A stretch of DNA of 64,000 bases from Ceratodon purpureus. Lineage: Eukaryota > Streptophyta > Bryopsida > Pseudoditrichales > Ditrichaceae. Position numbers and translations under genes: made by a program. Below the pieces are notes generated by a model that saw only the letters and a list, made by a program, of their open reading frames with translations, ran no database searches and had not been told where the DNA came from. Position 1 is the stretch's first letter, and every line of letters starts with the position of its first letter. Location: contig CM026424.1 of the NCBI GenBank assembly GCA_014871385.1, positions 10,118,086 to 10,182,085 on the forward strand, read 5' to 3'. Shown piece by piece: positions 1 to 64,000 of the stretch.

Positions 1-225
1 GAAATTTGTGAACTTAGAAGCTTGCTGACTTACACTAAAGCTCTGTGCTTTGAGTGGAGTCTACGTCAGCATGGAGTCGGTGCGTTGGGAACCAAAGAGC
101 TGAGGTTGTATGAAATTATAAATGCAGGGAGGGAAGGTGGGAGGGTAAGAGGTGGTGTTGCTTGGGCAGGCATGCTTAGTTTTTTTATTAATTTATTAAT
201 GAACCTCCACGGCACGCCTCCGCTC

Positions 226-346
226 CTGACATCGGATGTGATTTTGGAACATCAGACTTCAGTATCCTGACATCGGATGTGATTTTGGAACATCAGACTT
301 CAGTATCCTGACATCGGATGTGATTTTGGAACATCAGACTTCAGTA
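226..346 (+). repeat. 41-bp tandem repeat, three copies
   Basis: The unit begins CTGACATCGGATGTG and recurs at 226, 267 and 308, an exact 41-bp period with essentially no mismatches. The equivalent place in unit B (about 10,004) holds one copy, so this is a recent local expansion in A. Confidence 0.95.
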
Positions 347-543
347 TTGAAGTATAGAGAGATCTCCTCGTATAGAAGTCAAAACTGCTGAGCCATATCA
401 AATCGTTATCATTTTGGGAGACCTTGATGCAATTCTCTTATGCGAAGTTGTAGAAAAGTGTGATTAAAAATAACAAATATATTCAAAGATACAAGAAAGT
501 GTTCATTTAATATTTACCTTGGTCATGCATCAGATACCATAGG

Positions 544-1472
544 TTAAGAGCAGGTTCGGCGAAAAATAATTCCAAAAATAGATGCCAAAATTTTTAGAAT
601 ATTACTGGCATTTTTTGCCGAAAATAACACCAATTATTTTTCAAAATTGCCGAAAAGTAAAAAACTTTCACTCTTCATTAGAATTTGGCTTCCAGTGAAA
701 GCACATGTGAATTGTAGAGGAGAGAATCTGCTCCTTTTGTAATCAAACTCACTCACATTAATTCACAAAGAGTATGGGTTAAGAAGTAGCAAGACAGTAA
801 GTGAGGCTTTTCAAATGTGTTGTAAACAGATTTTTGGAGTCCAATTGAGCATAGAAGATGACATTTTACAGAATTGTGTTTAACTAGAACAAGTTGAGAA
901 ATCAATCCTTCTTCCATCTCCAACAAGTTTTGTGTCAAACTAAGTCTTTATGCAAAAGATATGAACAAATCATTGCAGCCGTGTAAAGATCAAAAAAATA
1001 AAATGCATTCATAACAGTTTTTCAGAGGTCAATTGTGCATAGAAGATTAACTTTTTTGAAATTTTGTTGGTCTACTAAAGGTTTATAAATCAAGTAATCT
1101 TTCACCTCCAACAAATTTTATGTCATTTAAAGGCTCTATGCAAAAGTTATGAGTATTATAAAAAAGAAGACTAACTAGGTGCTTCACCTCAAAGTTTACA
1201 TATCCCATATGGATGGTTGGACACAACTCCACTCCACTTGCATAAATCAGAGAGCATTCTCAGCTTCTCCTTCACATCTATCTTGTCGACTAATGCATGA
1301 GTGACGTACATGATAGAATTTATAGGAGAAATGTAAAAAATGATTTAAATCGAATTTTTAAAAATTAAAAAAGGAAGATGTCGAAAATTTGAATAAATTA
1401 TTTTCAGGCGCCAAACACTAAAATCATAAATTAATTAATTATTCGGCAAGAGAGCGCCGAAGCTGCTCTTAA
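544..1472. mobile_element. Non-autonomous TIR element present in unit A, absent from unit B
   Basis: The ends are an 18-bp inverted repeat: TTAAGAGCAGGTTCGGCG at 544-561 and its complement, with one mismatch, at 1,455-1,472. Both outer edges read TTAA. The interior is AT-rich and has no convincing protein. Unit B lacks the whole block and runs from the left flank to the right flank at about 10,228-10,240. That junction is not a clean TTAA, so insertion in A is likely but an imprecise loss in B cannot be excluded. Confidence 0.75.
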
Positions 1473-3925
1473 CATACGGTATATCGGTGCACCTCAGAAA
1501 TCCAATTATGTATACAGATAGTTCAGTTGTTTTTCACTACAAAACATAACTTTCTAGTTCATAAAAATAGTTGTTTATTATAATAGGTGACACAAATAAT
1601 TGATAAAATCTATACATGTTTTGAAATAACGGTTAAGGTAAATGCTTGATTAAAAGTGTAGAATATTTGAATGATTTCATTTGGAGAAAATGTGGATATC
1701 AGTCAAGTTTTCCATTTTGATTTCAAGGTGGGAGTTGGAGCATCTTCACAAAAATAATATTCAAGGTAATCACAAATTCCAATTCATATGATACGAAGTT
1801 CAACATCAATTTCATCCTTGATATCATGAATTCAATACCAGAGGTCTACTAGAATATCTATCTTCACAAACTTATTAACAAAATTATTTAACAACAACAA
1901 AATTGTCAAAATGCATACTACTGTATATTCACAACTGAACAAATTATATTGGTAAGGTATTACAACATACACTAATGATGAAACCTATATTTATATTGCA
2001 AGATTATCACATAATTTCGAGACCATGAAACCTTGGACATGCAAAACCGTAAGTTGTAAGCTTCATGCAATTCTTTTTCTACTTATATATCTTCATATAC
2101 TCCTACACTTCAACCCTATACTTTAGTTTCAACTTTCTCCCAATGTAGTATTTGAAGGTGAACCTTGAGGTTCCACACGTCTTGTTCATAGCCACATTTT
2201 CAAATGACTGCATTGACTTTGCTTGGATTAAAAGCATTCATACAATAACTTTAAAGTGTCTACTTTGCACGAAACTTTTCCAAGTTGTAGAAAATCAAGT
2301 TGAGAATCCATATTAACAAATAAAATTGACTTCAATTACATCTTTCCATCACTTTTGTGCAATTTTTGCAAAAGGGCTGAAACTGGCAAATAGCTAATCA
2401 CTTTTGTGGTCCAATTTATTGTGCTTCTCCCCTTCCATCCACAATTCAAATAAAATAATAAGTTACACTCAAGTACATATGCATTACCATTATTTCTAAT
2501 ATCAAAATTTATTAAGCCCAAGTATTCCAGGTTAGCACTTGGGATGCCCGGCAACAGCACCAGGGTCCCCAAGAATAATGTTTTTGTCTATATCTTACTG
2601 TGTTTCTTTTTTTGTCTTAATCTTCTTGTTTTTGACTTCTGGTCTATAAGTTTCTTTCTTTAACTTTTTCTTTAAACTTTTTTCTTTAACTTTTTTCTTA
2701 AACTTTTTTCTTTGACTTCTTGCCTTTGTCTTTTTAGCTCTGTCATTTTATCTTTGTCTTTTTACTTTTACCTTTTTCTCTTTGTCTTTTTCTTATAGTC
2801 TTTTACATTCGAATAAATTATACTTATACATTTCAATAATTTTAGAGAAAAATTATTAGTCCTATAAATTCTAACCGATACTCAAATATATAAGATTACG
2901 TAAGACGAATAACAACACATGTTATTTTTTGTCCTGTCTTCGCTCCTAAAAGTTACAAAGTGTTCCTAGAATTCTCAAATCACTCGTTGCTCGTTCATGT
3001 ACTGGTGAGTGTATCCACATGCATCTGATACCATCCACATGGCTCATTCAAGCTTCTGCTTAGGGCTTCTGTTTCGTTTTTGTGATGTGAGAGTGAGCTG
3101 TTGCTGTTTTGGTGGTGGTGTGAGAATCTGCATTTCCAGGTGTGGGGTACTGCAAGGGATCATTTCTGTCTTTGTGTGTTTGAGGTTGTTGTAGAGTTAA
3201 CAGTGAGAAGTGTTCTCATCAGGGGTTTGTGGTACAATGACGCCATGGTTTCTTCTGCATTCACGATTTGGTGCAATGTTGAAAGGCCTTGTAGGTTAGC
3301 ATGCTTTCAGTTTTGGTGATCGGTGGACGCAGTTCCGAGCTTGGGGTTTGAGTCATGTTGGTGTAGTGTGTTTGAAGTGCCAGGATTGAAGTCGCTTTCT
3401 AGGGCATTGTTCTTGGCCTGCTTAGATGAGATGCTTGCAATGCGAAAATCTTTAGAGCTTTTTGTGGTGACACGTATTACTTGCTGTTGAATTGAACGTT
3501 TGGAGATTCATGGTTGGGTCACGGCTCACCGCCATCTCGGTTGGAATTTGGCAGGTTGGTCGTTTTCAGGATGTGTTTTGTGATCATGGACCCATGCTTG
3601 TTCCATGAACTTAGGGTATTCTGGAAGATGGTAGAAGATCTGGGATGTTCTGAAAGTAGCATTCAGGGTTTACTTTTGCCTGGGTTCATGAAGCTTGCTG
3701 GATGATAGTCTCACAACTCGTGGTCGAAGTGTGCCGTGAACTGAAGAAATGATGAATTTGCTGATTACTGGTTCCATTGTCCCACTCATCTTGGAAGCAA
3801 TTTGCAAGTGCAGGAATCCAGGCCTCGATCAGAGTTGTGCATTGGGAATTTCTGCAACCATAGATACTTGAGAAGGGAATTTCTGCTCATAAGGAGCTTT
3901 ATTGTCGACCGAGGGCGAGTGCGCC
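1473..3925. other. 5' flank of F-box gene A, with pyrimidine-rich tract
   Basis: No protein is supported here. From about 2,580 to 2,810 the top strand is a degenerate CTTTTT/CTTTAA/CTTTGT tract, also present in unit B (about 11,325-11,580, longer) and unit C (about 47,315-47,500). The segment 2,200-2,440 is also found reverse-complemented at 44,340-44,590, where it forms one end of a TIR element. The last kilobase before the ATG (about 2,880-3,925) is almost identical between units A and B, consistent with a shared promoter and leader. Confidence 0.6.
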
Positions 3926-5146
3926 ATGGCACCAAGGCCGTCGAGGAATTTGAAGGAAGATGCGACGGTGTTGGGGGATATGAAGGATGATGTTGCCATG
4001 GATCCGACGCTGTGGGGGAATTTGAAGGACTATGTTGCCATGGAGATCATATATGCGAAGGTACCGTTTCACAAGTTCTTCCAGCTGCGGCTGGTGTGTA
4101 AGGAGTGGAATCATCTGGCTGGCGATCGGAAATTCCTGGAGGATCACTTCAAGGAATACTTGGTACCGGAGCCCTACTTCTACATCCCCGGTGGTTGCGA
4201 ATACTTGGATCCCCGGCCCTACCTCGAATTGCCAAATGGTCGTTGCATGAATGGCTTTGTGACTATTGACATCAACTCCGAGGATGTGGGCTGGATTGGG
4301 CTGAATAACCCTTGGAAGGATCGTGGTGGATGTTGCGCTGTCAATGGTCTAATCTACAGCGAGACGGTGCCTAGCCCTGACTACCTCTCGCCACCAAAGA
4401 GGACACCCGAAGTTGTGCAGAAGAGGGCTGAAAGTAGAAGGCAGGAGGTTTTTAACATCCACACAAGAGTGAGGCACAAGCTGCCTCCGTCGCAGTTGAC
4501 CACAGCTATTCCCGTTGTTGGCATGTTGGTGGACACTTCTGTACGCCCGTATGGTTTCAAAGTGATTCAGGGATGTGGCGACCTTGGAACTCAAATCTTT
4601 GACTCAAGAACGAATGCATGGGAACTTCGACCTTCTAGGCTACCTGCAGGGATAGCTGCCCGATTGGACTCATTCCGTTCAGGGTCTCCCCATTGGAGCT
4701 ACCATGGTTCAGTCAATTGTAATGGCCTTCTCTTCATCGCATGTGACGATGGTGACAAAATTTTGGTCTACAATGAAAAAGAGGACATATGGAGTACGCT
4801 CTATGCGAGTCGACGTGATGCTTGGTGGAGTTTTTTATCCATTGGATCATGGCATGGGAGACTTTTTAAAGCATATCGAGTAATCGATGGCATCGATTTG
4901 ACATGGGACTTGACATGGGTTAACCCATCAAGGCACGAATGGGAGCTGTATGACCAAATGCCTGCAAATCTATGTGACTGGCTTTTCAAGGATTACAAAT
5001 TTTCAAAAGTTGTTCTTGATTATTGTAGAAACTATATTCTCATATGTTATGATTTGACTTCTCAGGAGGATAGCAAGACCAAAATTGTGTTGTATGATCT
5101 TGCTACCAAATCTTGGAAAAAGTTTACCTTCCGTTTGGGGAGGTAG
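3926..5146 (+). CDS. F-box protein, copy A (406 aa)
   Basis: This is a single-exon gene. The ATG at 3,926 sits in a good plant context (GCGCCATGG); the frame is open 24 bp further upstream but without an ATG. Residues about 31-72 form an F-box: a divergent first helix (LKDYVAMEII, where typical members have LP-D-L) followed by the conserved FQLRLVCKEWNHLAGDRKF. The rest, with Trp-rich stretches such as IFDSRTNAWELRP, KILVYNEKEDIWS and GSWHGRLF, looks like a degenerate kelch-type F-box-associated domain. Such proteins act as substrate receptors of SCF ubiquitin ligases, the F-box binding SKP1; the substrate here is unknown. It is a close paralogue of the genes at 12,699 and 48,638. The first half is nearly identical to copy B, while the second half has many substitutions and indels. 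Confidence 0.88.
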   Translation: MAPRPSRNLKEDATVLGDMKDDVAMDPTLWGNLKDYVAMEIIYAKVPFHKFFQLRLVCKEWNHLAGDRKFLEDHFKEYLVPEPYFYIPGGCEYLDPRPYLELPNGRCMNGFVTIDINSEDVGWIGLNNPWKDRGGCCAVNGLIYSETVPSPDYLSPPKRTPEVVQKRAESRRQEVFNIHTRVRHKLPPSQLTTAIPVVGMLVDTSVRPYGFKVIQGCGDLGTQIFDSRTNAWELRPSRLPAGIAARLDSFRSGSPHWSYHGSVNCNGLLFIACDDGDKILVYNEKEDIWSTLYASRRDAWWSFLSIGSWHGRLFKAYRVIDGIDLTWDLTWVNPSRHEWELYDQMPANLCDWLFKDYKFSKVVLDYCRNYILICYDLTSQEDSKTKIVLYDLATKSWKKFTFRLGR

Positions 5147-5395
5147 TTATAGTTCTTTGAATAATTAAATTGATCAAAGAAATCATTTTACGCGGACTCA
5201 TTTGAATCATCTGTGAATGTGAACAAACTACCTTCTTCTTGATGTGTAAGACAACCTCACCAACAATCCCTTACTGCGGAGCCGGTCTTCACACATCTCC
5301 CCACCTTGCTGGTTGCCTTCTCTCACTTTCCTTCCTCTTCCACGGTTCCACCACAAGCTTGCACTTGTTGGACATCGACTTCGGACCCCAAATCA

Positions 5396-6161
5396 ACGCT
5401 CAAGTGTACCGACAGGCACCGTAAATCTAAATTAACCAGGTCTACACGCAAGTGGTTTTTCCAGAGTTTTGTATCATTGTGTAGCTTCTGTTTTAAGTGG
5501 ATGGTACCGTGGGAGGTGATGATTGGAAACACTCTGCGTGAGCACCGTAAGTGTTTTTGCACATCTTCTGGTCTGTTTCCTATAAGTATCCAGCTGCTAT
5601 CACTCTGTTTGAGCACAGTAAGAGATGGAATTTTTTCTAGAGTATCGATAGGAGCTAGATAACTTCAAATACATGAATTTCAAGCACACAGACAGACTGC
5701 TGGGATGGTCGTGGGCACTGGGCATGCCCTGGTCTATTTAGCTGGAGACTACAGACATTACGGAAACTAGTTAGTTGGACAGTTTGTCGTTATTCTGCAT
5801 GACAATTTCAAAGCAGGAAGAGTTCCGTTCGTTTTTGTGCCTGCTCGCTGTGGCAGTGTAAGCTGGGGCTTTGCAGTTCTTCATTTGTAATGACGCACCG
5901 TTTGCTGCAGTGATTTCAAACACCCATTCTTTCCAGTCATGCTTGCCAAATCAAGTCTGATAGCTCTCTGTTCATCTCTCTTTTCCCCTTCTGTTTTCAA
6001 TGCGTTCTGAAACCATGAAATGGACTTCAAAAACAGAAGTACTAATATACAATGATTTAGACACTTTACATCAGAACAAGGAGATTGTACCTGTCCTATC
6101 GTGCCTAGGCTTTAGAGGTAAGTGAACCGCAATGCATAGTTCCTGCTTGTAGCAACCTGGT
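5396..6161. other. Intergenic
   Basis: This unique sequence lies between unit A and the 3' end of the minus-strand F-box gene. I see no supported gene; it probably holds the 3' UTR of the gene that ends at 6,162. Confidence 0.4.
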
Positions 6162-7286
6162 TCAGTTCTCTCTACGTTTTGGAACGTTCCATAACCTGAA
6201 AAAACTTTTGCCTGAATCGTCGTTATCATCTGAATCACTGCTGCTAGACTCTGAAGCGCTTGCCGTGTCTCGACTCACCACGTACCTCACGACCTGCGAT
6301 ACGCATAAGACATAATCATCGAATACATACCTACGTTAAAAAGAGACTCTCCAAACTTCCAAGAGTACCATTTCTTGGAACATTTTTAAAAGAACAATTT
6401 ACATTTAGTGCTTTGGAGGTATTGACACGCACCTGGCTAACAGACATTGGCCGAGGTGAATGATGATCTAGGATCTCCTTCCTTGAAACACACCTGCCCT
6501 TGACAGGTTTCCAAGGGGGCTCCACTAACCATATTACTTCTTTGCAAACTGGACAGTAAGCTCTATTCGACATAAACAATTGTGATGAACGACCTGCAAA
6601 CAGTGCACCACTCGCGCAATGAGAAACCATAATACATCTACCATGTAATCTTCCACCCCTGCATTGCAGACCTCCAAGAAATCTAGAAGGAGTCGCATAT
6701 GAAATCAACAGGTAATCCCGTGCATTCTACGAACGTCCTACACAATATACAATTTAAAGTGAGGTCTAGACATAATCTACACCATCATACATTTTTGGGC
6801 AAGATTGAAAGCTTTGCGCCAGACTCCAGCAGAATTATCTGGTGGCTTTTGTAAGACCTGTCCGGTACTATTATATTGATCAGGTTTCCGAACAACGTCA
6901 CGGATTCCAGCGACATTCATCAGATTTAGACTGAGATTTGAGGTACCAAAGAGAGACAAGAACTGAGTACGCCATAGCTTATCATCAGTTTGCTGCCACG
7001 TTCCATGCCCTGCAATAGAGAACATCATGCACAACATAGTGAGTTCTTCCAATTCGAAGGATCGAGTCAGTAATTCTTGGCCACGCACAAGGAAAGCCAG
7101 TTCCAAACTCGATCTGAAAAGAGTTAATATCTTTCTAAGAAAATGACTGCTGCACAAGGTGTAACACATAGTATTGAGAAAATACCTGCAAACTGCAGAA
7201 GCTATGGCCAACGATCGGGCATCCAAGTATTCGAATACATGAAGCAGAGTGTCCCCTGACAGCTGCAAGCATTCTGTGAAGAACAT
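6162..7286 (-). CDS. F-box protein with Cys-rich segment and acidic tail
   Basis: Three exons fit: 7,286-6,781 (open, from an ATG at 7,286), 6,658-6,433 and 6,293-6,162, joined in phase. Near the start, LSGDTLLHVFEYLDARSLAIASAVCRYF is an F-box (positions about 7,265-7,180). It is followed by Trp-containing helical sequence (KLWRTQFLSLFG, VWRKAFNLAQKC). The middle exon encodes a Cys/His-rich segment (HGRCIMVSHC ... AYCPVCKEVIWL) that could bind zinc. The last exon is Ser/Asp-rich (SESSSSDSDDND) and ends KSFFRLWNVPKRREN. A role as SCF substrate receptor is inferred from the F-box alone. A repeat begins about 85 bp upstream of this ATG (7,370), so the original 5' end may be lost. I do not recognise the exact family. 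Confidence 0.6.
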
Positions 7287-7369
7287 ATGGTCAACATACT
7301 GTATATTGAGGGGGACAGCACGATAAAGTGGACCACAAATGTGCAAAATTTGATCACTAAGAAGTGACT

Positions 7370-7812
7370 CTGAAGTGTGTTGTTTTGAAAAGCTCAAAGC
7401 TGATTTCTGAGCATATTGGTGTAGTTTTTGAGCATTTTAGTTACTTCATAGGGTGTCATAAGGTATCTTACACGCATCTCATAAAAAGAACATCCTCAAT
7501 TGAAACTAATTTTGACTGCTAGTTTCAAATCATGAAAATGAACTTTTCCAGTGTCTTAATTTCTTCATTTGGTGCCATCTATTGACTATAGAGGATGTTT
7601 TTTTCAATTTAAAAAACATTGATGTTCGTTGGAAAAAACGCACAAAAAGTACTGCGGAAGTGACCTCTTGAAAAATATCCTTGCGGTACTTTTGGAACCT
7701 TAAACCAATCAATGAACGATATATGAATTAACTATTTTAGAATACTTCTTAAACATACAAAGGGCACCACTTAATTAAAAGTGGGTTTTTGATAGTTTTT
7801 GATTCTTTATGG
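7370..7812 (-). mobile_element. Partial copy of the TIR element seen intact at 44,358-45,081
   Basis: The reverse complement aligns along its length with about 44,575-45,030 (shared landmarks: GTGTAGTTTTTGAGCATTTT, GACCTCTTGAAAAATATCC in degenerate form, CACTTAATTAAAAGTG). Only the inner part is present; the terminal inverted repeats seen at the 44-kb locus are missing. The upstream open frame of the neighbouring F-box gene reads into this repeat. Confidence 0.7.
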
Positions 7813-9777
7813 GACCTCTAAGTCCGCCTCATTGATTTGGGTTTGCTTGTGCTGCAGGGTGGTATGTGTTTGAGTATGTTTAGTGGAGAGGTTCGTTTGG
7901 AGTGTGTTATGTTTCTTAGGGTTTGGTGGATGTGAGTGGGATGGGTTGGGATGGTGTTGTGAACATATTCAATCACTCACAAGCCTTCACATGTCTCGTA
8001 CTGCAAGTAATGAAGCACATATGTGTTGATCAGTGGTATTGCATCAAACCCATGTCATTCTTAATTTCTATGCTGTGTGTCGGGATGTAATGCTGGGCTC
8101 TTTAGTTTTGGGTTTCAGAGTGTGATCAATTAGGGCTAATTGGGGCGGATTTTCTAGAGAATGGTTTTGGAGTTGATCTCACGTTGATTGTAATTAGTTG
8201 TAATTTGGAAATGTATTGTTACGTTACAGTTTAGGTGATGTACTGTAGTTTTAGAGTTGCAAGTGCGGATGAGAGAAGATTGTGCATCAACAACATGCAC
8301 TTTTGGTACTGAAATGAGATGCCAGGTTTTGGAAGTCGCATACTCTAGGAATTTATTTGAGGGGTGTGTAGTGCTTTGAAACCTTAAGTGAACTAGCTTT
8401 GTGTGATGGTTTTTGTTTTAGGGTTGTTGTTTGCAGATACTCATCTGCAGAAGAGGAAAACGGATGATGGATATGTTCTAGATCGCAACAATGACATTGT
8501 TCGCCTTAACGATGTTGAAGCTGGCAAACAGCTGCTTAAGAGGGAATCAAACTTCCCTCCGCCAATCTCTTTTGGATTATGGTCCCTCTTTCTTTCAAAT
8601 TTGGTTCTGTGATTGTTGCTTGTACTATACTTTGTTTCTGAATTCACGAATGGGAGTGTAGTCATGCAAGGGTGAAGGAAGAGTGGAGAAGGAGTATAGT
8701 ATGAACTGTAATGGCTGTGGTTTGTTCGTCTGCTGTCGCTGTGAGGAAGATTTGGAAGGAGCTACTTACCTGAACGTGACTGTTGGTGCTCTTTAGCTCT
8801 CTTGCTCCAGAAACCAATCCGCAGATTTCACAATCTGACCGGTGACCTTCCCGTCGGTTGTTGATATTCAATTACAAATTTTACAAACCCTAAAGTGTTG
8901 TTAAGTGTCCTTATGTGAAACTAATGTGGAAATGAGATTGGTTGTAGGATGCTCCAGTACCACCGTGCTTATCACAAATAGGTCGAGGCTTTATTCAGGT
9001 TGCTATAGAACTTGTTGAAGATTTGGCACAAAATTATCTTAAATTCTCCTGATTATAAAATATAGTTCAACCCTGTTTTGGACCTTGAATGTGTAAGAGT
9101 TCTACACTGAAGTCTTTGAATTCTCTTTTAACTCCTTGATCACTTAAGATCACTAAATCCTTGATTTTTTGATGTCGAGCTAGTCCGTGAATCATGAAGG
9201 CGTCACTGACGAGATTATCTCTGCTCAACTGTGAATGCTGACGATCCTCATGTAACTGTGGCTACACGAGCAGCTCTTGGTGAAGAAGACAATAACCTAC
9301 GAACTCAGTACATGGGATCGCTGATCTTCATCGGACCAGACATGTGAAGGCCTGTGAGTGGTTGAATATGTTTAACATGATTTCAATAAAAGATCTTCAC
9401 ACATCCATTCCTATGTCAATCAACAAGTGATCAAACTTTGATCAACAAGTGCCACATGAATCAGCAACAGGGTCACACTCAACAGAGACAAAATCACGTT
9501 TTTAGAAGCTCATCTCTCAGGGGCTCAATGAGTCCCATGTAATGCAGTATCAAGAAAGAGATTTAGATGGCCTCAAGCTAACAATCTCGTATGTCAATCC
9601 ACAAGTGAAGCTAACTCTTTTCAAACCAGAGCCACAATTCTACCACAACCAGCAACTGGATATGTTGCAAAAGACATGCACTTATGTTTGGACAATCAGT
9701 GAGTGTCATCTGATATCAGAAAAGAAATCTACTCTTGGAGCTGAAGGGACTGTGTGAGTCAATTGGCATCGACATGA
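7813..9777. other. Intergenic, with one exon-like segment
   Basis: Mostly featureless. At about 8,437-8,560 on the plus strand, after a TTTGCAG acceptor-like site, an open frame reads [18 protein letters not shown] and continues in similarly charged sequence. Its composition is protein-like, but I cannot assign a family or link it to other exons. It may be an exon relic. Confidence 0.3.
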
Positions 9778-12700
9778 AGAAATTTGCGAACTTAGAAGCT
9801 TGCTGACTTACACTAAAGCTCTGTGCTTTGAGTGGAGTCTACGTCAGCATGGAGTCGGTGCGTTGGGAACCAAAGAGCTGAGGTTGTATGAAATTATAAA
9901 TGCAGGGAGGGAAGGTGGGAGGGTAAGAGGTGGTGTTGCTTGGGCAGGCATGCTTAGTTTTTTTATTAATTTATTAATGAACCTCCAGGGCACGCCTCCG
10001 CTCCTGACATCGGATGTGATTTTGGAACATCAGACTTCAATATTGAAGTATAGAGAGATCTCCTCGTATAGAAGTCAAAACTGCTGAGCCATATCAAATC
10101 ATTATCATTTTGGGAGACCTTGATAAAAAATTCTCTTATGCGAAGTTGTAGAAAAGTGTGATTAAAAATAACAAATATATTCAAAGATACAAGAAAGTGT
10201 TCATTTAATATTTAGCTTGGTCATGCATCATAGATATTGGTGCACCTGAGAAATCCAATTGAGTATACAGATAGTTAAGTTGTTTTTCACTACAAAACAT
10301 AACTTTCTAGTTCATAAAAATAGTTGTTTATTATAATAGGTGACACAAATAATTGATAAAATATATACATGTTATGAAATAATAGTTAAGGTAAATGCTT
10401 GATTAAAATTATAAAATATTTGAATGATTTCATTTGGAGAAAATGTGGATATCAGTCAAGTTTTCCATTTTGATTTAAAGATGGGAGTTGGAGCATCTTC
10501 ACAAGAATAATATTCAAGGTAATCACAAATTTCAATTCATATGATACGAAGTTCAACATCAATTTCATCCTTGATATCATGAATTCAATACCAGAGGTCT
10601 ACTAGAATATCTATCTTCACAAACCTATTAACAAAATTATTTAACAACGACAAAATTGTCAAAATGCATACTACTGTAGATTCATAACTGAACAAATTAT
10701 ATTGGTAAGGTATTACAACATACACTAATGATGAAACCTGTATTTATATTGCAAAATTATCACATAATTTCAAGACCATGAAACCTCGGACATGCAAAAC
10801 CGTAAGTTGTAAGCTTCATGCAATTCTTTTTCTACTTATATATCTTCATATACTCCTACACTTCAACCCTATACTTTAGTTTCAACTTTCTCCCAATTTA
10901 GTATTTGAAGGTGAACCTTGAGGTCCCACACGTCTTGTTCATAGCCACATTTTGAAATGACCGCATTGACTCTGCTTGGATTAAAAGCATTCATACAATA
11001 ACTTTAAAGTGTCTACGTTCCACGAAACTTTTCCAAGTTGTAGAAAAACAAGTTGAGAATCCATATTAACAAATAAAATTGACTTCAATTACATCTTTCC
11101 ATCACTTTTGTGCAATTTTTGCAAAAGGGCTGAAACTGGCAAATAGCTAATCACTTTTGTGGTGCAATTTATTGTGCTTCTCCCCTTCCATCTACAATTC
11201 AAATAACATAATAAGTTACACTCAAGTACATATGCATTACCATTATTTCTAATATCAAAATTTATTAAGCCCAAGTATTCCAAATTTGTACGTGGGATGC
11301 CCAGGCAGGGCCCCAAAGAATAATGTTTTTGTCTATATCTTTGTGTATTTCTCTTTTTGTCTTAATCTTCTTGTTTTTGACTTTTGGTCTATAACTTTTT
11401 CTTTAACTTTTTTCTTTGACTTCTTGCCTTTGTCTTTTTAGCTCTGTCACTTTGTCTTTGTCTTTTAACTTTTTTCTTTTTTCTTTAACTTCTTGCATTT
11501 GTCTTTTTAACTCTCTCATTTTATCTTTGTCTTTTTACTTTTATCTTTTTCTCTTTGTCTTTTTCTTATAGTCTTTTACATTCGAATAAATTATACTTAT
11601 ACATTTCAATAATTTTAGAGAAAAATTATTAGTCCTATAAATTCTAACCGATACTCAAATATATAAGATTACGTAAGACGAATAACAACACATGTTATTT
11701 TTTGTCCTGTCTTCGCTCCTAAAAGTTACAAAGTGTTCCTAGAATTCTCAAATCACTCGTTGCTCGTTCATGTACTGGTGAGTGTATCCACATGCATCTG
11801 ATACCATCCACATGGCTCATTCAAGCTTCTGCTTAGGGCTTCTGTTTCGTTTTTGTGATGTGAGAGTGAGCTGTTGCTGTTTTGGTGGTGGTGTGAGAAT
11901 CTGCATTTCCAGGTGTGGGGTACTGCAAGGGATCATTTCTGTCTTTGTGTGTTTGAGGTTGTTGTAGAGTTAACAGTGAGAAGTGTTCTCATCAGGGGTT
12001 TGTGGTACAATGACGCCATGGTTTCTTCTGCATTCACGATTTGGTGCAATGTTGAAAGGCCTTGTAGGTTAGCATGCTTTCAGTTTTGGTGATCGGTGGA
12101 CGCAGTTCCGAGCTTGGGGTTTGGGTCATGTTGGTGTAGTGTGTTTGAAGTGCCAGGATTGAAGTCGCTTTCCAGGGCATTGTTCTTGGCCTGCTTAGAT
12201 GAGATGCTTGCAATGCGAAAATCTTTAGAGCTTTTTGTGGTGACACGTATTACTTGCTGTTGAATTGAACGTTTGGAGATTCATGGTTGGGTCACGGCTC
12301 ACCGCCATCTCGGTTGGAATTTGGCAGGTTGGTCGTTTTCAGGATGTGTTTTGTGATCATGGACCCATGCTTGTTCCATGAACTTAGGGTATTCTGGAAG
12401 ATGGTAGAAGATCTGGGATGTTCTGAAAGTAGCATTCAGGGTTTACTTTTGCCTGGGTTCATGAAGCTTGCTGGATGATAGTCTCACAACTCGTGGTCGA
12501 AGTGTGCCGTGAACTGAAGAAATGATGAATTTGCTGATTACTGGTTCCATTGTCCCACTCATCTTGGAAGCAATTTGCAAGTGCAGGAATCCAGGCCTCG
12601 ATCAGAGTTGTGCATTGGGAATTTCTGCAACCATAGATACTTGAGAAGGGAATTTCTGCTCATAAGGAGCTTTATTGTCGACCGAGGGCGAGTGCGCCAT

Positions 12701-14045
12701 GGCACCAAGGCCGTCGAGGAATTTGAAGGAAGATGCGACGGTGTTGGGGGATATGAAGGATGATGTTGCCATGGATCCGACGCTGTGGGGGAATTTGAAG
12801 GACTATGTTGCCATGGAGATCATATATGCGAAGGTACCGTTTCACAAGTTCTTCCAGCTGCGGCTGGTGTGTAAGGAGTGGAATCATCTGGCTGGCGATC
12901 GGAAATTCCTGGAGGATCACTTCAAGGAATACTTGGTACCGGAGCCCTACTTCTACATCCCCGGTGGTTGCGAATACTTGGATCCCTGGACCTACCTCGA
13001 ATCGGTAAATGGTCGCGGCATGAATGGCTTTGTGACTGTTGACATCACCTCCGAGGATGTGGGCTGGATTGGGCTGAATAATCCTTGGAAGGATCGTGGT
13101 GGATGTTTCGCTGTAAATGGTCTAATCTACAGCGAAACAGTGCCTAGCCATGACTACCTCGATCGTAAAAAGAAGACACCCAAAGTTGTGCAGAAGAGGG
13201 CTGAAAGTAGAAGGCAGGAGGTTTTTAACATCCACACAAGAGTGAGGCACAAGCTGCCTCCGACGCAATTGAGCACAGCTATTCCCGTTGTTGGCATGTT
13301 GGTGGACACTTCTGTACGCCCGTATGGTTTCAAAGTCATTCAAGGATGTGGGGACCTTGGAACTCAAATCTTTGACTCAAAAACGAATGTATGGGAACTT
13401 CGACCTTCTCGGCTACCGGTAGGGATAGCTGCCCGATTGGACTCATCTCGTTCAAATTCTTATGATAATCCTGGATGGTGCAAGCATGGTTCAGTCAATT
13501 GTAATGGCCTTCTCTTTATCGAAACCAAGGATTGCGAGGAGGTATTGGTCTACAATGAAAAAGAGGACGTATGGAGTACGTTCCGCGCGCCTAATTATTT
13601 TGAGTCGAGGTTTTTATCCATTGGATCATGGCATGGGAGACTTTTTAATGCATATCGACGTGGAGTATGCGGTTTGAGATGGGATGTGGTTAACCCATCA
13701 AGGCATGAATGGGAGCCGTATGACCGAATGCGCGCAGATCCACGTGACTGGCTTACTTGTGAAATTTTAGAATCTTTCATAGTTGGTATTGATTACTCAA
13801 AAAATTATGTTCTCATATGTTATGGTTTGACTACTAAGGAGGATTGCAAGATCAGAATTGTGTTGTATGATCTTGCTACCAAATCTTGGAAAAAATTTAC
13901 CTCCTGTTTGGGGAGGTAGTTAAACTTTGAGTAAATGAATAAATCAAAGAAATCGTTTTAGGCGGACTCATTGCAGTTGTGCATGAATGTGAACACCTAA
14001 ATTCTGACATCACCCACAAACTACCTTCTTTTTGATGTGTATGCA
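9778..14045 (+). repeat. Segmental duplication unit B (F-box segment)
   Basis: This is a direct repeat of unit A. 9,778-10,230 matches 1-540, and about 10,235-13,920 matches about 1,480-5,146. The offset is 9,777 at the left and 8,773 in the gene, the difference coming mainly from the TIR element and the 41-bp repeats in A. After the coding region B shares with C a short stretch (CACCTAAATTCTGACATCAC) that A lacks, then diverges at about 14,045. Confidence 0.9.
12699..13919 (+). CDS. F-box protein, copy B (406 aa)
   Basis: Single exon, ATG in the same GCGCCATGG context as copy A. Residues 1-93 are identical to copy A, including the F-box at about 31-72. Differences start at the DPWTYLESVNGRG region and accumulate to the C-terminus. 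B shares SYDNPGWCKHGSVNCNGLLF with copy C (as SYDNPGLCKHGSVN), whereas A has SPHWSYHGSVN. The C-terminal domain is therefore closer to C while the N-terminal half and upstream DNA are closer to A. Inferred role: SCF substrate receptor of unknown target. The frame is intact, so the gene is probably functional. Confidence 0.88.
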   Translation: MAPRPSRNLKEDATVLGDMKDDVAMDPTLWGNLKDYVAMEIIYAKVPFHKFFQLRLVCKEWNHLAGDRKFLEDHFKEYLVPEPYFYIPGGCEYLDPWTYLESVNGRGMNGFVTVDITSEDVGWIGLNNPWKDRGGCFAVNGLIYSETVPSHDYLDRKKKTPKVVQKRAESRRQEVFNIHTRVRHKLPPTQLSTAIPVVGMLVDTSVRPYGFKVIQGCGDLGTQIFDSKTNVWELRPSRLPVGIAARLDSSRSNSYDNPGWCKHGSVNCNGLLFIETKDCEEVLVYNEKEDVWSTFRAPNYFESRFLSIGSWHGRLFNAYRRGVCGLRWDVVNPSRHEWEPYDRMRADPRDWLTCEILESFIVGIDYSKNYVLICYGLTTKEDCKIRIVLYDLATKSWKKFTSCLGR

Positions 14046-14253
14046 AAGAGTCCAATGTTGTGATGTGGATTTATGTAAACTCTTCCTCTAAATGAATTGG
14101 GAAGGCGTCAAACTGGATGTGTGATTTTATGTGAGGTTACTAAAGGCATGTGGAAGCCAATTAGATTTAGAATGGGGCTATGCTTGATTAGTTTTAGGAG
14201 CACGAAGAAACTCTTTCTGGCAATACAGAGGTAAACTCTTTCTAGCATTGACG

Positions 14254-14445
14254 CTAGATTATGACATTGAACCTACTGTGATACGTTGTAATTGAGTTGT
14301 GGATCTTCTAGGGCGGGCAGGACACTTGGAGGAAGCAAGGCTCTGTGTTTTTAACATGCCAGTTAACCCAAATAAAGGAACCTGGGGAGCTTTGCTTGAT
14401 AGAAGAACTTACGCCAAAGTGGAGTTGGGCGAACCAGTCTTGCTG
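14254..14445 (+). pseudogene. PPR protein (PLS/E-type) relic
   Basis: The frame from 14,254 reads LDYDIEPTVIRCN, then an in-frame TGA (14,293-14,295), then VVDLLGRAGHLEEARLCVFN and PVNPNKGTWGALL ... VELGEPVLL. This is the signature end of a plant PPR array plus the start of an E motif (normally DYGIEP-T-EHY-C-VDLLGRAG). No upstream PPR repeats or start codon are visible and the frame is broken, so it is a fragment left by an old duplication or retroposition. Confidence 0.82.
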
Positions 14446-14750
14446 TCCCCTTCAGAAACATCAAGATGATCATAAAAGAATTGATATTTAAGCCCCCAAC
14501 TAAGTACTCACTGATACTGACACACAAGTTGTATGTAGTCAATCAGAAATAAAGTACAAGATGGATGTATTCCCAAGCGACATACAACTAGGTGACAGAA
14601 CTCACAGTAGAGACAGGTTAGAAGAGGAGGGATGCCTTCTCAATGCTATCAACCTCGCTCTTCCACTTGTAGTTATATACTGTATGATTGAATTGCAATT
14701 GGCAAAATTGTGTGACACAAATACTACCTATTGATCTGCTACCTCTTATT

Positions 14751-17700
14751 TCAAAATGAAGGTCGCCTGTTCTTCCCTTCTTTCCTCGCAGCATTCGATT
14801 GTTGTCTTACGTCTTTTGGCTGCAAATGGGTGGGAACAGAGCTTTGCCGCACAGGATTTTCATCTTCTCGAGATGATACTGAGTTATTTCTATTCTGTAC
14901 AATATTTGCAGAATTCTGCCTCCAGGGTCTTGGCATGTCAGGTACTCCATGCTCCACATCAATACCTCCTCGTTTACCTTGGGTTTGAGATGAGACCTTC
15001 TCGTAGTCTGCTGCCCCCTTTCCTGCCCAAGAAAGTATCTTATAAAATCTATCAAGCACATAGCAACTTACAAGAAAATCTGCCTCTAATCTCTAGCTCC
15101 TATATTCAAATCATTTTATTATGATTTGGGAATCGTAGCATTCTGATTCAGTTTATGATTCAAGTACATAAAAACACTAGGAGCACGATGCAGAAGCTCT
15201 CTAACAACCTAACCACATGAACATCTCTGAACTTACCATTAGGAGCCTGATCCGTGGAGTTCCGACGCTTGTCTTCCTTGGTGAAAAACGGTTTCAAGAA
15301 ATTCTTGTCGATTGCCGTAAAACTTGCGGTACTGTTACATCCAGAGTAGTAATATCAATGAAAAAGTTTTAAGTAACTTATACTCAAGCAAATAACAGGG
15401 TCTACTTTCTAAGCAAATCTGAACCAAAGAACTGCAGATCAATAGTAAATAAATTTGTACAGCAAGTTCTTAGCAGAAACTACAGTTCACAATAAAACAC
15501 ATGGTCGATTAACAATACCTCTTGCGTAACTCCTGAAACTTCTGTGTTAAGGGATCCATATGCCCATTATCAAAACCGTTGTCGTCGTGCCCATCATCAG
15601 AATTGGTAGTAAGACCTTCCATCTCTTCATCGTCGCCCTAGCGATTAAAGATATCAAGACAACATTAGCTGAGTCAAAATGGTGCGATTACCCAGTTGTT
15701 CACAAATAAGATTATTTCCAAATCACAAGTTCAACTGTCATTTCAATTTCTCCAGCTTGATGAAAATTCCTGGAAAGGTCAGTAAACTCACGTCAAGAAT
15801 CATGGAGTTCCCATTCGCCTCACCCACCACATCCAGTTTCTCTAACATAGTTGAAGTGGAGCCGCCAATCACAAGAACCTATATCCACTCCCATTGTTCA
15901 ACATCAGGTGATAGTGGTCCAATTCTACTGGTCTGTATTATTGGTGACCTCCGTATACATATATGCTTATAATAGAAACTTATTTACAGCTAGTAGTCAA
16001 TGCAGAATTAACTTTCCAAAAGTCAAGGAGAAATAAATATATTCAAGCAGACAATTAGTCAGTAGAGTTCAATGCGAACATGAATCTGTATCAGGTCAGT
16101 TCAAACAAAAACAGTTCTTGGAGTTGACTTTATACGTCTGCAAAACTTAAATGTCAAACAACAGAAATCATATTTTTGCAAGAACTTGCCCCAGTGAGGA
16201 TAAGACATTGGTGGAACGAAACTCACAGTCAGAACAACGATTGCCGTAGTGGCAGTGAAAATGATTTCACCATGATTGTTTGGCAGGTCATGGACGGCTT
16301 GCAATGCCAATGCAAAAGCCATAGCTCCTCTTAAGCCTGTCCCAAAAAAATTGAGTACATGAGATCAGGTGATAATGCAATCCAGTTCATTGCCTCAAAC
16401 CTCAAGCAGCTCCACTAGACATCATTAATACAGCCCTAAGATGCAAATGCAGAAGGTTTGATACCAAATAAAAAAGAGTGGAATCCTATACTCCTACTTG
16501 ATTCGCCATGCAACTTGCTTAAGAAAAGGCGCGGATATTCTGAGCATGGGAGGATTCTTTCCACGTACTAGCAGCCGAAAATCTACTCTAATGCAAATAA
16601 ATATAACCTACCACTGAACCAAAGAGCCTTCTGATGATTCATTGGTATCTGTCGAGATGCAGGGCGTAGCATATTCACAAGACGAGCGCATGGAAACACA
16701 TTTGCAGCCCTAAAACACCACCAAAGAGAACCAGTACATTTCAGATCATGTAAAGTACACCAAAAAAAGATGTCAATAAGAGTCATTCATTACATATCCG
16801 CCTTAAAAAACCCCATCTCAGTGTCTCAATCTTCAATCGGTAATTTGCAGGAAAAATTGATTTGTCTAACAGATAATTAGCCCAACAATCGAGCAGCTCA
16901 AATTACAAAAGCCCTGTCGATTCATACCTTGCCATCACAATGAACACAATTGAAAAGAAAATAAAACCAACGTGAGACCAGCTGTGGGATTTGATGGCAA
17001 TATCCATTCCCATGTAAATAAACCTGTAGCATGTACAGCTCGATATTAGTCGCATATGTAAGCTTGCTAGAAGGGTTCGTTGAAAGAAAGATTAAATCAT
17101 TCATAAATTTCAGGATACTTCCTAGTCTAGAATTCAACGCATCTGAGTTCAGCGAGGGAATCACGTACACGAAGGTTTCAGCCAACGATGAAATCAACTG
17201 GAAGAATCCTGAAGTAAAAGCTTGTGCACCCTCTGACAGATTGGGAAATGTGTAGTGCTTCATCAACTGCACAAGAAAATCAAAATCCAAACAGAACCAT
17301 CAATACTTGGTGACAATTGTAAGATGCAACTAATCAGCTTATTGAAAATAAAATGAGTTGGATAACAGTTTGCTACAATTGGAACTCTTTTTACTTACAA
17401 TTCCACAAAAAAGAATGGCCACAATACCCGATAAGCCCAGACCTTCGGCAAGCATGTATCTGCGAAATGAAAATTAGGTGTATCATATACCGTCTCGTCC
17501 AAATTGAATTACAGCATGCTCGTAAAACTTATGACTGACATCTGTCACCAAAAAGAGAAAATTTGACAAGGACTCATAAAAGGAACTTGAGAGATAAGAG
17601 TATCTCAGAGTAGATACTCACGAGAAATATGGAAAGAGCACCACAAGGCAACACTCCAAGTTCTGCAAGCTGCAACCAGAGTTCGCACAATCAAGATCTT

Positions 17701-20700
17701 TTTAAAATAGGGATATCCCAAGAGTCTTGCAGATACGACCCTAAATGATCTACACGAGACTAAAAATTGAAATTACAAATATGCATATGGCTGCATATCC
17801 TGATTTTATCTAGAAAATCACTTTTCAAATAGGGAACTTACCCATGTACTGCAAGACCTGAATACTTGAAGAGGTAAGACGAGTCAAGGATCTCCAATAA
17901 ACATTAACAATTCTTGACCTCCATGTTCACTTAAGAAGAGTGATAAAAGCCACTAAAAACCTAAATAGTGAAACCTTCATTACTCTGACGTTAGAAATGA
18001 ACCCTAAATACTTAATTACTAAACAATTATACAACATAACCTGCAAAGGGTGAAAGTGAATGACAATTTGCAAAGCTTCCTAAGGTGAAAAAAGAGGATA
18101 TCAATGCACAGATTAATGCCACACCGACTCCTGCACCAAAGCAAAAAAAAAAATGACCCGATCAGCAACAGAATTAAGCTAAGATCGAGGAAAGATCGAC
18201 TAGAAGGATGCAGCCGTGTGAACTGAACAAACCTGATGAAAGTGAGCCCACAAATATCTCTAGAAAGCTCCAGATTGCTGACATAAAACCATGTGTTTCC
18301 AAAGGATGATTTTTGACGGCCAACAAGGTCCTGCATATGATTGCCAACATTCTTAGGTGACATGCACACATTTGTCCATTCAAGGAAATTACACTCCAGC
18401 TATTTTTCATGTAGAGAACTTCAAACAGTGAAAGTGTGGAATGTATAAGTAGAAATTTGCACGAGAACACTTTGAAATGACATAGTATTCTGGAACAATT
18501 CGACTGTGCGATAAACTCACCTGTACAATGAGATAGCGACCTGCCAACATCCGCCATAGGAATTACCCAAATATCAGATCTAAGCCAGCTTAATCATACT
18601 GTATGCTTTGAGAACCTACGTCTTACTTCGTTCCAAACATCAAAGCGTTACTTGGTCGCCTTAGGTGTAAGTTTAAAAATATACTCGTAATCAACAACAC
18701 TATATTCACATACAACCATTAGACAATGGTCCACTTCAAAGGTTACAGCAATTTACCGCGTCATTTAAAACGGACTCGCCAAACACCAGGGCATATAGGT
18801 TGACATCCGTCCCAAGCTCCTGAATAAGGGCAAATGGTTAGACCAACAACCATAAAATGAGATTAGTATCTAACAGTATCCCAAATGGAAGTTCAATAAA
18901 GAGACATACACAAGTATATGTAGGAGCAAAACGGTTTGTATATAGCGTCTCAGATAGGAAGCATGAAGAAATCAGCCTCTCTGTAACCGTCGGCATTCCT
19001 AAGATTTCTTCGTAAATGCTTCATCATCAAAGGATACAATCTAATTGTCTCCGTGAACTACTACTAAGCAAGGACAACAACTTGACAAGAGCACCAGAGT
19101 ACAAGTCTCAATCCAAAACTGATATGAGATACAATGGTACCTGAAAAATCGCCAACACTGATACAGGATCTGTTGCTGAAATAAGAGCACCATACATGAT
19201 GCTCTCATGGAATGGCAACCTGTACATTAGAAAGAATATGCCCCCCAAATACCTGCAAACAAATTTTGAAGTAAGAAGAAAGATAGAGCTTTGGGAAGGT
19301 GAAGCAAAGCGAGCAGTCACCTCGAAGGACAGGAACCCGTTTCTAGCCAAAGAATCATGGTGTCACTAGGTCCTCGGATATTGAAAAAGCTGTCACACAT
19401 GCAGAAAATCCAAAACCATAAACACTGGGGATAAAATGGTCACTCACACTAGAACTCCAGTAACAATTGATGTGATGAAGGTTCCCAAAATTGCAAAGAT
19501 GCAAATAGCTCCAAAGTTGGAAAAGAATGGTTTCTGTAAAATAAACAAAGTGAGTTAGAATGTGTGGCATCGCGCACTTGACAGTGACTATGCAATAGAA
19601 AGCTTGTTTCCCGTAATTGCTGAAATTAAATTCCAAATTGATAAATAGACAAACAGAAATAGAAACCAGTGGACTAGGGCTATACCGGCTGCAGGCTGAA
19701 GCCAGATTCAGTAAAATCTCAAGGTCAAGGATATTAACCGCTCTTGTGCAAAAATGAAAGTACAATCATCAAGTTAAGATTTTAGACATCCATGCATAAG
19801 AAACCAAATTCCACGGAGCAGCATGATAGCGATTGCCGAAGCTGACCGCATATAGCCCGAAAAGAAAAATCAGCAGAGAAGCTAAGCACGGACATATTCT
19901 ATAATAGAAACATGAAGAAATGTCATAAATCAGATCAGAAAGTAGAAAATAGTGAGTAGGATATAAAATGATTGGTGGGAGCAGAAATAATAAAAAGAAC
20001 TCCTCGTGAAAATTAAACCATTGCCTGCAATTACAAGTTGAAGGAGATTAGGTGGCATTAAGACCACGACCAGAGTAAAGAAGTGTCCACCATAACGCTC
20101 ATATCACAAAGGCAAGCATGCACCATCAAGTAAGGATCAATGGCAGCAAAAATACCTGAAATGTGCTTCAGTGTTTGAAACATTGGCAACAAAACCAACA
20201 AAAAGACCTGGCATCCAAAAAAAACACTTTCTGAGAACAAAATCCACACCCACAATCACAATCTCAACATTGAAGAATACTGATTGGAAAATAGATCAGG
20301 TACTTCTATTTGAAATTTCCAAAAAGCAAGTCCCGTTAATTATAGGTGAATTAATTATAAGAGAATAGAAAGAAATGGGTGAAATTTCCTGATGAAAATT
20401 TACTGCAGAAATTGTTCTTCTCTATTTGAGCAATGGTAAAGTAGTAAGTAAACTTTCCAGAAGTCAAGACTTCAAGACCCAAACAAGGCGTCTGTGCTAA
20501 TGGCAACAAAACATCCAGCCACATTGCTTCGCAGAGCTCGAAAAAAAGTCTAAAAAGTCTCAGATTGAAATCGAACGCACTGGCTACTAGAACATCGGAT
20601 ACCTTACCTCAAATCGGTAAAAGGAAGGCATGTACTAACCTAAAAGGAGAGAAGCGCTCGCTTCGTTGATGTAGTAAATCTTGTGCCGTCGAAGAACATG

Positions 20701-20826
20701 GCCTAAGACGAAGGCCAGACCCAGCATCACAATTTGCAGAAGAATACTAGCACTTGCAATCTGCTGCTGGTCAGACGATCCCGGCTGCGCCAACGGCGAC
20801 AGAGACTCATCCATCGCCATATCCAT
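14751..20826 (-). CDS. NHX: Na+(K+)/H+ exchanger, endosomal NHX5/NHX6 class (615 aa, 21 exons)
   Basis: Exons, high to low: 20826-20640, 20207-20156, 20024-19965, 19710-19686, 19533-19448, 19252-19141, 18819-18757, 18540-18521, 18330-18233, 18130-18102, 17873-17842, 17669-17622, 17459-17399, 17266-17169, 17023-16928, 16709-16612, 16336-16227, 15878-15792, 15637-15519, 15331-15237, 15022-14751. They sum to 1,848 nt in one frame. The ATG at 20,826 is the first in frame. Family marks: [15 protein letters not shown] (first membrane segment), [11 protein letters not shown] (about 89-99), [13 protein letters not shown] (161-173), FGESVLND with the transport Asp at 194, [12 protein letters not shown] (390-401), and a hydrophilic tail. 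NHX5/6 proteins exchange cytosolic H+ against Na+/K+ in Golgi/TGN/endosomes and set lumenal pH. The introns at 19,964-19,711 and 18,101-17,874 start ATATCC and end AC. Confidence 0.95.
17874..18101 (-). other. U12-type AT-AC intron 2 of NHX
   Basis: The donor reads ATATCCTCTT, the acceptor CTTAC, and TCCTTGAC lies just upstream of the acceptor. It joins VGVALICAL to [11 protein letters not shown], matching the family sequence. Confidence 0.9.
19711..19964 (-). other. U12-type AT-AC intron 1 of NHX
   Basis: The donor reads ATATCCTACT, the acceptor TTTTAC, and TCCTTGAC (U12 branch-site consensus) lies about 10 nt before the acceptor. Splicing joins PPIIF to ESGFSLQP, which restores the conserved exchanger sequence. 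No GT-AG alternative gives this frame. Confidence 0.9.
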
Positions 20827-22921
20827 TTCGCCTGTAGTGAGAGTCCAACACAAACTACTCCCTACTCGTGCTCCTCCAATATATACGCCACCGTCCTCCT
20901 CGAGCTTCTACGCTCCCCCAAGGCACACACTAATCTCAACAGCTGCCTGTCACAAAAGCTCCTGAAACTCACACACCGTTCCGAGAAGCAACTTCAATCA
21001 CCCTTCCGCCTCCGCCTGACCGCTCGCCTTCACCAGATCACGCCTCCCCCGGACTTCCCTCTGAACCTCACCAAACCCCTGGCAACCTCCTCCGAATGAT
21101 TGTCCACCGCACTGTCAATGTCTCCAGAAAACACATGCTACTCTAGGTTTCCTGCAACTCCACTCCACTCAGCATTTGCAGCCAATTTTCGTCCCCGCTT
21201 CAACGCCAAATTCATCTAACAATTATTCACCTGCGCCTCGAAAAAAACCAAAAACACTTAGCAATCCAATCAACCTACTATCTCTAGTCCGTCTTAAGCT
21301 TCAAATAATCTCCCATCACTGAAGCCAGAGCTGTGCTCGCAAACACAACACCATCGGCATTTAACTTCACGCCTAGAAACAGAGCTGATTGCAACCTCAA
21401 AATTAGCATTACTCAGCACCTCCTGCTCCGTCTCACTTAATTATAAACTCTAGTCCCTTTTCAAGCCGGAAACAATCTCCGTCACTGCGAAAGCAGACTT
21501 CATCGCAAAAAACAAAATCCGAGCCTAGAGACAGAGCTGATCACAGCGCCAAATTCACATTTCTCAGCGCCTCCTGATCCGTTTGAAACCGCAGCACACC
21601 AAGTCACAACCTCGACAAAAACTCCTCCCGAATATTCTACCACGAAAGTCACCATTCCCGACAGCCGTTCTCACCATCCGCATCAAGCCACGCACATTAT
21701 GCACACGAGAAACGGTGAACCGAAGCTCTAACGCTCCTACGCGACGAAACCCTGACGGCACGCCTCCGCCACACCAAACACACTTTTACACAAGAAAGGA
21801 GTCGTCACGCAACCAAGAAATGGCAGAAAATTTGCGTTACCAGCTAGTTTCGCGAGCGGAAAAATTCGTCCGATGCGCGAGGAGAGCGGCCGCTCTGGAG
21901 CGCTGTCTCCGAGCGCGAGATCCAGCTCCTGCGATGGTAATCTCCGTAGCGATGCCGACCGCTGCGTGCTTCGGCTCCCCTAGGGTGCCTTTCCTCTGCG
22001 ACACTGAATGATGGCCGACGAAACAACGCGCACCCACAACCAACACTCTCTCGGCAAAATCCACAAATTTCTTAGACCTCATAATTTGATATGTAACTCC
22101 TCAGTAGATGATGTTGGTGAAGGTGTTATGACGGGTTTGGGTTTGCTTCTCTTTTTGCTGCAGTGTTGAATACGACTGAAGACGAAGCAATGCGCACGTA
22201 TCAGCGACACTCAAGGCAGACTTTCCAAAACTATGTAGATTCTAAAAGAAAAATGTAGACATCTGGTAGATGACGTTTGTGTTAGGTGCAGAGACCGGTT
22301 AGATATTCGCCCCTTTTGCTGCAAAATCGAATAATGGCTTGCGACGAGGCCAGCCGAACATATAAGCGACATATCAAAAACACAATCTAGACTAAATTAG
22401 ATTTAAAGTCCAAGATGTACACAATGTCTAGATGGTACTCATGCAAGGACTGACGGTTTCGGATTGGAGGAATAGACGAAAGTGACTGAGATATCAAAGT
22501 CATGTACCTATTCGATAGACTTTGTGGAAGAATTGATAATATTCGTTGATTTTAGGTGCAGTGAGGGCTATGGGCGTATGTTTCTGTGGAGATCTAGAAC
22601 AACCCTGTTCTCACGGGGAGTTAGCCGTCGGGGGTAGCTAGCAGAGCCACGTCAACATTTTTACGGTTGAGGAGGTGCCAAATAAGCAAGCGTGTCTTGT
22701 TTTGGAGTTTATTGACGGGTTGCTTTGACCGGTGTTGAGGGGAGGTTCCCGCATTGGCTGGGAAGGAAGTGCAAATTTAGTTCCGCTTGCTTTTCGAGGG
22801 GAATTGCATTAAGATGAGTTAAGAGTATTTTTTTCATTCCGCACTATTTGGAGGGATCTTAGTTTGGAGTGGGTAGTTGGCACACTGGAACAGTGCCCAT
22901 AATGGACGTGGTTTCAGCGGT
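20827..22921. other. NHX upstream region and intergenic DNA
   Basis: A relatively C-rich stretch (20,827-22,050) directly upstream of the NHX start codon is probably its 5' UTR and promoter. Several open frames occur on both strands (for example around 21,583-22,080), but none has recognisable protein character. From 22,050 onward nothing is supported. Confidence 0.4.
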
Positions 22922-23175
22922 ACACTAACTAATACCCATCGAACTCCTCGGGTGGGCCCATGCAGAACCTCCCAACTTGTAGGTTATTGGTCCCACGGTC
23001 TGCGGGAGGGGTTGCCTGACTAAATTTGGGTTGTAGAACCCGAATTTGGAAAAAAATTAAAAAAAGACTGTAGTACCCCTCATTTGTAATTTCACGGTGC
23101 TACATGTAGAACATGAACAGTGTTCTACATGCTAAAAAAGGATTCTCCGGGAGTTTGATGGGTGTTAGTTAGTGT
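22922..23175. mobile_element. Small TIR element (MITE-like, about 254 bp)
   Basis: The left end ACACTAACTAATACCCATCG (22,922 onward) is the near-perfect reverse complement of the right end (about 23,147-23,175); the inverted repeats run about 28 bp with three or four differences. Inside, 23,103-23,131 is a hairpin (stem CATGTAGAACA / TGTTCTACATG, 7-nt loop). There is no coding potential. A target-site duplication is not clear. Confidence 0.65.
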
Positions 23176-23204
23176 GCTCCGTGGTTTCAAATCTTGCCCA
23201 TGAT

Positions 23205-24423
23205 ATAAGGTAGAACCACCTATTTTTGTACATTTAACCCCTAATGTCGAAATCAACCCAATCAGGGTCGATTTTGGTCCAGTCAGGCTCCCACATACTA
23301 AATTTTGATCAAACAAAGTTTCTATTTTAGGCATATTGTATATTTTTTTCATACCTTTCTGAAAAGTCATCTCATGCTTCAAAATTCAGAAGATATTCAC
23401 AGTCAAAGTTTGAAAACACTATTTGAAATCTGCCCAAAACTTCCCAAACTGCGGTATATGCACATTTAATCTCAAAAACTGCCCAAAATCAATTAAATTG
23501 CAGAAACTTCAAAAATTCACCAAAATTTGAGATTTCTCTTTTTTCCAAGTTTTTTTTTTTGCTCAAGTAAATAAAGTTTTAAGTCATGATCTCACCGTTT
23601 GGATCTTCAATCCAATTATTCTTCACATGCCTTTTTTATTGTTAAAGATTGGCCTTTGTAGTTGAATTTCAGCATACCTCTATGTGAATAATCAAGCATT
23701 TCTTTAGGTTTTATAGGTCATACGAGGATAAAAATTCCAAAGGCATGTTCCTAACTCATCTAAAAACAAGAATTTGAAGAACCTCATATCAGTTTTTCTA
23801 CCAAAAATGGTTTTTTTTGCCCTCAAAAAACCATTTACCCTTTTTTCAACAAGCAAAAAGAACTTTTTTTGCATCTTTAAACATTACGATCTCACAATTA
23901 GTAAGGAATTTGAATTTAAGATTTGACATAGATTTGCACATACAAGTTAGGTACAAGATCTTACGGTTGCATACTAAAAAATACATCAAAAATTAAAACT
24001 TTGCACCTTGCATTTAAAGAGGCCAATTTTGAGGGTTTTTTGCAATTTTGAGGGCATTCGACATTAGGGGTTCAGAGAATACCCCGGATGCAAAGAGGTG
24101 TATGAGCTAAAAAAAATTCCACATATTAGCAAATACTGGGATATGAGAATGGAAGTGAAATTATATTTTTTTCATTTTATATGAATAACTCATGAATTTT
24201 CAAAGCTTTGTATCGCTAAACACCTGTAGACCCCTCCTAAATGTATGCTCAAAGACAACTCACCTTTTGGTGACTTGTGCCAATCAATGAGTGCCTTATA
24301 TTGGATTTGTTTTAGAAATCAAATCTTCTTTGCGCATAAATAGATGATGCATTGCTTGTAAATGCATGCATTTATAGGGAACGGTTATCGGAAGGTGATT
24401 GCCAATAGGTGGTTCTACCTTAT
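23205..24423. repeat. 20-bp inverted repeat enclosing a TTAA/CCCCTAA element
   Basis: ATAAGGTAGAACCACCTATT at 23,205-23,224 occurs exactly reverse-complemented at 24,404-24,423. It lies outside the ends of the element at 23,238-24,070. It could be the end of an older host element into which the inner one inserted. Confidence 0.6.
23238..24070 (+). mobile_element. TTAA-flanked, CCCCTAA-ended element, copy 1 (833 bp)
   Basis: The left end is CCCCTAATGTCGAA preceded by TTAA (23,234-23,237). The right end is the exact complement over 14 bp, followed by TTCA (24,071-24,074), one substitution from TTAA. The inside is AT-rich, has no transposase, and contains the family landmark TACGATCTCAC ... GTTAGGTACAAGATCTTACG (about 23,885-23,967), shared with copy 2 and, reversed, with copy 3. 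Confidence 0.75.
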
Positions 24424-25055
24424 GCTCCTCTGTAGTATTCACGTGGAAGGAATTAAAACGGCGAACATTGAGGGAGCCATCACCAAAAAGAGCCACTTTC
24501 GGAGCGTGTTTGCTAGTTAAATGGCACAAGAAGGTGTGGGGAAAATAAAAGAAGGTCGATCAGACAATGAGAACATGATAAAAAAAATTCAGTATTTTGG
24601 AGTTGTATCAAATTTTCTATAAATTTAAAAAGTCCTAAAACTAAGGTTTTCGTAATGAACACTGATAGACTACTAAAAGAAAGCGAAAGGGTGTTGAATT
24701 ATAAACGGGGAAATCAAAAGCCACTTGCAATTCAAATTGTTGCCTTGTCAATTGTTGATGTAGGTCCAAAACAATTTTGTTTCTAGTCTAGTACAATTAT
24801 TAGTGCTTCAATCTTAACTTCCAATAAGGTACGTTGAGAATTTTATTAACAAAAACAAGTTTTTTGTACTATGCAGAGTTATATCAGAACTTATTGGATA
24901 TATGTTTTTTCTACTCCAAATTATAGATATACATAAAGTGTGTAGCATTTAAAAATAAATAAAAAATACTTGCTATAGAAAGAAGTCCAAAATTACATCA
25001 TTCATAGTTTAATTTTTTGCTAAGTCTATTTTTTTAACACTTGATACGAAATTAA
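24424..25055. other. AT-rich intergenic
   Basis: I see no gene, RNA or clear repeat boundary here. Confidence 0.4.
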
Positions 25056-25984
25056 CCCCTAACTATCCTTAAAACCCAAAATGGGTTTTTGCACTTTCGG
25101 GCAGCCCAGATGGAGGGGTTAAAAGTAATATTTTTTTTCCAGATTTTTACTTGATGCTCCCTTTACGGTAAGGTCTATGTAGTAAAAATTTTGAAGCCAA
25201 ATTCCAATTTTAAAACCTTCATCTAGAAATTTTAGGTTTCAAATCCAAAACGGGCAGTCTAAAATTAGGTCTTTATACAAAAACAAAAATTGAAATATGT
25301 TCATAACCAAATCACTATTCAAATTCTATAGTGACCCAAGTCAAAAAGTTTACCAATTTTACAAGGGCAGCCTCCAAAACTTACAAAGACAAGCTTCAAA
25401 GTTTTTAGTAAATTTTGAATTTTTCCTTTAAAAATTTGTCAAAATTCGAGATTTTTGAATTTTTGAATTTTTTTTTCTTCTAAAAATCACAAATTTATGA
25501 AGGTACCTACTCACCGTTCAATTTTTCTTTAGCTCACAAATTGTTTTTGTAATGCATGTTTTACTATTTTGTCAATTTTATACCTTCTTATAGAAAATAA
25601 TTTTTATGAAGGTCTAAAAAGCGTTTTTTTGGCCTAAATTTTTGCATGAGCATACCTAACCTAGTTAGCTACATGGAAAAAAATGTGACCAAAATGTTTG
25701 AAGTAATAATCATCAAGTCTCCCTTTGGCCCATTTGCACCATGCCTCTCGGCTAAGGCCCAAAAAAATATCTGCTGAAACTTTGAACACTACGATCTCAC
25801 TAATGAAAAACATCCAACGGTTGAAATTTGAATCAGTTCTTTCAAGTAGGGTTAGGTACAAGATCTTACGGTTGAATTTCCAAAAGAAGATAAAAAAATT
25901 GTTTCATATCCTCGGAAGGGCATAGTAGTAAAAAATCGCAGTTTTGAGGATTCAAGCTCTCAAAAACACAAGGAAATTTAGGGG
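25056..25984 (+). mobile_element. TTAA-flanked, CCCCTAA-ended element, copy 2 (929 bp)
   Basis: TTAA lies on both sides (25,052-25,055 and 25,985-25,988). The ends are CCCCTAACTATCCTT and the complement of CCCCTAAATTTCCTT, 15 bp with two mismatches. The interior carries CACTACGATCTCACTAATG and GGTTAGGTACAAGATCTTAC (about 25,788-25,873), clearly related to copy 1 in the same orientation. No coding sequence is supported. Confidence 0.78.
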
Positions 25985-25988
25985 TTAA

Positions 25989-27661
25989 AGAAATCATAGA
26001 AGGAAAAACAAAATTAAAAGCGGAGCAACTTGTAAGATCATCTAACGTCAAATTTTTTTGGAACCAACTCTTTTTGATATAATTTGCATCGTGTTCATAG
26101 TGGGTATTTCCCTCCAATTTATACCTTGCATAGCTTTGGAAGTCTAAGATTTTTGTATTTAGTTTTTTAAAAAAAACTTTATTCGATTGACTTAGATATA
26201 ATCAAATAAAAAAATTGAATATATAATGTTTTTATTTTATTTTTTATTTAATTTCAAAAAATAAATAAATAAAAATCTTTAGAAGTTACATTTTTTTATT
26301 TTTTATTTTCATAATTTTAGGATTATTATTGATCAAACCAACCATGGTGCAACATAAAGATTTATTCAATAATTTAGAAAAAACTACGATAGGTCTTTCT
26401 TAAAGTTTAAAAACAAGTGGGAACCTTTCAATAGTGGTGTTTACAGCTTTGGTCAGGGCTACTTGACACCCGACTTAATTCCGACTGTCATGGTTTCCTG
26501 GATTCTAATCATTGGATTTTTTTCTAGTACTTAAAACTCATCAAGGAGGCCTCCACCCTCCTCGATGAGTTTTAAGTGACGCTTTTTTGGCCTTGTCAGC
26601 CCTAGACCGAGCGGATGAGGCACCCTAGTTGCTCCAGCTCTCATGTTGCCCCATTTTTTTGATGTCTTATAATTTAGCTCAAAAGGATAGCTCACGGATC
26701 CTTGAATTCTATTGGATACTTGTACTGTTTCTAGTGGGTTGGTCAAGTGGCCTCAACCGAAGCTGTGAATACCTCTATTCAAAGTTCTATCAATGATATC
26801 TTCTTTTTTTCTTAGAAAATTATCCATGTAGATATGCTGCATACTTTTCACTAACTGGAATAGTATCTTGTACCTTACACTGGTGTGACATGTAAACATA
26901 ATCTAAAACTTCCTACATGTAAACTAAAACTAAAACCAAAGATGAAACAAGGCAAAGCAATGCAATCACTGAGAAAACTCTTCCTCAAAGTATGGCAAGG
27001 GAGCACAATACACTGACATTGTAAGGATTGTAAGGCAACAAAGTCGCTTGGCCTCAATGGCCAATCAAGAATGTGGACAATCTCTGAAACAATTCTACTC
27101 AGATCTGGACCCTTCTAGATTCTATCTATCTCAATGCATGAAAAAAAAAAGAAAAAAGAAAAACTACACTAATCTCCACACAAACAATGGGAGGAATCAT
27201 CATCAAAGAAGATAATAAAAAACCCAAATGCTCTGTCAATATCATCATGTCTTCTTTCGGTACTATTCTACTTCAAAGCTACCTTCTCTAACAATGCCCC
27301 TGACTTGGTAGCAAAAATAGTGCACCTTCTGGTGATAAAATACAGTGCAGAGGAACCAACAACCTCTGCGTTCAGTGACAGGAATGAATATATACATTTC
27401 CTTGTAATTATCTGATATTAAAAAAATATCATAATCCTCGAAGTTGGTCATGACTCGTCATGTCGTGGGTGCAAAAATATAAGAAAATCTTGCAGGTGAC
27501 ATCATCAGGTTTGTATTGTTGTTGAGTCGGCATCGTCCCACGTCGGAGCAACATGTGTGTCTGAGTTCGAAGATGAGCAACTCATCACAGTGATGTGGAG
27601 TTCATGAGGCCATCTTGTTAGTTGAAGAGGCTTTAGATCCGGATTGTATGTTGTTTTTGGG
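25989..27661. other. AT-rich intergenic DNA and HK1 3' flank
   Basis: No gene is supported. There is a local inverted repeat at about 26,532-26,573 (AAAACTCATCAAGGAGG / CCTCGATGAGTTTTAAG), which could form a hairpin. The segment just before 27,662 is probably the HK1 3' UTR. Confidence 0.4.
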
Positions 27662-30600
27662 CTATTCCACTCCGTTGGATGTGGACTGGCTTGAAGAAAC
27701 AGCTCGGAGGATTATTTGTACCATGTACTCCTGATCGATGGGCTTTGTTAGGAAGGCATCCATTCCGGCGTTTAGACACTTTCGCTCATCGCTAGCCATG
27801 GCATTCGCTGTCAATGCCACGATTGGCGTTCTGAAAGAAGTGTTCTTCTCAAACTCTCGGATTGCCTTGCATGACTCGTATCCGTCCATCACTGGCATCT
27901 GGAATGGAGTCAGAATATTGTCAATACTCCGAGTGTTTCGAAATGAATCAAACTAGAAACTACAGATCTCAAGCTAGATATGAGTTAGATGGAGAGGTTT
28001 GACTCAGAGAATGACTTGGGATATGTGGAGTGGTTCATTTCTGGTTTAAGTTGTTTGGCAACACTTATACTGGAGAGAAAAAACCAACCTGACAGTCCAT
28101 CAAAATGCAGTCATGTGGTGCTTGATCATTCCGAGTACGTGCCATGACCGCTTCCAACACTTCCTGTCCATTTGAAGCTTCGAAGGTTACTGCACCAAGT
28201 CTTTTCAGCATCGTGACGGCCAGTTTTCGTAGCAGAGGTGTATCTTCTGCTACTAGAATCTGAAGTTTATCTAGAGGTTTGGGAACACCGTTGAAGTTCT
28301 TTTTGCCATTGAGCGGCGCAAGGACTGGAACGGGTCTTTTCACGAGCTTCATGCTTGTTGCTGATGTCTGACTGTTGGCATCGTTATATGGTCGTGGAGA
28401 TGGCCTGGTTTCCATCTCTGTGAAAGACATTTCCTCTGGAGGAGCGGATTTTGCAGTTGTTGGTCTGTGCCTTACGTTCCTTCCTTGCACCACGGAGGAG
28501 GTCGACCGAGGAGACGCTCCTTGTGCTACTGAAACTTCGTTATCACATGCATAGGGGTCGTTCCATTCCTGCTGCTTTGCGTAATTGATTATGTTCGAGG
28601 CCAGAAGCTCCGGAGGGCGCACTTCTAAATATGGCACCACCTCTCCGTCGCGAGAAACCAAGTGGAAGATCTCCTTCAACCGAGCTGGGTGCAAGGGTCT
28701 CTTCACTAGAAATGAGTTCCGAACTGCACGGAGAGCAGCCTTGATGGGCTCGTGAATGTTGGATGCACACACCCACATCACCGAAAGGTCTCCTTGAAGC
28801 TCTCGCCGATGTCTGTCGTTCACATCCAACTTGGTCTCCACCCCTAACCCATCCAAAAATCTAGTCGGTGAACTCATTACAAACCCCGATTCGTGAAGGT
28901 ATTCTTCCAAGTGCTCCGCGCTCACGTCGCTAGGCAGAAGGCTTGTGTCTAGGACCATCAGTTGCCTTATCTGTCCTGTAGCTGGCCGCTCGTCGCTATC
29001 TTTCCAACTTCTCCAAAACTCATATCTGTGTGACCATGAATTACGCTCTCGTGAAACAGACAATTTATTACTAGGTTCTAACTCTGAGTAAAATCCATCA
29101 AGGTTGTCCGAACTTTCCGATCGCAAGTTCTCAAAAAAACCCCTCCTTCCCACCGTAGGACCCCCATTCAGTGCTGCCATGTACAATATTATTTGCTCCC
29201 ATGATTCCACTTGGTGAACATTCAAACCCACTTTGGTAATCCACTTGCATGCAACCTCCCTCGTGTCGGCCTCAGGAATACCAACGATGATCTCGGTGCC
29301 CTGGTAAGACGGTGGAAGGCTGAAGGGAATGCGGTCACTTGGTTCTGCCCGCTGAAAGCAGATGGAAAACTGAAACATCACTCCTGGACCACTTTTGTCC
29401 ACGATCTGTATGTTACCGCCCATCAACTGGACAAGAGAACGCACGATACCCAGCCCCAAACCAGTTCCGCCATGCCTGCACCAAATATACAGAATACCCC
29501 ACGTTTATCACTTAAATCAAACCCTTCAAGGATGTTCTATAATCACATCCCCAGTACTGCAACTTGCAATGGCTAAACGGAGCACGTTGCATATCCTAGA
29601 TCCAATAAAAAAGAGATCAAAACAAGACTACATGCTAATGGAAGAAACCAACCAGAATGATTCCAATCACGAATGCACACTGCTAGAAAATCAATGCGGG
29701 CAAAAAGCAACTACAGCATGCCGCCTAACACCCGAGAAAGAACTTTGTGACGCCCTAGCAAATCATCTAATTGACTAAATTTGACGAAGACAAATCAGAT
29801 TGTACGCTTGTCCATGACATGGTAACCAGAACTTACGTTCGAGTTGTACTGGCATTTCCTTGGACGAAGTTCTCAAACACCTTCTCCCGCAAAGCTGCAA
29901 AATGTACAAAAAGCAGTATCAGCAAGGCATTGTGGATGGGAAAGAGCCTTAGGTATGATTTCAATTCGGAATTTTGAGCATTTCAAAGGTAATCACCATT
30001 TGTTCAACCGCCGACATATCTCACCAACATGGCTACCCACATGACGTGTATTAACAATTGCTCATGCAATCTGAAGGTTGAACATGTACAAGTTCCACAC
30101 AAGCCCACATAAACGCCACCTCGAACAACCTAACAGCCTCACGATTGTAAAAGAAAATCACTCACCTGGCTCAATTCCTGGACCAGTATCATCCACCTCG
30201 AACACCAAAACCACTGCATCAGGCACGCTCGCTGCCTCGGTGGCCTTTTCCAACGAGGGTGGACTGAAACTTCGTTGATGCGCCCTCCCTGACACATCAA
30301 TTTCCGGATTCGCAATACGACCTCGCACCACTATCCGACCTCTTGAAGTGAATTTCAAGCTATTCCCTATCAGGTTTGTGAAGACCTGCATCACTCGAGC
30401 TGAATCGCCAATGACTCTTTTTGGAACATCATCTGCACATAAATACAACCAATTTGAACATCTCAATGTCTAAATGAATATACTGTAATCTGCTTCCGCA
30501 CCAACATTCTCAATTAAAAAAACCATGAAAAAATAAATTACATAGAAGTGAACACAAGTGCAGACTAAATACAGGTAGACGCCATGAAAAATAAATTGCA

Positions 30601-33600
30601 CCCAGTAAATATAGTCCGAATGAGTAATGCACTGACCTACCACGTCCAGAGAGATGAAAAGGTTCTTGTTATCACACTGCACGGAAAACACGTCAATCAA
30701 AGCAGTAAGCTCTGCCTCTAGATCAAACTCTGCTTTCTCTAATACCAGCTTTCCTGATTCCACCTGTGCACAAAACACCAATGCCATATCAACAAAATGC
30801 TCCCCATTCTAGACAAAATCGCAATTGAAGACCCTCCAATGTCAGCAGACACAAGAACCAGGAATGAAAATCCAGGAAGCAGGCATGAAGTGAGGGAGGC
30901 CACACCTTTGCAATATCAAGGGCAGAATTCAGTAAAGAAACAAGAGCTGTGGCGCAACGGTGGATTTGCCGAATGCTTCCCTCGTGCTCCACAGTCAAGT
31001 TCTCCATCAAAAGCATATCCAACAGACCAATGATGCATGCCATAGGTGTTCTCAGCTCATGGCTGTCCACCAAAAACACAACGTATCGTCAAAAAACCTG
31101 TATGAATTTAAACAAGCCTTCCACAGACCAGAGGAAAGTAATACATAAAACACTATATAAAAATTACAAAACAAAAAACAAAAACTAACGAACTGGATTG
31201 TAAACAACATTCACCTCATGCTTGATAGAAAGTTTGTCTTCGCGTCTCTGCTTGCTTCTGCACGATTCTTGGCCTCCGATTGCCTCAGAATCTCTGCTCT
31301 CAGTTTCTCTTCCGCCTGCACTTGCTCTACCAGCAGATAGATCAAACTGCAACCGATGACCACCACACCTATGGAAAGGAGAGGTAGTGATATCCACGTT
31401 ATGCGAGTGTAATAGTCCATGGGGCCCCAGAAACTGTGCCTCGGAATCATCACAACCACAGATAGCTTTACTGTTTTGAAAGTGTAAGGCCAACTGTCCA
31501 CGGAGTACCGCTTGCCCTTCAAGTACACGTCAGATACATGTGTTTCGCTCATCACCAAGTTAGCCAACCCGCCATGATTCTCAAGAAATTTCTTTCCATC
31601 GTTCAAAACAGAGTTACGGTCCAGTGGCATGTTCTCGCACTCGCTTTTGTTGCTCAAAATGCACACCGACGGCTCTGACGAGAATATAAGATTTCCTTGC
31701 TCATCTGTGATAAAAACGCTTCCCCCTGCCACACGTTATGTCACAAATATTAGTTCACTAACCCAAGTAAAAGGGTTTGTATTTACTTCAAACCTGCACT
31801 ATGCTGCTGCACTTTCAAAAAATAACAGCAACGGAAGCACACAAGAATCACCAGAGGAGACATTATGATCTGAGACTCGTTCATACAAAATCCACGCGCT
31901 AGACACTCTATTTAAGAACTCATCAACAAAAGTATGAGTATGAAAAAAGTAGAAAGCCAGTAAGCACATACCCTTCAACTCCAGAGATGCGATGAAACTA
32001 TTGATGGCAACAGCAGTCAATGATGAGTGCACCAGAGCCACTTCGTTCGAGAACTTCGATTTCTTAGCAATGCCACACTGCACGAACGACTGTCCACCTG
32101 CATACAAATTGTTGTCAGCCAATATCTAAAGGTAACACAACCACTCACTGGTTTCACTATAGTACAATACTGCTTCATGACGTTCATAAGACCACTCCTT
32201 GCAACTTTTCTACCTTAGCTCTTCCTAACCAAAACAAGGTATGCAAATAAATCTACGCCAATATGGTATCATTCGATTCTTCAAAATTCACTAGCTCAGC
32301 ATAAGAAATATCTCAAAACACCACCACAAATAGAAAGATCTGCATTAGTTTAAAAATTTGCGAGGCTTCGATGGTACTATCAATCTACAGCGAATTAGCC
32401 ACCAATGTTCAGTGCTTACTTATCAAGCTCCGACCAATGGTCCAAGAAATATCGTTGATAGGATAAGTAATAGCTTTCTGAAACCAAGGTGTCTCGTGAA
32501 TAGCATGTGGAAAACTTTGAAGTATGGGTGGTCCCGATGGGTTTCCAGTGACCTCCGACACATACTCCTTGTAGTAAACCGGTGTGGAACTCGTCTCATT
32601 TGCGTACAAATAGAAAGTCCCTTCCAAGCCTTCTATTTCATTCGTCAAACCCCGAGCATACACTGCTGTGAGCCCATTCAGAGCAGTCACGCCCAACGAA
32701 GTTACCATTGGGAGAGCCTTGAACACTGCCCAAGAGGCATCGCGAATCTGCAAAAGCAAGCCCAGCTCATATGCACAATGTATTGGAATTTCGAAAACTC
32801 TTCTAAATTAACTTCCGATGCAATGAAGAACAAGGATGATGAAGTGAAACAGAATGCACAACTCACTGCTCTGCAAGTGAGTTCCATGAGGCACTAGAGA
32901 TCTGACCCATTTGCTTTAGACCACTCTGAAAATGATACAATGCAGGCATTCTGGAAATGAAATCTTTGCTGCCTAGACGCAACAATCAGACATGCCACAA
33001 TCATCCTGCATCTAGGGTTCGATTCTCTTATTTGATCTCGAGTTTTGCACCACGTACCTTGTCGAAATTCTCTTGAGTGAAGTCTTCTCCCAAGAGGTTC
33101 TTGTCAATCAGATTTGCAACAACCATCGATCCATAGCTGTTCATCATAAATATCTCGTCCAGAAGCTTTGATATATTTTCTAGAATCTCCAGCCGCAGAG
33201 ATTGCGAGAGACTAGCAACGGCACTCTTTGGATAACTATGTGTGAAGTACCAAGTGCTAATAGTAACAAGCCCCACCAACACAGCCACCGTAATCTGTCT
33301 CAAACAACTCATCACTCATCAGCTTACACCCCGACCCTCAATCACTTCAAATCAAACACGAACAAATACAATCCCTGACCCTATGCTAAACTCCAATCTC
33401 CCAAATAAACGCTGATTCTAGCAACCAGGCTCAAAGCGTAAAACCTCAACTACCCGCTCTCCATTTTCTCAAACCAAACACTCAATCAGGTGAACATTGA
33501 ACGACTGAAAATGGCTTCCACAAAGTTTCTCAGCAGTCTCACCATGATAACAACACGCGACACGGTCAGATTGCGGCTTGGATGTGGTAATTGCTCCATT

Positions 33601-33671
33601 TCTGGATCCAAGGGCCCATACGGCGGCTGCCTCTTCCCGGGCAGGTTCCATAATGTCGAAAGACGAAACAT
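27662..33671 (-). CDS. HK1: Hybrid histidine kinase, AHK1-class osmosensor-like (about 1,187 aa, 11 exons)
   Basis: Exons, high to low: 33671-33543, 33294-33058, 32747-32420, 32097-31972, 31725-31215, 31062-30906, 30763-30637, 30432-30166, 29894-29837, 29475-28089, 27898-27662, all in phase. Membrane segment 1 (about 42-62, VAVLVGLVTISTWYF) and segment 2 (before EEKLRAEILRQSEAKNRAEA) bracket an extracytoplasmic sensor of about 300 residues. It is not a CHASE domain, so this is not a cytokinin receptor. The H box is SHELRTPM (His about 445), followed by the N box (FTNLIGNSLKF) and the G boxes (VDDTGPGI, GGTGLGLGI). A degenerate receiver-like linker follows, then a complete receiver: acidic AEDTP, phospho-Asp about 1107 (LMDCQMPVMDGYE), Thr 1139, Lys 1161. 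Sequence around the H box and in the receiver matches Arabidopsis AHK1 closely. AHK1 signals osmotic/water status through a His-Asp phosphorelay. The first-exon choice is the least certain part. Confidence 0.93.
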
Positions 33672-36562
33672 TCTCGACACGCGCAGACAGCCTGCTATGA
33701 GACGGACCGCAAACAATACTCTACTACTAACAGCTCTCCTGCTAGAAGTGCCTTAAGCGCCATCACCTTGCCACACTCTCCTATTCCCAAATACTCCAAT
33801 CTCAGCACACACACCCCGCCCTCTATAGCCAGCCACCGTCACAGAAAGCAATTGTATCCGCCCACCCGCATTCCACTCTAACCTGATATCCATCGCATCC
33901 TTCACCTCAACCTCCACCCCTCCACTGTCAAAAACACAGCTCGTTAGCACACCAAACACTCAGATTGCCTCAGCTGGACTGGCATCACTCCCACATCTTC
34001 TCTACCGTACACATCCAACCAAATTCCCAACTACACTCCAATTGGGCAATCCAACCCTCAACCGAAGAGCCACCTCTTCCAACCACAGTTCAAATACCGC
34101 AACTTGCATACAACCACGAGTCCCTTACCTCTTCTAGAAAATAATGGCGGTTAACTCAGCTATTCTCGGCTCAAACTCATCACCCTCTTCACATCTCCGA
34201 CGCATCCTCTCCGAACCACAATCCATCATCTTCCCGCATCCACACCCACCCACCTGAGTCCAAAACCCTAAGTTTTCTACCACCATGTGCCTCCCCAAGG
34301 TCATGAAAATCTGAAGAAAGTGCACCTCCACCTCAGATTGCGACAAAGCGTGACCGAATCTCTCCCCAGCTGCAGAAATGATGCGAACGAATTCTGTCGG
34401 CGTGTAATAAGTTAAGATTTCTACTAGCTGCACAGTGAGGGAGGGCACCTTGAGATGAGGAGCCTGGGTGAGGAGAGAGTTGTGCGAGCACATGATCTGG
34501 AGAGATGCGGTGTTGCATGCCTGACACAACATGGAACTGTAGACTCGTCCCCGGACTCGGTCACCGAAAGAGGGCTGGAAGTGGGACTCGCCCCATCTCT
34601 CTCTCACTCTCCCTTGGTGGGACCGAAGAGAATAAATTCTCGTGATCTGGCTAACTTATGCTCCTCCGAAAGATTTGTGGCTCTGGCTCTCACACCAGCG
34701 CCAAGTTGCCAACCGTACGGAACCCATGCACGCCCTTTTCGCAGTGGCGGCATCAATGGCGGCAACAGGGTGTGGGGCACAAGGAAGACCCTGCGGCAAA
34801 AAGGAGAGATTGGGGAATCGCTCAGATCATCTTTCTCGTGCATAGTGATCCAGTAAAACTTCTCACTTCAGTCAAAGGAGAAACCAAAGGTGGAGAAGTA
34901 AAAAGGACACACAACATGCCGTCTATTTCTGCGTTGCTAGCTTGTTTTTTCGATACCAAAAACCTTCCTTTTTTGCAGGAGAGTTGACTCTGGCATGGTG
35001 GTTTCACATGGGTTAACTTTCACTTCGGTAATTCACATCTTTGAGCTCATCGATAAAATGGTAAGACTGTAAATGCAACGGAAGTGGTACATCGTGACGT
35101 GCTAATAATACGACATCAGTGATGCATCACGCTGATGATCCGAAGGAGCTCTTTACGCTGGAAACCCGTACCGTTTTATGGATACCATTTTGGCACGGTG
35201 TGATGATGAGTTTGGGAGTTTGTGCAGGACTAGGTGAGGCGATCTGCGATGGAAAGGTTTCTGATCAGCGGAGAAGCGAGAGTGTGATTGCGTACTGTGT
35301 TCGACATTGGTGGACGACTACTTGTGGAATGAGCTATGTGATGAGTTCGGCGGTTGGCAATCAGTGGGCACTTGTGTAAGTTTTGTAAAGTGGGCGTTCG
35401 TGGTTTGCTAGACAAGCGCCGGAAAAGATGACCATGGGAAGGTCACCGGGAATGTGAGCACCACCATGGTGGAGAGCTTCCGGAATGAGATGAGGCGGAA
35501 GAATGACGGCTCGACGGATTATATGTCAGTCATGGAAACTCGAGGGACAGTTTCCTTCTGCCTTGGTCGAAGCTTCAGTCTGATGGTGCTCCCTAGTTTA
35601 GCAACAGTGCTTGGATTCTCCACAACCGTGAACTTCGATGGAATATTGTGTTCGACGGTTCTCCTTGTCGATTCTCTAGGTCTCCTACAATTTTGCTGTT
35701 TTCACCGGCCGTACTTAAAGAGGACAAGTAGCAAGTTGAGTCGTGAGCTGTTTGTCTGAGGCTTGCAAGTTGATGTTACTGCTGTGAATTGCTTAACAAG
35801 CTTTGACGGCACATGAGTTGTGTGGTTGAGTTACAGCTACCGGTCTTGTAGCTCCTACGTGACGTTGTACTTGAATTGCAACAGCGCTTAACGTGCAAGT
35901 TCACAGAGTGGTCATCTGGATGGACGCACGTTTTGGGTTTCTGCAACTCCGATATTCTATATTCGATTGAGGAATTGCTCCAGAAGCCTCCGATATCGAC
36001 AGATGGAGGAGTGGTCCACCCAACTGGGACGTCGAAGGAGTCTTTCCAGAGGCTTGTCGGAGGATTGGAGATTGGCCCCATATCGGAAGGATGCCAGAAT
36101 CAATTGCGTGGGAAACACAGCTCCGAAGTCCAGGCAGAATGTCGGACACTTTGAGCGTTGTCGATGTGCTTTCAACTGGGTTGTGGATCCCAGAATATAC
36201 GTTCTCTTCTGTCCAGCTCTCTGTCTGTACAGACGACTCGCAACCTTGCTCGTGTCAACCTGTGGGAAATGGCAAGCTTGCTGCGCAAGTTGGGTACACA
36301 ATTTGGTAATCCCTTGCCCTGGAAGGTGCCCCTGTCTGAGTAGTTCATTTTTGGATTGAATTGTGAACTTTGTCAGGCTCTTCTGATCATCCTTTTATAG
36401 TTTTCCTGACCGTCTTAGTTGTTGCTCCCTATTGCACTCATTGGCGCTTAGTTAACGATTGTGGCGTTTCTATTTGTCAATTTCATTAGCGTGAAATGAC
36501 GCTTACACTTACACCTGGATTGATTGATTAAATTATTCCAGAAGTTTTGAAAGACTCGTTGA
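33672..36562. other. Intergenic region between HK1 and the protease gene, with uncertain 5' exons
   Basis: Divergent upstream region of HK1 (minus) and the protease gene (plus). Open frames at 34,134-34,607 (minus) and 35,454-35,759 (plus) have no recognisable family, and the first has no ATG at its start. From about 35,790 to 36,345 the DNA aligns, with gaps, to 41,040-41,575 of the decayed second copy (for example CAAGCTTTGACGG, GTGGTCATCTGG, GCGCAAGTTGGGTA). It is therefore probably transcribed 5' exon sequence of the protease gene, but I could not fix a frame. Confidence 0.45.
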
Positions 36563-39078
36563 AGAACTAGTCGAGAGTTTTATGGTAGAGCGAAGCAAGG
36601 GCAGGAGTACGATAATCGACTCTCTATGGAGGATGCCTCTGGAGCTCACGCAAGTACTTCCAGATTGGATTCAGTTGAGTCCATGCCAGTCACAGACCTT
36701 GGAGGTAAGTCGGATTATCCTCCGGATGTGTTGCTTGATGAGATTTTTGAAGACCTCGGGAACATGCCAGTAGATTTTGTTGGACTGCTACAGTTCTAAA
36801 TATGACGAGTATTTATAATAAATTTACACTCTATTTCTAGAAAAAAATCACCAATTGTGGAATATTTTGAGCGTGATGCAATGAGCTTAACTCAAGCTCA
36901 GGCTAAGGTACCATGTGGCAGAAAATTATTTCAGTTGCTACACTTTTAGGGTTGATAGATCAGGTTCATCTGGTATGCCCAAACCCTCCTGTGCTGTTCT
37001 AAATGATGGGCAGCAGAAGATTTTTACTGAATCAAAACAATCACAAGGCTTAACTAAAATGTTGGTGCGGAAGATCTAACATATCCATGCTTCTCAGGTG
37101 TTATACGAGACGAATATGACCTTTTTCTCAGTAACATTTGGAAAGACGAAAATCAAAAACACGGAGTGCAGATCTTTCCTGGAGACGGAGGTGATGCTAT
37201 GACAATATTCACAAACAATGATATGGAGAGTTTACAATCTGGAGGATTTTTGAGTGAAAGCGTTATCGACTTTTACATCAGGTGAGTCTCCCTGGCAATA
37301 TTGTTACTTCATTCAAAAATCAGATGATTCTTTAGTGGCATCTACACACACGCCTTCCAAAATAGCTCTTCATACATCACTTTCTGATCGCAGGTTTCTG
37401 CAGAAGGAACTTCGCTCTGCAGACAAAAATCGTCTACATTTCTTTGATTCCCGTTTCTTTTCGGTTATTAAAGAAGGCGATGCATGCGCAGAGGCTGAAC
37501 AATGCAAGGCTTCTTTTGAAAGAGTGCAGAAGTGGACATGGGAAGTGAACATATTTGAAAAGGAGTACGTTTTCATTCCGGTTTTCCGAAGGTAATGTCG
37601 TGGTTATATTATTTCCTTACGTAGAAGATTACCATTGCAGCTAAGTTGTGAGGTTTTGGCTTTCTAGTATGATATATCAGAACATAACATAATAGAATTG
37701 AAATTTAGTTTACCCTTTAGACAAGATTGTTGCTACTACAGGCAAATAATTCTCTGTCCATGATGTGCTGCAATCTGAGGCTAACTTTGCGGCAACTTTT
37801 TGTTGAATTGCAGCTCACACTGGAGTTTGATCATCTTATGTCATCTTAGTGGCCTCGCAAGTTCAGCTGGTACGATCTCAGTTGGTTTCTGACTCTCTGC
37901 ATATTTTGTAGTCTACAATTTGCTTATAATTTCTTTGATTGTGTTAACTCGTGTGGGTGCTGTTTCGCAGATAAACATGAGGGTCCACCTTGTATTTTAC
38001 ATTTGGATCCCGTGGAAGGCAAACATGGGAACCTTGAAGGCTACATTCGGAGGTGAGTCCATGTGCAGTAAAGAACAAGCTCATGAGCCTGCCCCTGGAA
38101 TTGGCATAATTCTTCATTGTATGATGTTTTATGTTTTGTTAAGATGTCTGCTGCTACAAACTTTGGTATTTAATTCACAGGCTGAGCATCTCATCAGCGA
38201 CCTTATCATGCATATGATTCTTAGCTGCAAGTTGAATTTTTCTAAGTCTAGCATTTCAAGATTGAAACCAAACGCTGGAGTGATCTGTTTTGCCCATGGC
38301 TAAAACTTTTTGAATACCTAGCCTCAAGCAGTTAATGAACGTTGCTTGAAGAACTAGGTGAATTAAAGGTATGTAACTTTGCTTTGTTGGTCATTGAGTA
38401 TCATCATACGTTTCCTCATGTCCTCTCATGTGGGGTATGCAGATATATTATACACGAATGGAGGGAGAGGTACCATGATCCAAAAGTAGATCAATTACTG
38501 GCATTGTCCCAAATGCAATATAAAGAAGCCAAGGTAGGTGAACGATTCCACATCACATTTCGTAAGGTTACCCCTATATTGACAACATATGAGCCGTTCA
38601 ACAAAAGTGCCCTGCTTTGAAGTGTTGTTTTCTTTACTCCACTGATTTCGAGTTTCAGATGCTTGGGTTTAAATTCCACAAAAATTTCGGAGCTCTTACT
38701 GCGTTCCTGTGATTGAATTAGGTTCCGCAACAGGAAAACCAGTACGACTCTGGCATCTATCTGCTACATTTTGTTGAACTATTTCTATTTGAATTACTAG
38801 ATGTCGGCATCGTGCCAAACGAAGACAGTCCGTTTACTACGTCTTGGGCTGCATCTGAAGTTTCTGCTAAACGAAGGGATATCAGTATCCTCATCCAGGA
38901 GCTTGCTCTAGCATCCAGAAGAAAATTTCGAGAATGCCAAAGACGTTGTTCACGAATCAACCATCGCACTCAAACTCCAGAAGAACTTGAGACACGCTTG
39001 GATGTCAATGGTGAACTTCCTCACTTCGGTCTAATTTTGCAATCAATTATGGTAATAGATGGGTTCCTCTATACATAA
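36563..39078 (+). CDS. SUMO protease-like protein (C48, SPF/ULP2 type) with Cys-to-Ser active site; 5' end uncertain
   Basis: Exons 36563-36704, 37098-37281, 37394-37591, 37814-37869, 37971-38052, 38443-38533 and 38722-39078 join to 369 codons in one frame. C48 landmarks, in order: GGFLSESVIDFYIR; LHFFDSRFFS; NIFEKEYVFIPVF; SHWSLIILCH with the catalytic His (codon 37,818); CILHLDPVEGKHG with the catalytic Asp (38,006); IIHEWRERYHD; PQQENQYDSGIYLLHFVELF with the conserved Gln. In active SPF1/SPF2/ULP2 and SENP6/7-type proteases the last motif reads DCG; here the nucleophile codon 38,749-38,751 is TCT (Ser), one base from TGT. The fold should still bind SUMO, but hydrolysis is probably lost (inference). 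The N-terminus is incomplete: the frame has a TGA at 36,560. The C-terminus either stops at 39,076-39,078 or splices at 39,051 toward the next ORF. Confidence 0.85.
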
Positions 39079-39325
39079 CATTTGTTTATTTCTTGGATTA
39101 TTCTCACAGATTAAAATATGTAGCATGTGTTTGCAAGCCACAAGTATCAGTCTTATGAACTCTTCCTCATGTAGTTACAAATTATTCAACTCAAATTTAG
39201 TCCATGTCGCAGTGAGCTAACCACATGAAAGAGATGTTGTAAACTGCTTGAGATCTTCCCTCGTCTATGTGCACTGCATTGACAAGTCTGAATTTGTTTT
39301 ACTGTTCTTAGGACAACGCAAAGAT

Positions 39326-40129
39326 ATGCATATCATTAGCTCAAAGCAGTTCACTTCCGGAGTTGATGAGAGGGGACATGCAGAACATCAAAAAAGTGGT
39401 GAAGTTACAATTACTAATCAACAACAAACTGGAACTGAGCAAACTGGCCAACAAACAAGTGGAGAAACTGCGTTTAATGATCAACGTCAAAAACTCGAAC
39501 AACTGACGTCTGCAACCTCCAAACCTGTGAAGGAAAGAAGTAAGAGATGCAAGAATTGGTCATTGGCCGAGACTCTGATATTGCTCAGTTGTAAGAAAGA
39601 AGGAGGACGTTTTTGCAAGGGGAGGCAGACCACCACGAATTGGAATGCAATTTCGCAGGAGATTGGGAACAAACTTGGCACTGTTCCGCCGACAGGAGTC
39701 CAATGCCGGCTTCGATATGACACGCTCTTGAAGGCCTACAAGACAGCAAACATCCATTGCATGGAGAATGGCAAGCGATTTTCTGAACTGTACCATGGCG
39801 AACTGAAGCTGGCAACGAATTTGACTGAGGATTGGTACAACGCCATCGACGAGATGTGCCGCGGTTTGCCTCACAATGCGAGGTCCCCGAAGCGTGTGAA
39901 GTACACTCTCAGTGTTGATGATGGTGGTCCAACTCCGACGAGCCCACGTGATTCACCACCTCGTACTCCACCGATGTCTGAGGACTATTCGGAAGTGACA
40001 ACGGCTCATGACGCATCAGTACATGCAAGTTTATCTATCAGTCGTTATTACATGCACAAGATGTATGAGGAACATCTGGTCTCTCACGCACTCATTGCAA
40101 ATTCGCCGACGTTGTCCTTACACATTTAG
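39326..40129 (+). CDS. Trihelix (MYB/SANT-like) DNA-binding protein or C-terminal module (267 aa)
   Basis: The ORF begins at an ATG at 39,326, following a splice-acceptor-like TTCTTAG at 39,311. It starts with a Gln/Thr-rich low-complexity region. It then has a trihelix-like domain (about residues 95-200): CKNWSLAETLILLSCKKEGG, TTNWNAISQEIGNKLG, QCRLRYDTLLKAYKTAN, TEDWYNAIDEMCRG. This is the pattern of three spaced Trp helices of plant GT factors. A Pro/Ser-rich segment (TPTSPRDSPPRTPP) and a short helical end follow. It lies only about 250 bp after the protease frame, on the same strand. With the obvious splice (39,051 to 39,312) the frame is off by one, giving a 64-codon tail that stops at 39,504. 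Either this is a separate short-spaced gene or the join uses another site. Confidence 0.7.
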   Translation: MHIISSKQFTSGVDERGHAEHQKSGEVTITNQQQTGTEQTGQQTSGETAFNDQRQKLEQLTSATSKPVKERSKRCKNWSLAETLILLSCKKEGGRFCKGRQTTTNWNAISQEIGNKLGTVPPTGVQCRLRYDTLLKAYKTANIHCMENGKRFSELYHGELKLATNLTEDWYNAIDEMCRGLPHNARSPKRVKYTLSVDDGGPTPTSPRDSPPRTPPMSEDYSEVTTAHDASVHASLSISRYYMHKMYEEHLVSHALIANSPTLSLHI

Positions 40130-41039
40130 CAAACTTTCTGAGATCCCTCACATATCTAAAACGAAAAAAACAAAACTCACTGTCAGGACAAAGTAGGTTC
40201 TAGCAGCCATTCTGCTTCAATCACAGGCTAGTTACATGGTTCGAGTTTCTCTTCTGTGTGTTCGAAGAGAGAACCAGTGGCCTTTTTGAACATTGCTTCA
40301 ATTTTGCAACAAGTTTGTATATTACCTGAATTCTGTTGTGTCCATGCTGATGCGATACATCTGCGGTCAGGACACCACGAGGGCTGAAATTAGACTCCTG
40401 AGATGGGTACCCAGATCACAATTTCTTAGTCTGAGTTCAAGCATTAGAAATGATGAAATCTCAAAGCTCAGGCTAGGGTGGCATCGACTATTTTGAAGCT
40501 AGTGTCTGTTGGTAGAGACTGGGTTATTGCATTCACTCAATTGTGAGAGAAGCTAACACGGAATAGAAAATGATTCAGCCTTCGGTCAGAGAACTAGGCA
40601 ACACCTAACCCATTGCTTCTGAACCGATAACGAGAGCTGGTGATCACTAACCTACAATGGTCATGTGTACCGGCTTGGATTGGGAGCAAAGAACGTGAAG
40701 GAGTCGACCGGGAAGACGACGGATATGAAGTACATCTAAGCCCTAATTCTTTCCTCGCATTAGCCAAGAATCTCATTCTTCCTCTTTCATTTTCGTTGCT
40801 TGGATTCTCAACAATTTGCCCTCGGCGACGACTCTCCCTAAGTTTCTCTAAGTTGCTATTAGCTTCGCTCTCTTCACCTCCCATGCCTAACAGGAGAGAT
40901 TCTCAAAGAAAGGGTAGCAAGCTTTGTTAGGGTTTTACCACAGACAGACTGTCTGTACATAGTAGAGCTACAAGTACCGGGTCGTAACACATTCAGTCTA
41001 TCAATCTCCATCTCACGCGTTTTGTTTGTCTGGGTTTAA
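40130..41039. other. Intergenic
   Basis: Probably the 3' UTR of the trihelix gene, followed by the 5' flank of the duplicated copy. A minus-strand frame at 40,594-40,884 begins with an ATG and is Arg/Glu-rich, but it has no family resemblance; I do not call it. Confidence 0.4.
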
Positions 41040-42909
41040 CAAGCTTTGACGGGGGATGACAATAAGCATCCATTCGGTGATGGAGAGGTGTTATTTTCAT
41101 TGCCACAATGCTCAACCTTCACATACACGGAATGGTCATCTGGCCCAGAGAATGGTGAGTCCGGATGTTACACTATGGCGCATATGCTTTGGAGGTCTGT
41201 GGCACCGATTTTCAGTACTGGAATTGCTTTGACAAGTCGCCAAAATGTTTAAAAACATGAGTGGCCTACCCATATTGGACCTGATTTCGGGGTCCTTCCG
41301 CAAACTGGTTGGAGGAGGAGAGTTTGCATCCGATACAGATGGGCCCGCTGTATCGGATGCGTTTCAATTTCAGAATCCCTGGCTTCGGATGCGTGGAAAA
41401 ACAGAGTTACAACAGTGGGTGCCAGATGGAACATCGCCACGCAGTCTCCGACAGTTTGAGAGTTGGGGCTCTGCTTCTTAGTCGTGGCTCGGGCTGTGAT
41501 TTGAGTCTGCTTTGGTCGCTTCATTGAGCGCAAGTTGGGTATTCAATTTCGTGAACTAGCTCCAGATATGGAAGGTACTCTCTCATCTTTCTCTCATTTT
41601 TGATGGTCCTTGTCTAGCTCAGGCTATTTCGGTGAGCCTGACGGCATCTGTGAATTGTAATTGAGGTCAATCTTTTCAAATTTTTATCAAGGTTGGTCTA
41701 GTTAGTGGTTACTTGTCATCATCGTATTCATAGCGTTTAGTCAACAAATGTTGTGTTGTCGGTTTCAAATTCATTTCGCTATTACTAGATTACAGGATTG
41801 GATTCTAGCAGAGCTTTTGGAAGATAGCTGAGGATATAGTCGATGCACAAAAGAACACCATATGGAAATGGTTGTTTACTCTTGGGTTAGAAGGGATTCT
41901 ATTTTTTTCGTTCTAACCAGAGTTTCTACGTCAGAGAGCTTGATGATGCTAGAAATGCAATTGAAGGAGGACAACGATTTTATCCAGGAGTTAAATTTTA
42001 AGACCTCTGTTTCAGACAAATCAGAACGTGGAGGTAAGTTGGATCTAAAGATGGCGTTTGACAGTAGCTTTTAAACAGCTCAGGAACATGCCGATTCACG
42101 TCCTTGATTCAAATTGTAGCGTGGGGTTTTGAATTTTCTTAAACATCACATGGAGTATTGAATAACTATGAAATAATGGTAGGGAAGTTCATCAATCAAG
42201 GCATACATGTTTTTGTGTATTGAGCGTGGTTTAGACAAAAAACCATTTCAGTTGCTACACTTATAGTATTGGTATATATTAAGCTTTTTGTGAAATGCAC
42301 ATGTATGCCGAGTTCCTTCACTGTCGCTTGAAAGGACAGCCAGCAGCAGGTCGTTACTGCTTCACCACAATCACAAGACTGAACTGAAACATTGCTGTAT
42401 AGTAATCTTGCATACAAAAGTGCTCTCACATCCATGATTTTCAGGTGAAATACAAGACGAAGTTCCACAACACGAAGTAGTGCTGGTCTTTCCTGAAGGC
42501 GAAAGTGATTCTGTGAGAATCATAAACAGTGACATTGAGAGTTTACAACCTGGGGAGTTTTTGAGTGGAAACCTTGTCGACTTCTACATCAAGTAAGTCT
42601 CTTCATCAATATTGATCCTGTATTTAAGAATCACATGATTCGTTGTTTTGCATCCTCACTCCTTCCAGAATAAATATTGGTTCTTCATGAATCACTCTTT
42701 GATCGCAGGTATCTGCTGAAGCGCCTTTCTTCAACGAGCCAAAGTCGTTTTCATTCATTCAAGAGCTCTTTCTACTCGGAACTTGTGAAAACTCACGGTG
42801 CTACAAAATCCGAACAATGTGAGGCTTCTTTTGAGAAAGACTTGCTGGAGTTGACTGGGGAGATTAACATATTTGAAAAGGCGTACGTTTTCATTCCTGT
42901 CAATCAAAG
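41040..42909 (+). pseudogene. Truncated duplicate of the SUMO protease-like gene
   Basis: This is collinear with 35,790-37,591. The upstream part (41,046-41,580) and the exon equivalents 42,445-42,592 (reads GEIQDEVPQHEVVLVFPEGE ... SLQPGEFLSGNLVDFYIK) and 42,709-42,909 (YLLKRLSSTSQSRFHSFKSS ... NIFEKAYVFIPVNQR) are recognisable, with splice sites preserved. It ends exactly where the exon with the catalytic His should follow. No His, Asp or Cys region is found downstream, where unrelated repeats begin. It cannot encode a working protease. Confidence 0.8.
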
Positions 42910-43149
42910 GTGATAGCGCTCTTCTGATACTGAATTGTTTTCTACCAGCTTATTTGTTGCAGGTTGTTGTGAGATGTCTTTCCAGAATGACATTGTTTCT
43001 GTCTGTTTATACGGAATTGCTAGTACTTCAGCCAAAAAACTGTCATATATAAGAAACTTTTCTGTACGTAGAGTAGTGCAGTCTGAAGTTCTCATCTTGT
43101 GGTGAGATGTTGTTTTCGACAAATTGTTTTTTCCAAAAAACACTAGTTG

Positions 43150-43495
43150 AGTGGTAGATTTCAAATACCTCTCTGTGGTCAAATCTCTTGAAGTTGAAAT
43201 TTTTACCCCATATTATCAACATAGAGATGATCTTGTGCTAAAATTTTCATGGCCAAATTCTCTTTTTCCATTCTTTGTGAGGGTATCAAAGTTGGTAGTA
43301 TTGAAGTTTTGTTTCTTAGCTACACATGTTGGTAGATTTTAAATATCTTTTTTTGTGTAGATCTTCTGGCCTTGAAATTTGGTACACGTGTTATTAACTT
43401 AAAGATGATGTTGTGGTAAAACTTTCATGCTAAAATACCAGTTTTTGAGCCCTTGGGAGGGTGGCAAAGTTGGCAGCAATGAAGCTTTTTTTCCC
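43150..43495 (+). repeat. Degenerate direct repeat, two units of about 175 bp
   Basis: GGTAGATTTCAAATA at 43,155 and GGTAGATTTTAAATA at about 43,331 start two related units, both with AGATGAT-TTGTG-TAAAA-TTTCATG and GAGGGT-CAAAGTTGG. The function is unknown. Confidence 0.65.
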
Positions 43496-44357
43496 TTACG
43501 AAAACAAGAATTCGTAATTGAGCTGTACCTGACTGTACAATCGGGAACCAGCTAGAATGAAAATTGCAAGGGTCTCATCAAGGAGAGTTCAAGATTTGAG
43601 TCTCCTCATATCAATCAGAGAGAGCAGAATGCAAGAGTATGGTGAACCCAAGAGAGTCTATGTTTGAGTTCTACTAGGAAATTCGACAACCAGGAGATAG
43701 AGACGCTAAAACGTGCTTCCTTCATTGCCCAAGGCTATACCCATGTTGATAAAAATTGGATACCAGAACTAGAAAGTATGCAGCCTACCAAATAAGGTAT
43801 ACATACCCATAACCGATAATGCACCCATTGCAGATTAGGAGACTTCCTGGTTGCTGAGCAATGGAAAACTAGTAACTGATAAATAAATATTAGCCCTTAT
43901 GACTGTTACAGAAATAAATACACTTATGTTTGTTCACTAATTTTATTGTTGTTGGTCATGGGTGAAGCTATATGTTGGTTATTGGATTTGATTAACTTTT
44001 GAACAATTTTTTTTTAGTAATTCTAATTTTACTTAATTAATTTTGGAAAAAAGCTCATTCTTCATGAACCTTATTTTCCGATGCACTAAAAATAACTCCT
44101 TGATAACTCAAGATAAACTATGCTGAAATGGTTATAGGTGTATATTCTTTAGGTTGCTGCTGAAACAATAATGAGATTAGCACAATAAAAGGTAATCGAC
44201 AAAAGTAAGAAGAATGTGTACACTTTGGAATGCAAGAACTTGCTCAACTATTGATGAAGTTTGGAATTTCAAATTGCCTACGTTGGAATGCTACTGAGGT
44301 GTACTTCAATATCACAAAAAAAACATATACATATAAATCTGAAAATAAATAGGCATG
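43496..44357. other. Intergenic
   Basis: I see no supported gene or clear repeat. Confidence 0.4.
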
Positions 44358-45081
44358 AAGAGAAGCACAATAAAGTGGACCAAAAAAGTGCTTAGCTATT
44401 TGCCAATTTTAGCCCTTTTGTAAAAATTGGACAAAAGTGATGGATTGATGTAATTGAAGTCAATTTTTTTGCTAGTATGGATTCTCAACTTATTTTTCTA
44501 CAACTTGGAAAAGTTTTGTTCAAAATAGTCACTTTAAAGTAATTGTATGAGGGCTTTAAATCCAAGCAAAGTAAATGCAGTCATTTGAAAAATTGGCTAT
44601 AAAAGAATTAAAAACTATCCAAAAAATCACTTTTAATTAAGTGGTGCCCTCTGTATGTTTAAGAAGTATTCTAAAATAGTCAATTCATATACTCATCAAT
44701 TGGTTTTGGGTTGATGTTTTTTAAGAGGGTCACTTCCGCAATACTTTTTGTGCATTTTTTTTCACCGAACATTGTTTTTTAAATTGAAAAAAACATCCTT
44801 TACAGACAATAGAGGGCACCAAATGAAGAAATTAAGACTCTCAAAAAGTTCATTTTCATGATTTAGAAGTAGTGGTCAAATTTAGTTTCAATTGAAGATG
44901 TTCTTTTTATGAAGATGCGTGAATGATACCTTATGACACCCTAGAAAGTGACTAAAATGATCAAAAACTACACCAAAATGCTCAAAATCACCTTTGAGCT
45001 TTAAAAAACAGCACACTTCCTATTTACTCTTTAGTGATTACATTTTGCACTTTGTGTTCCACTTTATTGTGCTCTCCCCTG
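44358..45081 (-). mobile_element. Non-autonomous TIR element (about 724 bp)
   Basis: The left end (AGAAGCACAATAAAGTGGAC) is an approximate reverse complement of the right end (TTCCACTTTATTGTGCTCTC), with roughly 30-bp imperfect terminal repeats. Its inner part occurs reverse-complemented at 7,370-7,812. Its left part occurs reverse-complemented at 2,200-2,440 and in units B and C. No transposase is present and the target duplication is not clear. Confidence 0.65.
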
Positions 45082-45137
45082 CTCTCGTCTAGATCTTGGA
45101 CTTTCAAGGTGCTCTGTCAACATGATCAATTTTCTAG

Positions 45138-45450
45138 TTCACCCTACTACCAAGTCCAAAATTCACCCTACTTCATTCATAGAGACTTTTCATTCATATG
45201 AAGCAAATTGTCTCTTATAGGAAGCAACTACCCTACTTCCAGTTAAGAATGACCTCAAGGGTCTTGCTAAATATTCTAATTCACCCTAGTACCGAGTCCA
45301 AAGTTCACCCTACTACTTAGTCGAAGGTTCACACTATTATCAAGTCCAAAATTCACCCTATTATTGGGTCTAAAATTAATCCTATCTTCGAGTCCAAGAT
45401 TCACCCTACTATCAAGTTCAAAATTTACTCCACTACCAGGTGGAAAATTG
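45138..45450 (+). repeat. Degenerate minisatellite, unit about 24 bp
   Basis: The unit TTCACCCTACTACCAAGTCC recurs in diverged form, twice at 45,138-45,180 and then about seven times from 45,280, separated by about 95 bp of other sequence. Confidence 0.8.
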
Positions 45451-45597
45451 TGTTGAGGCCTTGAAGGACTTTCCTAACACCTTGACGTGCCAAATATTGT
45501 AATATTGTTTTTATATCTTTACTTTTGTTTTTTGTCTATTGCTTTTGCTTTACATTATGCATTCATGGACACTATTATATAGGGCTTTTACATTTAT

Positions 45598-45935
45598 AGT
45601 AGGTAGGTAGGTAGCTAGGTAGATACTATTATGTGGGGCTTTTAAGTTTTTTTTGTTTTATATATATGCCCGTTTTTTTAAATTTTTTTTTTATGTATGC
45701 TTGTTTTTTTTTTTTTTTTTTTTTTTAAGTTTCCCCATTTTTATTAGTATGTAAATTGTAAAAAAGAGGTAGGTAGGTAGGTAGGTAGGTAGGTAGGTAG
45801 GTAACACTCACTTAATTCCTGTGATAACACTTACTTAACTCCCGTGATAACAGTCACTTAACTCATGTGAAAACATACACTTAACTCTTTACTTTTACAT
45901 TCATGGTAGGTAGGTAAATAGGTAGGTAGGAAGGA
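45598..45935 (+). repeat. Microsatellite cluster: (GGTA)n blocks and poly-T
   Basis: (GGTA)n blocks lie at about 45,598-45,620, 45,768-45,802 and 45,905-45,932. A T tract of more than 20 bases lies near 45,705-45,726. Confidence 0.9.
45803..45889 (+). repeat. 23-bp tandem repeat, about 3.7 copies
   Basis: The unit is approximately AACACTCACTTAATTCCTGT plus GAT, repeated between two GGTA blocks with a few substitutions per copy. Confidence 0.8.
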
Positions 45936-46111
45936 ACAGACAAACATACAGTAATCTTTTATATAAGAAATGGACCTTACAAGGCATCACTCTTTGAGCT
46001 TGGGCGACTTCCATATAAGGCTTACGGGATCACAAGGTGAGTCAATTTCTGTGTATTAGTTCTTCTGTGTCATTCCAAGTTGTGGAAAAACAAGTTGAGA
46101 ATCCGTATTAA

Positions 46112-47024
46112 CCCCTAAATGCCCACCATGAATTCACATTGAAAACTGCCTTCAACACTCTTTTGTGAAGCAAGTTAGTTTTTCCAATTTTGTGATATTT
46201 TTTTGCAATTTCAACTGTAGGATCTTATAGCTAACTTATTGAGATATTCTTTTCCAAAATTTTAGAGAAAAATACAACACCGATAGCAAGATCGTAATGT
46301 TCAAAGTTTAAAAACAAGTTTTTTTTCAATCCTTCAAAAAGCTGAAATTTCACTTTCAATGAATTTTCAAAAAATATGCTTAACAAATTTGAAATGGGCA
46401 ACTCCATATTCTAATATAAAAATGACTTGAGAATATACACAAAAAATATCAAATGAAAAAACCTAGATTTTCATCTTCAAAAGATATGTAAATCAAAATA
46501 CAATGTAGAATACAAGGAAAAACTAAATTGCTAATTACATCCACATAAAAGTGGATAACATTACTTTCAACGGTAGAAATGATGTGATACATAACAAAAA
46601 ACTTTTCCGATTTTTATTTTTGAAAAATTGTCAAAATTGTATTCAAAATGAGCTCTTAAAGTTTTTTTCATGAAGATTTGACCAAACTGCCCGCATAACA
46701 TGAATTGTCATATCTTTTACCTCACTTGTTGGAATGGACTAAATCAAATCATTCTGTCCAAATATGAATCTCTACAAAATGATGATGTTTTTAATTATTT
46801 TTTATAAACAATTTTTGTGGCTGCCCGCGTTGAGATTGTTTACCTTCAACCATTCCATAACTTTTGCATTACATAACCAAATCTTATGAAACAAAGCTTG
46901 GCATGTACGTAATGACCTAGAGAATCCACATGCAAAATCTCAAAACTTGAAGCTATTTTTACCACTGTGGGACCCTGCCCAAAATAGCCGGCGACCACAT
47001 TTTGGTTGCCTGAGAGTTTAGGGG
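46112..47024 (-). mobile_element. TTAA-flanked, CCCCTAA-ended element, copy 3 (913 bp), inserted in unit C
   Basis: The ends are CCCCTAAA and its complement, flanked by TTAA at 46,108-46,111 and 47,025-47,028. The same place in units A and B reads CCATATTAACAAATAAAATT with a single TTAA, so the empty site is directly visible and the target duplication is exactly TTAA. The reversed interior carries the family landmark (TTTGAACATTACGATCTTGC ... GTTAGCTATAAGATCCTAC). No protein is encoded. Confidence 0.85.
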
Positions 47025-48637
47025 TTAACAAACAAAATTGACTTCAATTACATCTTTCCATCACTTATGTGCACGTTTTGCAAAAGGGCTGAAACTGGCA
47101 AATAGCTAATCACTTTTATGGTTCACTTTATTGTGCTTCTCCCCTTCCATCCACAATTCAAATAAAATACTAAATTACACTCAAGTACATATGCATTATT
47201 ACTAATATCACTAAGTTACCATTATTTCTAATATCAAAATTCATCGTTGCCCAAGTATTCCAAGTTAGTAATTGGGATGCCCGGCAACAAGAGTTCGGGC
47301 CCCAAAAATACTATTTTTGTCTTTATCTTTCTGTGTTTCTCATTTTCTCTTAATCTTCGTCTTTAAAAATTTTTATTTTTGACTTTTTATCTTTAACTTT
47401 TTCTTCGACTTCTTGCCTTTGTCTTTTTAGCTCTGTCATTTTATCTTTGTCTTTTTACTTTTTACTTTTTTACTTTTTCTTTTTCTTTTAGTCTTTTACA
47501 TTAGAATAAATTAAGTATACTTTTACTTTTCAATAATTTTAGAGGAAAATTATTAGTTCTATAAATTCTAACTGATACTCAAATATAAAATTACAAAAGA
47601 TGAATAACAACATATGTTGTTTCTTGTCCTATCTTCGCTCCTAAAAGTTACAAAGTGTTCCTCGAATTCTCAAATCACTTGTTGCTGGGATTTGGAAGTC
47701 TCAGGTTCATGTGCTGCCAGTGCTGGTGAGTGTGACCACATGCATCTGATACCATCCACATGGCTAATTCAAGCTTCTGAGGTTCATCCTTTAATTTAGG
47801 GCTTCTGTTTCGTTTTTGTGATGTGAGAATGAGTTGTTGTTGTTTTGGTGGTGGTGTGAGAATCTGGGTTTCCAGGTGTGGGGTACTGCAAGGGATCATT
47901 TCTGTCTTTGTGTGTTTGAGGTTGTTGTAGAGTCGACCGTGAGGACTGTTCTTAGGTTGTCACGGTACAATGACGCCATGGTTTCTTCTGCATTGCTGGA
48001 GGACGATTTGGTGCGATGTTGAAAAGCCTTGTAGGCTAGCATGCTTTTAGTTTTGGTGATCAGTGGACGCAGAACTTCCGAGCTTGCGGTTTGAGTCATG
48101 TTGGTGTAGTGTGATTGAAGTGCCAGGATTGAAGTCGCTTTCTAGGGCATTGTTTTTGGCCTGCGTAGATGAGATGCTTGCAGAGTGAAAATCTTTAGAG
48201 CTTTTTGTGGTGAGAGGTATTACTTGCTGTTGAATTGAACGTTTGGAGATTCATGGTTGGGTCACGGCCATCTAGATTGGAATTTGGCAGGTTGGTCGTT
48301 TTCAGGATGTGTTTTGTGATCATGGGCCCATGCTTGTTCGATGAACTTAGGGTATTCTGGAAGATGTTCTGAAAGTAGCATTGAGAGGTTTCTTTTGCCT
48401 GGGTTGATGAAGCTTGCTGAATGATAGTCTTGTGGTCGAAGTGTGCCTTGAACTAAAGAAACGATGAATTTGTTGATTACTGGTTCCATTGTCCCACTCA
48501 TCTTGGAAGCAATTTGCAACTGCAGGAATCCAGGCCTCGATCAGAGTTGTGCATTGGGAATTTCTGCAACCATAGATACTTGAGAAGGGAATTTCTGCTG
48601 ATAAGGAGCTTCATTGTCGACCGAGGGCGAGAGCGCC
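47025..48637. other. 5' flank of F-box gene C
   Basis: This is homologous to the A/B upstream DNA but has several small indels and substitutions, including a shorter pyrimidine-rich tract (about 47,315-47,500). No separate gene is supported. Confidence 0.6.
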
Positions 48638-49846
48638 ATGGCACCAAGGCCGTCGAGGAATTTGAAGGAAGATGCGACGGTGTTGGGGGATATGAAGGAT
48701 GATGTTGCCATGGATCCGACGCTGTGGGGGAATTTGAAGGACTATGTTGCCATGGAGATCATATATGCGAAGGTACCGTTTCATGAGTTCTTCCAGCTGC
48801 GCCTGGTGTGTAAGGAGTGGAATCATCTGGCTGGCGATCGGAAATTCCTGGAGGACCACTTCAAGGAATACTTGGTACCGGAGCCCTACTTCTACATCCC
48901 CGGTGGTTGCGAATACTTGGATCCCTACCCCCAATTGGTAAATGGTCGCTTCATGAATGGCCTTTTGACTATTGACATCACCTCCGAGGATGTGGGCTGG
49001 ATAGGGCTGTATAACACTTGGAAGGATCGTGGTGGATGTTTCGCTGTAAATGGTCTAATCTACAGCGAGACGGTGCCTAGCCCTGACTACCTCAGTCGAC
49101 AAAAGAAGACACCCGAAGTTGTGCAGAAGAGGGCTGAAAGTAGAAGGCAGGAGGTTTTTAACATCCACACAAGAGTGAGGCACAAGTTGCCTGCGCCGCA
49201 GTTGAGCACAGCTATTCCGGTTGTTGGCATGTTGGTGGACACTTCTGTACGCCCGTATGGTTTCAAAGTCATTCAAGGATGTGGGGACCTTGGAACTCAA
49301 ATCTTTGACTCAAGAACGAATGCATGGGAACTTCGACCTTCTCGGCTACCCGTAGGGATAGCTGCCCGATTGGACTCATCTCGTTCAAAATCTTATGATA
49401 ATCCTGGATTGTGCAAGCATGGTTCAGTCAATTGTAATGGCCTTCTCTTTATCAGAACCGAGGATTGCAAGGAGATATTGGTCTACAATGAAAAAGAGGA
49501 CGTATGGAGTACGCTCCGCGTGCCTAATTATTTTGTACGGAGGTTTTTTTCCATTGGATCATGGCATGGGAGACTTTTTAATGCAGGTCGACTTGGAGTA
49601 TGCGGTTTGACATGGGATGTGGTTAACCCATCAAGGCACAAATGGGAGCCGTATGACCAAATGCCCGCAGATGTACGTGACTGGCTTGCTTGTGGTTTAA
49701 ATTTTTTCTTAGATTGTACTGATTTCTCAAAAAATTATCTTCTCATATGTAATAGAAGGACTACTGAGGATTGCAAGATCAAAATTGTGTTGTATGATCT
49801 TGCTACCAAATCTTGGGAAACGTTTACCTTCCGTTTCGGGAGGTAG
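48638..49846 (+). CDS. F-box protein, copy C (402 aa)
   Basis: Single exon, ATG in the same context as A and B. The N-terminal 93 residues, including the F-box (about 31-72), are nearly the same (FHEFFQL for FHKFFQL). A four-residue shortening follows CEYLDPY, and the C-terminal half carries many substitutions. It shares the KSYDNPGLCKHGSVN block with copy B. The frame is intact to a stop at 49,844-49,846. Inferred role: SCF substrate receptor, target unknown. Confidence 0.88.
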   Translation: MAPRPSRNLKEDATVLGDMKDDVAMDPTLWGNLKDYVAMEIIYAKVPFHEFFQLRLVCKEWNHLAGDRKFLEDHFKEYLVPEPYFYIPGGCEYLDPYPQLVNGRFMNGLLTIDITSEDVGWIGLYNTWKDRGGCFAVNGLIYSETVPSPDYLSRQKKTPEVVQKRAESRRQEVFNIHTRVRHKLPAPQLSTAIPVVGMLVDTSVRPYGFKVIQGCGDLGTQIFDSRTNAWELRPSRLPVGIAARLDSSRSKSYDNPGLCKHGSVNCNGLLFIRTEDCKEILVYNEKEDVWSTLRVPNYFVRRFFSIGSWHGRLFNAGRLGVCGLTWDVVNPSRHKWEPYDQMPADVRDWLACGLNFFLDCTDFSKNYLLICNRRTTEDCKIKIVLYDLATKSWETFTFRFGR

Positions 49847-50103
49847 TTAAACTTTGAGTGAACAAGTTAATCAAAGATATCATTTTAGGCAAACCTATTT
49901 GAATCATCTATGAATGTGAACACCTAAATTCTGACATCACCCACAAACTACCTTCTTTTTGTTGTGTAAGACAACCTCACCAACAAGCCCTTACTATGGA
50001 GTCGGTCCTCACACATCTCGCCACCTTGCTGGTTGCGTTCTCTCACTTTTCCTTCCTCTTCCACCACATGCTTGCACTTGTTGGACATCAACTTCGGACC
50101 CCA

Positions 50104-52063
50104 GAGCTCCATTATTTCTCTGCCATTGCCATAAACTTACAAAGGAAGCTGAACATCTATGTGCATAGACCTCAGCAAAGTCTTTAACGGCTACAAGAGA
50201 TGTAAATGGGAAGAGACATATTAGTTTATACAGAATAACCATAAGTCGTGTGCTAAACCAAACCACCACAAACATGACCCCAACTCAGTAAATTTCATCA
50301 CTTTACTGCTGAGGCGTTATAAAAAAGATGCGATTAAATTTAAGGTCACTTACACAGTATCTTCTTCCTACAGTATGATGTGGACCCAATATTCGAGCGG
50401 ATAAGCCCTTTCAAGCAATCACCAAATTCCTAGAACTACTGATTTTCATTTACGACATGCATCAAGCACACACAACTAACATGAAGCTCTTGAATCTCGG
50501 TGCGGGTAAACAGACATGCCTCCGTCCAAGTATAATTTGCAATATTTGATTACAGCGGCATACTGTACCTGTCCAGCTAAGGATCTTTAGTCACATACCT
50601 TCAAGGTCAAGAGTAGGATCTGAGTGATTGTACCCTCTGAGGTGATATCACAAGCTTCTCAGACACGGTACCCCCAGATGCTTCTTTGATAGCTAGGCCT
50701 CTGTCAAACTTCACCAGGCTCTGCACAAAGCCGCATAAAAGATGAGGTTGCAGAATTGCTACTGACAACTATGGTAGGGGCATCTAAAATCAACTTGGAT
50801 GAATTTTTGACACACCTCACATTGCACCCCATCTGGATACAGTGTCTATTAACTTAGTAGAGTACCCGGCAGCTGATCTAGAAATAATATGTTTCATGGA
50901 CCATCGAAGATTCCACCGTAGTACAGGTACAGTATAAGTTTGAAAGCCGGAATGATCACATGTGCTGAGTGCATTGCAGTGGTTACATTTAAACAGTGGT
51001 CAGATGATTGCACTTATAACCAGTGCCAAGACATTCATGGCCGCAATTAATATGGAGAAAGACTCGTTCTCTTCAAGACGCTCAACCTTTGTTTCTCGCC
51101 CTGAGGCATGGCACTCCACGCAAGTACTCACGAATTAATTCCCACATTTTTACAGGCAAATTATGGCCAGACCCATCATTCTTGTTACACGAAAGTCCTA
51201 TTCCTTGCAGCCTGAGGAGACAGTGGAAGTATTCGATGTACGACATGGTAGCCGTTGTTACAACATGCTTGTCTTCTCATTTCGGTTGAAACAAATATCA
51301 TAAACCCACTTCTGGGGAATCGAGAAATTGTTATTTCTTTTCTGTTTGCTATCGTAGCCAGTTCAACGGATAGTTGTGGTCTGGTTACAAGAATCTATAG
51401 AATAGTGTACATGGTTTCACCGATACAACAGTGTGACCACAACTCTTATTGTAATGTTTCTTATACGGCTGGTCGGTGCAAATTTTGCACCCCTAGTGTA
51501 TTTATCCTCTTATGCTACACTTGAGCTGAGATTGTATTCTACAGAATTTACTTATCCTGACCTGCTACAATTTATACGAGTCGACGAGTCATCTCCCTTT
51601 TACGTACTCTCCTCTGGATCTTTACACTCCATTTGTCATTGTATCCTAATCTAGTTCGATATACACGGTATTGAAACCTATACAAAGGTAGAATCTGGAA
51701 GGCGTAATGGATTGAAAAATCACCAGTCACCTTCAGCTGCGTCCAGAATGAATCTGGCAGGATTTGTTCGTCAGCACTCAACTTAGATCTTTTCCTGAGG
51801 ATTATAATTATATACTGCTGATGAATGTGCGTCTGGAATACCTCATGCTAAAGCCAGGCCTGAATTCCAAATAGAAAAGGGCTCGTTAGAAAGAAAACAG
51901 TAGTAAGAGATTTGAGGAAAGAGACTCACATGCTCGAGAAAAGGACTCTTTACAGATGAGTTCGAAGTGACGTTTACTTCTTGCAAAAGACTGTCAAATA
52001 TGCCAATACAAATGTTAAAAATTTGTACATACCTTTTCGGTGAGATCTTCCACAGTCGATCTC
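50104..52063. other. Intergenic or 3' region of the RME-8-like gene
   Basis: On the minus strand three exon-like pieces occur: about 52,076-52,033 (ITSAERSTVEDLTEK, then GTATGTAC), about 51,992-51,931 (LLQEVNVTSNSSVKSPFLEH, then GTGAGT), and 50,720-50,607 (after TTTGTGCAG: SLVKFDRGLAIKEASGGTVS ... stop). They could be alternative 3' exons of the RME-8-like gene or belong to an unknown gene. I could not connect them in frame. Confidence 0.35.
50607..50720 (-). other. Exon-like ORF with acceptor site
   Basis: TTTGTGCAG precedes an open frame of 37 codons (SLVKFDRGLAIKEASGGTVS, later ISPQRVQSLRSYS) that ends in TGA. Its composition is protein-like, with a clean splice acceptor; the family is unknown. 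Confidence 0.35.
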
Positions 52064-55000
52064 TCAGCTGAAGTGATCCTGTGAAAATTGAGCATCCCAT
52101 TTCCCAGACTCAGTACTACTGAAAATCTCTTTATCTTCATAAGCGCCAGCTTTACTTCCGTTCAAATTGGTGGAAGTAAGTGGTGCAGCTGGTACTCCAT
52201 TGTCTAGCAATTCATTAGACTTATCTGTAGTCCACCACGCGCACGGATACCGATGTTGTAGAAAATGCTGCAGAATCTCAAAATCGGCAGCATCGTCCCA
52301 GATGTTCTCCACTGGGATGTCCCAAAACCCCTTGGTATCAGCAGGTGCGAAACTATCCAACAACCGGATTACCTCTTTACCTCTGCGCTTATCGTTGCAC
52401 ATCAAGGCAAGGCACTCCAAGGCTGTCTTTGATACTTCATTGTTTCCTTCCATATCAAGGACTGTATCGGCTAGTTTCTGAACAACACTCACAGTTGATG
52501 TAAGTTCCACAGTTCGGGGGCTCAGCCTGATCAATCTCAGCAGAAGCATGAGGCTACACATCCTTGGGTCAGTGCCAGCAAAGCCAGCATCCGCTTTGGG
52601 AACATTCAGATCCAGAAAATCCACCAAGGAGTGGATTAGGTCCTCCGAAACAATGATATCGACGATGTCTTTATGGTTGGCGATGGAGTGAGTCAGAATT
52701 ACCACTGGTTGGGCAAGCATACGAGCTTCAGTCCCGGTGGAGCATATGTTGCGGCTCACCGCGAGGAAGATGTCAATGTAGGAGCGGCCAGCTAATAAAT
52801 ATGGTCGCCCTTTGAAGAGCAACAGGAGCGAAAGTATAAGCCTTCTCAGAGAATCGAGATCGTCCGCATATGTGCCCAATACAATAGCCTTCTTCACCTC
52901 TCGAAGGAAGCGTTGTTCAAGAGCCTTGCCAAAAAAGAATTCGGGTATCCTAAGGAACTGATCCAAAAAGAAACCCCCCAAATACAGTTCCGGCACATAT
53001 TGGGCGTCTTCTTTTATATTCCTGTAGACTGGCCTTTTATCGCCCTGTAATACAGTGGCAAGTACCCAGCGGGTAAACACTGGCTGTTCCAGTTCAATAG
53101 ACCATGACCCAAGTCCTGCAACCAACTGGTTCTTCACGAATCCTTGCAGTTTAATAGCCTCCTCAGTAAGCAGCTGCTTAACAGAACGACGAGATTCATC
53201 GTCCCACACGAGCCTTGGAAGGTACACTGTCTCATTGTACATTTCACAGGCTTGTGATGGGTTGTGCGCTAGAGTGGACAGAAGCTCCAGAGGCAATAAG
53301 GAAATCAAAGTTCGAAATACAAGCGGTTCTGTCCCGCTGTAGCCCGGCTCAAGGAGGTTCATAAGCTCGTCTATATCTGTAGTAACCCTGTGGATTTTGG
53401 ACTCGCTGAACAGATCGTTAAGCACAGTGGAATTATCTCCAAGAAAACTTACACGAGAAGTGACCCCACTTAAACACAATAAAAGCTGTCCAAGTAAGCA
53501 TGCTGCCATTAGCCTCTGATGTGGGGTTATTCTCTCGGTCTCCATAATCCCAGTTCGCAAGCTCGGTAGATCAACATTGCAGAAGATGCATAACAATGGG
53601 AAGAGTACTCCGCTGCTGGAGAAATAGTTCGTCATCTCTACGGCAGCTTTAATATTTTCGCTCAAACTATGTAGCATATCAAGAGTGGCAACAAGAGCTG
53701 CTTCTGTTTCTTCACCTTTGTCTTCAGTCACGGCATCCCAAAGGTATATCCCTGCCAGCCCGAGTAGATTTGATTGAAGAATGACGATCTGTGATGTCTC
53801 GTCTTGTGCCACCGCCTTGAAAATCAACATAATTTCGGTCCAAACTTTGGGTGCGCAATGTTCTATCGACGCAACTTCCAGGAAGGTCTGCAACTTCAGA
53901 CCTTTGATCAAATCATTCCTTCCATGGGACGCTGCGTATGTCAGGCACTCCTTTAGTGCACTCAACACAAGGACATACTTTTCAAGCTCAGCTGCTTGAC
54001 CGCGCTGCTCTTGCACTCCTTCAGAAAATATCACGTGCTTGTCTTCATATCCCTCCATTTCGATCTCAACCTCCGTTGCACTGACGACATTTTGTTCCCC
54101 CTCAAGGTACTCCATCATTAGATCCATAAACACGGGATCATTTGGAAGATCAGCTGCCTCCCATTTCCCAGACGCAAGATGGTTCACGAAAACTCCACCA
54201 ATTACAAACTCTGTTTGAAGACAAGCATATTCGTATTTCTGCAACCATTGCACTTCATCCTCGATAGCCAAATCCTTCTGTCTCATAGTCTGGTCCAGCG
54301 CCCTCTTACGAAACTCGGCACGCATATCCCCAGTCCATACCGTAGTCGGGTTTCGAATGTCAGACCCTGCCATGGATATGAATTTACCAAGATCCTCATC
54401 ATTTTCCAGGCAAGACAGAAGAGACCTCGGGATTATATTAGTGAGTGAACCAGATTGGATTCCCTCTGCTCGTACAAAAGAGCCAATCACATCTGCAGCC
54501 AAAATTGGTAGTGTTGATTTTGCAGCGAATTCAGACTTTAAATCAGCATTCGGTGATGGGATTAGAAGCAGTAATAGCAAGAGATGAAAGCCTTCATCAA
54601 TGAATCGCCGACTGTAATTTGAATCTCCTGCAAAATGCTTCAGAGAACTCAATGCAGCGTATGACACTGGGCTGGGATCTCTTGGAGGGTATGCCATAGC
54701 GGCGCTGACAGCAGAGCTCAAAGCCCATTTCATGCCTTTCTGCCACCGCAGGTCTTCCCATAGATGCTTCCTCCCCACCTGGTTGGAAGATATAAGTTCC
54801 AACACGGACAGGGACCCTGCAATTGCAGAGTCGAGGTTGTTGTTGGCGCTCCATTGAGACCCAAGTGAAAGAATGTCCAATGAGAAGTTTAATGATGTTA
54901 GGGGTAAATCTTCAGCCTTGGTACTCGCAGCGACAACCTTTCGAAGAACTTCGACTGCAGATTGCAAGGTGTCTATACAGACTTGAGGAGAGCTCTCGTT

Positions 55001-58000
55001 CTCAACTAGACAAGTCTGTAAAGATGGCGATGACATTGTTACGAGGAGATACTCTGTATCACTTGGTAGGGTAAGCTTGTGCCGGACGACGAGGTATGCC
55101 TGCAAGTGCAAAAAAGCTTGAGAGTTCCATCCTCAATTTAATACATGGCTGCAATGTTCGAGGATTGAGCACCTAACTGGTGACACTCTTGTGCATTGAG
55201 AAATTTGTTTGCGGCAAAGAGGATGAGCTTGTTTGCAAGGAGTGATAATTTCCTTAGCATCACGAGCTAAAGCTATCTCCCAGCTAAGAAACGTGGACAG
55301 GAAGAGCACAAAGAATGAACATACGCGTGGCCAGCAATTCATTGTCAGAAGAAGAATAAGTCGAGGGATTGAGGTACGAACCAGGGCGCGTATGAGAAGC
55401 TGGATTCGATGCGGTTCTTTGCGCCAGGTTGATTCCCCAGCTTTCGCCAAATTTCGAAGATTCTACACCCAAAAAATAAATCACAGAATCTGTTGAATAT
55501 TATACCCAGAAACTAGGAAAAACTTAGACGCATTGTGCACGCAAGAGAAGAGAGTTTACTTAACGATTGACTTCCTTGCAATGACACTAATTATAAGCCT
55601 GTCAACTATTGTAAGATATATCAATGAGGGGACATGAATTCGGAAGAAACGGAACTCCAACCAATGTCAAGATTAAAATAAAAATCAATAGAGGACACAT
55701 TGCAATCGATATAAGAGCCCAAAAATTGGTACCTTTCAAATGCAGATTCCTACAATGTAGCATGATTTACAATCCTGATATTCTCACTAGTGCATTACTA
55801 TAATGTATGGAGTTTTCCTACTAAAATGTAGCATACGATCTCACCAAAAAGACGTCAGCTTACCAGCATGAGGCTGCGCAAGAACCCATCAGGATCACTG
55901 ATAGGGTAGTCAGGAAAGCGATCCATATCAAGGATATTTTGTAGATAGTATGGAGCGGAGAATACGATGTCTGCAACATAAAAAGTTGCACAGTAAGAAA
56001 TAGATTCAAGATACAATTCATAAATCTCTGAAACTGCTTACGAAATATTCATGGATTCTATGGTACCATTGCAATGTCAACGTGGGCTGTATTCCGAGCT
56101 AATATTTTTCCAAGTTCCAGTTACAGTTGAACGTTAGATAAACGAGAGAAATCAGTGCATATAATTGGTCGTTCATTACGGCCTTCGGCCGTACACCGAA
56201 CCCTGAACTTACCAGTCAACTCAGGATAATAAATCGGAGCCCGAGGAGTGTGCACGTAAGGTGCCATGGGATCATTAGCACGAGATTTTACATAAGGCTC
56301 CAGTTCACTGGTGAGATGGTCCAGCAAGCGTTGCCGCATGTCGAGATTCCAAATAACATCAGGTGTATCTTGTTGAGAGTCTAATATTGATGCAAAAAGT
56401 ACGTTTGAGTTCGTATCCTGCACCAAACACAGGTAAGACTTCATCAGCATCCATCGAGTTTACACTCAGGACAAGAGATGCGATTCTGCTGCACAACATT
56501 CTAAGTACGTTTTCTTCTTAACCATCCTCGCTCAACGAAATTGACGGGCTTCCATAGGTAGCTAGAGAGTAGTAGAGATACCTCAGCCATGAGCCTCAAA
56601 ACGAGCCCATCTGGTAAGTACAGTCGAAGTGCACTACTTTTGCAGATTGATTGATCATCCTCGGCTATCTTCAGCATCGTTCCATGATCCTGTCAAAATA
56701 AATCTACTTATATTAGAAGTCGTTAAAGGTAAACAAGACAATTTAAAATTTCAAGAGCGAATGATCACATCCAAGCTAACCAAATAAGTAAAGATTAATC
56801 GCCAGCATTTTCAACCAGCTATCGAGAATACTATCATAAAAAACCACCGAAACAATAATACAAGCTGGAATTAGAAGAATCGAATTTCAAAATACAGTCC
56901 GAAGGCTGAGAAACAGGAGCACAAGTACACAAGACTTCATAATGTATAGCCAAGCATCATTAAAAGAAGGCATGCTCAAATCTGGTTTCATTGTGTAGAC
57001 GCTAAGTTTTAGTCGCATTCCTAGAGATGACACTCAATCGCAGTTCATTTTAATAAAGCAGTTGATTCCCAGTGTTAGAAAACTAGAGAAAAGGCATATG
57101 CCTTTGGAATTCATGAACACAGTTACGTACAAGAATTGCAGCACAGTAGTACCTGCTTTAAATGACACTGCAACAAGAATTTGCAGAGCATCTCTTTCTC
57201 CCAAACAACGAGATCCCCGGCAAGGAGTTTCCACAGAAGGATCTCAAAAGCACCTAGGGAGTAAAGCCGTCGCATGGCACTCCTGTTTGACTTGACAATA
57301 ATCAAGAGGATCTCTAAAACCCTGAAAATCAATATCTGTTAGACGACTCACAAAGTACAAAACTGGAGCCTTAAAGAGAGTTGAAAAAACACTAAAAGTA
57401 CTGGTCAAAGATAATACGAGGACTCCCACATCTATTTTATACTACACCCTATAAAATCAAGTGCTCAATGGAATGCCCATCATCATCCCTCAAAACATAC
57501 GCCGTCACTCCAAAATGAACAGAAGCTCGGGGAACAAATCCTACTTCAGATAGTATTAAATTCTCAGCACACGCTCAAAGAAACTAGGTACCTGCCGAAC
57601 TCGGGTGATTTAAGTCGGAGTAAAACTTGCACTAGGTGATAGAGTGTTTCCTCTTTAGAAAGACTCAACACTGCAGCTGATGGTGGATAATGCTGTTTAC
57701 TGCTACTGTCACCAGAAACTCTGCGTCAGCACACCACAACAATCCATTAATGAAGCATTAAACGCGTCATAAACATCTGCAGAACTGTTTTGATTCTTGT
57801 CAACAATAATGTATCAAAAGACGAAAATCTACACAATCACGAGCTCAAAAGGCAGCATTTCCCGATGAACGACAAATCGATTGCTTTTAACTAACTTCAT
57901 CATCTGATCAATACGTTTACCGAGAGGTTATTTTGCTCTTAATTGGATTCAGCAAACCTGGACAAAATAGAAGATTAGATCACCTAATCTAATCTCTCAA

Positions 58001-61000
58001 CACATTAAAAGTGTTCACAAGAAAGTGTGGGAGCACCTCAAAAGAGTTTCCAACTGGTCCAATACTAAACCCAACTGAATTTTGGGAGGAACTTTTTTAT
58101 CCTGCCATCTGATACCATCTTTGGCTTCCAAGCTACCATCTTGCACGGATTTTCCCATCATTTCCCGTGCTATACCCGATGGGATCCTCACCAATCTTGA
58201 CACTCCATCGGAGCCCACATGATTGACCATTTCAAATACACCCTCTGTTAAGGCATCCTTGCTAGTCCATCCGTTGCATTCGAATTCCATCTTATTCTTA
58301 CAACCCTGTATATCAAAAGCCAAAAAGGACCACACCATTAAAGTCCTAAAGACAAATCTCTCAGTTGATCCCATATCTCTGCTACAGTAGATGCAATCTC
58401 TAATAATCGTATTGTCAAATACGAAAGAGGCATCTGCATCAATACAACGATTTATCAGACTACCATGCTCGAAGTTTTCCCTCGACAGAGGCCTTGCAAG
58501 GAAAGTTACCTTCTCTGCAGATATAACCATTAAAGATGCCAATACAGCAGCTCCACCTGCGTGAGTAAAACGGACCACGTTCTCTCTTTTACCTTTCTCC
58601 AGCGTTGCCAGCAGAAAGATAACCAGTTTGAATACAAAAACCTCGTGCTCACTGTCGATAACTTCTCGCAGCATTCCCACAACTGTCTGTGGCACATTCG
58701 TACATTTATACATTCGTACACCGTTATTATCTAGATAGCATAGGGCATGAATGACAATGGCTCTAACGAAGACAAATCCAGGAGCCACAACCTGTAACCT
58801 CAGCGACGCAGAAAAATAAAATATGCCAAGAAAAAACATACTTGCCGATCATTATCTTCATTAAAACATGTGCTCCCAAAACTAGAGATTAGATGATAAT
58901 TAAACGAAATATGACAAGCTCGTTGACTTTACCCTCAAAGGGAGAATGAATTGCCGAATACCTCGATGACTTTTAGTGTCTCCATACAGAAGGTGACATC
59001 ATCTGTGTGACGTTCGTAGATCCAGGTCAACACGTGCACGGCTAGGCGTAGATCAATTTCAGGCAAATTATTATTGCCGAACAAAGGAGTGAAACCCAGG
59101 AGCATGGCTTGGTATACTGACTGGAATAAAGGTAGTGGTTCATTAAGCTGTTTCACAAGTCATACAGGCGATGTGAGACCATAATAACACATAGTCGTCT
59201 AATGCTCTGAACATCTGATACGTATGATATAGCTGCCTCTCCTGTACATGTTTACTATGTTTCAACAAGATAATGTAAAGTACATGTGTGTTGTCGAGTC
59301 AAACTTACTTTCCAGAATGAATTGTTGAGATCATGTGCAGGAGGCTGATGGTCAACAAGAAGCTCCAGATGAATGCCTCTAACAACAGTCCCTGTAGGTC
59401 ACCGGACCCATTTCAATATTTCAAGTTGACAATCCGGATTGGTTATTATAATGCAACCTCAGTGTATTTCTGCCCTTTAGACGCGCCAGAATGCTAGCTC
59501 ACCACGACTGAATCGAGTAAGTCATGCATTACTGTTAGTAGAAAATATTTGCAAGACAAGAACTAATATCAAAAGTTAGAATGGAAATTACAGTTGGAAA
59601 ACTAAAAACATACAATTCTGCACTAACGAAACTCACCTTCACCTTCACTGGCAGTGGAGTAGACAAGCTGAACATCTGCCGAGTTGTACCAAACATCTTT
59701 ATTTGTTTCTAAAGCCGCATAATACCCCTCTATTTCATCCCGAAGGAACTGCAAACAACACATAAAAGCTTTTCATTGCAGGATTCGGATGCATTCACAT
59801 AACTATTTACCACAATGACAAATGGAAAAAGGCTAGTTGCTTGTTAATACAACAGTCACTAATTGATGCCTGCATGGCTACATCATCAAAGGAACCACAT
59901 ACCTTCACAATTCCATTGACAACGAGATCACATTGATTTTTTAATGTGTGATTATGCAAACTCCGGCCTAATGCAAAGGGAAAAGAGAAAGGTAATTGAA
60001 ATGCATAGTGAATCTTTAAAAGTGGCTGTACCTTCCTCAACTCAGAACGCTTGATGTCATTCCATACAAGAAGCGGCGTCTCGACACTTCCACTATGAAG
60101 CAGCTCCATAGTGTCTTTCCATGCAGGAAAATCCCCTGTCGGTTCTTTCTACACATTGAGACCGAATGTCAGAAAATTCTCAAGTCAACTGGGAGCCAAC
60201 AGCAAGTCTGACGCATTAGGTGCTAAATAAATGTTTGTCTTGTAAAGTGTTAAGGTGAATGCGCAACACAGCTTACCTTGCCATCCATCTCACTCGCTTT
60301 ATTGGCGTATAAGTTCATCACACCCTACACACCGAATTCATTGCCAACCGTTAGCAACAAAATAGAAGGTGGACTCAGCAATGCAATTTGGATAAGTGTT
60401 TGTTACATCATCCCAACTATCTGACATCCTTGCACATAAATGCACAGACTTGGATTCAGGAATGTGAAGACTAAATAATCAATACACTTACCTTGGGCAA
60501 CACATTCATAAGCAGATTCTTCGCTTCAAGGTTTCCTTCCATCAAGAGAAAGATCTGACTACAGCTCAAGAACCTGAGATGTGGCTTCTTCGAGAATACT
60601 GCCGTACTCAAGTGCAATAAAAACACACAACGACGAACGCACACATTCTGTGCAGAACATCCAAGAGAAACGTTCAGGAGGTTTCAAAATCAAACGGACT
60701 TTTAGAGAAAGAAAATGCAGACTGTATTCCCTTCATAAGAACTTGCAAGAGGGATTTCTCTAACTCCAGAAAGCTGGCAATATAGATGAGACACGATTCA
60801 TTCCTTGCAAAGGAATTCACAAGTACTGGAGACGGGATATGGAAGCTCGGAAAAAGAGCTGTAGAAGGCCTACTTGAAGGTGCCCACAAACAACTGGTGA
60901 CATCGTTGTGAGCAATGCTTGAAGAAGAATCGAGAGCCTGTCCAAGTGATCCACAGGATGGTCAAAGAATAGAACGCAGATAATTTGAGTCATAGCCGCT

Positions 61001-64000
61001 GTTAAAAACGAGAAAAAACTTGCGGAGAGACATCATAAGATTGAGAAATTGCGCTTCAAGCAACAAGAAAGGATTGAAGTAGCTACCTTGTAAAAACAAC
61101 GTCGCTTGTTGACCTAAAGAATGCACACAGTAGATCTCCAGTAGCCATTATAGACGCCTCGTATGCCTGAACAACATGAGCAAAATATAAGGATCTGAAA
61201 TTCAGAATATGATTTAACGGGATCAACACAGATGATGCCCAACTCTGTTCTCTTTTTTGCGGCAAAAGAAAGGTCTTCGAGATTATCCGTACTACTGTAC
61301 ACATTTCTATTGTGATCTGAACTTTACTGTACGCATTGCAACATGATGTCGACATTGTACAAGAATAATCATATTCATGCATTTAAAATCCAAGTTTGCA
61401 AGCTATGAATTGCTGTGAAAGAATTAGAAGTCAGTACGAAATTCCAATCCTTGATAAATATTTGGACCCTTAAAACACACACCGTACAAAGTCGACAGAT
61501 TTGTCATTGAAGAAGTTAGAAACAAAGATTTCTATGAGAAAAATGAGTAGGGATGTACTCTAAGCCACAGACGACCCGCTTCATTATCTGTCGGTGGGAA
61601 GCTGAGGGCATACGTTAAGATGTCCAAAATACCTGTGACCTGTTCAGTACAACCGTCAGAGATTAAAACTCGATGAGACTTGTAAGATTCCCATTGTGCC
61701 ACCAAGGTCAGGGATGAATGCTTATAATGATAAGATTGAGAAACAAAGCGCAAGGGAGCATAAATAGAAGGAGAACCTGAAGAGAATTATGCTTTGAAAG
61801 CGCGTGTTTATGGAGCAATGTTGCCAACAGCTGTAAATTCTCTGCACTAAGCACCGACAATCTGTTGGCAAATTCTTGCTGCAAACACCAAATAACGCAT
61901 GAGATTTTGTACAATTACAATACCTCCGAAACAAATCACACAAACCAATTCTCTTCTCGTATGTTTTACCGATTTCAGAATAGTTGCCAAGCTGCACCAA
62001 AATATCTCTTTAAACTTCACTTTTACGTCCCTGTTTAAGCTTGTAAATCGTCCTCTCAAACTTGATTGTGCGCTTCGAAACCTCACCTTTGAAGCAATGC
62101 CAGCATCAGTTGATCCAGGTTGGTTAACAAGTTTAATAGCAGAACGTATAACCAGTGTTGCATGATATGCGAGGATGCTGTTTTGCGAACGCACGCACTG
62201 AAATGAAGAGATCAGGCAATATTATCAGCTTTGCTCGAATAAATAGCTAATATGTAGATCCATATCCAGTAGGAGTTACAATAGGAATCTATGCTGTACA
62301 AAAAAAAATCATTACTAACACTCATGTGTACAGAAATCAGACGTGTTTCTCTACAAGTACCTCTGTCAGACTTAGGACTTCGACAACCTTCAATCTATAA
62401 ATAAATTCAACATAGAGAAGCTGTGAGCGCTCTGAGCACAACCAGGTGGTACACAACCTAGGACTCTATTAGAGAAGGATCAAAGAAAATACCTGGAACA
62501 GAACTGTGCCAATTTCAGACAGGCTTCTTATGGCATCGAAGCAAGGTTTAGATCCCAGAAGCCTCACAAGAACCATGCAACATGTTGTGGCTCGTACAGT
62601 ATCTGGGTCTGATTTCCCTGAATTATAACACTTCAACTTCTCACTACACGAGCGTAACTGATCTTTACACTCTCTTCTCGTGTTAAGTCATAGTAAGTGC
62701 AAGTTTTCTGGTAAATATCATAGTCCACAATAACCCAAGCAGCCATAAAACGATACACATATACAAATCCTTATCTAAAGCGATCCAACAAAGTCTCCTT
62801 ATCAAGTCGAATACGCTCTATAACTGCACCTAGACATTCACTGGAAGATATACCAACGAGGCTGACACGATTAATCTTCTCTAAACATCAAAGAACTTGC
62901 AGGAACATTGAACTACTACATTGTGCTGGAAACTCTACATTGTGGGCAGTGAAGGTCAGATCCCTTACCGATGCATTCCTTCAGCGTCTCAGCAACAGCT
63001 TGAAGAACTTTCAGGTCAGTGCATTGTGATTCCCCAACCTACGTGCCAACGCATGAGACACTAGTCTAAGCAATATACTAAAGTCAAAGACAAAATATGC
63101 GAAGGTTTAGATGACAGTTTCTAACACAAGGATCAACCAGCTGTAGTTAGCTGCTGGGATATGAAGAATCTTAGACAACTTACACATACCAAGATGTGGG
63201 TTGTGACGGGTATGCTTATCATCCGTTTGGAGATTATCCGCTATTGCAGTAGAACATTGCACTTCATATGACAGCCAAAAGTCTACGAAAAAGGATAAAA
63301 TAGTCAGAATTACAAGTCGTACCATTATATTTGCAGCGTACTCTTTCAAAGGCGCATGTAAAGCCCACGCTTCTCGAGTAGAGTTGTAGGCTGCCATAAA
63401 ACGATTCAAATAGAATGTCTCACACTCGATCTGAAACAGAACGCTAGTATCAGCTGTGAAGTTCAATTTCAAACCATAATCAAACAGAATCCAAACATGC
63501 AATTAGCTGCAAAAGTACTTCATATAGAACGTGAAAACAGTGATTTGTGGCCGATCATAAACCAAATTCATAGACAAGCTCTCGCCTCGCAGATTGCATA
63601 TTACAAGCAGAAGAATTTCCCATTTAGTGTAAATAGCATGTGACTAAAACCATCAAGTCGGGTTAAGACCTGGTAAAGAGAATTTTGTTGCTCTGGAAAC
63701 GTGTGAGAATGGAATGACTCCAAGCGAACACTAAACGTGGATCCCTTTTCCATGCCCATCACGTCTGCCACGCTAGCAATGAAGTCTTCACGGTCTCTTA
63801 GCAGGAAGCTACAATCTCTCCAGGATGCAAACTCGATAATAACCTCTTGATCATTTTTCTCACTAGCTACAAGACCACGTAAATCCTCTAGACTGCATAC
63901 ACAAACCAAATTGCAAAGATGAGTCAGAGCGGAAAATTTAGAACAAGATACAACAGGGCATGCTTCCTGTTCACACATCGCAATTATAGTGAGATTACAC
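52064..64000 (-). CDS. RME-8/GRV2-like IWN-repeat protein lacking a J domain; 5' end outside the window
   Basis: Supported exons, low to high: 52064-55099, 55864-55970, 56213-56417, 56582-56689, 57153-57321, 57592-57720, 58037-58791, 58962-59120, 59309-59391 and 59637-59748, in phase (about 1,620 codons). More exons follow up to the window edge, including 60,0xx (VETPLLVWNDIKRSELRKV), 60,28x-60,33x (VMNLYANKASEMDGK) and 63,6xx-63,9xx (an N-terminal-region block, EVIIEFASWRDCSFLL). IWN-type repeats: TPLLVWNDIKRSEL, TPDVIWNLDMRQRL, NPTTVWTGDMRAEF. Blocks such as RSAMRRLYSLGAFEILL and SAPYYLQNILDMDRFPDYPI align with GRV2. RME-8/GRV2 is a peripheral endosomal protein whose central J domain recruits Hsc70 for cargo sorting. 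Here the exon ending DGFLRSLML (55,864) is followed directly by AYLVVRHKLTLPSDTEYLL, at the point where GRV2 has the J domain, and no HPD motif is visible. Confidence 0.85.

Follow-up and report, generated by a model that had tools for sequence, protein, structure and literature searches.

A predicted moss ULP2-type SUMO protease homologue with serine in place of the catalytic cysteine and a fused trihelix domain

Introduction

Among described proteins, the closest to the gene analyzed here are plant SPF1 and SPF2, members of protease family C48 whose ULP2-type domain, with its His, Asp, and Gln residues, it shares, whereas it differs from them in having Ser for Cys and in carrying a trihelix domain. 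In its available part, PMC11371177 describes the SPF catalytic triad as conserved throughout, and confines an SPF-like ULP2 group to bryophytes, lycophytes, and ferns. The lineage and the domain type of our gene fit this group and, compared by description, it possibly belongs there; neither a trihelix fusion nor a loss of the Cys is named for the group in that part of the paper. The same text names a missing Cys among plant SUMO proteases only for DeSI proteins, and rice DeSI1 and a Polypodium DeSI2 isoform are thus natural examples of catalytic Cys loss, but DeSI proteins are of family C97, whereas the protein described here is of family C48. For Arabidopsis, the available part of PMC6117582 reports the catalytic triad in all ULPs.

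The same change of nucleophile has been engineered in Ulp1 (C580S) and in SENP2 (Cys to Ser). The present case differs from these mutants in being natural, in affecting a ULP2-type domain within a DNA-binding fusion, and in that a SUMO-contact Phe is changed as well. Outside family C48, the papain-like protein silicatein has Ser at the position of the catalytic Cys. A natural Ser is also found at this position in the papain-like SERA5, for which a non-enzymatic role is described (PMC4671257, available part). Unlike our protein, both belong to another protease family and have no link to SUMO or DNA. Among the listed titles and abstract openings of open-licence papers, we found no report of a ULP-trihelix fusion and none of a natural Cys-to-Ser C48 protease.

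In this study, we analyzed a stretch of 64,000 nucleotides from Ceratodon purpureus (hereafter the window) together with the genome assembly from which it comes, and describe a gene that encodes a ULP2-type domain with Ser at the catalytic position, followed by a trihelix domain.

Materials and methods

The analysis covered the window and its own assembly (362,488,568 bases in 151 contigs, of which C1 to C13 are each at least 16 Mb long and C6 is 110 Mb), which was the sole eukaryote genome searched. Relatives were sought with the catalytic exon, and their gene models were taken from spliced alignment, some of them being 5'-incomplete and uncertain in the linker. A profile search with PF02902 gave 132 exon-level matches; the catalytic residue was read at 43 places, the other matches being mostly element-like frames. 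The 43 places comprise 35 Cys and one Ser from a main listing of 41 rows, after removal of five non-motif rows (C4:7529320, C4:7704575, C4:7731591, C4:16798904, and C6:47544401), plus seven added Cys places (L025, L027, and L047, together with L036, L037, L038, and L040); L015, L018, L032, and L057 were unreadable. Selection was estimated with a GY94-like codon model (F3x4) on a fixed tree over 348 codons. SENP1 residue numbers were transferred to SENP2 by an offset that we assume to be constant.

Results

The coding span in Table 1 has GT-AG borders and a consistent phase across all its predicted exons. The initial annotation had described a clean frame of seven in-phase exons, and this description holds for 37098-40129; an additional ATG exon, which joins in phase upstream and is matched by no relative, raises the number of coding exons to eight. 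Both this first exon and the junction of exons 7 and 8 were chosen among several possibilities and are putative. The translation of 38722-38780, VPQQENQYDSGIYLLHFVE, is free of stops, and the proposed replacement of the catalytic Cys is confirmed by the codon, TCT, and by alignment of the encoded Ser240 with the catalytic Cys of human SENP7. A frame artefact as the source of Ser240 was ruled out, all exon junctions being in phase. The other C48 landmarks are also where they had been placed: His156 (in SHWSL), Asp185 (in HLDPV), and Gln234, the second Gln of VPQQ.

Table 1. Predicted features of the ULP2-trihelix locus and of the adjacent half-copy (positions in the window)
Feature	Position	Strand	Remarks
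Whole coding span	36626..40129	+	Eight exons, 598 residues plus stop; predicted gene model
Exon 1, putative, with ATG	36626..36704	+	Joins in phase upstream; matched by no relative
Exon 2	37098..37281	+	Spliced reading
Exon 3	37394..37591	+	Spliced reading
Exon 4	37814..37869	+	Carries His156, codon 37818-37820
Exon 5	37971..38052	+	Carries Asp185, codon 38006-38008
Exon 6	38443..38533	+	Spliced reading
Exon 7	38722..39010	+	Carries Gln234 (codon 38731-38733) and Ser240
TCT, Ser240 at catalytic Cys position	38749..38751	+	Translation and alignment
Exon 8	39312..40129	+	Linker, trihelix domain, stop
Peptidase_C48 domain (spliced)	37247..38799	+	Pfam PF02902, residues 50-229 of 571-residue query
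Trihelix-type Myb_DNA-bind_4 domain	39551..39784	+	Pfam PF13837, residues 380-457 of same 571-residue query
Tandem half-copy of ULP gene, 3'-truncated	42447..42909	+	Exons 42447-42592 and 42709-42909; without catalytic exons

The Peptidase_C48 match (Pfam PF02902) has an E value of 1.2e-26 and a score of 94.4 bits against a cut-off of 20.7. In the last exon, overlooked in the initial annotation, lies a match to Myb_DNA-bind_4 that exceeds its cut-off (28.9 bits against 27, E value 1.6e-6), and by this profile match the trihelix part is a predicted DNA-binding domain. The best PDB match of the window protein is human SENP7, which is of the ULP2 class (E value 2.7e-26). SENP7 scores 96 bits and SENP2 50 bits, and the protein groups with the other ULP2-trihelix copies in a tree of 14 rows; the assignment to the ULP2/SPF type made in the initial annotation is therefore borne out. 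Among the PDB matches, three SENP2 sequences read DSG at the nucleophile place, and we take these entries to be engineered mutants. Classified by sequence, the window protein is a C48 homologue rather than a C48 peptidase, for it has the profile match, the His, the Asp, and the oxyanion Gln, and lacks the Cys nucleophile.

Eight relatives were found in the assembly, six of them at 7.45-7.73 Mb of the contig that contains the window. The layout of the window protein, a ULP2 domain and behind it, in the same frame, a trihelix domain, recurs in seven of the eight according to spliced alignment, the exception being pH on C2, and Pfam confirmed both domains in the two relatives that were scanned. 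These ULP2-trihelix genes with a catalytic Cys are mostly clustered, at C4:7.45-7.73 Mb and C4:16.80 Mb (L002, L004-L008, and L019). Identity of the ULP domain between the window copy and the relatives is 45-50%. In the 14-row tree, which has two SPF-like Cys copies as outgroups and is without any ULP1-type row, the window copy and the eight relatives form a group with moderate support (92/87, not starred), within which the eight Cys copies cluster (86/92, likewise not starred); the branch of the window copy is long. A trihelix stretch of the window protein, QCRLRYDTLLKAY, is identical in relatives pA and pB, and it is therefore plausible that the window protein shares DNA sites with its Cys relatives. 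Stand-alone trihelix relatives on C3 and C12 (L073 4197-4724 and L074 3930-4355) resemble the window trihelix roughly as closely as the fused domains do, and no ULP domain was found within about 4 kb before them.

The catalytic codon is TGT in all eight relatives and in both SPF-like copies, and the eight relatives also have the His, Asp, and Gln. Cys orthologues together with a frameshifted, untranscribed locus had been named as the outcome that would speak against the initial annotation; the eight relatives within the same genome do have the Cys, but the frame of the locus is intact. Across the genome, 42 of the 43 readable C48 places have Cys at the catalytic position and the window copy alone has Ser, a second Ser copy having been sought among these places and not found. 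Even L047 and L056, whose motif exons contain stop codons, retain the Cys. In alignments of other ULP2-like copies, Tyr or Asn takes the place of the His in L013 and L027, and Asn that of the Asp in L020, L027, L028, and L034. The reading frame of L013, L020, and L028 is interrupted by stops or a frameshift, and that of L034 by stops. In addition, three contigs carry C48 frames of 239 residues that do not differ from one another (L036, L037, and L038), with many similar matches on C6; a mobile element that was active recently may have spread them.

On the window branch, which starts before the Cys loss, omega was 0.326, compared with 0.333 elsewhere, and an omega of 1 was rejected (2dlnL 35.3, p 2.9e-9). 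The same branch gave 0.34 for the ULP part (p 1.1e-6) and 0.26 for the trihelix part (p 4.3e-4). For the shorter window tip after the split from the tandem half-copy, based on 98 codons, omega was 0.56 and an omega of 1 was not rejected (p 0.17); the half-copy branch of the same 98-codon split gave 2.68, which is not distinguishable from 1 (p 0.21). The purifying selection asked about in the initial annotation is thus significant over the whole branch but not over its later part. In neutral simulations, the frame stayed open in 0 of 1000 runs at 0.22 substitutions per site and in 28 of 1000 at 0.05. Where the relatives and the SPF-like copies are otherwise invariant, the window copy is changed at 7 of 50 columns, and five relatives on shorter branches at between 2 of 45 and 4 of 50. 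These codon patterns indicate that selection has acted on the gene through much of its past, and they leave the Cys-to-Ser change undated.

Residues known to contact SUMO were compared as well. According to the available part of PMC3216068, Asp451 of yeast Ulp1 forms a salt bridge required for SUMO binding, and D451N abolishes this binding. Its place is taken by Glu80 in the window protein, by Asn in the six readable relatives (pB-pG), and by Asp in both SPF-like copies. The Asn of pB-pG is the same change as D451N. Phe496 of SENP1 packs onto the SUMO hot spot (PMC12687455, available part), and its counterpart is Phe throughout the eight relatives and in the two SPF-like copies, the window protein alone having Arg (Arg108). 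At the place of SENP1 Lys514, the window protein has Trp and the relatives have Gly. SUMO binding may be weak because of Arg108 and this Trp. The genes read as SUMO in the assembly (L069 and L070) have the partner arginine. For SUMO binding by the window ULP domain, the residue evidence is thus mixed: the likeness to a substrate trap drawn in the initial annotation is supported in part, by the active-site residues and the acidic Glu80 but not by the SUMO-packing Phe, which is replaced.

Downstream of the gene lies the tandem half-copy, missed by the initial annotation, which has an open frame over both exons and then runs into AT-rich and GGTA-repeat DNA. A mobile-element origin was unsupported: a repeat scan of 33000-44000 (minimum arm length 25 bases) gave one inverted pair, 81% complementary and downstream. 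Elsewhere in the window, three closely similar forward-strand frames of 413-417 residues (3893-5146, 12666-13919, and 48605-49846) match the F-box profile, two just below and one just above the Pfam cut-off. A histidine-kinase-like gene on the reverse strand (28065-29504), with partial HATPase_c and receiver-domain matches that are both below the Pfam cut-offs, extends, on our reading, upstream via open frames to about 32800. Also on the reverse strand, 52064-55132 is an open frame of 1022 residues with no Pfam match at 0.01, which we take to resemble GRV2/RME-8-type proteins.

Discussion

The reading that we prefer, tentatively and with a probability of about 0.45, is that the locus is an intact moss gene whose product, a ULP2/SPF-like SUMO protease without catalytic activity, carries a trihelix domain and would act at the DNA sites of its Cys relatives. 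The protein probably no longer cuts, and it may serve as a brake or as a binding adaptor. Cys-to-Ser versions of ESD4 and ELS1 are inactive in the laboratory (PMC6759571, available part), and so is Ulp1 C580S, which nevertheless traps SUMO conjugates, with a preliminary Kd of 12.8 nM for SUMO1 (PMC3216068, available part); loss of cleavage is therefore expected here. By analogy with this known chemistry, Ser240 would be unable to cleave SUMO, and the case for the loss of cleavage is strong. That Ser240 instead serves as the nucleophile of a serine-type ULP with an altered substrate would agree with the retained His, Asp, and oxyanion Gln but is very improbable in view of the same inactive mutants. 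We give as little credence to an assembly or base-calling error that conceals a TGT codon. TCT is one base from TGT and a single assembly was read, but the copy has diverged throughout, as its identity to the relatives indicates, a second change at a SUMO-contact place is likewise its own, and an error at just this base would be improbable.

More weight belongs to a recent loss, in which the Cys of a redundant duplicate was changed late and decay is beginning, perhaps in this strain only. We regard this as possible, though less probable than a dead but functional protein. The Cys of all eight relatives, the later-branch omega, which is not different from 1, and the disappearance of the SUMO-packing Phe all fit such a loss, and so do two observations that count against a functional role, namely the dead half-copy next door and the broken ULP2-like copies elsewhere, decayed copies being common in this genome. 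However, the eight exons, with their splice borders and the trihelix, show no damage, the three other active-site residues are retained, and omega over the whole branch is low. Purifying selection on the ULP part itself over the whole branch, and the retained cleft residues, also make it unlikely that the trihelix and the general fold are what the protein is retained for, with the ULP part as an inert scaffold that binds nothing, SUMO included, at the old cleft, even though such a scaffold would be consistent with two SUMO-contact places being occupied by Arg108 and Trp and with the stand-alone trihelix genes on C3 and C12.

If the gene does encode a functional pseudo-protease, the trihelix part would direct it to DNA sites of the kind that its Cys relatives use, where the ULP fold would occupy the place without removing SUMO and would perhaps hold SUMO conjugates. 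In this way it would shield SUMO marks or compete with the Cys copies. In the mechanism that we favour, deSUMOylation would be blocked or delayed by a DNA-tethered pseudo-protease, either through competition or because conjugates are held. A further-reaching proposal, which we consider rather doubtful, is that the protein is a SUMO trap that arose in nature and has become a gene regulator, reading or protecting SUMO marks at the sites of the Cys relatives, so that a single family would contain both eraser and reader. USPL1 is a counter-example to trapping, since its Cys-to-Ser change is reported to abolish SUMO binding (PMC6759571, available part). With Asn at the place of Ulp1 Asp451 in pB-pG, the ULP2-trihelix family may prefer another modifier or another form of SUMO.

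In summary, a ULP2-trihelix fusion would amount to a SUMO protease that carries its own DNA address, which is noteworthy even if the Ser copy is decaying. The dead relatives of enzymes often turn into regulators, and a natural Cys-to-Ser ULP2 protein with eight Cys relatives, in a DNA-binding fusion, offers a ready comparison of eraser and pseudo-enzyme.
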